From Brachypterus glaber (lineage: Eukaryota; Arthropoda; Insecta; Coleoptera; Kateretidae), in assembly GCA_958510825.1 (NCBI GenBank), contig OY294046.1, positions 46,667,794 through 46,731,793 of the forward strand: a DNA stretch of 64,000 nucleotides, in the 5' to 3' direction. Positions 1-64,000 of the stretch are shown piece after piece; the first letter of the stretch is position 1; the number at the start of each line of letters is the position of its first letter. The notes below the pieces were generated by a model. It was not told the origin of the DNA and made no database searches. It saw only the letters and a program-made list of their open reading frames with translations. Position numbers and translations under genes: made by a program.

Positions 1-237
1 TATAACTGTGATATAATTTACCAAATGTTACAGTATTAATAAACACATGTTGCGTGGGAATTCAAATGTACCAGCACGGTCTCTATGTTAGTATGACGAC
101 ATTTTGTATACAATACACACATTGCAGTATTTAATATCACAAGTAAAGTATTAAATACCAATGGTGGAGATATAAATTAAAAAAATGCATTAACAAATAA
201 CATTCAGTATTAAAAATACAACGAAATTTTCTGAGTG
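1..237. mobile_element. Right arm of a CACTC..GAGTG palindromic element
   Basis: The stretch matches the right arm of the element at 21432-22217 (TGTTACAGTATTAAT, TTGCGTGGG, CCAGCACGGTC, TTGTATACAATACACACATT) and ends in TTTTCTGAGTG. The left arm lies outside the window. Confidence 0.75.
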
Positions 238-269
238 TGGTCTATAACTGACCAGAATAAAGGCTAAAC

Positions 270-712
270 AACCGAATTTTCAAAATGATCAAAAGATTCT
301 ATCAGGTGCCGAAAATCCGGCAAAGTTGCCCCTAAAACACTATACTGGACAAATTTGCACCATAAATGTGAGAAACACTAAAAAAGCATATAAAAAATAT
401 TTCAATCTGGACTTAACTTAATTTTATTTAATGCATATTAATAATATAAAATAATTTAATAAAAACAAAATCAGCTAAGTGCCAAATCTGAAAAGGCCTC
501 TTATTTGACGCTTAGCTCGTTTTCTTTTTGTCAAATTATTTTATATTATTAATTTGCACCAAATAAAATTTTAGTTTAGATTTACATTTTAAATGTTTTT
601 TTAGCGTTTCTCACATTTATGGTGGAAATGTGTCAAATTTATTGTTTTATGGGCAACTTTGGCGGATTTTCGGCACTTGATAGAATCTTTTGATGATTTT
701 GAAATTTGGCAC
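270..712. repeat. Foldback repeat, arms about 200 bp
   Basis: CAAAATGATCAAAAGATTCT and CAGGTGCCGAAAATCCG at the left mirror CGGATTTTCGGCACTTG and AGAATCTTTTGATGATTTTG at the right. GTGAGAAACACTAAAAAAGC pairs with TTTTTAGCGTTTCTCAC. The frame beginning at 659 is part of the right arm and not a gene. Confidence 0.75.
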
Positions 713-2040
713 ATAATTTTGTACACTCAAAAGGAACAAATTAAGATTTTAGGGCTTTTAAATTTTCTAATGATACAAAGAGCACAGTCCATTTACAACG
801 ATTTTTTACGATTTTTGCATAATTTCACAATTTTAGGGGGTCCCTTAAAGAAGTTTGATCACCCTCATATTCTCAGGATGTTCTAGATACACTAGAATGA
901 AAAATTTAAAACAATAAAAAACAATAAGGTCCACCCTAATGTACGTATCGCAATTGTGAAATTAGATTAAGGGAATACAAGATGAAAAACTAGAAATCTG
1001 GCTTAAAAAAAAAAGAAAGGGTCAACAGTTTGTAATTTCTTATCTCGTCTAGTGAGAGTTGGCCAGATAAGTTATTTTTATAACTTGTGGGTAGAAGTCT
1101 AAGTTAGTTTATGGGTTGGTAGGTGTTCTAAAGTACAAAAATATAGACAATTAATTCTTGGTCAAATATTCCGACTCTCGACGAAGTAACTCTCGTTTTG
1201 GCGTATTTTTTTTCTCGAAATAGAGAAATTTCTTTTAACGGTTCTAGTGGAACCGAGTGGAACCCTAAAAAGTGCAAACCAACCCTGCCAGGTTAACGTT
1301 CAAAATTCCAAACGACCAAATTACAGGATTTTTTTAAACAAAAAATTTAATTAATTACCAATAATTGGTTAAATTAGGAGATAATTGTTATTTTTTATTT
1401 AAATATGCCAAACAAATGGCGTCAGTTTTTTTAAGGGATTATAATTCAAAAGTATTTTTTGGTATTTCTGAATGCCTTTTCAGAAAAAAAACCAGCTGAA
1501 CAAGCACCTTGTAAAAAAACATCGGCACTAGGCACTAATTTGAAAGCTATGAAATAGGAAGTTGTGTAAATAGGCAACCATTAATACACCTTCGTGTTGC
1601 ATAATTTATTAAATTTGAAAGTCTGTATCTCCAAAATCTTATATTTTAGCAAAAACTGTATAGGACATTTTTTGTAGGGTTTAAAAGAGCTTTTATTTGA
1701 AATATAATTTTTTGAAATCGGTTTATAAATAAGAGCTGAAAAAAAAACATTTTCCTGCTTTAATCGCTAATATCTCGAAAACAATGTATCTTAAGAAAAA
1801 GTTGTTTATAACATTTTTTGAGCAATTTAAAAAAATCTTTCATATAAGTGCTAAATTAATAAAATACAATAATAATTAACATAGTTATAACCAACGCTAA
1901 AAATAGGAGTTTTACCCAATTCTTACCCCCTTACCTCCAATCGTTTACCCCCAATTCATCAGCTCTTCGAAATATGATAGGAAACAATATGAAAAAAACC
2001 TCTTGTCGAAATCTATTTTAGAAATGGAGTTATCGAGGTA

Positions 2041-2071
2041 ACAGACAGACAGACAGACAGAGAGACAGACG
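2041..2071 (+). repeat. (CAGA)n microsatellite
   Basis: ACAGACAGACAGACAGACAG is followed by AGAGACAGAC, just after TTATCGAGGTA. Confidence 0.8.
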
Positions 2072-2179
2072 GGCTGAATTTGTTTTTAAACTGATTTAGA
2101 CTCAGAAAGGTCTAAAACCTCGAGAAATATGAAAAACACATGGTCATAGATTTTGACTTTTCCTCGAAGATTTCAATAC

Positions 2180-2216
2180 ATCGGCACTACTACTGTTAGT
2201 AGTACTAAGTGCCGAT
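2180..2216. repeat. Short palindrome ATCGGCACT..AGTGCCGAT
   Basis: ATCGGCACTACTACTG and TAGTAGTACTAAGTGCCGAT can pair over most of their length. The motif ATCGGCACTA also appears at about 1520. Confidence 0.6.
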
Positions 2217-2635
2217 CTAAAAGAGGTTTTCTTATAGGTAATACCTATTGCACCTAATTTAAATCTCTTCGATAAAAAAAAACTAAAAGAAAAATAAAAA
2301 TATAATTCAATTGTGTCCCCCTAATCCAAAATTACAACATTCTTCACCATAATTATTTTCAAACGTGCAAATTTAATGAATATTTCATCTTTTAATAAAT
2401 GATGTCGGTCCAGTTAAAAGACATTAGCCATATCTTCTGGGTATGACATAATTTGTCTGGCATGTCCAGAATAAAAGGGTGTATTTGCTGGCCATTACTA
2501 ATACGGACCGACTAATTACATGCAAGGGTTTCACTGCAAATTAAGGGGAACAAACTCTTCACACCATTCCCCTAACACCTAAAACGTTGGGCAGTTAATC
2601 AACGACCTTGATTTCTAGATTTTATTTTTTAATGA

Positions 2636-2868
2636 TACACAGAAAAAAAGGATTGGTTGAGCCAAGGACATGTGTCTTTTGATATGTTTAAAGCCATATT
2701 CTCTTGTTTCAAAGCTAGCATTTCTTTAAACGAAAGTCAAAAATCCGTGCTTTTCCTGTGAGGACATTGACTTTGGTTCAATGGTTCAATGGTTCAATGC
2801 TAGCCCTGAAACAAGAGAATATTACATTACATATGTCCTTGGTTTAGCGAATCCTTTTTTTCAGTGTA
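2636..2868. mobile_element. TACACAGAAAAA MITE, first tandem copy
   Basis: TACACAGAAAAAAAGGATT and AATCCTTTTTTTCAGTGTA are the ends. The inner arms pair (CTCTTGTTTCAAAGCTAGC with GCTAGCCCTGAAACAAGAG). TA on both sides fits a mariner-type insertion. Confidence 0.75.
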
Positions 2869-3017
2869 TGCGCAGGGGCCTCCACTTTTCTGGACCACCA
2901 CTATATAAAATAAGTACATAAGGGGTCATTAAATTTTTCTGTTTTTTTTTTTATATATATTTAATCGAAGTCCCACCCATTTTTACACAAGGTAAAAAGA
3001 TTGTTCTTCGTTTGGTA

Positions 3018-3237
3018 TACAGAAAAAAAGGATTCCTTGAATCAAGCTATATACTCTTGTTTCAAGGTTTGCATTTTTTGAACCAAAGTCAATGTCCTTG
3101 TATGAAGCGCGGATCTTAATTCAAAACATTGACATTGACTTTTGTTTAAAGTAATGCTAGCCTTGAAACAAGAGAATATGGTTTTGAACATATCACAAGA
3201 TACGTGTCATGGTTCAACTAATTCCTTTTTCTGTGTA
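3018..3237. mobile_element. TACACAGAAAAA MITE, second tandem copy
   Basis: TATACAGAAAAAAAGGATT and ATTCCTTTTTCTGTGTA are the ends. The interior is colinear with the first copy. The downstream flank CAGGGACCTCCACTTTTCTG also repeats, so MITE and flank were duplicated together. Confidence 0.75.
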
Positions 3238-3399
3238 TGAGCAGGGACCTCCACTTTTCTGGACCCCCACTATATAAAAATAAGTACACGAGAGGTCATA
3301 ATATGTATACATTTTTCTATTTTTTAAATTTAATCGAATTACCCCTTTTTACACACAAGCTAAAAAAATTGTCCTTCGGTCGGTGGGTATTTACTATTC

Positions 3400-5222
3400 A
3401 GTCGTTTCTTCTGCCTAGTTTTAGTTTTAAATATAAAACATAATTCCAAAGCGTATTTGGGGTAATTTATGTATAATATAAATATTTTTTAATAACTTAT
3501 AAAGCAAAACTTTCATCTTTGATTAAAAGCAGCCAGGGCTACATGCCAGAACCCTAGGTCCTGGTTTTGGTATTATATTGTCCATTTATTATTAATAAGA
3601 CAACATTTTCATATATTTGACTAAAAGCAGGGTATTTTCTCGGGTTCTTAACAAAGCTCACTAGAGTGGTTCCATTTAAAAGAAACTTTCTTTTAACTTT
3701 AGATTTTTTAAAATTTTATTAACTTTAATAAATGTTTGAATTTTTCTATAAATGTTTTGTTTTAAAAACTTTATTTTTCGATAATTTAAGGTGGGTCTTA
3801 CTTGGACAACATACCTTACATAGATTTATGGTTGCTGCACAAATTTGTATTGCATGCCAACTATTCTGTGTGAAAAGCTCGTAAGTCGTATGTGCAAAAT
3901 TAGCTAATATTATTCAATAAATTATTTAATTATAATTATCTATCTAATATTAAAGGTCTGTTGTAGAATCAGAAATACTCAGCTATAGACTCACTAAACG
4001 CGGCGTCATTCATTCACTAAGGGCCCAGGATAAATGATCCTCCCAAATTAGATAAATATTGTATAAAACTAACCCGATTTTCGGACATTGCTTTTAAGAG
4101 GGATAATTATTGATGAGAATTAGGATTATTCCAGAGCTTTTTTCTGGGTAATTCCAATACGAAAGTCCATTAACACCTTTGCTACTTCAGTGTTATTTGG
4201 ATTAATGGACTTAGTCCATTATAATGGTTTCGAATTTCACGTTTCTTGTACTCGTTTATATTAATTATACCGAACGTAAAATATGACCGGCTTATGTCGT
4301 TTGTATCAGCTGTTAATAAACATTGGTCATTGGTAATTAAATTAGTGTATTTTAATTATGACAAATTGGTTTTATTTAATATTTTATCATGGACATTATT
4401 TAATCGTTATCACAAAGTTATCGAATTATAATAATACAATAAATATACTTACGTTTTTTGGCATTTTGAGCATCATATTTGAGCTAAGAGTATTTAATAA
4501 AAAAGTTTCTTCTATAAACACTGTTTATTAAACAGGATTTGAACCTGAGACCATTGATTATAGATGATGTTATCCTCTTTAATCAATGCTGAGACGTATC
4601 AAACACCACCATCTAAGAATATTGTTCAATTATTCCAATGGTAATATTCTAAAAATTCTTTTTTAGATTTGTTGTGATTATACTTAAAACTTGCAGTTAT
4701 AGAGATGCATAATACGAGCAAATGTACTTTTGGCAAGAATTAGGTAATCCGTTAATCGCTTTTAATTTTTAGCATCATGTGTTTTAGTATAGTTATTTAT
4801 TTATTTGCTATCTTAGATATGCCCTGGATTCAATTTTATATATTTTATAGTGATTGTATGGATGATGTGCAGTAAAATGACGAATATGTGATTATATTGG
4901 AGTAAGAAGGGAATTTTATGTTTTTTAATCATTTATAATGCTGATAAATTTTTATTTGGAAGCAACTAAGACGTGAAGAAGCTTTTATACGTACAGAATT
5001 TTTTTATATACTAGCGCATGCGCAAATATAATTACAAATTAGAAAACAGAGGTCTTACAGAAGACTGGAAATTTTCTATGATCAAAACGGGAGTGGGCAT
5101 GGTGCCAAGCCAGACAAGAACCCCTCTTGGTGAATTGAGTAACCAAGAGGGATCTGGATAATTATCTCACTGAGAAAAAGCAAAAAAAAAGGAAGAAGAG
5201 ATGCATAATAGATTATAGGTAA
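3400..5222. other. AT-rich stretch without recognised genes
   Basis: Apart from a small AAGTCCATTAA..TTAATGGACTT hairpin (4162-4212) and the weak tRNA-like piece near 4.55 kb, no repeat or gene was recognised. Confidence 0.4.
4515..4615 (-). other. Possible decayed tRNA-like (SINE) head
   Basis: On the minus strand a box-B-like GGTTCAAATCC follows GTCTCAGCATTG by about 40 bases. There is no matching SINE body. The match is weak. Confidence 0.25.
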
Positions 5223-5475
5223 TATATCGCACTATGAATGCAAGACCACCATAACTCAAAAAAAACTGTGGTATGGTTTGTTTTGTACCTCTGTACTTGA
5301 TGAGTATTAACATATACAAACTTCAATTAACTATTCCAATTAGTTTATAAGTTAGGTTATATTCTAGTAATAAATTGGACTTTTTATATGTTATCATTCA
5401 AAAGTACAGAGGTACAAAACAAACCATACCACAGTTTTTTTGAGTTATGGTGGTCTTGCATTCATAGTGCGATAT
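5223..5475. mobile_element. Hairpin MITE with 77-bp near-perfect stem
   Basis: ATATCGCACTATGAATGCAA.. (5223-5299) and its reverse complement (5399-5475) pair with only one or two differences around a 100-base loop. The high identity implies a young copy. Confidence 0.8.
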
Positions 5476-6436
5476 GTGCATAGTGGAATTTTCCTATTGT
5501 AACGGTTATTCATTTTTTAAATATTATATTTCAGAAAATAAAATATAACGTAAAATTAATAATTATAAAGAATATAGAATATATTGTATTATATGCCAAT
5601 GCTATAGAAAACTAAGAAATATAAGAATTATTCAAATTTTACAGGTTTCAACAAGTTTTACTTTTTACTGTATTCTTTTAAAAAGGAGACTAATAACTGT
5701 CAAATAAATTAGATGACGAAGTAATCAATTTTATGTTGGCTTCATCGTATTTTTGGTATCAATAACTTATTAGTCATAAAAGTCTAAAAAGCTTTTATTT
5801 TTAAACAGAGCATCATTTCGATTCTAGCATTATTCAAAGGTATAGTTTAAAGTTTTGTAAAGTTTTCTTACTAGCCTTTTCGGTGGGGTTAGTTAGTTAA
5901 CAGAAAATGGTTAATGTTTATGAAAATGTCAAGTAATTAAAAGTTCAAAATGTTCAGAAGCCATTGCCAAGTGTAAAGCCAAGTGTTTAAGCAATTTTTA
6001 CTGAAAAGAAGACAATATTATAATGTAAGTCCATTTTAATTAGAGTTATATCTTCACCGATATTTATAATTGATTAAGTTTATTAAATATAATTGTTAAG
6101 ATTAACAGAAGAGTTTAAATTAATATCTCTAAACCTTTTATACTTTCTGTTCAAACAATCTGTTTGACAAACCCGTATAAAATATATTTGTGATTGGGAG
6201 GGTTAATATCTTGACGAGAAAAATACACATCAAAACTGAAGGTGGTTAAAAAAATCCACCACATATGGAAGAACCGTTTAAAAAACCCTGCATCAAACTA
6301 TATCATCCTGCTAATTCATTTTCTAAGAAATTTCTGTTATGAATGTTTATTGTAGTTTAGTTTATTAGTTTATACTTATTTAAGGACCTCTAAAAGAGGT
6401 AGTTTATACCTCGGTTTATACAAACTCAGAGTGTTA

Positions 6437-6631
6437 TACACAGAAAAAAATATTGTATTAATATAATATATCAAGAATGTGTGATTTGGATATAACGAAG
6501 AGAATATATTCTCCTTGAAAGCAAAATTTTGCTTCAAATATGAAAGGATAAGAATATGGTATGCATAAAAGAAGAATATATTATATCAAATCAGCATATT
6601 CTTGATTTAAGGCAATATTTTTCTGTGTGTA
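6437..6631. mobile_element. TACACAGAAAAAAATATTG MITE
   Basis: TACACAGAAAAAAATATTG and CAATATTTTTCTGTGTGTA form the ends, and AATATATTCTCC / AGAATATATTAT lie inside. The outer ACACAGAAAAA is shared with the MITEs at 2.6 and 3.0 kb. Confidence 0.75.
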
Positions 6632-7152
6632 ATTACAATAAATGTAGATTATATTTAATTTAATGCTACGCATGTGCATATCAAATTCTTAAACTGTTTT
6701 CGTTTCATTCTGATAATGCATATTCTAAGAATGTTCTGTTGTCCTTGACAATGCGCAAGTACTAGAAAGTTTTATTTAATTTTTCGATGCAGAGTTGCAA
6801 TTCTACAGTATTAGTGGTATTTACCTTGCAATCATGTAAATACTGTATATAATTATAGAGTTGTCTAGTACTTGGTGATTTTATTAAGATAATAAAATGC
6901 ATGCATAAAATGCAATATTCCTGAATCTCAAATGTTGTCTATTATATCTTGAAGAGTTAGAAATTGTTTTGTACAATATTACGATATTCACTGCATGTCT
7001 TAAAACAGGCTAAAAACGTTCTACGTAAAACAGCACATATTTCCATAGAATCATACAACCTTCCTAATATATTTTTTAAGAATATTCTAGGAACTATTTT
7101 GTGCTATGCTGGATTCTGAACACCAGTCGAATAATCTATCTATCCTGGTACA

Positions 7153-7910
7153 ATGGAGATTTCTCCATTTAGAATAGACAGGGACAAAAGTTCTACCCAA
7201 AAAGGATAGAAGTAATATCACCAACATAAAGAAAAAAAATCTCCTAGGTTTTATGTTGGCTGCGCTATCAGTAACGCCATTTTCTTTAGCCACTGTCATT
7301 GTGTGAGCTGCGTTTGATATTGTTTTGATTTCAGTTTTTTGTGTGTTTTACTAAATATTGTGTTTTTATTGACTATCATAGTACCTTTACGAGTTTTGAT
7401 ATTTAAATATTGTTTACCAAAGGTAAGTTCTTTCTTTATACCTTAGATTTAAAGCATAGGTGAAATTCGTTTGGACTTTTGCAACCCTTGTAAAAACATT
7501 TTGGCATTTTGGTAGCTATAACAGAAATAACGCTCTTTATAAAATTAATTTCTTGAAATGTAGAAACTGGTAACGATATCAAAATATATAATTGATATTT
7601 ACCTTTTCATAATTGAGGTTATGTTTTTTAAATAAATAAACAGATTAAGCAACCAACCTAAGAACAATTAATATGATTTATATTTAATTCTTTATTTTAC
7701 TATAAAATCATCAGTTTTATTTCTTAGCAAAAAATATTCATTTCTTTAGCTTTATTTACAAAAATCAACGGTAATTGTTGAAATTTAAAAAAAAAATGCA
7801 ATATTTTTTTAATTTATTTAGTTTGGTAGTGGCGTGCTGTGCACAAATGAGATAGAGATAGGATAGACGTCTTCTGTTTCATAATTCTAGTTGTACAGAG
7901 CTCTATTCGA
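7153..7910 (-). mobile_element. Two-hairpin MITE relative with a longer interior
   Basis: The outer parts match the family: AATGGAGATTTCTCCATTTAG with AGACAGGGACAAAAGTTC at one end (7153-7205), and the GAGATAGAGATAGGATAGAC block with AGAGCTCTATT at the other (about 7843-7907). The 640 bp between (7206-7840) differ from the short copies and hold no convincing coding frame. This is either a longer relative or a copy with an insertion. Confidence 0.55.
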
Positions 7911-8410
7911 TCGTCAGCTTATATGATTATAATTTTTGTAAAAGTTTTCAGGAACTAAACTTAAGGAAAACACGCTAGGTATTTCCAAACTTAAAATAAT
8001 TTCATTTAAATAAAATCTCTTCGTCAGGACAGGATGAAAATGACATTTATACAGTTGTCGCCGAACTCCGTATGCAAATGAGTGTCTATAAATTAAACGA
8101 CTGGAAAACCTCTTGAACTAACGAGTTTCCCATTTGCAAAACTTCTATAATCTAAAAGCAATCCCGTGTTCGGGACGGATAAGCACATTTCCGATGGTCC
8201 GGCACAAATGAATTTAACGACGCGTCGCGACGGCTCTGTTTAATTGGAACAAATGTTAAAACTGTGCGTTATTTTCGCTTTTTGCTATACCTATTTAATA
8301 GGAAAGTAAATATAAAATATTGTACCAAAAAGTGTTTTTGAGAAAAACTAGAAAGTATATTTGAATCGGTCAGTTGAAGAACAGTACCTACTAGTCCAAA
8401 ATGGACTAGC

Positions 8411-8441
8411 TATGGGGGGATAGGGTGGGATGGGGAGGGAG
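8411..8441 (+). other. G-rich tract with G-quadruplex pattern
   Basis: Five G-runs (GGGGGG, GGG, GGG, GGGG, GGG) are separated by one to three bases, in a region that is otherwise AT-rich. The C-run CTCCCCCCACC follows directly and could pair with it instead. Confidence 0.7.
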
Positions 8442-8619
8442 CCTCTCCCCCCACCTAAAAACCTTGCATATTTCGTGGATTCAAAATATAAAACTTGCAT
8501 ATTTCACGAAGGGCGGGACCTTTTTTTTATTAGTCATTAACTTTTTTTTGAGTTTTAAGAAAGGGTGGGACTTTTTTTTTTAGTCGTTGTGTTTTTAGGC
8601 TAAAAAAAGTTGTAATTTT

Positions 8620-8948
8620 TTACCGTGATTGGCTTACAAGATACATGACATGAAGCTGAAGTTTGCAACGTTTTTTTGCCACGAAAATTCAAATAGTATA
8701 TTAATGCACTTATTCCATAACACGTTTTTAGCGCACTAGTACTTTAGAAAACTCGCCGCAAGCGGATTGTTTTCTAAACTTGTACTCGTGTGCTAAAAAC
8801 GTATGTTATGAGACTAGTACATTAATATACTATTTGAATTTTCGTTGCAAATAAAGGTTGCAAACTTCAACTTCATTACATGACGGCACATCAAGCCAAT
8901 CACTGCATCGCATTCTTATGTATTATGCGAGTTATGCCAGGCTGTGGA
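8620..8948. repeat. Hairpin repeat hosting the hAT-type MITE
   Basis: CCGTGATTGGCTTACAAG before the insert and AAGCCAATCACTGCATCGC after it are the arms of a repeat found intact at 51.55-51.67 kb. It is cut at the right by the retrotransposon tail. Confidence 0.75.
8650..8876. mobile_element. hAT-type MITE with 8-bp TSD
   Basis: The ends are ATGAAGCTGAAGTTTGCAAC and GTTGCAAACTTCAACTTCAT. The arms continue inward (TATTAATGCAC, AACACGTTTTTAGC). TACATGAC flanks both sides (8642-8649, 8877-8884). The same host repeat at about 51.59 kb lacks the insert and shows one TACATGGC. Confidence 0.88.
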
Positions 8949-8949
8949 T

Positions 8950-11141
8950 ATAATAATAATAATAATAATAATAATATTTATTTCATAAATCATACATAAT
9001 TTACAAATAAATATGCTACTGGCACAGAAATGTAAGGTACATTTGAACGTGCTTAAGAAAAAAAAATATATATATAAGTAACTAAAACTATAAATATAGT
9101 ATAAATACATAAAATAAGATAAAATAATTGCTAGTGTAGTAAAATATAAAAAATTGTCAGGATATGTTAAGTATTATATTTACCATAATACCAAGTATAT
9201 GTTAAGTATATCACATATTTACCATAATACCAAGCATGTTGACAATGATGCGCTACGCAAAGAAGTTCATGAAAATAATAATTATAAATGAACCAGATAA
9301 ACAAGTGACAAACAATCAATCCAAATAAACAATAAAAACAAAATAAATAATAACAACAAAACTATAAGTCTCATTACAGTAAAGAAAATCACAAATAACT
9401 CTTAAATAATATAATAATCCTTAAACTAAATTTATAACTAAAACATAAAAAAAAATAATAATAATAATATAAAAATATATGTGTATACACACACGCACAT
9501 ATAAACATACATACATACCCGCAGATATACATTTAAGAAAAAAATAATAAATAGGCAGTGTAAAGATATTAATTAACAAATAAATAAAAAAATTAATATA
9601 AACAAAAAAGTGGACTAACATGTAAATAGATAATTAAAATAAATAAATAAATAAATAGTTAAAATCAACAAATAGACAAATAAACGAAATGATTAAAAGC
9701 AAATGAATAAAAAAAAAACAAGATAAAAGATTAAAACAACCCAATAAAATAAAGTGTATAGATAAAAAAGTAAGCAAATAAATATACAACAGAACACACA
9801 TTTAAATAAATAAATTAACAAATATTTAACAAATAAAATAAAACTTAACATAATATGCATATGACAATGTTAAAATCAAAACAATGACAAACTCTTACAC
9901 ACACGTATATATTACAGTTACTTAAGTAAAACAGTGCTAGACAGTGCAAAGGTAAGTAATTAATTATTTTTTAAATCAACATATGCATTTATTGTTTCTC
10001 TAGAGTGCTGAAATATATAGTTTTTACATAAACGTTTAAATATTACAGTTGACTTAGCATCCTTAAGTTCATTGGGGAGGGAGTTAAAAATTTTTGGCCC
10101 TAGAAAACTGGTACTTCTTTGACCAATGGTTTTACAAACTTTAGGTACAGGTAATAGGTTAGCTCTTCTTGTTGATGTTGTTATAATTTCTTCTTTTTTT
10201 TCAGCATAGGTGTAAGAAGCCAGTATCAAGAAATATAGCTGTCTGCAATCCATTTTTCTTGATAACTCAAATAGTTCGTTGGAAGGATAAGTCATATTTT
10301 TATTATGCATTATTTTTAGAATTCTTTTTTGCGTAAGTTCCAAGTCTTCCAGCACATTTATATACACACCGCCCCAACCTAAAATACCATATCTTAATTG
10401 CGAGTCGACTAGTGCGTTATATACCATACTTAATTGCCTCACGTTTAGGACATTTCTTAGGATTTTGAAGTATGGTATAAAGCATCGAATCTTTTTATTA
10501 ATTTCTTTAACTTGCAGGTCCCATTTTAGGTGTTCGTCAATGGTAATACCCAAGAACTTTGGTGAAGTAGCTCTGTTTATAACGAAACTGTTGTTGTTAC
10601 TGTTGATGTTAAGAGTTTGAAAGGTGGGTAAGCTATTTGAGTACGAGCCAAATGGTGTAAACATGGTTTTGTCTATATTTAAAGTTAAGATATTATTATC
10701 AAACCATTCTTTTATTTGCACAAAGTCTTCTTCCACGATTAATTTTAAAAAGTCCCAAGAAAAGGCTTTGTAAAAAATAGTCGTGTCATCTGCAAAGCTG
10801 ATTATTTTACCTTTACTTTTGATTCTGAATAGATTGTTTATGTATAATATAAATAAAATTGGACCTAAGATTGTTCCTTGTGGTACTCCATATTTAGGTG
10901 AGAGGGGGTCACTTATGTTTTCTCCTATTTTTACAAATTGTTTTCTATTTTTAAGATAACTTGTTAGTAGTTTTAATAATGGACCTCTAATACCAAGATC
11001 CGATAGTATAGAGATTAGTTTATCGTGACAAACAGTGTCGAAAGCCTTTGCTAGATCTAAAAAAATACAAAGGCATGGTATCCCCTTATCCATAGCTTCA
11101 TAAATGTCTCCTACTAAATTGACAATTGCATGCTGCCCTTA
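8950..11141 (-). mobile_element. Non-LTR retrotransposon, 5'-truncated, (TTA)n tail
   Basis: On the minus strand the element holds the RT frame, about 1 kb of A/T-rich 3' UTR (9959 down to about 8978), and a terminal (TTA)n microsatellite at 8951-8976. It inserted into the GCTGTGGATA end of a hairpin repeat that recurs near 51.67 kb. No clear target duplication was seen. Confidence 0.8.
9960..11138 (-). pseudogene. Reverse transcriptase, 5'-truncated non-LTR retrotransposon
   Basis: The open frame encodes about 393 residues of a jockey/CR1-type reverse transcriptase. It starts in the region before motif A (GQHAIVNLV), then motif A (FLDLAKAFDTV), motif B (GVPQGTILGPILF), motif C (FADDT), the thumb with KFLGITIDE, and the usual C-terminal part (FNSLPNEL). 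A stop codon lies just before 11138, and similarity ends there. The endonuclease and any ORF1 are missing, which is the usual 5' truncation of target-primed retrotransposition. The frame has no internal stop, so the insertion may be fairly young. The clade within the jockey superfamily is not fixed. Confidence 0.88.
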
Positions 11142-11237
11142 AATACTCTTACATACGACAATAAAGACAAATATTTCAGACATCTTCAAAATTAAATTTT
11201 GTATTTTCCTTATTTGTAACTGGGATGCCGATTTTTA

Positions 11238-11345
11238 ATCGATTCTTTTGAATATCGATACTTTTAATACAATTAATCGATTTTTTTACTTTTTATTATA
11301 ATCGATTCTTTTTCCTTTGAATCGATGTTATAGAATCGAAGACGT
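11238..11345. promoter_or_regulatory. Cluster of AATCGATT motifs
   Basis: Six ATCGAT-type sites (AATCGATT, TATCGATA, TAATCGATT, AATCGATTC, GAATCGATG, GAATCGAA) fall within about 110 bases, with one more at 11472. ATCGATA-type boxes bind DREF/BEAF in flies. A tandem-repeat origin is equally possible. Confidence 0.35.
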
Positions 11346-11565
11346 TTTTTGTCCGAAGCATGTAAAACACCAAGTGTACTACCGATATCTGACGTCAGCA
11401 ATGCTAAGCTTTGTCTTTGTCTATTTCTTAATTTTTATGGTTTGTTTTATACTTTTTAAAATTATTAAAAAAATCGATTTTTTAATTTTGATTTTGAATC
11501 AATTCTTAGAGTCCTGATTTTCAAAAATAAATTGTCAATTGCGGCAGTCAGTCCAAGAAAGGTAT

Positions 11566-11744
11566 TATACTGGAAATGCAATAAAACCTGCAGTGACTCA
11601 GTTGCGAATATGTGATAAAAGGCGAGGATCATACCAGTTCGGGTGCGACTCGTGTAATTTCGTCGAAGCTTCGCAAAGGCGGACCCCTTATACGAAAGCA
11701 GCAGAGGTATGAGTCACTGCAGGTTTTATTGAATTTCCAGTATA
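11566..11744. mobile_element. TATACTGGAAAT MITE, 36-bp TIR
   Basis: TATACTGGAAATGCAATAAA.. mirrors ..TTTATTGAATTTCCAGTATA, including CCTGCAGTGACTCA / TGAGTCACTGCAGG. The interior (GCGAATATG.. to ..CGAAAGCAGC) is unpaired. Confidence 0.8.
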
Positions 11745-11783
11745 GTCCAGGACAATTAATGTTCTTTAACTGACTGCTGTAAA

Positions 11784-12473
11784 TACAGAGCGGTCCAAAA
11801 GTCACCCCCCCTCTTAACTTTTGAACCAGTTGAGATATCGACTTTAAATTTGGAACTTTTAAATAAGGCAACAAACTATCTTTTAGTATATATTTAATAC
11901 TTTCAGCTCTTAAAATGTGGGCATGGAGGCACATTTTTTTAAGTAGAAAGGGGGGTCGTGTAATATATCATTTTAAAGCTTATAAATTCTCCATTTAACT
12001 CCATATTTTTAAATTAAAAAAAAAATTGGGTTTAAAATGGGGTTGAAAATGGATATTAATGTCAAAATTCATCTAAAAAAAAACAAATAATTTTTTAAAA
12101 ATGCCTAATTTCATCATAAAAAAATGATAATTATACTTTTAAACTAATTTTAGTTGACATAAATAAAAATTTATAAAAAAAAACTTAAAAAATCGAAAAA
12201 TCAAAACCTTAAAAAACATTTTTAAAGAATTTAAAAATATTAGTTTAAATAGACAATTTTATAAGCTTTAAAATGATGTATCACACGACCCCCCTTTCCA
12301 TTTAAAAAAATGTCCCCCATGCCCACCTGCCCACATTTTAAGAGCTGAAAATATCAAATATATGCTAAAAGATAGTGTAAGTTATCTTATTTAAGAGTTC
12401 TAAATTTGAAGTCGATATCTCAACTCGTTCAAAAGTTAAAAGGGGGGGGGGTGACTTTTGGACCGCACTGTAT
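11784..12473. mobile_element. GCGGTCCAAAAGTCACC foldback element, copy 1
   Basis: The ends TACAGAGCGGTCCAAAAGTC and GACTTTTGGACCGCACTGTA frame arms of about 300 bp (AGGGGGGTCGTGT / ACACGACCCCCCT; TTGAGATATCGACTT / AAGTCGATATCTCAA). The centre is A/T-only. The frames within are arm sequence, not genes. Confidence 0.8.
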
Positions 12474-13440
12474 ATCGATCGCGCAGCCGTAGCTTTCACG
12501 TAAATGATACTATTGTTAAGCAGAATGAATAAACCTACAAATTTTGCGAACATTTGCTATTTTATGTCAAAATGGATATTTTTGGACTAGTACTGTTTTT
12601 TATCTGACGGATTCATTTATTTTGTACTTATTTTTTTTTTAGAGTATTGTATAATATATGCAATGTTTAAAGAGTATTGATTTTGCACTCGCGGGACCAT
12701 CATACTCGCCTACCGGCTCTTATGACAAACTTTCCGCTCCCGCTGAATATGGTCTATTCCATACGTGTTATAGACTTTACATTTTCTTCGACTGCATCAC
12801 AGAACACCCACTGCAAATGGACTGCATGCATATATAAAAAAAAGATAGTTTTAAACTGCGGACAAGTTTGAAGACAATGTTCCTTGTCACTAGACATTGT
12901 AAATGCAATAAAACATATTTTTAAATAAAGCACTTAATATTATTTTATAATTTTAAATAAGTACTCAAAACATATTTGATTGTTTATTCATTAAACAAAA
13001 ATGTCAGCCAGGCTCCTGTTCAGATTAGATTATGCAAATAATTTTTCAATATAAATGCAATAGTTTTAATTAAACATTTACGCGGAAATTTTTGTTATTT
13101 AAATTACGATTTATAATTCAAATAAGAATTAAAACCTTATAATTTGTTTATGGGGGGTATTAGAAATTTATAACATTTAAATAACAATATAATTTGAGTA
13201 TAGGAACTGTTTAAATAAAATTTATTTACTATGAGATTCCTTAGGCGTCATTTATTAATAACCTAAATAAAATCTTGTTTATTGCGTTTTAATTTTTTAT
13301 AAACTATTAACTAGTATAATAAAAACTGAAAATCGTACGGTTCAACGCATTTACCAAAAATGTGCCAATGTAATTTGAGATTTTAATTATTTAGTTGTTT
13401 TTAAAATCAGTTTGGATTTATTTTCGGGAATTATGAAAAA
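12474..13440. other. AT-rich DNA without recognised features
   Basis: No conserved gene, RNA or complete repeat was recognised. The 64-codon frame at 12677 has no known motif. Confidence 0.4.
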
Positions 13441-13444
13441 GTAA

Positions 13445-13765
13445 CCCCGAAGTAAATTTTAACTCGCCTTCGCCAAAATTAAAAATAATGCTGCCAACAA
13501 AATAATACTTTCTCATATAGGCCTAGGTTCATTAAAATTAAAAACGGAAAAAATTTGATAAAAAAAAATATAATAAAAAAACTAAATTATTTCAAAAATT
13601 TTTTTTTCCTTTCTTTTTTTTTCGTAAAACAAAAACTGAAAAAAAAATGACCGACGGAAATCATACTTTTTGGATATAAAACGTTTAAACATTTGTTTAC
13701 TAACTAAGACCTTCCCCGGGGAAAGTAAAAAATAGTTTACGCTCTCTGTGATGTTTCCAAGAAAA
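13445..13765. repeat. Repeat with GCTGCCAACAAAATAATAC
   Basis: TGCCAACAAAATAATACTTTC, GGCCTAGGTTCATTAAAAT and the CCCCGGGGAAAGTAAA segment recur at 56.58-56.81 kb and, inverted, at 57.32-57.37 kb. Confidence 0.55.
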
Positions 13766-13777
13766 ACGAGTAATAAC

Positions 13778-14072
13778 CATTAATCGGAATAAATTCAGTT
13801 ATGACTCATCAACGTTGAAAATAAACACAGAAACATAGGCTTACGGAATAATTTTGCCGAATTATGAGGGAAATTTTTATAAAGGTCACTAAATCGAAAC
13901 ATTTGACGACTAATTTGTTACACACAACAATATTGAATATACATATTAACTATAAATATGTAAATATATCGATGTTTTTCGAAGAAAATAAAAATGTAAA
14001 TATTTAAAACCTCGCGTCAACTATAGAATCGACGCGGCGCCTATGCGAGCACTGGAAATTCGCCGATGACTG
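13778..14072 (+). repeat. 295-bp interspersed repeat, + copy
   Basis: It is nearly identical to the reverse complement of 23269-23564, from CCATTAATCGGAATAAATTC to CGCCGATGACTG. It includes the GACGCGGCGCCTATGCGAGC block, which is GC-rich for this region. Confidence 0.8.
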
Positions 14073-14452
14073 GTAATAACATATTGTTATGTTTGTAACT
14101 TGCTTGGTTGTAGAAAATTTGAGCAAAATCGTTAGGGGGCTGTTTAATAAATATGTAACCGAATTTTAGCTGTTTAGACCCCCACCCCCTATCACATATA
14201 ATTGGAACATTTTACGTGGGCCGTCACTTGTAGTTAGACCCGTCCACCCTAGGTCAGTGACATAATTGTTGAATAGACCCCATTTTTCGGAAAATCGTAT
14301 TTTTCGTTTATTGTTTGGTACTTTGCAACGGACGGATGTACAAATGGACAGAAAAATGTAAAGACGAACATTGAAATGTCTTTTGTCATTGGCCTTAAAT
14401 AAAGGGGATGCTTCTACATAGAAACATAGGTCCGGAAACGAACGCTAAAATA

Positions 14453-15105
14453 TGGGAGATTTTGCGGGTTAGCGCGTCAACTTGAAATACCTGACACGCC
14501 GGCTAGCCTGAGTTCAATTCTCTCTCGCACCGCGGAGCGCCCATTGGCTTTTTCAGTTAATTAATCAATTAATAATTGAAATTTGGCGAAGACTGCAGGT
14601 GACATACTATAAACTAGTTCGAAAGTCAGTTAAACCGGTGGTTTCCTCTACTACCGGCCTACACAAGTCCTGGAGTTAGGGGATGCTTAATGGAGCTCTC
14701 TACAACTAGAATTATGAAACAAAAGACGTCTACCCTATCTCTATCTCATTTGTGCTACACTTTCCAGCTAACCAAATAAATACTGTATTTGTTTTTCATA
14801 CAACAAATACAGTATTTATTTGGTTGGCCGGAAGGTGTAGCAGTGAGCGGCACGAACGAACATAGCTAATGTGAATCTGTAGAATAAGATAATTCTACTA
14901 AAATTTAGATGGCGCCAGTAATTTCTTTACACTTTTCGCCCGGCCAAGTAAATATTGTATTTGTTTAACAAAGAACAAATACAGAATTTGTTTGGTGGGG
15001 TGGAAGTGGGAGTGTATGTATGTCTTCTATCCTTTTTGGGTAGAACTTTTGTCCCTGTCTAATCTAACGGGATAAATCTCTATTAAGTAAAATAGAACAA
15101 GGTTA
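14453..15105 (+). mobile_element. tRNA-derived SINE, interrupted by a MITE
   Basis: The head has a box-B-like GAGTTCAATTC (14509-14519). The body follows: TTAATTAATAATTGAAATTTGG, GTTCGAAAGTCAGTTAAAC, GTGGTTTCCTCTACTAC, ACACAAGTCCTGGA, GGATGCTTAA. After the MITE 14690-15075 the SINE tail TTAAGTAAAATAGAACAAGG resumes. The head differs from those of the copies at 17.6, 48.3 and 59.2 kb. Confidence 0.7.
14690..15075 (+). mobile_element. MITE with two internal hairpins, inserted in a SINE tail
   Basis: The ends are AATGGAGCTCTC and its near-complement ATAAATCTCTATT. Two internal palindromes, AACAAATACAGTATTTATTTGG with its mirror and a CCAAGTAAATATTG..AATTTGTTTGG pair, can form hairpins of about 20 bp. 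The insertion falls exactly at the TTAATTAA of the SINE tail, and SINE sequence resumes at TTAAGTAAAATAG. Confidence 0.75.
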
Positions 15106-15479
15106 TTTTTAGATAATACTTTTAAATAAAGACCTAGGGCAACAATGCAATCTATAATTAGGTAAATGCAAAAATATTTATTTAAAATCTGGTTCTAACC
15201 TGTGCTTAAATATTATAATTAGACAGAATAAGTGAGGTACCATCAAATTATTTATTTTAATTTAATAAGTTAATACAAGGGCTTTATATTTATTTATATT
15301 TTGAAATAATTAAATTATTTATGTAGAATTTTCAACAAATAAACTAATAATTTGAATATTATTTATTTTACATATTTACAAATTGATGATATATTATAGG
15401 TAATCTGTGGAACTGGAAACGTATTACTTTTATAATATTTGTAATTTGTAAAACTGTTGTATCTAGCTGGTCACGAAAA

Positions 15480-15990
15480 GGTTCGAACAATTTAATTTTT
15501 ATAACAAGCCGTGAAGATATGTGATGCTATGCATTCCATTATATATTATTCACAGTAAATGGTATATTGCATTTTCCCAAATACTAAAAAAAAAATTATT
15601 TTCAAAAAAAATAAAATAAAACAAATATTTAACATTAAAAAAAAAAGATATTTTCTTGAAAAAAGAAAAAAAAAAGATTTTTTTTTCTCAAACAAAAAAA
15701 AATCAAAAAAATTTCTTTTTTTCAAAATGTTCCTTTTTTTTAATTTTTTTTTTGCGAAAAACGAAAAAAAATTGTATTTTTTTTTGAAAATTATAGCTTT
15801 TTTATTTTTTAAGTTAACCCTCCATAACTTTTTTGTTTTTTGAGGGATTACTTTCAAAATTGGTAGAATTGATCCTTGTAATAAAAGTAATTACGTTAAT
15901 GGAAATTTTCTTTCACCTGTTTACGATTTTTTTTTAAGTTTAACCCCCTATAACTTTTTTGTTTTTGGGGGGATTAGTTTCAAAAATAAA
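15480..15990 (+). repeat. A/T-homopolymer-rich repeat with CCATAACTTTTTTG
   Basis: Shared parts are CCGTGAAGATATGTGATGC, TATTGCATTTTCCCAAATA, long A and T runs, and CATAACTTTTTTGTTTTTTG, then GGGATTACTTTCAAAA. Relatives lie at 61.1-61.62 kb and, inverted, at 30.55-30.84 kb. The overlapping frames on both strands are low-complexity Lys/Phe artefacts. Confidence 0.6.
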
Positions 15991-16099
15991 TGGGGATCCT
16001 CCCCTCATATAAAATAGTTAAAAAATCAAAATTAGAGGGCTGCAGCAGCCCGCCATGGCGCGCCAGTCAGCGTGATTTTAAAGCAAATAAAATTCTTTA

Positions 16100-16813
16100 T
16101 TTGACCATATATTCAAATTAAGAACACTTTTAAGTGTGTTATTTAAAAATATATCTTTTTGGGTATGTTTAATAGTTTCAGCTTTTAAATTGTGGGTTAT
16201 ATTTTTGGGGTAGATCCCAATTTTTTTCTACCCATAAAAAAATCTGAATTTAAGGAATTTTCGCACACTTTTTTAAGTGTAGAAAACAATTGCGACCTGT
16301 TGGAAAAATTCTGAGGTCAGATTCGGTTTCAGCGACCCCGAAAATATAAAAATGCTTTGGTCTAGTCCCTGGCACTCAAATTTTTTTTTTTGATTTATTA
16401 CCAAAAAAAAAAATATGTGCCAGAGACTAGACAAACTCATTTTTATATTTTCGGGCTAGCTGAAATCAAATCTGAGAGATCAGAATTGCTCCATTAAAAA
16501 CATCTGAATTTTAGGAATTTTCGTAACCTTTTTTAAGTGTAAAAAAAATTGCGAAAATATAAAAATGCGTTGGTTTGGATATTATTTTTTTTTCAACCCT
16601 ATTTTAAAAGCTTAAAAAATATCATAAATAAATTATAAGATATGTAGTCCAATTTTATAAGCCCACAATTAAAAAGCTGAAAATATTAAACATATCCAAA
16701 AAGATAGCTTGGACTGTATTATTTTTAAATAAGACACTTAAAAGTATTCTTATTTGAATATTTAAAATTTTAAATCGCTCAAAAATTGAGAGTGACTTTT
16801 GGACCGCTCTGTA
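16100..16813. mobile_element. GCGGTCCAAAAG foldback relative, damaged
   Basis: The right end GACTTTTGGACCGCTCTGTA is intact (16794-16813). The left terminus is lost, but inner arms pair (TCTTTTTGGGTATGTTTAAT / ATTAAACATATCCAAAAAGA, and ACACTTTTAAGTG near both ends). A second inner pair at 16330-16480 (TATAAAAATGC..TATATTTTCGG) adds another hairpin. Confidence 0.6.
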
Positions 16814-17373
16814 TATATCTGGAAAGACAAAGCCATTTAGAATCATTTAGTTTTTTTTATGAACATTACGTATAATTTATATAATCATAAAAAGAGCATG
16901 TTACAAAAAATTTTAGGTCCATATTTTTTTAAGTCTACCTTTTAATATTAATATTAAAAAGCCAAACAACATACTGTGCGTATTTTCCCTTAATAAAACT
17001 TGTTGTTTAAATTACAAATTGCTTTCCGAAGCAATCTTTTTCCAATTTTCAAGTTTTAATAGATTACAGCAGCTAAGACACTGCCTAATAATTCATATTC
17101 ATGGCTTAAGTAATTGTCATTCTGCCAACCAATAACCCCGGTTAATAACTAATAAACCGGCTGATGAGGCGAAATGTCCCTCTTTTGTTTAATAAATTCA
17201 TAAAGGGTGCTTCACATTGCCAAAGTTTAATTACAAACTCTTGCTATAGAATATATTTTAGATTATGCCAGTTTATTAACCAAACTAAACGTTTACAAAC
17301 TTGTAGAAAGTCTTGAATAGACCTACTTGAATCCGAATCAATCGCAATTCTGTCGATTAATTGATGATTTACC

Positions 17374-17687
17374 CAATTATTAACACTAAACTAACTAGGA
17401 ATTTGACCAATAAAATGTCAGAATTACATTACATTACATTACATTTTTGTTTAACCTCGTACTATTCTACTTAATTAAGCATCCCCTAAGCCCAGGATTT
17501 GTGTGGGCTAGTAGTAGAGGGAACCACCGGCTTTAATTGACTTTCGAACCGGTGAGAATCGAACTCACGCTATTTGGGTAATAAACTCGTCAAGTACGAC
17601 ACGGTAGTCCACTACACCAATCCTCCCATTATTTGACACATTTCATTTCGTTGTTAAAATTCCTAGTTAGTTAAGTGTTAATAATTG
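17374..17687. repeat. 31-bp inverted repeat flanking a SINE
   Basis: CAATTATTAACACTAAAC.. at 17374-17404 is the reverse complement, with about one mismatch, of 17657-17687. The SINE fills the space between, so it landed in the loop of an existing foldback element. Confidence 0.75.
17422..17629 (-). mobile_element. tRNA-derived SINE, head type 1, (TGTAA)n tail
   Basis: On the minus strand the copy begins GGGAGGATTGGTGTAGTGG (box A-like). Box B GAGTTCGATTCTC follows, then the common body and the tail TTAATTAAGTAGAATAG, GAGGTTAAAC and (TGTAA)n. The middle part of the body present in other copies is deleted. A 31-bp inverted repeat flanks it. Confidence 0.8.
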
Positions 17688-17705
17688 TAAATCAAATCAC
17701 ATGCT

Positions 17706-18560
17706 TTTTTAACCTCGTACACTGTAAAAAATAAATATTTAATTACACATCATTCTGCATGTAAATGTGATTCAATGCAAATACATATCAAATTTACTAA
17801 ATTTGACATGAAATTTAAAGTTGTTCATGTAATGTTACATGTGTTTAGAATTTTATATGCACATTACATGTAAAATTTACATATGAAGAGTGCCTAACCC
17901 TCATTTTTTTAGAAATACGTTTTTACTTGAAACGGGTTCTACTTAAAGCGATACGCTCTAGTTAATAAAAATTCCTAATATGTTACTGTTACTGAAGTGG
18001 CAAAAAATGCATTGGAAAATAAGTTAGGGGGGCAAATTTTAATAATTTGTTTTTTTTTGCCCCACCCTAATATTTTGTTTCAAGTTTTTTATTTTTTTTT
18101 TTTGAAATCTACATAAAACGATGTAAACAATCAAACACTCTTAAAATATAATTTATATTAAGTATAAATATCATTGAAAAAAAAATTAATCACATTTTTG
18201 CTTCTTCTGTAAAATAATAATTTTCCCTTATATTAGTTGCACTTTTCATATGTAATTTTACGATTTTATATAAATATTACATCCAAATTACATGTAATAT
18301 TTATATAAAATTGTAAAATTACGATTTTATATGAATATTACATTTCAATTACATATAATAATCATAAAAAATTGTAAAATACCATGTAGTCTCGTAAATT
18401 TTACATGTACCTACATGGCAACACATTACCTCTAAGTCTATTTGTTTCTTAAAGTGTACTTAATTATAGGTATTATAGGTCCAGGACTTGTGTGGGCTAG
18501 TAGTAGAGGGAACCACTGGCTTTAACTGACTTTCGAACAAGTTTATAGGGAGTGTCTCTT
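17706..18560 (-). mobile_element. SINE copy split by an ACATGTAA element
   Basis: The SINE tail TTTTTTAACCTCGTA (17706-17719) and body CCAGGACTTGTGTGGGCTAG to CTTTCGAAC (18482-18540) are minus-strand pieces of one copy parted by the element 17720-18456. The tRNA-like head is missing. Confidence 0.6.
17720..18456. mobile_element. ACATGTAA-rich TIR element inside a SINE
   Basis: TA dinucleotides flank ends CACTGTAAAAAATAAATATT and CTTAAAGTG. The interior carries many copies of the palindrome TTACATGTAA or close forms (17822-17880, 18280-18410). SINE sequence stands on both sides (AACCTCG left; TTAATTA then CCAGGACTTGTGTGG right). A relative lies at 49.26-49.68 kb. Confidence 0.6.
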
Positions 18561-19150
18561 CTTTAATTTTGAACATCGGATTTGGTTTCAACGACCCTAT
18601 CAATACTTTTCGGCAAACAATATTGAAAATTTTAAAATTTCGACGCCACAGTGAATTAAATTATAATTATACATGAACGAACCTTAATTAACATTAATTA
18701 TAAGTCCTTTAAAAATACATTGAATAAAATTTATTTAAAAATATATCCTTTTATTAAAAATTAAGTTATCCTTATTAAGTTGTCCTTTTCCACATTACTT
18801 TACCTCATTAAAAATTACTTAAACAGTCATTAAAAAAAGAAGATAAAGCATTTGTTTTAATTGCATTTTGCTTTTTACGACCCTTTTCATAAAATATCAC
18901 CCTTATGCCCAACTAATTATTATTATCAGAAAGAAATATAATATTCTGTAGGTCGGTAATAAAACGAAAATTTAATCTTTTATTTCTGTGGTTAATTGTT
19001 CAATGGCGTACATGTTCCTGAAAATTAACTAATTAATTAAAAGCAAAAAAAAAACTATAAAAATATACACGATCCGAGAGTATACATTGTATATGCCGAA
19101 ATAGTATATTATAAAATTAGTTTGTGACTTAAGCTTTTAGTGCTGAGTGC
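18561..19150. other. AT-rich stretch without recognised features
   Basis: Nothing beyond simple AT-rich sequence was recognised. Confidence 0.35.
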
Positions 19151-19224
19151 ACTAAAATCTATTTAACACCTTCGCTGCTGACTGACGTAAACGAGGGGCT
19201 GACCGCGAGGAAATCTTTTGTACA

Positions 19225-19310
19225 AGCCAAAGGAACTCAGGAGGAACTCTGAAGAACTCTGGAGGAACTCCGAGAAACTCTGGAGGAACTCCGAGGAACT
19301 CTTTTGTACA
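19225..19310 (+). repeat. GGAACTCTGGA minisatellite, first block
   Basis: About seven units of the form GGAACTC(T/C)GGAG follow CTTTTGTACAA and are followed by ACTCTTTTGTACAAATTTCAGAC. The same layout recurs at 19.8 kb. Confidence 0.75.
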
Positions 19311-19429
19311 AATTTCAGACGCGGTTAGAAACAATTATTATTTATTACCCATGCTGATTAACGTTTTTATTTTTAAACTAGATCAGCCGTTACAAACAGC
19401 TTATCAAAACATCTTACCTTTGGGACCCA

Positions 19430-19735
19430 ATTTTTTTTTAAGGGGGGCACCAAGTCTGGTAGTAACCGTCAGGGACAAAGTTTCTTCACTCGAAGGTAAT
19501 TTTGGGGCGCCAATTTTAATTTTCGTTTCGAAATGGCGCCAAGTAAGTTTGGTAGAAACACCGTAGTCAGGGACAAAGCTTTTTTTCTAGAACGTAATTT
19601 TGGGGCGCCAATGTTTGTTTCGAAGGGGCGCCAAGTTTGGTAGAAACGGTCAGGGACTACCGAAGGGGCGCCAAGCGCCTTGGTTAAAACCGTCAGGGAC
19701 AAAGCTTTTTTTTTTGAGGGTGCCCTCTTGGCAGT
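19430..19735 (+). repeat. Degenerate tandem GGGGCGCCAAGTTTGG repeat
   Basis: GGGGCGCCAA, TTTGGTAGAAAC and GGTCAGGGACAAAGCTTTTTT recur four times in order with changing spacing (60-120 bp). The block lies between the two GGAACTC minisatellites. Confidence 0.7.
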
Positions 19736-19796
19736 AGTGCTTGCATAGCGGTAATTTCTACGGCTTATTTGCCAAAAATTACCCCTTCCAGAGAGA

Positions 19797-19920
19797 AACT
19801 CTTAAGGAACACAGGAGGAACTCCCAAGGAACTCTGGAGGAACTCCGGAGGAACTCTGAAGGAACTCTGAGGAACTCTTTGCAAAAAGGAACTCTTTTGT
19901 ACAAATTTCAGACTCGGTCA
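19797..19920 (+). repeat. GGAACTCTGGA minisatellite, second block
   Basis: About nine units of GGAACTC(TG/CGG)AG stand before TTTTGTACAAATTTCAGAC. The frame 19741-20049 (repeats of RNSEGTL type) is this array translated and is not taken as a gene. Confidence 0.75.
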
Positions 19921-20219
19921 ACCCCTCGGACGGAAAATTCCGTCACGACAGGCTCATGTGCACTTGTTTTAACGGTTAAGCTACATTTTACAACCCAAAG
20001 CTTTAAAACAGCGAAATTTATTTTATTTTGCTCTAAAATAAAAAAATAAAAAACGTACATTTAAATTGATGATCGATCTACCAATTTTAGTTTTTGGTAG
20101 GACTTGCAATTTTCTTTATGTTTAAAATTTAAAGAATAAATGGGATTTTAGTATCTTTTATAGTCAGCTCTCCTCTTTTTATGTATGTATGGGTGTGTGT
20201 ATGTATGTACCACTCTACA

Positions 20220-20670
20220 ATTAAGGTGCCAAACGATTCGTCTCGGGTGACATAGGCTATATAAAAATCCATGTTTCGCCTATTTGGGCTGTCATCATCA
20301 GGGATTTATAAAGGGCGAAAATGAAAAGCTCATCCGATTTTTATAAATAAGACATCAAACGATGCGTCTTGGTTCCATGAAAAATAGTTGTACTTGCCCA
20401 TGTTTCGTCTGTATTCGATTTATTCGTTTTATCATCAGCATAAAATAAGAAATTAGCACTACAGCCTAAACGCCTAATCCCAATTTAACAACTGAGGTGT
20501 TCAACTATTTGTCTTAATACCGCAGGTGACATAAGTCATTTAAAAGTCCATGTTTCGCCTGTTTGGGATGCTATCATCGGGGATTTAAAAAGAGAAAAAA
20601 TAAAATACTTGTTTAATTTTTATGAATAAGGTATCAAGAGATACGTCTTGGTCCCATGAATAATAGTTCA
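20220..20670 (-). repeat. Tandem array with hammerhead-like cores (CTGATGA..GAAAC)
   Basis: The minus strand carries three repeats of CTGATGA (or CCGATGA), 17-25 bases, then GAAACATGG, at about 20.26-20.30, 20.40-20.44 and 20.55-20.58 kb, in alternating A and B units. The conserved core of hammerhead ribozymes is CUGANGA and GAAA, and Penelope-like elements are known to carry such motifs. A GCC/GGC stem II is short and offset, and stems I and III are not convincing. These may be dead copies. Confidence 0.45.
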
Positions 20671-20721
20671 GCGTAAAATAACACCGGTAATTAAAAAAAA
20701 AATACGTTTAAAAAGTTTAAA

Positions 20722-21008
20722 ACAAATAACTTAGTAAAAAAAACACCTGACTGATTAACTAAAAAGTATGAAAAGAGGATAATGTGAAATACAATTATAT
20801 AGTAACTGTGGCAGTCGGGGCCAATCCCTAATATCATAATAATAATACAAATCTTCAAACACAATTTAAATGTAAAAATGTTTTAATAATGAGAAGGTAG
20901 AATAGGACTCCGACTGCGATGGTTACTATACAATTGTATTTCACATTATTCTTGTTTCATACTTGTTAGTTAATTAGTCAGGTATTTTTTTTAATTAAAT
21001 TATTTGTT
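20722..21008. mobile_element. Foldback MITE, arms about 100 bp
   Basis: ACACCTGACTGATTAACT and GATAATGTGAAATACAAT at the left mirror AGTTAATTAGTCAGGTAT and ATTGTATTTCACATTATT at the right. GGCAGTCGGGG / CTCCGACTGC is the inner limit. Confidence 0.72.
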
Positions 21009-21431
21009 ACTGCAGGTAACCAAGACAATTTTAAAACGGTAAAAATTAAACCTAAATCAACATTTTGTAGAAAATTTAACTTCAAAGTGATGCTGAAATT
21101 TGCCCGAAAAAGGTCAAGCGATATTCATTTGTCCTATTTGCGACCCAAAAGAAAAAAAGTACTATACTCTTGTGCCTATAAGAACACGCAAACTGATTAA
21201 ATAGTGGCAATATAGAAAAAAAATCGGACTCATAATATTAGTTTATCACACACAGAAGAAGAAAGGTTGCTCTGTCTCTGCATAAAGTAACATTTTGAAG
21301 GAAAGTTGCTGATTTTATAATAAGGTATATTATTTGAGGTTATGTATAAGTAACTGAATGCCCCCCACTTTTCTTAAATCCAGTTATTTGGACCTCTCTT
21401 GCACATATAATCGCTCCCCCATTTTTATACC

Positions 21432-22217
21432 TACACTCAGAAAATTTCGTTGTATTTTTAATAATGAATGTTATTTTTTAATACATATTTTTTATTTATA
21501 TCGCCACCATTGGTATGTAATACTCTACTTGTGATATTAAATACTGCATTGTGTGTATTGTATACAAAATGTTGTCATACTAACATAGAGACCGTGCTGG
21601 TACATTTTAATCCCCACGCAACATATGTTTATTAATACTAGCATGTTATAGTAAAAATTACTATAATATTTGGTAAAGCATATCACACTTATAGTATGGT
21701 ATACTTTGATTTGTTGTTAAGTTTATTACTGATCTAGTTTAAAGTATTGTACAGTATTCAGAAAAATTAACAATCGGTAAATAATACCAAAATTTTGATT
21801 AGTAATAATATAAAGATTTCAACTACACAAAATTACATACTGAAAAAATAATAGATCCTTTATTTTACTTTTCTCTGTATTATTACTAATCAAATTTTTT
21901 AGTATTATTTACCGATTGTTATTTTACTAAATACTGTAACATACTTTAAACTAGATCAATAACACAACAACTACAACTTAAAGTATACCAAACTATAACT
22001 GTGATATAATTTACCAAATGTTACAGTATTAATGTTGCGTGGGGATCCAAATGTACCAGCACGGTCCCTATGTTAGTATGACAACATTTTGTATACAATA
22101 CACACATTGCAGTATTTAATATCACAAGTAAAGTATTAAATACCAATGGTGGCTATATAAATAAAAGATATGTATTAACAAATAACATGATTAAAAATAC
22201 AAGGAAAAAAGAGTGTA
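21432..22217. mobile_element. Nearly complete palindromic element, arms about 390 bp
   Basis: TACACTCAGAAAATTTCG at the left mirrors GAAAAAAGAGTGTA at the right. The arms are reverse complements almost to the centre near 21840, sharing AATGTTGTCATACTAACATA and ATTTACCGATTGTTA. TA next to CACTC would fit a mariner-type TA duplication. No coding frame is present. Confidence 0.8.
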
Positions 22218-22639
22218 CGCTACGCCACTGGGCAGATAATAAAATTTTATCCTAATATATTATATTTTTTGGTTTTCCGCGCAAGCAATTACAACGAAAG
22301 AACAAGTATTAGGCAAAATAATAACCTCCAATTAGAGAAGACTATAAAATACGCCCAGGACGCGTAATCCTATTTGAAAACAAACCGCAGAAAAACTTTT
22401 ATAATAATTTAGGATTTGCATTCTTATTAGGGGCAATTAAAATAATTTACCTTGCTCATAATTAGAACAGATTTAAAATAAAATAGGGGTGATTTTTATA
22501 CTACGTAATTTTAATAGTCACACTACAGCACTGCCAAATGTATATGAAGGTTTACTAAAAAGTTAAAAGGGTTAAAAGTTTTAAAATATTTTTTTTTTAA
22601 GTTATACATACAGTGCGTACATTAAGTCTGGAATCAGCT

Positions 22640-23100
22640 GAATAACTTTTCAGTTAAAAAAAAAAACGCTCGGACAGGTCAATTTTTATTTTTAATTTTA
22701 AAAATTTTGGTATAAAAGGAGATATTAAATTTTTCACCCCCTTGTACCCTCCCATCACAACTTTTTATTTCAAATAACAACCTACCCCTTGTGACACTTC
22801 GTTGAAAAGGTTAGTTAATAAGCTTTCTAATGCCTTATAAGGCGTTATTTGGCAAATGACTTGTAAAAAAAAATGGTTGGCTATTAAAAAAAAAAAAATG
22901 GAATGGGTGGGTGCAAGGGGGTAAAAATTGTGATAACATTTTGTGTAAACTAAAATTTGCAAAATAAAAAATAAAAATCGACCTGTCTAAGCATTTTTTC
23001 TTTTCTTTAACTTGTAACTGGGAAGTTAAAAAAATGCTCAGACAGGTCGATTTTTATTTTTCACTTTGCAAATTTTGGTTTACACCAAATGTCAGCGCAA
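22640..23100. repeat. CAGGTCGATTTTTATTTT repeats in three units
   Basis: GGACAGGTCAATTTTTATTT (about 22672) and the reverse AAATAAAAATCGACCTGTC (about 22968) form a foldback. A third unit in the first direction follows at 23038. The same motif stands at 63.78 kb. Confidence 0.6.
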
Positions 23101-23117
23101 TTTTCAGTGGCGGCGCC

Positions 23118-23156
23118 ACCGATTTAGTATCCTTTTAAGGACACTAGATCGGTGTA
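23118..23156. repeat. CACCGATTTAGTATCC hairpin
   Basis: CACCGATTTAGTATCCTT pairs with AAGGACACTAGATCGGTG over four loop bases. GGCGCCACCGATCTAGTGTCCTT recurs in part near 59.81 kb. Confidence 0.6.
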
Positions 23157-23268
23157 AAAAGTTAAACAGTCATAATCTTAAATACAGGACTTTTTGAGGA
23201 GATTACCCCTATACTAATTACAACATATACACAGAATAAGGGGTCAACTTTCGTTTGCAGGAAATCAG

Positions 23269-23564
23269 CAGTCATCGGCGAATTTCCAGTGCTCGCATAG
23301 GCGCCGCGTCGATTCTATCGTTGACGCGAGGTTTTAAATATTTACATTTTTATTTTCTTCGAAAAACACCGATATATTTACATATTTATAGTTAATATGT
23401 ATATTCAATATTGTTGTGTGTAACAAATTAGTCGTTAAATGTTTCGATTTAGTGACCTTTATAAAAATTTCCCTTATAATTCGGCAAAATTATTCCGTAA
23501 GCCTATGTTTCTGTGTTTATTTTCAACGTTGATGAGTCATAACTGAATTTATTCCGATTAATGG
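23269..23564 (-). repeat. 295-bp interspersed repeat, - copy
   Basis: This is the inverted copy of 13778-14072. The match stops at the same places in both, so it is a defined unit. No terminal repeats were seen. Confidence 0.8.
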
Positions 23565-23567
23565 AAA

Positions 23568-23950
23568 TCAGCTACATTTTCAAAAAAAAAATTGCCTTTG
23601 TGGAAATGCAAAAAAATGGTGCATTTCGGCAAAGAACGATTATCATTTTCGGATTCAGGAATGTCCAAATAACTAGAATATACTTCATTTCCAACGAAAA
23701 TAGATTTCCATAACGTTTTTTTGCCAAAACAAAAAATATATAAAAAATCGCCATAGAAAAAAGCGGTGAGTTTCCGCAAGGAACGATTAATATTTTCGGA
23801 TTCAGGGGAGACAAAATAACTAGAATATATATAGTTTATAATTATATCAAATTTCCATAAGGCTTTTTTTGCGAAAACAATAGAATTATAAAAAATCGAC
23901 ATTGAAAAAAAATGGTTCATTTCCGCAGAAAATTATTGTCATTTTTAAAC
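23568..23950 (-). repeat. Tandem repeat, period about 145 bp, 2.5 copies
   Basis: CATTTCGGCAAAGAACGATT, TTTTCGGATTCAGG, AATAACTAGAATATA and ATTTCCATAA recur in order. The minus-strand frames here simply read through the repeats and have no known domain. Confidence 0.7.
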
Positions 23951-24665
23951 TCACTTTAGTAAGAGGGTAAGTAATTTGTAACGATATCAGATTTCCTGCA
24001 ACCGAAAGTTGGACCAGAATAAGTTTTATTCCAAAAAGTTTCTTAAGCAGTTACCACTTATTTATATAACATAATAGTAATTACGTAATTCGAATTAATT
24101 AGGGCATTAATGCCCTATTTCTACATTTTGCTGCCACTATTCAAGATTACGCGTTTTATTGCCTGCTTTAATTTAAACACTTTAAGTGTTAATTTTAAAA
24201 GTAATACATTTTTTATTACCTTTAATATTCATTAAGAGTGTTACCTTTTAGTTAATTTGTAAGATTATCTTTGATTTTGGGATATTATTTCCAATTTTCT
24301 GTGATATGTGATATGCCGAATACGAATATACTAAAAAAATCATGTTTATTTTATTTTTTGCTCTGTCTGGACACAAACAAGTTATAATCAGCTGCTTTAT
24401 TTTTATCAATGATATATTTTTTTAGTTCAAGCAATTTGCTAGACACAATAAAGAACGAAAATTAAAAAGTCGTAATAATAAACGAACCCCCTTTAATCGT
24501 ACAGAGGGTTTGTAATTTGGAATCAGCCTCTGACGATAGCAAAACGATATATACCGTCCGTGCATAGTTTGGATAAGGAACCTTGCACCAAGGGTTGTTT
24601 TAACGCGCAGCTGGACACAAAAGCAGTGGGAAATTTGAATATACAGTGGGAAATTCGGATTTGTG
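23951..24665. other. AT-rich stretch without recognised features
   Basis: No repeat ends or coding motifs were recognised. The minus-strand frame at 24422-24670 shows no known domain. Confidence 0.35.
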
Positions 24666-24894
24666 TACACTGAGACCTTGTTGCCGTAGTAAATACTAAA
24701 CTTTTTTGCTTATATGGAACCCAACGTCGTCGGGCTCACGAAAGTTTAGTTAACATTCATTGGTTGTTAAAATTACCAGAACTATAACAACGTTAAGTAT
24801 TAATCTAACAACCAATAAGTGTGAACTTAACTTTCGTGGGTTCCGTATAAGCAAAAACGTTTAGTATTTACTTCGGTAACGAGCTCTCAGTGTA
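24666..24894. mobile_element. TACACTGAGA MITE with flanking TA
   Basis: TACACTGAGACCTTGTTGCC mirrors GGTAACGAGCTCTCAGTGTA. Inside, AGTAAATACTAAAC / GTTTAGTATTTACT and CACGAAAGTTTAGTTAAC / TTAACTTTCGTG pair. The 229 bp form an almost continuous hairpin. Confidence 0.8.
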
Positions 24895-25414
24895 CATATC
24901 ATAAAAATAGATACATACATAATATGTATATTATATATGCATATATTATATAAATGTTTTGAACAAAGACTAGTTTTAATTTCCTAATCTTTGTTTTCAA
25001 TTCAATTCTGCATCAAGACATTTGAAAATATACAAGGTATTCTATGTAAATATTAATTCCAATATCAATTCCGGTCAAACCAGAAATAATTTTTTTTGTC
25101 CAAAAATGTAGTTTAGTAAATTATTTATATCCTCTAATAGTATATTTTATAACTAGTATGGAATAAACAATATTCCGCTCGAGCGGAAAATTTGTCATAC
25201 GAGCCGGCAGGCGAGAATTATAATGCAAAAATTGAAGGTTATGTCAGATTGTTGTGACATATATCAGGTTTAAATATATAACAATAGATGGAGCAGTTTT
25301 AATTTTTCGAACTAAATTGATACAAAACTGCTCAAATATTAAGAAAAACTAATAAACTTTATGTAATTTTAACGCAAAACTTTAAATTGCATTAAATTAT
25401 TCAATATTTCATGG

Positions 25415-25464
<50 letters not shown>

Positions 25465-26319
25465 TTTTTGCTACAGTTTTGTTTACTTTTATAAATAAGA
25501 GATGGCACTACATGTGCTCATTCTAACACTTGATACGGAATATTCATACCATATCTAGAGCTAGAATGGATTCATTCTGTTTGAAAAGTGTGTGTATTTG
25601 CTTACATTCTAAAGCAGTCGCAGAAAAATTTCATTTTGTATTATTTTATGGCACCCGGTATTTTGCATTATAAATTATATATTTTTTTAATATAAGTGGG
25701 TATACATTTAATATAAATATGTAGGTATGAATTATACCGTATAATATAAATATTATAATATTTGTATAATTTCGTAAAAACTTTTTATGGATTTTAAAGC
25801 CTAACCCATGCACTGCAGTGCTTGTAGCTGATAAGCTGAGGATAATAAAAAGCTTCGCTGTGAATAACTTTTAGAAGAATTTTATGGATCAATCGTTTTC
25901 GAAACGGCCTTTCATATTAAAATGTATATATGCAAAATCGTACAGAAAGTAATAATGTTTACGAACAACCCACAGGGAGATAGGTGCACCCCTTTACTTG
26001 CTGTAGATGGTTATTGAAAACCATCTCGTTTATGTAAATTAAAAATATAAACCGCTTTCAAATTTAAGGCAAATTTTATCAAAATTTATTGGCATCGTTA
26101 AAGCAGTTTTCACACAAAAATGTTTTGCTTTCTTTCAAACAGTTCACGGCGGGTCCAAAACATGTTTTTTTTTTTAATTTTCACCTTCATCCAAAATTGA
26201 TCTAAGTTATTGTTAAGGGATCGAATACGTGTAAAAGAAACTAAAAATTAAAAAAATCGATGAGTAATACCGAAAAACGTCTGTTTTTGGATATTGTTGT
26301 TAGTAAGGGCATGTACAAA
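24895..26319. other. AT-rich stretch with an (AT)n tract
   Basis: An (AT)n run of about 40 bp at 25417-25456 is followed by poly(T). GATGGTTATTGAAAACCATC at 26006-26025 is a small hairpin. No gene was recognised. Confidence 0.45.
25417..25456 (+). repeat. (AT)n microsatellite
   Basis: About twenty AT dinucleotides are followed by a run of about twelve T. Confidence 0.9.
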
Positions 26320-26640
26320 CATCCTATGTAATTTTAATTTGGTAACTTTAACCAGAGGCTTGGAAAGTTGGACTTTTTGCCTTTTTGACTTTGCCTCTTT
26401 TTTGCCCCAAGGGCCAACGGTTTTCGAGAAAATTGCAATTTAAACATCTTTTACATCAAAAATATAAACTAAAAAATGAGCAAATAAAAAATTTAAGGCT
26501 GCAGGGCTACATCAAAAACTATAACATAAAGTTTTTATTCAAAAATGCCCACAAATGTAAGTAAGCTTAAGGAAGCTTCTATAAAAAAAAATTAAAAATC
26601 CTTAAAGTATGCAACCCGCTTTACACTTTATATTTATATC
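26320..26640. repeat. Partial arm of a TACAGGGTG-family element
   Basis: TTTGGTAACTTTAACCAGAG, GGCCAACGGTTTTCGAGAA and AAAAACTATAACATAAAG recur in the same order as in the left arm at 27.37-27.65 kb. The terminal part is missing. Confidence 0.5.
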
Positions 26641-27154
26641 ATGTATCAAAAAAAAAGCTTATTTCAATAGTTTTTTACTGATATGCCATAGCAATTCTTT
26701 TTAATGCTGCTAGTTTTTTGCATATTAAATTATATTTTGTCACCTTCCAGTTCAAGATCATGAAATTTTTGAGGCCCGTTGTCTAATACAACGGTTGGAA
26801 ATTGACAATAAGCTGATTTTACATATCCTCTGTCAGAAAATTAGTAAACGTCAAACACATAACCTCAAATTGACAAACTAATTTTAAGATAATTTCAGTG
26901 CACACTAAGTTCGCATACTCGGTGTGTAATATACTATAATAGAGATTTGTTTTTACTGATATTAAAACAGAACAATTTTTTAAAGAAAAATAATAAAAAA
27001 AGTCATTTATATATTTTTTAATTAAAACAAAACTATTACGTTTACTTAGGATTCCTGTGAGCAGATACTGCAGATAATGTATTGTATATAATTTAAATCA
27101 ATATTTATTTAATTTAAAATATTATATTCTATATATAAATATTTATTATTATTA

Positions 27155-28249
27155 TACAGGGTGATTCATAAATAAGTTGCAACATTTCTAGGTCCTAAAA
27201 TATGAAAAAAAGTTGCTCCGGAAATGAGCCCTAAGGGAGTTACGACCCTCCTAAGGGTACATCTGAAAAGTAGTTTTTATTTAATATCTCTGGAACCCTA
27301 TAAACCACAGTATCGAATTTTTCAACATGCCTTAAAATTGATAAAGGTTATCATTTCATGTAATTTTTATTTGGTAACTTTAACCAGAGACTTCCAAAAG
27401 GGGGGTCGACGTCACCGTTTTGCCTAAAACTTTTTGATACTTTCTTAATAAAATATTAATGATTGATTAAAAATAAATAAATAAGGTACTCTTTATGTAA
27501 CACCGTACGGCCAACCGTTTTCGAGAAAATTGCAATTAAAGAGGCAATTTCACGTTCTGAGCATAAAAAATAAGAACTAAAAAATTCAGCAATAAAAATT
27601 TAATTACTGCTGGGCGATTTTACGTGCAAAACTATGAAAAAAAAGCTTCTAAACAACTAGGTTCGAAAACCAGTTTTAAGTATACTACGGCCGCTTAAAG
27701 GATAACACTTTTTAAGGGACTGTTGCTTCCTTAAAAGCCATTTGTAGTTATTTGTGTATGGGATTTTTTTATAGTTTTTGAGGTAGAATCGCTCTGCAGT
27801 ATTAAAATTTTTATTTGTGCATTTTTTGGTTCCTTTTTTTGAGGCTCAGAATGTGAAATTGCCTTTTTAATTGCCATTTTCTTGAAAACGGTTGGCCCTA
27901 CGGTGTTAAACAAAAAGTATTTTTTTATGTATTTTTAATTAAAGATTAATATTTTATTGAGAAAATCTACAGACAAAAAAAATTTTGGGCAAAAGAGTGG
28001 CATACCCTCCCATTTTGCACGCCCCTGTTTAAAATAACCAAATAAAAATTACATAAAATTATAACCTTTATCAATGTTAAGGCATGTGCAAAAATTCGTT
28101 ACTGGGTTTTATAGGGTTTCAGAGATATTAAATAACAACTACTTTTCAGATGCATCCTTAGGAGGGACGTAGCTCCCTTAGGGCTTATTTCCGGACCAAC
28201 CTTTATATCGCCCCATAAAATTTTGTAACTATTTCTGAATCACCCTGTA
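27155..28249. mobile_element. TACAGGGTG foldback element, full length
   Basis: The ends TACAGGGTGATTCA and TGAATCACCCTGTA frame two arms of about 500 bp that are reverse complements throughout. Paired landmarks are CTAAGGGAGTTACGACC / GGACGTAGCTCCCTTAG and GGCCAACCGTTTTCGAG / CTTGAAAACGGTTGGCC. The central loop (about 27600-27830) is short. No transposase frame is visible. Relatives occur at 26.3, 35.7, 39.5, 43.9 and 62.5 kb. Confidence 0.75.
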
Positions 28250-28581
28250 TTTTTTTAGTAGAATATTTTTTTAAAAAACAGTAAATAATTTCTTGGCATG
28301 CGGCTTACGTGGGTAAATTTGTAAAGTCAAATTCACAGCTATTTAAACAAACGTTATCAGAAAATAGCACATAAATCCTATTTTTTTGCATAATATTATT
28401 TAGTTGAATGTTTCAGAAAATCAAGTTCTGTAAGGGGAAGAGCCCTATTGTTTTTGAAATTAATCCCCCCAAAAATAAAAAAAGTTATGGGGGGTTAAAC
28501 ATAAAGAAATCGAAAAAAGATGAAAGAAAATTCCGATTTATGTAACTTTTTCATAGGTAATCTTATATATATATCTATATA

Positions 28582-29306
28582 TACAGTGCGGTCCAAAAGT
28601 CACCCCCCCCTCTTAACTTTTGAACGAGTTGAGATATCGATTTCAAATTTATAACTCTTAAATAAGACAACTTAAACTATCTTTAAGCATATATTTGATA
28701 CTTTTATCTCTTAAAATGTGAGCAGGGGGGCATGGGGGGAATTTTTTTTAAATGGAAAGGGGGGTCGTGTGATACATCATTTTAAAGCCTTTAAAATTCT
28801 CTATATAACCATACATTTTTAAAAATTTTAAACATGTTTTTTAAGGTTTTGATTTTTCAGTTTTTTTGTGATAAAAAAATAAATTTTTAAGTTTTTTTTT
28901 GTTAATATTTATTTATGTCAACTAAAATTAGTTTAAAAGTATAATTTACTTTTTTTTATTATGAAATTAGGCATTTTTGAAAAATTGTTTGGATTTTTTA
29001 GAGAAATTTTAACAAAAATACCCATATTCAACACTATTTTAAACCCAAGAAAAAAAAGTTTAAAAAAAAATATATATACAGTTAAATGGAGAATTTCATA
29101 AGCTTTAAAATGATGTATCACACAACCCACCATTTAAAAAAATGTCGCCCCATGCCCCCCTGCCCACATTTTAAGAGCTAAAAGTGTAAAATATATGCTT
29201 AAAGATAGTTTAAGTTGTCTTATTTAAGAGTTCTAAATTTGAAGTTGATATATAAACTCGTTCAAAAGTTAAGAGGGGGGGGGGGTGACTTTTGGACCGC
29301 TCTGTA
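28582..29306. mobile_element. GCGGTCCAAAAGTCACC foldback element, copy 2
   Basis: The ends TACAGTGCGGTCCAAAAGTC and GACTTTTGGACCGCTCTGTA match copy 1 at 11.8 kb, as do the arms. C and G runs of 8-12 stand at the mirror positions next to the ends. Confidence 0.82.
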
Positions 29307-29409
29307 TATATATACAGAAGGATATTTTCGGTTTAGTAAATAATAAGCTAATTAAAAGTCCTTGTTTTGTATTTGGTGCAATAATTCCATATTGTTTTTA
29401 CGGAAAATT

Positions 29410-29785
29410 CTTTGTATACCTGCTCGTTAACTTTCCTCAAATTTATAGCCAATGATTTAAATATTGTGCGGTCCAATAAATAACCTTTTTTACCCATATT
29501 TCAGTGAACTGCTTCCATATAGAATTTTCCTCGTCACAGTGTTAACCGGCACAGCTGGTTTTAAAATTATTTTGAAATTTTCTTCAAAAATACTAAATTC
29601 TTTGTATACTTGCTCGTTAACTTTCCTCAAATTTATAGCCAATGATTTAAATATTGCGCGGTCCAATAAATAACCTTTTTTACCCATATTTCAGTGAACT
29701 GCTTCCATATAGAATTTTCCTCGTCACAGTGTTAACCGGCACAGCTGGTTTTAAAATTATTTTGAAATTTTCTTCAAAAATACTA
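29410..29785 (+). repeat. Almost exact tandem duplication, 188-bp unit
   Basis: The block from TTTGTATACCTGCTCG to TTCAAAAATACTA appears twice with about two differences, showing a recent duplication. The overlapping frames on both strands are by-products. Confidence 0.88.
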
Positions 29786-29997
29786 TAGTCTGCTTTAACA
29801 AGCAAGAAAGTAAATTAAAAATAGCACAGTGAATATTTTCAAAATCGATTAGAATATTGGATGTGCGAATATACTGAGTAGTTTATTTTATAAAACATGA
29901 CTATATTCTATACACAAACCTATACAATTCAAACCTGTTGTAAAAATTTTTATTGTGCGATTTTTAATTTACTCTTTAGCTTGATGAAACAGACCAT
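29785..29997 (+). mobile_element. TGGTCTGTTTCATCAAGCAAG MITE, copy 1
   Basis: TAGTCTGCTTTAACAAGCAAG starts it and TTGATGAAACAGACCATA ends it. GTAAATTAAAAATAGCACAG pairs with TGTGCGATTTTTAATTTAC. Four copies lie in the window, and this one starts where the 188-bp duplication stops. Confidence 0.8.
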
Positions 29998-30016
29998 AGC
30001 AAATCTACGGCCCATT

Positions 30017-30214
30017 TTTGGTCTGTTTTTGTCAAGCAAGATAGTAAATTAAAAATCTCACAGTAAATATTTTTACAACAGGTTTGAATAGTATATGTTT
30101 GTGTATAGAATATAGTTACGTTTTATAAAATAAACTATCCAATATTGGAATCTGTTTTGAAAATATTTACTGTGCAATTTTTAATTTACTATCTTGCTTG
30201 AAAAAACAGACCAT
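30017..30214 (-). mobile_element. TGGTCTGTTT MITE, copy 2 (inverted)
   Basis: It is the same element in the opposite direction (middle GTATATGTTTGTGTATAGAA), ending CTTGAAAAAACAGACCAT. Copies 1 and 2 stand only 20 bases apart. Confidence 0.8.
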
Positions 30215-30539
30215 AATTCACAAACTAATTTGACAGTACTTTTTATAGGCGCTATGATAATATTGTTGGCTAATAACAATAACAATTATTTAATTTTTTT
30301 TTATTTGTCTTTAAATTCTTTTAAAACTTCTTTAAATAACCTTAACTTTTGATATTATTGGTATCAAAAATTTAGTTACCTGCAACAAAAATACATAGTA
30401 GAAAAAAATCCTTAGTACCCGGGATTTCTTCGATTTAAAAATAGGTGATTGGCTGAAAAATGTACCCGATTTGTGACTGGATTGATTTAATGACATAACA
30501 ATAATAAAGTGTGAACTTTTCAGGAAAACTTACTTTTGT

Positions 30540-30840
30540 TATAAGGATCAATTCTAGCAATTTTAAAAGTAGCCCCCAAAAACAAAAAAGTTAGGGGTGG
30601 ATAAACTTAAAAAAAATATTTTTTTAAACTTTTCGTTTATCGCAAAAAGAACATAAAAAAAATATTTTTTTAAAATTTTTTTTATTGTAAAATATTTTTT
30701 GAATTTTTCTTTTTTCAAAAAAAGTTCTTTCTAAAAATTTTTATTTAAAACTTTTTGGTTTTTCGCAAAAAAAATATTTTTTTTTTATTATTTTTTTGAG
30801 TATTTGGGCTTTTTATACCATTTACTGTGAATACTGTTCT
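30540..30840 (-). repeat. A/T-homopolymer-rich repeat, inverted copy
   Basis: On the minus strand the order AACAGTATTCACAGTAAATGG, AAATACTC, A-runs, T-runs and TTTTGGGGGCTACTTTTAAAA matches the copy at 15.5 kb. Confidence 0.55.
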
Positions 30841-30854
30841 GAATAGTATACATA

Positions 30855-31041
30855 TATGGTCTGTTTCATCAAGCAAGAGAGTAAATTAAAAATCGCACAG
30901 TGAATATTTTCAAAACAGGTTCGAATATTGGATGTACGAATATACTGAGTAGTTTATTTTATAAAACAACTATATTCTATACACAAACATATACTATTCA
31001 AACCTGTAGTAAAAATATTTACTGTGCGATTTTTAATTTAC
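30855..31041 (+). mobile_element. TGGTCTGTTT MITE, copy 3 (cut short)
   Basis: TATGGTCTGTTTCATCAAGC to GCGATTTTTAATTTACTA. The terminal CTTGC..CAGACCA is missing where the next repeat begins at 31047. Confidence 0.75.
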
Positions 31042-31046
31042 TAAAA

Positions 31047-31788
31047 AACTAAAATTTTAACTAACTATGCATACTCTTAGGTATATAGTTTACTTACTAA
31101 AAAGCCCAGACTAGGGTATTTTTTTTAATTTTAGCCCTTCCCCTTTCAAGTCGTAAAAAATATAAAAATAAATTTTTATGCCAAATTTCGGTTAAAAAAA
31201 TAAATTTAGTAAGAAATTGTAAAAAATAAAAAATGGGCACGTTTTTTTAATCTAATATACAGGGCATTTTTATGCTGAGCAATAATCTAAAAGAGAAATT
31301 GACCTGACATTTTTTGTTTTTTAATTATCGCAAAAACATGAAAAATCCCGAGGGGTCCAAAATGATCAAAATTTGCGTAACGTAATACTTGAACGCGCCC
31401 TAAAATGCCATGGTAAATATGATAACAAATTTAGATTTCTTGTTGTGCGCTAACAATGTTTCAATTAAAAACATCTAGCTTTGTCGGTTTTCGCTCAAAA
31501 AAATAATAATTAAAAAACAAAAAATGCCAGGTCAAATTTTCTTTCAGATTATTGTTCAGCATAAAAATGCGTAACTTTTTTCTAATTTAACCGATCTTGT
31601 ATCTCTTATAATAACCGAGATACACATACTTGAGGTGGAAAAACGGGCACCTGTATACATCATGCAAATTGCATCACTTGAATTATGTGCCAAATTTCAG
31701 CCTAAACAAAAGAATTTTGGCATGTACCTTACTTAAGTAGTAAATTTATTCATTTGACAATAAAAAAAATAACTATAATTTTTTATTA
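31047..31788 (+). repeat. 0.75-kb repeat, left member of an inverted pair
   Basis: From AACTAAAATTTTAACTAAC to TATAATTTTTTATTA this is the reverse complement of 33594-34350, with few differences. It holds its own foldback (TGAGCAATAATCTAAAAG..CTTTCAGATTATTGTTCAG, about 31275-31565). Confidence 0.8.
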
Positions 31789-31877
31789 TATATTTTATAT
31801 CATGCAAATTGCATCACTTGAATTATGTGCCAAATTTCAGCCTAAACAAAAGAAATTTGGCATGTACCTTACTTACC
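31661..31877 (+). repeat. 140-bp tandem duplication hit by a retrotransposon
   Basis: CATGCAAATTGCATCACTTG to ATGTACCTTACTTA occurs at 31661-31735 and 31801-31877. The broken retrotransposon follows the second copy, and AAGTAGTAA resumes after its tail at 33150. Confidence 0.75.
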
Positions 31878-33150
31878 ATAAATCATAAACTACTTCTGCA
31901 GAAACTGTATGCTTATGGTATTAGAGGTGTGGCTTTAGAGTGGATAAATTCCTATTTGTCTGGGAGGTACCAGATTGTTAGAGTTACAGGAAAAAATGGT
32001 CACGTCTTTTCAAGAAGGCTACCATGTGAGACGGGAGTTCCACAGGGTAGCATTCTAGGGCCTATTCTTTTTGTGATCTTCATTAATGATGTTTGCTTTG
32101 ACTCTGCTGACCTGACCTGATGACACTATTTGCAGATGATACATCAGAGGTTGTGTCTCAGTAAAAAGTTAAATGCATGTATTGCAAAAATGTCAAACTG
32201 GTGCTTTAAAAATGGTCTTGTTTTAAATACAGATAAAACAAATCTAGTTATCTATCATCCAAACAGAACTAAGCAGGATTTTAGTGTTTTAGTCAGATCA
32301 GAAAACAGGACCGTTGAACAAAGTGTCGTCTGTAGATTTTTAGGGGTGTCTTTGGACTCTGCTTTGACATGGGTGCCCCACATTGAGGGACTACTGAAAA
32401 GTCTATCCACAAAAGGTTTTTGTGTGTTACAGCTTTGAAATACTGTAAGTATTCCTACTCTCTTAGACTACTATTATGGATGTGTTCACTCACTGCTTTC
32501 ATATGGTTTGTTGTGTTGGGATAATAGTACTTATGTGGAGAAGGTATTTGTTGTCCAGAAGAGGATTATTCGATTTATGTTCAAGTTAAATTATAACCAT
32601 ACATGTAGACATATTTTCACAGAGAATCGTATACTTACAATTTATAGTAATTATATGCTTCAATATGTCTTGCATATCAAAAAGAACATAGATCAGTTTT
32701 CCACTTTTGGAGATGTAAATACCTACTCCGCAAGACACAGAAACTTACTATATGTACCCGCTTTTAAATATGTACAAGTAAAGAATGGCCCCACCATGAT
32801 ATCCATCAAAATTTTTAATAAACTGCCTTTTAATATACGAAGCATAGACAGCTTTAAACAATTTAAAACCTCAGCTAAAAATTTTTTTAAAGATAATAGC
32901 TTTTATTCATTGTCCGAATTTCTTGAGAAAAATTGGAACTGATTTTAAAATGTTGTGGTGTACTTATATTTTTATCTTTATATTTTTATCTTTAATTTTA
33001 GTCTTTTTTAAATTACATTACATTTGTAATGAAAATTTTCATGTATTTTGTATTTTACATAATATGTTTTTATTTATATTGACATTATCCGATACTTTTT
33101 GTCTTATGAAAATAAATATATTCTATTCTATTCTATTCTATTCTATTCTT
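31877..33150 (+). pseudogene. Second non-LTR retrotransposon, truncated and frameshifted RT
   Basis: The first piece, 31877-32120, has the pre-motif-B region (KLYAYGIRGVALEWI) and GVPQGSILGPILF. A GACCTGACCTGA stutter then shifts the frame, so FADDT lies in another frame near 32130. A further shift leads to the thumb piece, 32150-32438. The C-terminal piece is 32508-32942, ending in NFFKDNSFYSLSEFLE. The 3' end is AATAAATA plus (TTCTA)n at 33119-33148. Motif A and everything upstream are absent. It belongs to the jockey superfamily, differs from the copy at 10 kb, and cannot be active. Confidence 0.85.
33119..33148 (+). repeat. (TTCTA)n retrotransposon tail
   Basis: About five to six pentamers follow AATAAATA at the 3' end of the broken retrotransposon. 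This is a simple-repeat tail in place of poly(A). Confidence 0.8.
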
Positions 33151-33593
33151 AAGTAGTAAGCTAAGCAAGTAGGTACTTTTCATAAATGATTTTGTTTTGG
33201 GTCGTAAAAGTTAATAAATAGATAAATTAAAAAAATACAATGTATCAGTTAAAAGTATTTTATTATCTCTAAGCCAGTATACACAAAATTTGTGATTTCA
33301 GCAGAGCCGGATTTACACTTTTCCCGCCTTACATAAATTATTTTGCGCCTCTTTACGATTTTCTCCAAACTTTAAAAGTTAACAAGGGGTTTTCAAAAAA
33401 CACGAATTTTTGTAATTTTCTGCCCAAAGAAATTAAACCAGGGTCAGACCTTGAAAATAAAAAAAATAAAATTAATTTTATTTTTTATGACACGATTTTT
33501 TTTTATTTGACGACCGTGCCATGTAAAATGTATAAATTTTCAATAAAGTGGTAGGGGGCTAAAATTTGGCACTAAACCTTATTTTCATTTTAA

Positions 33594-34350
33594 TAAAAAA
33601 TTATAGTTATTTTTTTTATTGTCAAATGAATAAATTTACTACTTAAGTAAGGTACATGCCAAAATTCTTTTGTTTAGGCTGAAATTTGGCACATAATTCA
33701 AGTGATGCAATTTGCATGATGTATACAGGTGCCCGTTTTTCCACCTCAAGTATGTGTATCTCGGTTATTATAAGAGATACAAGATCGGTTAAATTAGAAA
33801 AAAGTTACGCATTTTTATGTTGAACAATAATCTGAAAGAAAATTTGACCTGGCATTTTTTGTTTTTTAATTATTATTTTTTTGAGCGAAAACCGACAAAG
33901 CTAGATGTTTTTAATTGAAACATTGTTAGCGTACTTTTTTACAAGAAATCTAAATTTGTTATCATATTTACCATAGCATTTTAGGGAACGTTCAAGTATT
34001 ACTTTACGCAAATTTTGATCATTTTGGACCCCTCGGGATTTTTAATTTTTTTGCGATAATTAAAAAACAAAAAATGTCAGGTCAATTTCTCTTTTAGATT
34101 ATTTCTTAGCATAAAAATGCGGTCACCCTGTATATTCGATTAAAAAAAATAGTGCCCATTTTTTATTTTTTACAATTTTTTACTAAATTTATTTTTTTAA
34201 CCGAAATTTGGCAATAAAAATTTATTTTTATATTTTTTACGGTTTGAAAGGGGAAGGGCTAAAATAAAAAAAATAAATACCCTAGTCTGGGCTTCTTAGT
34301 AAGTAAACTATATACCTAAGAGTATGCATAGTTAGTTAAAATTTTAGTTT
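33594..34350 (-). repeat. 0.75-kb repeat, right member of an inverted pair
   Basis: This is the inverted partner of 31047-31788. It lies inside the hAT-like element 33302-35340, whereas its partner lies outside, so the pair are two copies of one repeat rather than the two ends of one element. Confidence 0.8.
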
Positions 34351-35260
34351 CAAAAAAGAGGAGGTTATCAATTCGACGTGTGACTTTGTTTTTTTTTATG
34401 TTTGTTCCCGCATAACTTTGAAACGAATAAACGGAATTTGATGAAACTTTTTGCAACTTAAAGAGGGCATTCATGAGGTGGTCCCGTTTTAATTTGACGC
34501 TCGGATAATGCCAGGTAAGTCGGATAATTAAGATAAATCTAATCATTTTAACGCAATTTCACTTAAAAACGGCTTAATTTGGTTCTACTACCAGCCAAAT
34601 TTTTAGAGAAATATCGGATAACTCGGATAAGCTGGATAACTTGATTAAGGGGTCACTTAAATATTACGGCACACTGAAAATCTTTTAATGCCGCTAAACT
34701 TGATTCTCTGGACCTGTAATATTAAAATACCAAGAGAAAATGATAAATGTTGTGATTTAACCAAAAGTCGGTGTTTGATTATTACTTAACGCTTAAAGTT
34801 AAACAAGATTTTCTTTAGTATTTTGTTTAAAATAAGGTTGGTTGGACTCTTGGGCGCTGAAGTAAAAATATTACTTTTATTTTTTAGAAATTTATCTTTA
34901 AGATAATGCCGTCACTAACAGTGACGTCAGTAGCTTGCCGAGATGGAAGGACAACTATAATTTAGCTTACATGACTTTACAAATCTACAAGTTATGTGTC
35001 TCTAAAAAGTAAAAAATAAAAACTTTTTGCAAAAAAAAATGAACCGACTTCTGTCTCTAAAAAGTAAAAAATAAAAAATACTTAAGTCGGTGACATTTTC
35101 ACAGCAAACAATAATAAAATTATTAAGAAAAATTTTTTTAGTAATTAATTTAGGGAATGGTGAAATTGTCACCGATTTAAGTATTTTTTATTTTTTACTT
35201 TTTAGAGACATTTTTTTTTGCCAAAAGTTTTTATTTTTGAAGAAAGATTTAAAAGATTAA
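34351..35260 (+). repeat. GAGGAGGTTATCAATTCGACG repeat, copy 1
   Basis: Colinear with 60000-60860: GTTATCAATTCGACGTGTG, TTCATGAGGTGGTCCCG, TGGACCTGTAATATTAAAAT, GCTTGCCGAGATGGAAGGAC. It ends in a hairpin (GTCGGTGACATTTTCAC..GTGAAATTGTCACCGA). Confidence 0.75.
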
Positions 35261-35340
35261 TACAAAAACTTTTTTGGACCTTCAAATAATCCTGCGCCTT
35301 ATACCATGTCACTGTTGGCGTATAGGAAAATCCGGCTCTG

Positions 35341-35699
35341 GATTTCATTACGTATTTAGTTCAAAGTTCCCAAAACAAATAACATCGTAAAATATGATTT
35401 GCATGGATTCGAGCATAAATTATAAAAGAACATATAATATATGTTATTTGCACTATTTTTAGTCGTGTATAACATGTTTAAGGAAGAATTAGCAAATTTT
35501 TCCCAGAGATAAAAAAGTTTATTATAATTAGATATACTGGGGGATCTTGGTAACAAATGATACAATTATAAGTAATTAAAAAAATGTTATAGTTAAAATA
35601 GCTATTTTTTTTAAAATATATATTAAAACTGTTATATAAAAGATTAAAATTATAGATTATTAATTATATAGATGTCTACCAGCTTTGTTTAGAGTTTTT
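35341..35699. other. AT-rich stretch without recognised features
   Basis: No gene, RNA or repeat was recognised here. Confidence 0.35.
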
Positions 35700-36169
35700 A
35701 ATCTAGAATCACCCAGTAGTATTGACATTTTTATTGATGCATTTTTCAGTTCACTTCAAACTTTAATTTTCTTGAGAACGGTTGGCACTACGGTGTTAAA
35801 TAAAGAGAACCTTTTTTATGTATTTTTAACTGCAGAATAGTATTTTATTGAGAAAATATCAAAAAATAATACAGATAAAAAAGTCTGGGGAAAAAAATTT
35901 ACATCACCCCCCATTTTGCACGTCCCTGGTTAAAATTATCAAATAATAATAACATAAAATGTCAATGTTAAGGCGTGTGTAAAAATTCGTTATTGTAGTT
36001 TATAGGGTTCCAGAGATATTAAATAAAAACTACTTTTTAAATGTACCCTTAGAAGGGTAGCTCCCTTAGGGCTCATTTTCGGACCAACCTTTATCAGTAC
36101 TTTTTTCATATTTTTTAAATGTAGAATCACACCTTAATATTTTCGAACTTATTTCCGAATAACCCTGTA
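35700..36169. mobile_element. Right arm of a TACAGGGTG-type foldback element
   Basis: The stretch matches the right half of the full element at 27155-28249: the ACGGTGTTAAATA segment, CACCCCCCATTTTGCACG, the TATTAAATAAAAACTAC segment, and the terminal AACCCTGTA. The left half is absent or too diverged to see. Confidence 0.65.
36162..36169. repeat. Target-site duplication ACCCTGTA (left copy)
   Basis: This perfect 8-bp copy is matched at 36721-36728, right outside the foldback termini. It overlaps the terminal CCCTGTA of the neighbouring older element. Confidence 0.8.
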
Positions 36170-36720
36170 GGCAGACTAACATCTCTACTCTAAATTTCTC
36201 TACTCCCTAACATCCCTACTCCATAACATCCCTACTCCACAACAACTCTACTCCGTAACATCTCTACTCCATAACATCTCTACTCCGTAACAACTCTACT
36301 CCACACTATAGACACTCGATTAGCCACTTGTCTTAACTCAAAAGAATATTTGTCATGCTAAGTCACTGTCAAAAATGAATTCAGTTTTTTAATTACTTAC
36401 CTATTAGTGCATGTTAAGAGTACGCGGTCATTGTTGCTTTTAGAATAATTCATTTATGATTGTTCTAGATTTATATTTAAAGATAAACGTTTTCTAGGAA
36501 AAAAATAAAATAATCTAGAAGAAGAAGATTCTTTGTTCTTTGAACTGCTCATTTATTATTAAGTGGCTAATAAAGTGCATATAGTGTGGAGTAGAGTTGT
36601 TACGGAGTAGAGATGTTATGGAGTAGATATGTTACGGAGTAGAGTTGTTGTGGAGTAGGGATGTTATGGAGTAGGGCTGTTAGGGAGTAGAGAAATTTAT
36701 AGTAGAGATTTTAGTCTGCC
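36170..36720. mobile_element. Foldback element with arms of 16-bp tandem units; 8-bp TSD
   Basis: The ends are GGCAGACTAACATC and its near-complement TTTTAGTCTGCC. Each arm is an array of about eight copies of a 16-bp unit, TAACATCTCTACTCCA or close variants. The order of variant units in the left arm is mirrored in the right arm. The arms flank a central part of about 280 bp (36300-36580) with no long frame. ACCCTGTA stands directly on both sides (36162-36169 and 36721-36728). The left copy is the very end of a TACAGGGTG-type element, so this element jumped into the tip of another one. The design recalls Drosophila FB elements, but the duplication here is 8 bp, not 9. Confidence 0.85.
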
Positions 36721-36796
36721 ACCCTGTATTGGGAATCATTAGCACCGTCTATCTTGCAAGTTTGGTTTGTTGTTGTGGTTATTGAAATAAAACATT

Positions 36797-37144
36797 ATAA
36801 TAATAATAATAATCTTTATTCATCCGTTGCTATTTATAATAGATAGGACATGTCAGTGTTTTCGTTTGCATATGCAAGTTGTTATAATACACCTATACTT
36901 TTTATTTTATACGGTGTTTAAAAAAATTAAAAAGTAATAAAAAACAAAAAAAACAGATCGTATCTTAAAAATGCATAGGTGCATTATTTGTATAAATGAC
37001 TAAAATACTTAAATATAATGTATATGAAAATTAAAAACAGATTATACAAGACGACAAAATATTAAAAATTACACAGTTAAGAAGATAAAATAACAATACA
37101 AGGTAAAATAAAAAAAAATAAATAACAACTAAAAATATAAATAT
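36797..37144 (-). mobile_element. 3' tail of a non-LTR retrotransposon (relic)
   Basis: On the minus strand this A/T-rich stretch ends in an (ATT)n run at about 36797-36813, preceded by an AAT-rich 3' leader. It resembles the tail of the RT-encoding element at 8.95-11.14 kb. No coding part is left. It lies about 190 bases upstream of the FLVCR start codon. Confidence 0.4.
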
Positions 37145-37335
37145 AGTTATAAAAGCATGGTGCCATCTATTGATGTGGTCACTACTTACTATTCCCTATT
37201 CTCAGAGAACCTAACACAAAAAAGGGTACGTTTGCCACCGTTCACCCCTAGTTCGCAGATAAGGAACCGTAATTCTGTTTCATTTAAATTAGTATTTAAA
37301 CCAAAAATAAAGCAAGATGCTTTGCTTTTTATAAA
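37145..37335 (+). promoter_or_regulatory. Putative FLVCR 5' leader with upstream frame
   Basis: This 190-base stretch between a retroelement 3' tail and the FLVCR ATG is less repetitive and less AT-rich than its surroundings. An ATG at 37157 opens a 60-codon frame that ends in TGA overlapping the FLVCR start (ATGA). No clear TATA box or initiator is visible. If transcribed, the frame would be an upstream ORF. It has no recognisable domain. Confidence 0.35.
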
Positions 37336-37605
37336 ATGACATCTTCCAAAAATGGTGTAGGAGCCTTCACGTTAAAAACCGATCGGGTGGAAATTAAAGC
37401 TTATAAGCGAAGATGGATAATCATGCTTATGTTTGTTTGGTATTCGTGCATAAGTTCAATTCAGTGGATAGAATATTCAAGTATTACAAATTTGGCAATG
37501 AAATATTATGACGTTAGTTCTCAAGCAGTGGATTGGACATCCATTATTTACATGGCCATCTATCCACTGTTAGTGGTACCAGCCTCTTTTCTCATGGATA
37601 AAATG
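37336..37605 (+). CDS. FLVCR: FLVCR exon 1 (residues 1-90)
   Basis: This exon encodes a short cytosolic N-terminus, helix 1 (about residues 28-46) and helix 2 (about 68-88). It holds the family block QWIEYSS and the VSSQAVDW segment. The donor is ATG|GTAAGT in phase 0. The reading frame runs on past the donor for 18 codons, but that part has no family similarity and is intron. Confidence 0.92.
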
Positions 37606-40600
37606 GTAAGTTGTACTTTTAGGTTTACAGACATATTACAAAAGCGGACAAAAATATAGTACAATTACATTTAACCAGATTATATTTTTTTACGTATTTT
37701 TGTGGGGCTTTTTCACGTCGAAATCTGAAAAACAATTTATTAAAAAAAACTTCTAATAGACAGAAGAAATAAGAAAATCCTAAATTTTCGCATTTTCCAG
37801 ACACATCAGAACTTGCAGACATGTAAATAATTTTATAAAATATATTAATTAAAATTGTAAATACAATATTAATATCTCATTTTGCTTAAAAAGTTTAGCC
37901 AAGCAGGCAATTTTTGTTCAGCTAAATCGGACCGAAACCATAAGACCGGTACACCGTGGTTTTCGAGATTTTTAAATTTGTCCATCACCTTTTATTGTTT
38001 TTGGGAGTGCCCTTATAATCGAAATGTCGAGAACTATGACATATCGAAAAAGCCAAATCTGACTAAAACCACTTTTACATAAGAAATTAGCGAGGTACTT
38101 TGGGGGTAACCGAACTTGTTCATAGTCACATCCAAACGTAAGAAAAATATAGTCCGGTTACACTGGTCGACATAAAAAAACATATCTCTCAATTTTGTCT
38201 GATATATCATAATTTTTGATTAACTTTTTGATGCCGAACACGAATTTGACCTCCATTTTTTGCCATCAGGTCGGGGTTCTGAGATAAATGCTACTGATTA
38301 AAAAAAATTAAATACCATTATTTTCAGCTCTAAACTTTTTTTTCTAGGAAAATATATCCCTAAAATATGGAGTTTTTCACGCAGATTCTAAAAGTGTTTG
38401 TTTTTTTTTAGAATACCATTATTTTCAGCTCTAAACTTTTTTTCTAGGAAAATATATCCCTAAAATATGGAGTTTTTCACGCAGATTCTAAAAATGTTTG
38501 TTTTTTTTTTTAGATATCTTTAACGGTTTTCAAATACAGTGCAAAAAACTGAAAAAAATTAAATATTTTTTAAAAGCCCAACTCTGTTAATGCTAAACCT
38601 TTTAAATTGTTTTAAAGCTCAATTTATTTGGCATTTAATACTTGTTTTTAAAGTTCGAAAACCACGATTTTTTGGTGATTTTTACCAAAAGTAAAGTAAT
38701 ATAGACCTACCTATTTCAACATATTAAAAAAAAACAGCATTGTCGATAAAAGGTGAAACCGAAAGGAAAACTAAGGGAGCTTGCTCTCTTACCCCCCAGA
38801 ATATTTAGGTCTTCGAGAAAGATCTTCTAAAAATCGAAAACAAAAAGGTCATATTTCGTGATATTATTTATTATTTAGATGGCTAAGCCCCCTCATATTT
38901 ACAACTTGTAACAAATTACAGCTTTACAACAATTTTAGGTGTTTTTTACTTTTGTGTTTTTTTATAAAAGTAACAAAAACTCTTTGTCTTTGCCGATAAA
39001 ATTTAAAGAATAATTGATTTTAAATTAGTTAGTTGGGTACTTCTTACTGTGACTTTTAAGGGGTTGTTCTGATTTTTGATTTCAAAAAATATATTTTTTT
39101 TTTGCTTTTTTATACTTCTCCTAAAATATTTTGACGAAAGTCTTGTTTAAAAAGTTATCCCTTACCCTGCCGAGACTAAACTAATGATAATTTTCGATTT
39201 AATTTTGTTTTTTTTTATATTTGCTTGCTATGCCTAAAAAAAAGAAAAAAAGAATAAGAAATAAACCGATTTTTTTTTTGTTTTTGCCCGAGTTTCAGGA
39301 GAACTGTATTATACTGAATTAAATTTGCATATTTGTTTGCATACATAGAAAGTCTATAAAAGTATTTTGGATTAATATTGCCTTAAAGAAAAAATAAAGA
39401 AGTCACAATTGTGACACCCTGGAGGGTAAGGGTTATACCAAAGACTAATTAGTCTGTGGTTATACATTTATATACTTTAAAAAATATACATAAAAAAATA
39501 ATATAATTATAAAATTTTAAAGCTTGATTCTACATCATAAAATATGACAAAAAGTTTCTATAAACCTATGTCTAAAAATACGTCGTAAGGGCGATATGCC
39601 CCTTTGAAAGTGGCTAAAAACTTCGGTTTTTATTTAATAACCCTTTGAGATACAGCAAGAAGTTTTGGCATGTGAACTATCTTAATAAGACGCATCCTCG
39701 TATGTTATTTTTATGTAGTTATTTTAACCAGGGACGTGCGAAACGGGGATGCCTTATCCGTTTTTTGTCCCAAACTTTTTTATGTGTATCTTTTTTTGAT
39801 TTTTTGTAAAAGATATGTAGATATATATATAAGTTAAGTAAAAATACATAAAAAGTGTCATATAGTGTAACACTGTAGGAGCAACCGTTTTCAAAAAAAA
39901 ATGCAATGGAGCCCTCTACAACTAGAATTATGAAACAAAAGACGTCTACCCTATCTCTATCTCATTTGTGTTACACTTTTCAGCCACCCAAATAAATACT
40001 GTATTTGTTTTTCATACAACAAATACAGTATTTATTTGGTTGGCCGGAAAGTGTAGCACTGAGCGCCACGAACGAACATAGCTAATGTGAATCTGTAGAA
40101 TAAGACAATTCTACTAAAATTTAGATGGCGCCAGTAATTTCTTTAATAAAAATAAAACTTCGCCCGGCCAAGTAAATATTGTATTTGTTCAACAAAGAAC
40201 AAATACAGAATTTGTTTGGTTGGGTATAAGTGGTATTAGATTTATTTGTTTTGGTAAAGAATACTCTTTTGCTAAGTTTTATTGTAGAATCGCCCTGCAG
40301 AATTAGAATTTTATTGGTGCTTTATTTGTATACTTTAATATAAAAAAACTTTAAACGAGTGTTTTTCTCAAAATGTCATTTTTCAAAATAGTCCCAGCTA
40401 TTAAAAAAAAAACTATTTAACATATTGACTTAAATCTTTCGGTATTTTGTCGAAAATCATGTTGGCTAGTGTAAATGTTTTTTCAAAGGCTTGTAATTTA
40501 TTTTTCATTCCCCATTTTTTACCAGTTTTTGGCATTTTTTGATAAATGGCATTTTTCGTTTTTTTTTTCACTAAAATACGCGTGGAATTTTTGTTTTTTT

Positions 40601-43600
40601 GGAATTTTGACCTATGTCAACACTAGCTAATTAAAGTACCTAATTTTTAAAAAGACTGTTTTTGATTTTTGAGTTTCGGACCGTTGGGGGCCGAGCTATC
40701 GCTGGAACCGTTTGCCATGTTATTTTTGAGGTAACTTTAGCGCTTGCTGCACACAAAAAGAATTTTTGTGAACTTTAAGAGTTGCCTAATACTTTGTAAA
40801 AGTTGTAAAAATAATACACGTCTTCTGAAAAAAAAATCCTCAAAAATCAGAACAACCCCTTAAAAACATAATTATTTTTTCTATTTTTAAAATCATTTAG
40901 TACCTAATTTTTTTGATATGTTAAATGTTAAAATAAAAGCTTTTTTCTTAATTACTTTGTTAAAAATCACCAAAAAAGCGTGTTTTTTTAAAAATAAGGG
41001 TGTGGTTTTTCCCTTATATCTTGGGAAAGAAATTTTTGAGTTTAAATCTGTTTTCACATAATTATTGAGTATTAAAAACCAAATAAATTGAGCTATTAAA
41101 CAATTAAAAGCTTTAGTATTAACTGAGTAATGGACATTTGAAAAAATTTTTTCCAGTTTTTTGCACTTTTTTTTTGAAAACCGTTAAAGCTGTCTAACAA
41201 ATTAAACATTTTTAAAATCTGCGTAAAAAACTACATATTTTAAATGTATGATGTTACTAGAAACAATTTGTTTAGGGCTGAAAATAATATTTAATTTTTT
41301 TTTTCAAAAAATCAGTAGCATTTATTTCAGAACCTTGACCTGACGGCAACAAATGGAGGTCAAAATCGTGTTCAGCATCATATTTTTTTTAGGGATTAAG
41401 AGCAACAGTATTAATAGGATGTATAGGAACACTAGTAGGCTCTGCAATAAAGTTGTTTTCTATTGGCAGAGACTTATTTTACGTTGTTTTAATTGGTCAA
41501 ACTACCTGTGCAGTTTTTCAGTTGTTCATAGCTTGTTTGCCAACAAAACTTGCTGCGGTTTGGTTCAAATCTAATGAAGTAAGTTCTTAAATACTAATAT
41601 TTCGTTGTCGAGTAAACTCGGCGCAGAATCTATCTATATAAAATATGTATAAAAATGGATGATTAGTGGTGTAATGACTTTCAGCGATATTTTTATCACC
41701 CATTGTGCTTTTGATAATTATTGACATTCAGGTTAAATTGATAGCATTATTAATTTGAGCCATTTCGCCTCAATGATTATTTATATCGATAAAAAATCTA
41801 AAACAGAAAATAAAATTAAAATGTTCTTATCAGGCACACCTATTTTTAGATGCGTTGGTAGGGTATTGCGTTTAAAATAATGCTTATCTGCTATATCTTC
41901 TTTACCTAAAAAAATATTATTAGTCAATACCTTACCAAAGTTTAAAAATTTTGCCTAAATAAAGAATTTTTAATAAAATTCTTGATAAATCGTTAAAATA
42001 ATTAAAAAAGAACGAAAAACTGAATAAAAGTTTACTTTTGACGTTTCGGGATCTAATTTGATCCCGTTTTCAAAGAAAATTAATAGTTTTTGAAAGAATT
42101 TGTGCAATATTTGCTTTTATCATTCAAAATATGACAAATGTCAAAATATGTAATTTCGAGGTAATTGAAACAAAGACACCCGTAACAATAAAAAGGTGTA
42201 GAGATTTGAAAACGTGTAGAGAAGTTAATTTGGAAAAAACTTTTTTATTGAAAAGAGGTCAAAGTTAAGTTACCGCGTAATACTTCATCATTAAGTATTG
42301 GTGTCCAAATATTAGATAAAGATGAAGAGCATTCGCTAATACGGTTATCTCTGCATAATTTTATGAAAATTGATTCTTTTAGCTTTCGTAGTTTTGTATT
42401 ATCAAATAAAAAATGGTGACAATTATTAAATGAGTGATCAACTAAGAACCTGGCACACATATAGGGGGGTTCCTGGGCCTCAGTTAAACTGCGTCAAATT
42501 TTGATATTTTGTAATTTCGGGGGTAAACATCAAATTAGGAAAATTGCAGCCAAATTAAATGACCAGTTTCGGAGAAAAACGCTTTTAAAAATCTAATTTT
42601 ATGACAGATTTTTTGACGTATATTAAGGTTATTTTTTACTTACGTAAATATTAACTTAATTAGCCGTTTTAAGTTTATTATACTCTATTAATTAATGAAC
42701 AGGCAAGATAAATATTACATAAAAGGCTTTATTATCATTTACTTACATGTGTTTCTATAAAAATTTTAAAACTTTGTGAAACTTCCACATGCTGGCATTT
42801 TCCACGTGTTTGCTAATTATCCACATATTTTCTGTTAGATTTTTGCTTGATTATGTTGAAACATGGTTTGGTACATCGACAAATATTTTATAATTATATA
42901 TTTTAGACTTTCTTGATATATTTTTTCAAAACAATATCTGATGGTTGACAAATCTCTCATGATATTTACATATTATTGAGATTGCCTAGCAACAACTTAA
43001 TTCATTAGTGAACCCTTTATAGTAATATTTATTAAAAGTTGTTGCTAGGCAATCTCAATAATATATTTTACCTATGAAAATATGATGACAGATTTGTCAA
43101 GCCTCAGACGTATTTTTGGAAAAATATATCAAGAAAATCTAAAATATATAATTATAAAATATTTGTCAATGTACCAAACCATGTTTCAACATAATCAAGC
43201 AAAAATCTAACAGAAAATATGCAGATAATTAGCAAACACGTGGAAAATGCCAGCATGTGGAAGTTTTACATAGTTTTAAAATTTTTATAGACACACATGT
43301 AAGTAAATGATAATAAAGCCTTTTATGTAATATTTATCTTGCCTGTTCTTTAATTAATACAGTATAATAAACTTAAAACGGCTAATTAAGTTAATATTTA
43401 CGTAAGTAAAAAATAACCTTAATATACGTCAAAAAAATTGTCATAAAATTAGATTTTTAAAAGCGTTTTTCTCCGAAACGGGCTATTTAATTTGGCTGCA
43501 ATTTTCCTAATTTAATGTTTACCCCCGAAATTACAAAATATCAAAATTTCAGGCAGTTTGACTGAGGCCCAGGAACCCCCCTATATGTGTGCCAGGTTCT

Positions 43601-46600
43601 TTTGAAGAAAATATTTTTCTTTTTTGACAGTTAATTTGGTGATCTGTCAGACGGACAGATAAATTATAGATAAATTATAGATTCTATTCAGGTCAAATTG
43701 ACTGTCATTTTAAGTCTTGCAAATAATTATAAGAAAATAATTTTAAGATGTAAAATTTTGTATAAAATTATAATAAAAGTAGATTCTTTTTACAATGTGC
43801 TATTAAAATCAAATTTTACATCACATGAGTTAGTGATACCAAAAATTATATTTTTTAAATATACAGGGTGTCTTAGAACTGGCGCGCTTCCTTATACAGA
43901 TTGATTCTCAATAAAAAAATATGAAAAAAAGTTCCTGTAAACATATGTCCAAAAACGACTCGTAAGGGAGCTACGCCCCTTCATAAGGGGTTCTAAAAAT
44001 TCGATTTTTATTTAATAACCCTTTGTGATACAGCAACAGTGTTTTTCAAGTGATATTTTCTTATTAACGCCTATTAGCCAATGGCATTTGCATGTAGTTA
44101 CTTCAACCAGGGACGACTAAAATGGGGGGTCTTATCACTTTTTTGCCCCAAACTTTTTGCTGCTTTACTTTTTTGTGCGCTTATTACTAAAATAGTATTC
44201 CTTAGGTAAAAATACATAAAAAAGATACTCTTGTTGTAATGGCGTAGGATTAACCATTTTCAAGAAAAATACAATTAAACGAAAAATTAAAGGTTTTAAA
44301 AACCAAAAATTAAACACTAAAATATTTAAAACCAAGATTTTAGTGATGTAGAGTTACTGTAAATTAAAAACCAAGTTTTTATACATGTAGTTCCAAAAAT
44401 CGATTCTAAGGGAATTATTGTCTCCAAAAATACACCATTTTTAAAGGGCCATGGTACCCTTAATAACGATTTTTGGACCTACATGTATAGTAACTTTTTT
44501 CTTAGCTTTTGATGTAGAATCTTCCTGTCTTTTTTGGTTTTTAACATTTTAATGTTTGTTTTTTTTTCTCGTAACTTGTAATTTTACCTTTAATTGTATT
44601 TTTCTCGAAAACGCTTAATCCTACGGTATTAGATCAAGTACCTTTTTATGTGTTTTTATCTGGCTATAACTATTTTAATAATAAACCTACAAAAAACATA
44701 AGCAGAAAAAAGTTTGGGGTAAAAAAGTGATAAGACCCCCATTTCGGGCGTTCCTGGTTAAAGTAACTACATGCAAATACGGCATTTTAACATCTCTATT
44801 CCACATTTCTCTATTCCAAACATCTCTATTCCACATTTCTCTATTCCATAACATCTCTATTCCACACTACTCTACTCTGTACTACGTACTTGCTTAATAT
44901 GATTTTTCCTTAGCGTAACAAAGTAGTTGCATTTACAATACTTATACAGGGTTTTTAAATTATAGAGCGCAAACACAAATTTTAACGTTGTTGTTCCGCT
45001 AAGGAAAAATTATGTTTAGATATTAGGCAAGTACGTAGTTCAGAGTAGAGTAGTGTGGAATAGAGATGTTATGGAATAGAGAAATGTGGAATAGAGATGT
45101 TTGGAATAGAGAAATGTGGAATAGAGATGTTATAATGCCGCAAATACCATTGGCTAATAGGCCTTAATAAGAAAAGATCATTTGCAAAACCTTGTCGCTT
45201 TAACACAAAGGATTCCTGAGCTATTAAATAAAAATCTAATTTTTAGAACCCCTTTTGAAGGGTCGTAACTTTTTTTCATATTTTTTTATTTAGAATCACT
45301 CGGTAAAAGGAAGTGCGTCAGTTCTAAGACACCCTGTACTTAATTATGACCGAATATTATTTTAACTCTCCGAAAAAAAAATTGTTACATCGCGATGCAT
45401 CGTTTACTATAAAACTTTTATTTAGCACTGCGTTATATTGCTTCATTTTAACACAAAAAAATGTAGGTTAGTGCTTTAGTTTCTTTTTTTAAGAATTTTC
45501 TGGATCATTTTACCATTTGTTTCTAAATTGTCAAAATGTTTTGATTGATAATAAATTTGAAACACAAGATGGTCAAACTTAAACCAAATTTTATTATCCT
45601 AACTATAACATACTAGTATGGCTTGAATAGTGTTGTTTAAATGACATCATAGTTGGTTGGTAAAGTAGGACAGTATTATACCAAAATCTTTTTCGAGGTT
45701 AAAAAGTTGATTGAGTTGTTTATTTTGCGATATTTGAAACTCAAAACCAAAAATGAGGTCCACAAGGAAAAATTAGGCTTGTCCTAACTTTGCAAGAACA
45801 TTTTTGCATAAAGCTTATAAATTACTTACTTTTATTTAACTTATTTATTATAGGTACCTACATTATCCACGAATGATATGTGACGATTATTTAAAATTAT
45901 TTCAGTTCAATCCGTTCTTGCACAAAAAAGTGCCTGGCAAAACAATTTTACCACAGATTTCATAATATATATGAGATCTGTGAATCTTATAAATATTTTT
46001 AACATCTGGCTTATCCTAACCTATTTACCTAACCTATTTTTCCTCTTCTTGTTCGAAAAAATATGATTTGGCGTCGGACAGAAATATAATAGAAAAGGAT
46101 AGAAATACTTACTATGTGAGCAAACCACCTAGGGTACGTGATTACTACGAATAGTTAATGTGACGTCATTGTTTGTTGTAGTTAAGTAATAAAATGTGTG
46201 TAGTATGCTATTCTTCATACTAGTATGTTACAGTTACGATAATAAAATTTGGTTTTATATAGGGAATTAAATTTATACTGCCAACCATAAATCAAGAAAC
46301 AAATGAGCTTTAACTTAGATAGATTCTGCGCGGAGTTTATAGACTAAAAAAAAACTGTTTGTTTTTAATGCCACTGAAAATACATTTGACTTACTATTTT
46401 AGTTTTAACGAAGGCCTCCTTTTAACGAGGAATCAGAACTCAGTTATGACAGTTTTTCTGCCTTGGATTTCAAGGAACAATGGTCTGTTTCATCAAGCAA
46501 GATAGTAAATTAAAAATTGCACAGTAAATATTTTCAAAACAGACTCGAATATTGGATGTGCGAATATACTGCGTAGTTTGTTTTATAAAACATAACTATA

Positions 46601-49600
46601 TTCTATACACAAACATATACTATTCGAACCTGTTGTAAAAATATTTACTGTGCGGTTTTTAATTTACTATCTTGCTTGAAAAAACAGACCATAGTACCTA
46701 AGGTTTAGTTACTCAAGTTACTACTAAACCTGTTGCCGCCAAATGCTTGCTTGATTTGGTTTGATTTTAAGGGCTTTAAATAATCACAATTTTTATATAA
46801 TAAAAAAGTGAAAATTCAGAAAATGAGTAGAAAAATAAACTATTTTTTTTTTATAAAATATTAATTTTTTAGGTTTCTTCAGCATGTTCGCTTGGTGTTT
46901 TTGGTTCACAACTGGGTTCTGCTATCGGGTTCTTTTTGCCATCTTATATTGTAAAAGACAGTGATAACCCAGAACTTATAGGAGCCAGTCTTAGGGTACT
47001 GTGCTATGTTATAACAATAGCTATGATACCAATTTCAGGAATAGTAATATTTTGTAAGTAAATTATTAAACTTTAACAATCATGTTCATCAAGGTTGTGT
47101 TTCCAAAACTGGTTAAGGCAACCTTAGCTAGTTTTCTCACTTTCCTAATATTTCTATTTATGAGCAGTAGGTATCTCATTCTGTGTCTGCATAGTAGAAA
47201 GAAACCTATGTATTACATACGTTTCTTATAAAACTTATATTAGCTCTCTTTCCCAATTACACAGGACCACAATTTTTTTCTGTCGTTTGACCTGGATCAG
47301 AAATGGTTTTTTTTTATGTGTATTTTTGGTCGCTGAACACGAATCCGTCGCCTGTTTTGGCCCATCACGTCAGATTTTTTTTTAACAGGAAAAAACAATT
47401 ATTTTTTTTCTTTCGAAAATATTATTTCGCTAATATTTTCCAAAATATTAATCTAAAGGTATTATATGCCTATATTTTTGGAATTAGCGCCTCGAGATCT
47501 ATCGACATGAATTTAAAAAAATCCATACGATGACCGAAAATTAACGATTTTGACCTCGACTTTGACCATATCTCAGTTTTTTTTTAAATCATGTCGATAG
47601 ATCTCGAAGCGCTGATTCCAAAATATAGGAATATAATACCTTTAGATTAATATTTTGGAAAATATGAGCGAAATAAAATTTTCAAAAAAAAAAAATTTGG
47701 TTTTTCGTATTTCAAAAAACTCCGACATAATGGGCCAAAACTGTGTTATCTTTAAGTATTACTTAAGCAATTAAAGCACTCATGTTTTAGTATGTGACCC
47801 ACTATTTGTTCCCTTCTTCTAACTTACCCTTACCCAATTCTCTCCAACCCGCTCTCGTTTGTATCTGACCATTTTATCTTTAACATTATCCAATCTAATT
47901 TCCTAGCTAATATTTCAGTTTAAAGAAAAATATGTTTTTTGTTTCAGTTTTTCCTACAAGGCCGCCGCTACCACCAAGCAACACCCAACTAGATCTGATG
48001 AAGTTGAACCAAAAATTCTCATCAGCCATATTCTTTAATACAATCAAACAATTATTCTGCCATACACCATTTATGATCCACATGGTTGCTTTTGGAATAA
48101 ATGTGTCTGTTTATTGTACAGTCTGTACCATGTTGAATCAGTATGTCCTGCATTACTTTCCGGTAAGATAAATAAAATTTTTTAAAAAGTCAAAAATTAA
48201 TAAAAATTACCCATAGTCCAGTCAAATAACGAGAAATTCCTATGTTAAATTGCAATAAATAAACACGGACTGATATTTTAAAGGGTACTAGTGGATAGGG
48301 AGGATTGGTGTAGTGGACTACCGCGTCGTACTTGACGAGTTTACTACCCAAAATAGTTCGATTCTCACCGGCGCCGATTTGTCTTTTTCAGTTAATTAAT
48401 AATTGAAATTTGGCGAAGGCGTAACTGAAGCGGACACTCCCTATAAATTGGTTCGAAAGTCAATTAAAGCTGGTGGTTCCCTCTACTACTAGCCCACACA
48501 AGTCCTGGACTTAGGGGATGCTTAATTAAGTAGAATAGTACGAGGTTAAACAAAAATGTTATGTAAAAAAAATGTAGTACCCTCCTGGTTTTTCACCTGG
48601 TGATTTGCGTAAGGGATGTCCGCTATCTTGAATTTTAGGGGCGAGTGCTGTTATCTCGCTAAATATACATCTTGCTATAAAAATGCATATAACCAATTTT
48701 GTTAACGAAAAACATTTCATTTGGACTTTTTGTTTGGATCATTTTTTTAATATATTAATAACAATCGAGTTATAAATATTCAAAAATATCCATGTTGGGG
48801 GTGAAATTGTTTTTTTTTTCGATTTTTCAGCCAAATTATTCATCGAAGGATAAAAGTGGTTATAAGCAAACTTTTAGCTCTTAAAATTCTCATATATAAG
48901 TTTTATATATTATGCATTTTCATAAGTATTTTTTTTACGGTTACAGTGCGCACTGAAATTGGAATTGCGCTCTCTGTAACCGTACCAAAGCATCTATAAA
49001 AATGTATAACATACAAAACTTATAGAGAATTTCAAGAGCTACAAGTTTGGTCATTACCACATTTATCGTCAGATGATGGCTATTTTTGAATTTACTCGAT
49101 TTTTATTAAAAAATGGAAAAATGATCGAAACAAAAATTTTTGGAAGTTTCCTCCTTAATAAATATGGTTATATGCATTTTTATCGTAAGATGCATATTAA
49201 GCAACTCACCCCTAAAATTCAAGATAGCGGACACCCCTTAGGCACCCGGCCAAAAAATATACTGCAAAAAATAAATTTGGAATTATACATTATTCTGCTC
49301 GTAAATGTGATTCAAATCAAATACATTTACCTAAAATTTACTAGATTTTAAATGTAATTTTATAATTTTTTTACATGTAATTTTACAATTTTACATGTAA
49401 TGTTAAAATTTTATTTGCACATTACATGTAAAATTACATGTAAAATCTAGTAAATTTTACAGAGTTCACTGTAAAAAATAAATATGTAAGTTTACATGCA
49501 GAATCATACATGTAATATTTATATAAAATTGTAAAATTACGATTTTGTATGAATATTACATATAAATTACATGTAATATTCATATAAAATTGTAAAATTG

Positions 49601-52600
49601 CATATTAAATCTCGTAACTTTTACTTGTACTTGCACGGCAGCACATTACATATGATTCCATCTATTTTTTATAGTGTAAAAGGAGTGTTCTGTCACCATC
49701 CACTACTGCCCTTTATAATACATTTATTGCAATTTACATTTATTATTTGACTGGCCCACCAAGATAAAAACATATTGACTGGGCTCTCTCGCGTTTAATG
49801 TTGCCAGATATTAGACATTAGGTCAATATTCCAATTTTCAAATTTTCTTTATACTTTTATATACTCTCAGCTCCGCTTCGGTCCACAAAATACGACCTCA
49901 CACAGAAAAATTCACTTACCTCTACTAGAAGCTCAAATAACTATTAATTATAATTAAATGTGTTTTCTTTATATTTTTTAATGTATTATTTAATTTTTTT
50001 AATGATATAAAAAAATGGTTAAAAGATTAGGAAAAGATATACTTTTAATTATATATTTTATCATTTTTAGGGTGCTCAGGAGGATGCAGGTATGATGGGC
50101 TTCATCATGATAGTAGCTGGAATGGTTGGAACCATTATATTTGGAATAGTTTTGGATAAAACGCACAGATTTAAGTAAAATAATTTGAATTTATAAAGAA
50201 ATTGCACTGCTCTACTACAGAATTTTCACAATCAATGAGAAAATCCCTACCAAAATGTCATATAGCTGCTATTTCAGATGTTTTCACCAATTTGTACTCT
50301 CTCGATACAGTTATACTTATTTTTGATAAGTATTTAAAATTTTCAACAGTCTGTGTGAAAGCCACCATACCAATATATGCTCACTGATGATCGCAAAAAA
50401 GCGTGAAATAGCAGCTATATGACATTTTGGTAGGGATTTTCTCATTGATTGTGAAAATTCTGTAGTAGAGCAGTGCAATTTCTTTATAGATTTTAATAGT
50501 TTGCCGTCTATAAGGCACTAAACTTTATTTTCATTTAAAAATTGACTTGCCGTGTTGGTGCTAGGTGATGACTTTGAGACAAATTTTTTGTCCGCCTGTG
50601 TATCTAGATATAGATAATTCTTATCAGATTACAGGTCTGCCAACATCTAATGTGTAGTACTGTTGTGCAAACATTAGATGGCGCCACCAATTTGTACGCT
50701 CTCGATACAGTTATACTTATTTTTGATAAGTATTTAAAATTTTCAACAGTGTGTGCGAAAGCCACCATACCAATATATGCTCAATGATGATCGCAAAAAA
50801 GCGTGAAATAGCAGCTATATGACATTTTGGTAGGGATTTTCTCATTGATTGCGAAAATTCTGTAGTAGAGCAGTGCAGTTTCTTTATAGATTTTAATAGT
50901 TTGCCGTCTATAAGGCACTAAACTTTATTTTCATTTATAATTTGAATTATTCTACTATTTCTTCATTCATAATTAAGTGGCTACCTAAAAAAAATTAAAA
51001 TACAGGAAACCATATTTGATATACATAATTTTCTAGGCCAGTTTGTAACAAAATTTTTGTCCAGTTACACAAAAATTACAGAGTACACTGAAAAACAAAA
51101 TTTTCAATAGTTGCTACAGCTATCTCAAAAAATGGGCAAGCCTGAAACTATGACCTGCTCTAAAATAAAAAAGCAATAGAAAGAGCTGAACAATTTTTCC
51201 AGTTGGAAGTTAACCCTCTATGGCCCGAATTAATTCTACAGGTAGAAAAAAATATTAAGCCTGGTACTCCTCTACAAAAAATAGGGTTATGTTACCTAAA
51301 CGTAACATTGGGCAATAAATCACGAAATTTATAAAAAATATTGCTGAAAAAACAAAGCTTTCTACGTTATCTTAGAAGTAATAATTTATTAAAATGCTTA
51401 AATTATAATTATAAAACTATTTTTTAATAAATATAAAAACATGTTAACAATTAATATGTGTCCATACTAAAGAATATTTTAAAAATTCTAGTCTACACTG
51501 CCCAATGTATCTTTAAAGTAACATACCTTAAGGCCTATTCAGTAGCTTGCATAAGAACATAAAACATAAGAATACGATGCCGTGATTGGCTTACAAGATA
51601 CATGGCCGCACCTCAAGCCAATCACGGCATCGCATTCTTATGTATTACTTTCTTATGCGAAACTGTGGATATGCCCTTGTTTGCACAATTATTTTTGTTC
51701 AGGATATATTCAGGATCATAATATTTTCTTAAATTAATCTTTAATAATGACTTAACCATCAAGTATTTTTTATTTTACCACAATAACTGTCAAAACCTTT
51801 CAAAAATATTTTTAAACATCAACATTTTTTAAATTAGTCAAAGTGTTGACAGTATTACATTAAAATACAATTTAAAAAATATAAATATTAGACTCATCAA
51901 AAAATGTATTAGAACTGTAAACCCAAAACCCAATACATTTGCCTTAATTAAATCCAATGGAGATTTCTCCCGTTAGATTAGACAGGGACAAAAGTTCTAC
52001 CCAAAAAGGATAGAATACATACATACACTCCCACTTCCACCCAACCAAACAAATTCTGTATTTGTTCTTTGTTGAACAAATACAATATTTACTTGGCCGG
52101 GCGAAAAGTGTAACTATATTAAAGAAGTTACTGGCGCCATCTAAATTTTAGTAGAATTATCTTATTCCACAGATTCACATTAGCTGTGTTCGTTCGTACC
52201 GCTCACTGCTACACTTTCCGGCCAACCAAATAAATACTGTATTTCTTGTATGAAAAACAAATACAGTATTTATTTGGTTGGCTGGAAAGTGTAGCACAAA
52301 TGAGATAGAGATAGGGTAGACGTCTTTTGTTTCATAATTCTAGTTGTAGAGATCTCCATTGGGTATATTACCTAAACGTATCAAGGGCATAGAGAAGAAA
52401 AGAGGACTAAAAGTACAGCCTGCGCAAGATTATTTTGTGACAGAACGTGGCAGCGAAATAACGTAACGCAATATATCTGACCTTGTGCAGTACGCATCTC
52501 TATCAGCTGTGAAATGTTGTCGGTCGTAAAACAATTCGTCACCGCAGTATTCATTTGTCTTATCTCCAAAAATCCCCCAGTAAAAATCTTAAAATGTCCG

Positions 52601-55207
52601 AAAATAGAGATATGGCAAACCAATACTGGGGTGACGAATTATTAGTAGTTTGTTTATACTGTCAGTACTGTCAGATCGTCGTTTGTTTCTGTTCATTTTT
52701 ATACTTCTACTGTGTTTTAATTGTTTTTTTGCTGCATTTGTTTATAACTTTAAACATGATCTGTATTGTTGCTTTATGAAGAGCAAAGGGTCAATCCCTG
52801 GTGTACTCAAAGTAGATCTACAAAATCCCGAAATTCAAACACACCTCGAAAAATTCTTATAAAATAATTAAAAAAAACTATTTCGACGTTTCTTCGTAGA
52901 TATTTATAGTTTTTTGTAGAATTTTTTACAATTTTTATTTGATACATAAAACTAAGGTTAAAAATACTTGTCAAAAACAACAATAGTAGTGCGAATGTGA
53001 AAGTTTATCTCAGATGCGCTAGGCACATTTGTCACAGTATTCTGCAACGGCTTTGGAGATCTTTCCTTGTCTATGATCAAGGGGCCATGGAGGGTTAATG
53101 ATTCATATAAAAAAAATAAAAAATCATTTTACAAGTTTTTATAGATTTAATAAATATTAAATATATATTTTTTTAGGGAAACCACATTTTTCGTATACTT
53201 CATGTCCATAATAAGTGTGGTCCTTTTGACATACTCACTAAGCTGCCAATCGAAATTGCTTGTATACATTTCATGCGGCGTTTTTGGGTAAGTAAATATT
53301 TTTCTTTTGCCTTTTCGGCACTTTTGGCACCATAAAATAGCAAGCCCTAAGCAAATGTTGTCCATATTTTCTTTCCTTGTCAATAGAAGAAAATTTCCAT
53401 CCTAAGCAAGAAAGTCGTTTCTGCATTTGTTGTTTTGAGAAAATCGATTTTTTTAGCGGCTCCAATTTTGCAGATATAACAATATTTCTAAGTGAATAAG
53501 TCTCTTAAAATGTAATATAAGATTTTTTTGGTAGCAGGAGTATAATTCAAGTAAAGTGCAAAGATACTAAGAAGTTGAACTCAAATTGGAGGATTTGATC
53601 TTTTTGATTGAGACGGCATAAAATGTTTAACAAATTCACAAAGTTTAATTGAAAAACTTATACATATCGCAAAAAGGAAAGTCAGCAAAGAAGTAGTTTT
53701 GACCATGGTGTGCACAATGTTTTTTAGACGATCACGATAAAATAATTGCCGCTAAAAAGAGCTATTTTATTATATTTATTATTCCATCAATCTATTTTCT
53801 AAACATCGTACAGAGTGATATTGGTAGACTAGATTAGCTATTTTATTAATTATAATTATATAATTCAATAATACTAACTATATATATTTTTTTTTTGATC
53901 TGTTGGTTCAAACAAAATGTAAAATTTAATATAATGTTTATAAAAACTTATTTAGTAATTAGTTCCATGGTATGTTCGGAACTTTTAAAATAATGCTCAT
54001 AATTTAGATGCTTTTGATAAAGGTCTAATATAGACTGAAAGTACTGAAAAGTGACGATTAAAATTTGCCAAAAGTAACCCAAAACATATGTTTTTATTTT
54101 TAATAATTATATAATAATTACAATTAATGTAATTATTGCTATATATTTTACACGGAACTATTACACTATAGTGTAATAGTACTAGTTTACAAATTTTAAC
54201 TTTTTTCTTGTGTGAGCGTTCTTTCCAACTTTTTCTTATGTGTTTTTTTTTCCGCTGAATTCAAATAAGCCACCCAACCAATTTTATTACTGGGCCGTTA
54301 TCCCGATATTCTCTACAAAATACCCAAAACTGTATTTAGGATCAAATTTTATTTTTAGGGAAATCTGCCTAAAGTTTTTTATCCAAGTTTTTTTTGGGTC
54401 GCTAAAACGAATCTCATAATAAAAAATATACTCCACCCTTGGGAAGCCTTTCTATATGTGCAGTGTAATAAATAATCTTATTTATAAGGTCATTTTGAGT
54501 CCACCATTTGAGTTTAAATTTGTAAGACCAGATTCGGTATAAGCGACTCAAAAAAAAAACAAAATATAAAATTTTAGATAGGTAAATTTTTACTTTTTTA
54601 CCAGTATATATATACCAATATAGGAAGCGGCCATTTGGACGTCCGACGTCCACGCAGCTATATCCACTTCCAGTATTTTTTTTGTCAATTTTTAGGGTTT
54701 TTAAAGCTTTTAAGGTATATTTTTTGTCAGAATTGTATTCTCCTCATTTAAATGGAGGGGCGTACCCCCCCCCCCAAAAAACACTAAATAAACGGAAAAC
54801 CAAAACAAACCAAAGAATCAGGCCATGTGACGTCGGACGTGAAAATAGCCACTTCGTTAAATATATTTGTTTATAAATAAAAATATTTTTTTAGATTTTT
54901 TTTGACGGCATACACGCCTGTGGGGTTTGAACTTTGCTTGGAACTCACATATCCATTGGAACAAGGCCTAACAACAGGAATATTAACTGCATTCTCTCAA
55001 ATATTTTCCGTCATTTTGGTCACCACTCTGGGCTTTTTTATTTCTTATCTGGAGCCTTTTGGATGCCTTGCTATTCAGGCTGTTATACTAGTAGTTGGAA
55101 CTATAGTCACTGCGTTTATACCAAATCAACTCAAAAGGCAAGAGGCCTTTAGGAAATGTAACAAATTAGTCTATTTTACTCCTGTACCTCTTCAAGAAAA
55201 ATTATAA
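37336..55207 (+). CDS. FLVCR: FLVCR-family MFS transporter, complete seven-exon gene
   Basis: The exons 37336-37605, 41393-41578, 46873-47053, 47948-48162, 50071-50174, 53177-53287 and 54895-55207 join into 459 codons plus TAA with no stop. All introns are GT..AG and the frame is kept across phases 0,0,1,0,2,2. The product is a 12-helix major facilitator of the plasma membrane or an organelle. Human FLVCR1/2 are described as choline/ethanolamine carriers and earlier as heme carriers. Family marks seen: QWIEYSSI and VSSQAVDWTS (residues 43-69), LPTKLAAVWF near 140, FGSQLG at 162-167, RPPLPPS after helix 6, a helix-8 motif VAGMVGTI, and GFELCLELTYP at 366-376. Gln165 and Gln391 sit where, from memory, human FLVCR1 has its two substrate-contacting glutamines. 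The start is the first ATG of the conserved frame (context AAAATGA). FLVCR1 and FLVCR2 orthology cannot be separated here; substrate is inferred from the family. Confidence 0.93.
38304..38515 (+). repeat. Two-copy tandem duplication of about 109 bp
   Basis: The block from ATACCATTATTTTCAGCTC to GATTCTAAAAGTGTTTG is repeated almost exactly (38314-38412 and 38413-38511). It lies in the left arm of the intron-1 inverted repeat. The right arm carries it once. Confidence 0.8.
39500..40330. repeat. Degenerate TACAGGGTG-family arms around a MITE, FLVCR intron 1
   Basis: The left part (39520-39900) shares TGATTCTACATC, CGTAAGGGCGATATGCCCC and the ACCAGGGACGTGCGAAACGGGG segment with the element at 43.9 kb. 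A MITE (39906-40235) follows, then TTGTAGAATCGCCCTGCAG at 40280-40300. No terminal TACAGGGTG was found. Confidence 0.45.
39906..40235 (+). mobile_element. MITE with two internal hairpins, truncated copy
   Basis: This is the same element as at 14690-15075: AATGGAGCCCTCTACAAC, the TACCCTATCTCTATCTCA block, a hairpin built on CCAAATAAATACTG, GATGGCGCCAGTAATTTC, and a second hairpin on CCAAGTAAATATTG. The end past AATTTGTTTGGTTGGG is lost. Confidence 0.75.
41393..41578 (+). CDS. FLVCR: FLVCR exon 2 (residues 91-152)
   Basis: The frame begins GLRATVLIG right after a T-rich tract and AG, which continues DKM of exon 1 as in the family. It covers helix 3 and helix 4 and ends in the cytosolic motif LAAVWFKSNE before donor GTAAGT. 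The acceptor tract belongs to the right arm of a long inverted repeat that fills intron 1. Confidence 0.93.
42000..42444 (-). pseudogene. Penelope-like element 3' relic (C-terminal nuclease tail)
   Basis: On the minus strand, 42444-42245 encodes a tail with HSFNNCHHFLFDN, then KLRKLKESIFIKL and SSLSNIWTPIL. The spacing of His, Phe-Asp-Asn and Glu resembles the end of the GIY-YIG part of Penelope-like retroelements. Downstream on the same strand is a GGGATC..GATCCC stem followed by GAAACGTC, a form often met next to such elements. It is cut off at 42445 by a large foldback insertion. The family call is by resemblance only. Confidence 0.45.
42445..43600. mobile_element. 1.16-kb near-perfect palindrome in FLVCR intron 2
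   Basis: AGAACCTGGCACACATATAG is mirrored by CTATATGTGTGCCAGGTTCT. Arms of about 560 bp match with few changes through GGTTATTTTTTACTTACGTA, CCACATGCTGGCATTTTCCA and TTGCCTAGCAACAACTT down to a loop of about 35 bases near 43005. No transposase or clear target duplication was seen. It interrupts a Penelope-like relic at 42444. Confidence 0.85.
43862..45338. mobile_element. TACAGGGTG foldback element in FLVCR intron 2
   Basis: The ends TACAGGGTGTCTTAGAACTG and CAGTTCTAAGACACCCTGTA are exact reverse complements. Arms of about 550-650 bp share AACCAGGGACG / GTTCCTGGTT and AACCATTTTCAAG / CTCGAAAACGCTTAA. The array-armed element at 44781-45139 is nested in the right arm. Confidence 0.8.
44781..45139. 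mobile_element. Second array-armed foldback element in FLVCR intron 2; 8-bp TSD
   Basis: The left end is GGCATTTTAACATCTC and the right end mirrors it (GAGATGTTATAATGCC). The arms hold about five units of the type TAACATCTCTATTCCA / CATTTCTCTATTCCA. GCAAATAC flanks both sides (44773-44780 and 45140-45147). The opposite arm of the host foldback (44080-44100) shows the same site without the insertion. It is a sibling of the element at 36.17 kb, with T for C in the unit. Confidence 0.85.
45575..46260. repeat. Foldback repeat in FLVCR intron 2
   Basis: AAACCAAATTTTATTATCCT and ACATACTAGTATGG at the left mirror CATACTAGTATGTTAC and ACGATAATAAAATTTGGTTT at the right. The arms are about 45-100 bp with a 500-base AT-rich middle. 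Confidence 0.65.
46480..46692 (+). mobile_element. TGGTCTGTTT MITE, copy 4, FLVCR intron 2
   Basis: ATGGTCTGTTTCATCAAGCA and TGCTTGAAAAAACAGACCAT are intact ends. The stem includes GTAAATTAAAAATTGCACAG. This is the best-kept of the four copies. Confidence 0.85.
46873..47053 (+). CDS. FLVCR: FLVCR exon 3 (residues 153-213)
   Basis: It encodes helix 5 with the conserved FGSQLGSAIGFFLP stretch, an extracellular loop (KDSDNPE) and helix 6. One base of the next codon is left before donor GTAAGT. Acceptor: T-run then AG at 46871-46872. Confidence 0.92.
47255..47760. mobile_element. Foldback repeat in FLVCR intron 3
   Basis: Arms from about 47395 pair with those to about 47710 (CATGTCGATAGATCTCGA against ATCTATCGACATG; CCAAAATATTAATCTAAAGG inverted). 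The left flank TTACACAGGACCACAA and GGTCGCTGAACACGAATCCG resemble the ends of the element at 55.6 kb. Confidence 0.65.
47948..48162 (+). CDS. FLVCR: FLVCR exon 4 (residues 213-284)
   Basis: It carries the central cytosolic loop, starting with the family-typical RPPLPPSNTQ, and helix 7 (roughly residues 256-280). The acceptor is TTTCAG and the donor is CCG|GTAAGA in phase 0. The open frame upstream to the ATG at 47932 lies in intron 3 and is not coding. Confidence 0.92.
48297..48576 (+). mobile_element. tRNA-derived SINE, full copy in FLVCR intron 4
   Basis: The head is GGGAGGATTGGTGTAGTGG with box B AGTTCGATTCTC. It is followed by CGGCGCCGATT, the AATTGAAATTTGGCG body, GGTTCGAAAGTCAATTAAAG, ACACAAGTCCTGGACTTAGG, the TTAATTAAGTAGAATAG tail and an A-rich end. 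It lies in the same direction as the gene. Confidence 0.82.
48583..49250. mobile_element. Foldback repeat in FLVCR intron 4
   Basis: AAGGGATGTCCGCTATCTTG with AATTTTAGGGGCGAG at the left mirrors CTCACCCCTAAAATT with CAAGATAGCGGACACCCCTT at the right. ATGCATATAACCA / TGGTTATATGCAT pair further in. Confidence 0.72.
49258..49680. mobile_element. ACATGTAA-rich element, FLVCR intron 4
   Basis: ACTGCAAAAAATAAATTTGG begins it and TTTTTTATAGTG ends it. A second left end (CACTGTAAAAAATAAATATG) stands inside at 49469. Many TTACATGTAA-type palindromes lie between. It starts right after the 48.6-49.25 kb foldback. Confidence 0.6.
50071..50174 (+). CDS. FLVCR: FLVCR exon 5 (residues 285-319)
   Basis: This short exon encodes helix 8 with VAGMVGTI and the following LDKTH loop, both as in the family. 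Two bases (AA) of the split lysine codon precede donor GTAAAA. A perfect long hairpin begins only about 20 bases after the donor. Confidence 0.9.
50193..50490. repeat. Perfect-stem hairpin just after FLVCR exon 5
   Basis: AAAGAAATTGCACTGCTCTA.. to ..GCTGCTATTTCA (50195-50276) pairs with 50405-50489 over about 80 bp with almost no mismatch. It starts about 20 bases past the exon-5 donor. The 61-codon frame at 50202 lies in it and is not a gene. Confidence 0.82.
50286..50935 (+). repeat. Direct duplication of about 250 bp, FLVCR intron 5
   Basis: CACCAATTTGTACTCTCTCG to AACTTTATTTTCATTTA occurs at 50286-50540 and again at 50688-50937 with few changes. The second copy keeps only the right arm of the hairpin. 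Confidence 0.82.
51549..51658. mobile_element. Hairpin repeat GCATAAGAAC..TTCTTATGC (empty-site copy)
   Basis: Two 44-bp arms (CGATGCCGTGATTGGCTT / AAGCCAATCACGGCATCG at their cores) enclose a loop of about 22 bases, ACAAGATACATGGCCGCACC. This is the unoccupied form of the repeat that holds the hAT-type MITE at 8650-8876. Confidence 0.8.
51958..52363 (-). mobile_element. Two-hairpin MITE, full-length copy in FLVCR intron 5
   Basis: The ends are AATGGAGATTTCTC and GAGATCTCCATT. The interior is colinear on the minus strand with the copy at 14.7 kb, including AGACAGGGACAAAAGTTC, the GGCGCCATCTAAATT block and both palindromic hairpins. It is nested in the TTAA-flanked element 51214-53094. Confidence 0.8.
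53177..53287 (+). CDS. FLVCR: FLVCR exon 6 (residues 319-356)
   Basis: It encodes helix 9 and the first part of helix 10, ending in a split glycine codon (GG|GTAAGT). The exon is 111 bases long, in phase with both neighbours, and preceded by a T-rich tract and AG. Confidence 0.9.
53288..54380. other. First part of FLVCR intron 6, AT-rich
   Basis: No coding or repeat feature was recognised, apart from a 24-bp palindrome at 54157-54180. The minus-strand frames at 53147-53465 overlap exon 6 and are shadows. Confidence 0.4.
54157..54180. repeat. Perfect 24-bp palindrome
   Basis: The half-site ACTATTACACTA is followed at once by its exact reverse complement with no spacer. Confidence 0.85.
54380..54850. 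repeat. Two hairpin repeats in FLVCR intron 6
   Basis: TTTTTTTTGGGTCGCTAAAA (54390) mirrors AAGCGACTCAAAAAAAAAAC (about 54540). GAAGCGGCCATTTGGACGTC (54625) pairs loosely with GACGTCGGACGTGAAAATAG (about 54830). A C run of ten precedes the second arm. Confidence 0.55.
54895..55207 (+). CDS. FLVCR: FLVCR exon 7, C-terminus (residues 356-459)
   Basis: It starts in helix 10 with GFFLTAYTPVGFE, then the conserved ELTYP segment, helix 11 with a buried SQIF motif, helix 12 and a basic C-terminal tail ending at TAA 55205-55207. There is no frameshift. Confidence 0.93.
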
Positions 55208-55382
55208 AATTATGAAAGCACATTTACTTAGGATAATGTCTTTTCGTGGATTTCGTTGAAATTTGAATATGCTGTAGTCCTTGGTTTGCTGATCAAACCT
55301 GGCAACTTATCAGTGATTTTGATGAGTAAAGCAAGGACTAAAATATTTATTTTTTTTTGAGAACTGTATTTTCCTCTAAAAA

Positions 55383-55388
55383 AATAAA
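55383..55388 (+). terminator. Candidate polyadenylation signal of FLVCR
   Basis: AATAAA lies about 175 bases after the FLVCR stop codon, within AT-rich DNA and before the next foldback element at 55581. Such hexamers are common in AT-rich DNA, so the position is only the best candidate. Confidence 0.4.
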
Positions 55389-55580
55389 ACAGGATCAGGT
55401 TGCAAGTCTTTGAAACTCAATGACTCAGCCAAGATGAACTAAGACATCTCTCCCGATCTTTATTAAAAGAACGGGCAGGTTTAAGGAGGGCTCAAATTGG
55501 TTAATGGCTGGGATTAACTGGGGTAAAAAAAGGGCCATAAATGGCCTAATCCTCTAAAAATATGCTAGGTTATTTATAAT

Positions 55581-56323
55581 TACACAGGCTCACAAAAAAA
55601 AATTCTGAGTCTTGGATTCCAATATGATATTCCTATGTATTTTTTCCCGCTGAAACTGAATCCGCAACCCGTTTAACCCCTACACTTCAGGACTGACATA
55701 ACCTCAAACAACACTCGAAAAACTGCTGAAACCGCTCATAATACCATAGCCGCATAACCTCAAAACCCCGTAACCTCATTAAGTATAAAAATCTGGTTCG
55801 GGAAAACAGAACAATTACGTGAAATTTTCTTGTAAAACATATGATGATATGAATAAGTAACTGTATAACCCTAAGATCCCATCACACTTCATAACCCCTT
55901 CACTCCGTAACCCCATATAGTATAACCTCTTAACCCCATCATCCTATTCTGTGGAGAAGTCCGGTTCTTGAAATCATAAGAGTTTTGTGAGTGAAGTCAT
56001 GAATCAAGGTCATTCATCATAATTTTTTTAACCGGACTTCTCCACAGAATAGGATAACGGGATTAAGGGGTTTTGAGGTTATGAAGTAATGGTATTCCGA
56101 GGTTATGGGATTATGGGGTTACGAAAATTTGAAGGAAGGGGTAAAAGTGGTATGGAGTAGATGATTTTAGCGGTTTCAGTAGTTTTTCGAGTGTTTTTTG
56201 AGGTTATGTCAAAATCCTGACGTGTAAGGCTTAAACGGGTTGTGGATTCGATTTCAGCGGGAAAAAATATATAGGAATATCATATTGGATCCAAGACTCA
56301 CTTTTTTTTTGTTGGACTGTGTT
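55581..56323. mobile_element. TACACAGG foldback element downstream of FLVCR
   Basis: TACACAGGCTCACAAAAAAA mirrors TTTTTTGTTGGACTGTGTTA. Inside, GAGTCTTGGATTCCAATATG / CATATTGGATCCAAGACTC and CCACAGAATAGGATAACGGG / ATCCTATTCTGTGGAG pair. The arms carry scattered ATAACCTC and AACCCC units (GTAACCTC, ATAACCCC), recalling the array arms at 36.2 kb but much less regular. Confidence 0.72.
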
Positions 56324-57852
56324 ATTATTTAACAATGATTTCAATTTTTGAAATGTTATATTAACATTGTGATACCTATTTATTATTAGTATTTTATAAC
56401 TATATATTTTTTTACAAAATAAAATATTTTAAAATATTTTAAGGCACGTGATTTTAATATACCTATTGGATTATCCGCTACGAGGCTCTAGCTCTTTAAA
56501 GGGGAACCAAACCGAAATCGGGTTTCACGAGAGTCTAGAAAGGGACTTCTTGTCTCGATTTTCGAGACAAAATTTACTGCTGCCAACAAAATAATACTTT
56601 CCGCTATTGGCCTAGGTTCATTAAAATCAAAAACGAAAAAAATAAAAAAAATAAAAAAATATATCAGACTGACACACCGACTGACAGACAGATTTTTTTT
56701 TCCGAAATCATATTTTTTGGATATGAAACGTCCAGAAACGCAAAAAAAGCAATAAAAATTTTTCGAATTTTTTTTACTAAGTCAAGACTTTCCTTGGGGA
56801 AAGTAAAATAGATTTATCTTGTCTTAGCCATTTCTCGACGGTTAACGTATTGTCTCGTCTAGCGAGAGTCCCGATGATTATCTTCTTTTCTCTTATATCG
56901 CGAGAGAGATTTTTAAAACTCTTGACATTCTGCAAGGTTGGTTGACCTTATTATCACACGTAGAAACATCACCACAGTAGGCCATACAATTTTTTGTTAT
57001 TGATGATGATTTTACTTTCCCCAAGTCAAGAACACTTCGGGCTAAAGACTTTTTTTGGGCCACAGGTTGATTATCCAAATTCTAGGCTGGGACTGTTTTT
57101 CGTAAAAATCGGGTTGGGGTAAGGGGTAAAAACATTTTTTTTCTAAACCATTTTTTTTTTCAATTTATTTTTTGTATCACAAAAAAAGAAACTTAAAAAA
57201 AAGAATGTTTTTTGAAAAAATTAAAAACAAAATATTTTTTTAATTTTTTTTTTCGTTTTAGATTTTAATGAACCTTTTACGAAAAAATAAACTTTCTGAA
57301 TTTTTTTTTTTTTTAATTTGATTTTAATGAACCTAGGCATATATGGGGAAAGTATTATTTTATTGGCAGCAGTCTTTTATTTTCAAAACCTGTGTGTACA
57401 TATTTACTTAAAACATTTAAGTGGTGCACGAAAAGTGTAAAGAAGTCAAAGAGTCTCGATTCTTGATCAAGAGTCTTGACGTAACTCTCTTCTTAAATTT
57501 AATGTTCTCGAGATCGAGACAAGACAAGATGAAAAATCTTAAATTCTTTATTCTGTGGAACCAAGACGCAAGAAGTAGCTTGTGACGCAGGTAGATCTAG
57601 TTATTGTGTTTTAATTGTTAATAATTACGTAGCAATTTTGATTTAAAATATTTAAATAACCTTTTATTGCAAATTTTTCCATGCAAGTAAGTAGTATTTA
57701 TTATTTTTATTGCTGTATGATAGTGACAATTTTTAATAATCTGTGCTAGAAATAGTACAATTATTTACATAAATTAATACATTAATAAGCCGTAAATATA
57801 TAAAATGCTTCACATTACTTCGTGTACTCTTCGTAATTTCAAAAAATTGATA
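56324..57852. repeat. Decayed repeats with GAGACAAG and CTAGGTTCATTAAAAT
   Basis: CTGCTGCCAACAAAATAATA (56579) is mirrored by AATAATACTTTCCCC-type sequence at 57320-57372, with ATGAACCTAGG in both arms, giving a foldback of about 0.8 kb. GTCTCGTCTAGCGAGAG, GTCTCGATTTTCGAGAC and related forms recur at its edges. The minus-strand frame 56893-57078 is not supported. Confidence 0.5.
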
Positions 57853-58985
57853 TAGGGTAAAACCCCCAATCGTTGGCACTCCGATAATTATTGGCACTGG
57901 AGTGATATTTTCGTTTATATAAAAAATCTCCATTGGTACCTTAATCTAACTATATTTTTTACGAAGTGGCAATATTGCTAAATATTATACTTGCAACAAG
58001 TACATTTTCACCCCGTGTTAAAACATTTGAATTTCACACCTGCGTGATTCCTTGCAGTCCCGAGTGGGGGACTGCATACTTTAAATGCGAAAACATATGC
58101 CCCCCCCCTGGGCAGTAGAGTCTTAGCAGTTTCGTGTGAACTACTTAAGTGTGAATTTTTAAGGTTTGTGCTAAGGAAGTGCTTTAAATAGAAGGTTAGT
58201 AAAAGACGTTTATTGATGGACTTACTATTTTTTTTAGATAACTTTAGTAAATATATGAATTCTACTTATTACTTAGCCTTAGAAACCTATTATTTTTCTT
58301 TACATCTTTATTTAATTTCGACGGTGTCAACAATTGGTATACAAAATTACATTAATTCTAATTATTGCCATAGGTGCCAATAATTAGCTTCTTTAGTAAA
58401 AATCCTATTCCAATTATTGGCAGCCAGTTAAAATTCCAAATTAATAGAATAAATAAAATAAAATTGAATAAATTTATTACTTGTACCGTTAAATATACAT
58501 ACGTATTGCCACATCTGATATAAGACAAAACTAAATCCATATTTTAAAACGGGTGGGATATTATACAAAAGATACAGATTTTGATAAAAACTTATTTCAA
58601 ATAAATGAGTTCTAAACAACGTTTATTAAAAAACTTGCATATGTACGTACCTATATACATTTTACACTTAATTTTGTCTATAAACTTAATTTTTCTTTGG
58701 AATTTAATTTTTTATCACGGTGCCCATTATAGGTGTCCAAATTATATTAAATTCCTATTATTGGCACAGGTTTATTGTATACAAAACTTGAGCATCAAAA
58801 TTAGTCTAAAAATAATTATTTTATATAAGTGTACCTAAGAAACTAGGTATTATTTTATGGCTACAAATTATTATTAGGTAACTAACTATTAGGTAATATT
58901 TTAACTTTAATATAGAGATATTTAAAATGTTGTAATTCTAAAATAAATTTACATATGTATGTATGTTTATTTTTTTTATGTTTAT

Positions 58986-59230
58986 TTTTAACCTTGTACT
59001 ATTCTACTTAATTAAGCATCCCCTAAGTCCAGGACTTGTGTGGGCTAGTAGTAGAGGGAACCACCGGCTTTAATTGACTTTCGAACCAATATATCTAGGG
59101 AGTACGCCCGCCAAATTTCAATTATTAATTAACTGAAAAAGGCAATCGGCGCCAGTGAGGTTTGAACTCACGATCATTAGCTCAGTGTCAATGCTATATC
59201 AATGCCTTAGACCGCTGAGATAATCTCCCA
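58986..59230 (-). mobile_element. tRNA-derived SINE, head type 2
   Basis: The head on the minus strand starts GGGAGATTATCTCAGCGG with box B GAGTTCAAACC, unlike the GTGTAGTGG head of the 17.6 and 48.3 kb copies. The body and tail are the same as theirs. The acceptor ends do not pair, so it is a SINE head and not a tRNA gene. Confidence 0.78.
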
Positions 59231-59248
59231 TAAAATGTATACATATAA

Positions 59249-59267
59249 TAATAATAATAATAATATT
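59249..59267 (+). repeat. (ATA)n microsatellite
   Basis: Six to seven ATA units are followed by TTTATACATTTATA, shortly after the SINE head. Confidence 0.8.
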
Positions 59268-59999
59268 TATACATTTATATATAAAACTGCAATATTCCAA
59301 TTTAAATATTTTATTTTGATACTAAAATGTTTATTATTCAACAAAAAGTAGGTACTCAGTAAATATTTTCCTTTGCTTCAAAGCAAAAATTAGGTGCCAA
59401 TAATAGTAAATTCTGGATGCCAGTCTTTAGCAAATAGGTGCCAATAATACGAAATTGTGTTTTCTTGTAATTAATTTAAAAAATTCATTAATATTATTAA
59501 GATCTCAGTTTAAATTTTATATAATAGAATAACTACTAAAAAAACTAAAATATTTTATTCTTGACAACATGAAATATTTAAAAAAAATTTAAAAAGTTAT
59601 AATGAAATATATGTGGAATATTTCTTAAAGTGCCAATAGTTGGAGGTTTTACCCTACTTAATTTTTTTTTCTGAAAATTGCGCCTACTATATTTTTCTAC
59701 CTTTTTTTTATTTACCAAGCTAGTTAATGTACTTTTCTGAAAATTTGACGAAGGTTGTATAATTTTTGCGACGAAGATTGCACTAGATTTTTTAAAATCT
59801 ATTCAGTGCGGCGCCACCGATCTAGTGTCCTTAATACAGAGCGGTAAAACAGGATTCATTAGAAAAATTTACTGGTCCAAAAAGTCCAAACCCAACGTGC
59901 AAAGAAGGGGTAATTGCTTTGTCTAATCTAAGTATAACAATATTATAATAAATCAGTAAAATATTGTTTATCTGAGTTTTTAAAATTTATCTGAGTTTT

Positions 60000-60860
60000 T
60001 AACCGACTTCCAAAAAAGGAGGAGTTATCAATTCGACGTGTGACTTTGTTTTTTTTTAATGTTTGTTAACGCATAACTTTGGAACGGATGAACGAAATTT
60101 GATAAAACCTTTTGAAACTTAAAGAGAACATTCATGAGGTGGTCCCGTTTTAATTTGACGCTCCGATAATGCCTGGTAAGCCGGATAATTAAGATAAATC
60201 TAATCGTTTTAACGCAATTTCACTTAAAACCGACTTAATTTGATTCTAATATCAACTAAGTTTTTAGAAAATGATCGGATAAGTCGGATAACCTGATTAA
60301 GGGGTCACTCAAATATTACGGCAGGCTAAAAATCTTTTAAATGTCGCTAAACTTGATTCTGTGGACCTGTAATATTAAAATACCAAGAGAAAATTATAAA
60401 ATTTGTGATTATACCATAAGGCGTTATTTGATAATTACTTAACGCTTAAAGTTTAACAAAGATTTTCTTTAGTATTTCGTTTAAAATAAGACTGGTTGGA
60501 CTCTTGGGTGCTGAAATAAAAATACTACTACATTTATTCTTTAGAAATTTATTGTGACGTCAGCAGCTTGCCGAGATGGAAGGACAACTATAATTTAGCT
60601 TACATGACGTTACAAATCTACAAGTTCTGTGTCTCTAAAAAGTAAAAAATAAAAACTTCTCCAAAAATGAACCGACTTCTGTCTCTTAAAAGTAACAAAT
60701 AAAAAATAAGTCGGTGCCAATTTCACAGCCAACTATTTAACAGCAAAAATAATTGTTAGTATTTAATTTAGGGAGTGGTGAAATTGGCACCGGCTTATTT
60801 TTTATTTTTTACAGATACAGAAGTCGGTTCATTTGTTTTTGCGAAAAGTTTTTATTTTTT
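60000..60860 (+). repeat. AACCGACTTCC..TATCAATTCGACG repeat, copy 2
   Basis: It starts AACCGACTTCCAAAAAAGG and runs as copy 1. The end hairpin is GTCGGTGCCAATTTCAC..GTGAAATTGGCACCGGC, with changes on both sides that keep most pairs, then AGAAGTCGGTTCATTTG. Confidence 0.75.
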
Positions 60861-61099
60861 ACTTTTTTTTTTAATACTATTGCAATATTATTTTCAAAAA
60901 CTCAGATAAATTTTAATATTGGTCTCAGACGTTATAAAAGGTTTCGAAAAGAGGAATATCTTTAGAGATTGTTGAGCTAAATAACAAAAAAAATTATATT
61001 TAATTTATTAATATATAAATATATTAAAAAAAAATGGAAAATGAAAAAACGTATGAAAAACTGATTTACAGGTAATACCTGTACATAATGTTTATTAAA

Positions 61100-61620
61100 C
61101 AAACAAGCCGTGAAGATATGTAATGCTACGCTTTCCATTATATACTATTCACAGTATATATTGCATTTTCCCAAATAGGTACCTACCTAAAAAAATTAAT
61201 TAAAAAAAATTTTTTTTAAGATATTTTGAAAAACGAAAAAAAAAATCAAAACAAAAAAAAAATTAAAAAAATATGAAAATTTTTCATTTTTTTTTTAATT
61301 TTCTTCTGGCGAAAAAAAAAATTCAAAAAAAAACTTAAGAAAATTAATTTTCCAAACGCTTAAAAAAAAACATTTCAAATAAAAAAATAGTAATTTTCTT
61401 TTTACGAAAAATGAAAAAAATAAAAAAAAAGGTTTTTTGAAAATTACATTTCTTTATTTTTAACACCCCATAACTTTTTTGTTTTTTGGGGGATTACTTT
61501 TAAAACTGGTAGAATTGCCCCTTAAATATAATAAAAGTAATTTTTCCTGAAAAAGACGTTAATTGGTATTTTCTTTCAGCTTTTTTTTTACTTTCAAAAA
61601 CAATAGGGATCTTTTCCTCG
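61100..61620 (+). repeat. A/T-homopolymer-rich repeat, third copy
   Basis: GCCGTGAAGATATGTAATGC, TTGCATTTTCCCAAATA, then A/T runs, CCATAACTTTTTTG and GGGGGATTACTTTTAAAACT follow the 15.5 kb copy. The minus-strand frame at 61500-61778 has no conserved motif. Confidence 0.55.
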
Positions 61621-62497
61621 TAGAACTTGATTTTTCCTAAAAATGTCAAGTCGATTGAATTATTCTTTGTTGAGTTATCGTGTTCACAAAAATCGTGACA
61701 TCCACAGACAGACGAACAGACAGATCGACGGACATTTTCAAAGTTTCTTATTTTTTCATGAAATACATTTGTATTCAAGAATTTTTTGTCTATGACGTTT
61801 TTTGGCGATTTTGGGAAATTCTACCGTATAAAACTATTCTAGCGCAAGCGTTGTTAATAGTACCTATAATAAAGAAATAGATATTATTCTTTCTTACTCT
61901 GCTAGTTGCGATGTTGCCATATCCTGCATTTCTAAATGTGAGAATTTGCAATTAAAAAAAATTTAAAAGTATGTTTCGGGCTGAAATTTTAGAAAAGTAA
62001 GTATTTTATATCTATAAATGTGCAAAATCTAAAAATTTAGCGTGTTTAGCTTAAAATCTGATAATGATCTAGTTTCATTACTTTTCTCTCATTACGGCGG
62101 TGAAGAGTGTTATAATAAATACTATGATAACAATTATTGTTATAAAACTCTTGGTAGTACTTTATCTATGAACTATTTTCAAGCAGTAAAATACAGTGTA
62201 GTTTTTTAATATGTATATCCAATCCTTTTATTTAAAGAACCTACTTTTCTTAACGTTTTATATTAGAACATAAATACCTTTTATCTATTAGATAGTTTAC
62301 TTGATTATATATTTTTTTCAAAAAATAGTTAACCTTTATTTTAAGAAAATAATTCTAAAAAAAAATAAATCTGACAGTAAAAAAATAATTTGAAATCTGT
62401 TACCTAATTTTAGAATATTAGTACTTACCTAATTTGGTATTCACAATAATAACTGGATTTAACAGAATTATATTATTAATTCAACAGAAGTAAAATA
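61621..62497. other. AT-rich stretch without recognised genes
   Basis: ACAGACAGACGAACAGACAG at 61705-61724 is a short CAGA-type run. Nothing else was recognised. Confidence 0.4.
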
Positions 62498-63076
<579 letters not shown>

Positions 63077-64000
63077 AGTTAATGTGCCAAAGCCTACCGA
63101 AAATTAGAGTGCATAAATAAGAGTGGAGACAAAAAAATCTGCTAAAAATTGTTATTTTTAACTAAAAGTTGGTTTGGCAATAAATGCCACAATTAAATGA
63201 GCGAAAATTTTCAAATAAAATGGTTTTTAAATGTTTCTATAAATGGGTTCCATTTATTTAAAACTTAATTTGGTAATAATAGAAAAGATTAAAAATATTA
63301 TTCATCCCAACGGAATAAGAAAAGTCTTCGTTTGCAAACGCCACTGTAAAAATATGACATGAAAAATAATAAATATATTTTGACGCATTATAACCAGAAG
63401 AGAAACTTGGCATATCCGGAAAAGGCTGAAAACACATTTGCGGGTTTGCCATTTCGCTAGATTTTTTTTAATACCTCCACTCTTTTTCTTGACAGAAAAC
63501 GTCACGTTAAGGCTATCTAGAGAAAATTTATATGCCTTCACCAAATATTTAAAATTATTTACAATTTTGGCGAAGGGAAAAAAAAGCGTTATTTATTTAT
63601 TTATTTTTGGAGTGTTACACTCATGTTAATGGCATAGGAAAATAGCGTTACGGGGGGGGGGTACAAAATTTGCATTACGTAATAATTGAACGTTCCCTTA
63701 TACCATGCTCCATATGGCGTTACGAAATACACTGTGGAATTTTTAAAATAAATAAAAACAATATTTTTTAGAAAATTTCACCGAACAGGTCGATTTTTAT
63801 TTTGAGCGGGACATCTTTTAATTTTACTCACATGCCGTCAGGAGCGCTATTAATAAAAGTTTAAATATATGTCAACTGATCCCTCATTTTAAAGAATTTT
63901 CGATTCTGGATTTAACAGTGTTTTATTTTTGAACATTGGATCAGCGGTTCTCGAGTTATCCGATATGAGTTTTTATCCAGATAACATTCGTAAAGGAGGG
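63077..64000. other. AT-rich end of window with a G10 run
   Basis: Contains a G run at 63652-63661, AATTTGCATTACGTAATAATTG (63668-63689) related to the 31.4/34.0 kb repeats, and CAGGTCGATTTTTATTTT at 63787 related to 22.7 kb. The frames on both strands at 63258-63629 have no known motif. Confidence 0.45.

What the first reader, a model, noticed from the sequence alone, without database searches (positions are those of the whole stretch)
36170..36720. New foldback family with arms made of a 16-bp tandem unit
Both arms are arrays of about eight TAACATCTCTACTCCA units, and the variants occur in mirrored order. A perfect 8-bp duplication (ACCCTGTA) proves transposition as a unit. Drosophila FB elements have array arms, but with 9-bp duplications. 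Mirrored variants suggest the arms are copied from one another as a whole. I do not recognise this family.
Basis: partly seen in the sequence, partly recalled or inferred. Interest (0 to 1): 0.82.

Follow-up and report, generated by a model that had tools for sequence, protein, structure and literature searches.

The report
Jumping-gene fragments with repeat-array arms
The hairpin-shaped DNA is one of many copies of a short, gene-less jumping element, most likely a Mutator-type "foldback", a kind already described in mosquitoes and nematodes; a few copies look as if one arm was rebuilt by copying the other arm and running past its end into the neighbouring DNA.

Summary
E1 (36170-36720, 551 bp) has two arms, each a 7-bp tip plus eight 15/16-bp units in mirrored order, and a perfect 8-bp duplication. 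The window holds a second, related element, E2 (44781-45139), with its own 8-bp duplication. The source genome (648 Mb) has 2,404 exact E1 tips. In a regional sample of 58 loci, 89 of 99 exact tips were paired and 39 of 55 called pairs had perfect 8-bp duplications. E1 transposes as a unit and is common.

The kind is known: Mutator/foldback elements such as Muta1/Muta5 (Aedes) and Tm1 (Meloidogyne) have this layout. In this genome 7 of 14 examined MULE transposase loci are flanked by 15-bp-unit arrays, against 0 of 16 loci of three other transposase models. E1's own transposase was not found, so superfamily membership is inferred.

Whole-arm copying is partly supported. In a 29-copy consensus the outer 141 bp of the arms are identical, but none of 113 later changes is shared between the arms of one copy. 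Three of 58 loci carry an inverted arm copy that runs past the tip into host DNA, as expected if an arm was repaired from the opposite one.

The parts
36162..36169 (+). E1 left target-site duplication ACCCTGTA
   Evidence: single copy in paralogous host repeats
36170..36176 (+). E1 left tip motif GGCAGAC
36177..36303 (+). E1 left array, 8 units (16,15,16x6 bp) of TAACATCTCTACTCCA
36304..36329 (+). E1 left arm, inner non-array part (holds the 4 fixed left/right differences at arm positions 142-149)
36330..36560 (.). E1 loop, 231 bp, no open frame of 90 aa or more
36561..36586 (-). E1 right arm, inner non-array part
36587..36713 (-). E1 right array, 8 units in mirrored order
36714..36720 (-). 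E1 right tip motif GGCAGAC
36721..36728 (+). E1 right target-site duplication ACCCTGTA
44773..44780 (+). E2 left target-site duplication GCAAATAC
44781..44898 (+). E2 left arm: tip GGCATTT and 6 units (16,15,15,15,16,15 bp)
44899..45021 (.). E2 loop
45022..45139 (-). E2 right arm: tip GGCATTA and 6 mirrored units
45140..45147 (+). E2 right target-site duplication GCAAATAC
43862..45338 (.). palindromic host repeat (ends TACAGGGTGTC) into which E2 inserted; its left arm holds the matching site once (one base different), near 44084-44091

Best explanation
E1 and E2 are non-autonomous, MITE-sized members of two related families of cut-and-paste DNA transposons of the Mutator/foldback (Muta1/Tm1) type. 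Shown: precise GGC-ended tips, arms of 15/16-bp units, exact 8-bp target duplications, single-copy target sites in paralogous repeats, and thousands of E1 tips genome-wide. Inferred: a MULE transposase supplied in trans binds the tips and the unit arrays, excises the element and inserts it with an 8-bp stagger. Inferred from the sequence pattern: arms are occasionally rebuilt after a break by copying the opposite, inverted arm. When copying runs past the tip, the element takes in an inverted piece of its own flank.
For: Transposition: 1,223 + 1,181 exact tips; reversed-pattern control 0; 15 of 15 perfect duplications exactly 8 bp, none extending to 9. Recent spread: mean 1.6% divergence from consensus in 29 copies. 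MULE type: published Muta1 (145-bp TIR, 9 copies of a 12-bp repeat with 3-4-bp spacers, 8/9-bp TSD) and Muta5 (151-bp TIR, 9 copies of a 15-bp repeat, 8-bp terminal motif) (passages), and Tm1 (7-bp end motifs, 13-15-bp repeats, MITE-like members; passages). In this genome 7 of 14 examined MULE loci have 15-bp-unit arrays, against 0 of 12 Merlin, 0 of 3 PF20700, 0 of 1 hAT and 0 of 18 background tiles. All seven also have a 29-31-bp period in Tandem Repeats Finder, as does E2 (30 bp); E1 shows the 16+15 pairing only in its first two units. MULE copies L090 and L092 have 8-bp duplications with a GGC left tip. Arm copying: 3 of 58 loci have an inverted flank abutting an inner 14/14 tip. Away from the tip, 12 of 191 control flank 30-mers have an inverted copy nearby, but all 12 lie in L014, L029, L030, a nested array (L044) or masked N (L047). 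In L014 the inner arm shares two private changes (positions 39, 45) with the left arm that the retained outer tip lacks.
Against: No transposase with E1 tips or units was found: none in 12 of 12 Merlin loci (about 1.5 kb each side), 14 of 18 MULE matches, 5 of 13 PF20700 matches (3 loci) or 1 of 44 hAT matches, and none detected in a 2.3-kb relative with E1-like tips. Duplications in E1 are strictly 8 bp, whereas Muta1 and Tm1 vary between 8 and 10. Of three MULE copies L090-L092 one (L091) lacks a duplication, L092 could also be read as 9 bp, and their right tip reads CGCTCC, not GGC. The 7 array-bearing MULE loci come from about three families by unit sequence, so they are not 7 independent cases; 7 other MULE loci show no such array. 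Terminal GG plus 8-bp duplications also fits Merlin. E1's array shows no overall 31-bp period.
Confidence: 0.74

Rival explanations
1. E1/E2 are non-autonomous Merlin (IS1595-type) elements.
For: Merlin ends carry conserved 5'-GG and 8/9-bp duplications, and tandem repeats have been seen in Merlins (passages). The genome holds 12 Merlin-domain loci. One of them (L074) has 120-bp arrays in both arms and an 8-bp duplication CAAAATTT, though its two tips match at only 15/20 and the right end holds extra sequence.
Against: None of the 12 Merlin loci has E1 units or tips, and none has a 14-17-bp array. The two other Merlins with recognisable ends (L071, L073) start GGGGCCGGTG at one end and GGTTTCGGTG or GGTTACGGTG at the other.
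Confidence: 0.13
2. E1/E2 belong to another 8-bp superfamily (hAT, P, or an undescribed one).
For: hAT and P also make 8-bp duplications (recalled); hAT-domain matches are present here (44); the P search did not complete.
Against: The one hAT copy fetched has no E1 tips or units in 4 kb. E1 tips start GGC, not the CAG-type ends of hAT (recalled). The duplications show no fixed T2/A7.
Confidence: 0.13
3. The inverted-flank copies are ordinary local palindromes or assembly artefacts, unrelated to arm repair; the arms merely descend from one ancestral inverted duplication. (Not exclusive of the others. Odds lowered from 0.30 to 0.25 after one search showed where the control hits lie.)
For: The window is rich in palindromes. 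0 of 113 arm changes are shared in ordinary copies. Raw reads were not available.
Against: In all three loci the inverted flank begins exactly at an inner 14/14 tip. L014 and L030 return to the outer tip with the direct 8-bp duplication intact. L014's inner arm carries left-arm private changes. Of 191 control flank 30-mers, inverted copies occur only in L014, L029, L030, a nested array and masked N, so unrelated inverted copies near these elements are rare.
Confidence: 0.25

Closest known systems
Muta1 / Muta5, Mutator-like elements of Aedes aegypti (PMC5225508, passages)
   Same: TIR about 145-151 bp = short terminal motif + 9 copies of a 12-15-bp repeat (period about 15-16); 8- or 9-bp duplications; hundreds of non-autonomous derivatives, many with varied interiors
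   Different: their unit and tip sequences were not seen, so not compared; E1 strictly 8 bp; E1's transposase not found
Tm1 Mutator/foldback family, Meloidogyne (PMC3169594, passages)
   Same: 7-bp end motif, array arms of 13-15-bp units, MITE-like members, arms about 93% identical
   Different: asymmetric end motifs; mostly 9-bp duplications; different unit
MULE loci L088, L090-L094 and L097 of the same genome
   Same: arrays of 15-bp units with a 29-31-bp composite around a MULE transposase domain; 8-bp duplications in L090 and L092; GGC left tip in L090-L092
   Different: different unit sequence (GCGC-bearing); right tip CGCTCC in L090-L092; L097 array seen on one side only
Drosophila FB (recalled; also named in PMC4079207)
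   Same: foldback with array arms
   Different: 9-bp duplications (the finding's text and recall)
Sea-urchin TU elements (recalled; foldbacks of the sea urchin are only cited in PMC4079207, passages)
   Same: recalled: outer arms of about 15-bp tandem units, 8-bp duplications, modular interiors
   Different: not tested; no sequence seen
Galileo (P superfamily; PMC3573991, passages)
   Same: long internally repetitive arms; tandem repeats proposed as extra transposase-binding sites
   Different: 7-bp duplications; about 210-bp units in arms of 0.3-1.2 kb

Membership tests
Mutator/foldback (MULE) | MULE DDE transposase in the element or its autonomous partner | tested here: inconclusive
   E1/E2 are gene-less; no E1-tipped partner in 14 of 18 MULE matches examined
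Mutator/foldback (MULE) | 8-10-bp target duplication | tested here: met
   8 bp exactly; 39 of 55 called pairs perfect; 15 of 15 perfect ones not extending to 9
Mutator/foldback (MULE) | arms = short terminal motif + array of 12-16-bp units | tested here: met
   same layout beside 7 of 14 examined MULE genes in this genome
Mutator/foldback (MULE) | non-autonomous derivatives with shared ends, different interiors | tested here: met
   8/8-unit and 12-19-unit subfamilies, E2 family, other interiors
Merlin | 5'-GG ends and 8/9-bp duplications | tested here: met
Merlin | IS1595-type transposase with the same ends | tested here: not met
   12 of 12 Merlin-domain loci found by the Pfam model lack E1 tips and units within about 1.5 kb
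hAT | hAT transposase with the same ends | tested here: inconclusive
   1 of 44 matches examined, negative
P / Galileo | P-type transposase with the same ends | not tested
   search did not complete
Drosophila FB | 9-bp duplication | tested here: not met
   8 bp

The most novel reading that the evidence does not exclude
Foldback arms stay identical because broken arms are repaired from the opposite arm. The same repair, when it overshoots the tip, draws the element's own flanking DNA inside its ends in inverted orientation. L014 and L030 would be frozen intermediates of Pack-MULE-type capture of host DNA, each still next to its donor flank and still bounded by intact-looking tips and the original 8-bp duplication.
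Probability: 0.45. Interest if true: 0.62.

Novelty: new member of a known kind. Interest (0 to 1): 0.42.

Why it matters
It adds a young, abundant (2,404 exact tips) foldback family to the animal Mutator/foldback group, in a genome that also holds MULE genes with the same arm plan. How MULEs acquire host sequence is called not yet understood in PMC3310237 (section 4.2), and gap filling or fork switching is proposed in PMC8277862 (abstract and passages). Copies caught with an inverted flank between an inner and an outer tip make that question testable copy by copy in one genome.

Tried and rejected
Pattern scans of viral contigs and genome contigs with the array: 0 hits each. Transposase in the window: of 31 open frames of at least 90 aa, 27 distinct ones were scanned; the only matches at 1e-3 or better were reverse transcriptase (two frames) and an MFS match below its curated cut-off. 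The other four were left out: three are reading frames of the ATAA microsatellite, one is 15559-15840. First choice of superfamily was Merlin (GG ends, 8 bp); it was demoted when none of 12 Merlin loci had E1 tips or units and MULE loci proved to have 15-bp arrays. A hAT family was tested as partner and rejected on one copy. The 2.3-kb relative L063/L098 was tested for transposase remnants with 69 local open frames: best E 0.21, nothing convincing. Ongoing arm-to-arm conversion in ordinary copies: no support (0 of 113). Shared arm changes in L029 and L031 are not counted as evidence, because L031 is of the long-array subfamily and L029's first flank bases do not match. L030's arms share no private change (1 change each), so the private-change test supports copying in L014 only.

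Rows dropped before counts: the loci L001-L007 (duplicates) and the short versions L010, L024 and L027 were left out. Two of the 100 listed places (C1:16816599, C1:17520290) were never fetched. The 29 copies were chosen by length and include three without a called duplication (L015, L059, L062). The sample is the first 17.7 Mb of one contig, not random.

Full report
What is there. E1 spans 36170-36720 with ACCCTGTA on both sides. Each arm is GGCAGAC, then units of 16, 15 and six times 16 bp, then about 26 bp of non-array sequence. The mirrored unit order gives 4 mismatches; 2 of 40,320 orders do as well. As one DNA strand it folds at -182.1 kcal/mol, against a mean of -45.1 for 100 shuffles. 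In both elements the second unit is a 15-bp ATTTCTC variant, so the ends probably share ancestry and do not merely share a minisatellite (inference).

Target sites. E2 sits in the right arm of a large palindromic repeat, and the left arm keeps the site once, as GCAAATGC, one base different. E1 sits at the end of a copy of a repeat whose paralogues carry ACCCTGTA once. Both duplications were therefore made by insertion. Neighbouring open frames at 37300-37656 and 54881-55204 match FLVCR2 and FLVCR1 transporters, so this is an animal gene region.

Genome-wide. The source genome is 648,179,424 bp. The E1 tip (14 bases) occurs 1,223 + 1,181 times, the reversed control 0; the E2 tip 86 + 101 times, control 0. 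I fetched the loci of 98 of the first 100 listed E1 tips (C1, 0.77-17.69 Mb): 58 loci holding 99 exact tips. 55 pairs were called, some forced without a duplication; 39 have a perfect 8-bp duplication, 43 at most one mismatch, 12 more than one; 89 exact tips are in pairs and 10 are single. In one search, 15 of 15 perfect duplications stop at 8 bp. The duplications of 45 elements are AT-rich (20.6% G+C, flanks 28.4%) with weak symmetry and no fixed motif. Among 26 copies of 545-555 bp with a called duplication, 21 have 8/8 units by my counter and 5 have 7/8 or 8/7. A long-array subfamily has 14/13, 12/19 and 14/15 units, so arms can change length separately.

What kind. Muta1 of Aedes has 145-bp TIRs of a 10-bp terminal motif plus 9 copies of a 12-bp repeat with 3-4-bp spacers and 8- or 9-bp duplications; Muta5 has 151-bp TIRs with 9 copies of a 15-bp repeat and an 8-bp terminal motif (passages of PMC5225508). 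Tm1 has 7-bp end motifs and arrays of 13-15-bp units (passages of PMC3169594). That is E1's plan. In this genome PF10551 (MULE) gives 18 matches, PF12762 (Merlin) 12, PF05699 (hAT) 44 and PF20700 13; the tool calls such counts lower bounds. Of the loci examined, arrays of period 14-17 occur at 7 of 14 MULE, 0 of 12 Merlin, 0 of 3 PF20700 (covering 5 of its 13 matches), 0 of 1 hAT, and 0 of 18 background tiles. The seven come from about three families (inference from unit sequences). L090-L092 are 96-99% identical and about 1.6 kb long; two of three have 8-bp duplications (in L092 a 9-bp reading is also possible), and the left tip starts GGC. None carries E1's unit or tip, so E1's own transposase remains unfound and MULE membership is inferred from architecture. 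One Merlin, L074, has 120-bp arrays and an 8-bp duplication, which keeps Merlin as a rival.

How the arms behave. In 29 copies of 547-553 bp (E1 plus 28, chosen by length) the consensus arms are identical over the outer 141 bp and differ at four positions between 142 and 149. Mean divergence from consensus is 1.6%. At positions where the consensus arms agree there are 48 later changes in left and 65 in right arms; none is shared within a copy, and within-copy arm distance (0.0484) is not below between-copy left-right distance (0.0472). So the arms were equalised in the ancestor, and ordinary copies have since drifted independently. Three loci are different. In L014 (106-724) the right side holds an inverted copy of the left arm which runs 56 bp into the left flank, and then the last 56 bp of the original right arm and the direct duplication AATTTTTT. 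The copied arm shares two private changes with the left arm that the retained tip lacks. L030 copies about 223 bp matching the left flank (with a gap) and returns 13-15 bp from the tip with AATCAATA intact; its arms have one change each and share none. L031 copies about 46 bp and does not return. A systematic test found exactly these three among 58 loci in which an inverted flank abuts an inner 14/14 tip. In the control, 12 of 191 flank 30-mers taken 60-120 bp from a tip had an inverted copy within 2.5 kb; all 12 lie in L014 (1), L029 (4), L030 (4), the nested element L044 (1) or masked N of L047 (2). L029 thus also carries an inverted flank copy, but it does not start at the tip; L029 and L048 are not counted. 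The simplest reading is repair of a broken arm with the opposite arm as template, overshooting the tip, then joining to the remaining end. PMC8277862 (abstract and passages) proposes gap filling and fork switching for host-DNA capture by such elements; PMC3310237 (sections 3.1 and 4.2) reports MULEs with extra TIRs and says the acquisition mechanism is not understood. In the listings I saw no report of inverted flank abutting an inner tip; only some of those papers were opened, so this says little about print.

Verdict. The feature is real and mobile, a new family of a known kind. The part worth following is the small set of copies with captured inverted flank.

Noticed in passing
window 275-707, 5224-5475, 20721-22207, 27137-29312, 42444-43601, 47354-47741, 48606-49623 and others: The window is crowded with long palindromes of other repeat families, two of them over 1 kb (65-92% identical arms); inverted duplication may be common in this genome.
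   Followed up: partly
G000 C19:7733815-7737602 (L074, L081, L082): A decayed Merlin element with arms made of 120-bp tandem units and an 8-bp duplication CAAAATTT.
   Followed up: partly
G000 L083 (C2:5027000-5031000) and equal-scoring places: 26 of 44 hAT matches share the same score, coordinates in the profile and open-frame length (317 aa): perhaps a very young hAT burst. One copy was read.
   Followed up: partly
L044:149-491: An E1-type element inserted inside another E1-type array (its duplication GAGATGTT is array sequence).
   Followed up: no
window 29784-30215 and 46473-46699; L051 from 2010: L051 has the E1 tip but an interior that by eye resembles these window palindromes (AGTAAATTAAAAAT), suggesting modular exchange of interiors behind one tip.
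   Followed up: no
L063:1996 to L098 (2,304 bp): A longer relative with E1-like tips, about 2 units in one arm and about 7 in the other, no detectable transposase and no matching duplication.
   Followed up: partly
L029:4031-4216 and 5750-5951: About 185 bp of left flank repeated inverted on the right side, not starting exactly at the tip.
   Followed up: partly
window 37300-37656 and 54881-55204: FLVCR-like transporter open frames; E1 lies about 580 bp upstream of the first, E2 lies between the two.
   Followed up: partly
window 62630-63077: A 112-copy ATAA microsatellite, 99% uniform.
   Followed up: no
window 23241-24015: A third GG-ended inverted pair with an 8-bp duplication AGAATAAG and 11/14 tip match.
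   Followed up: no
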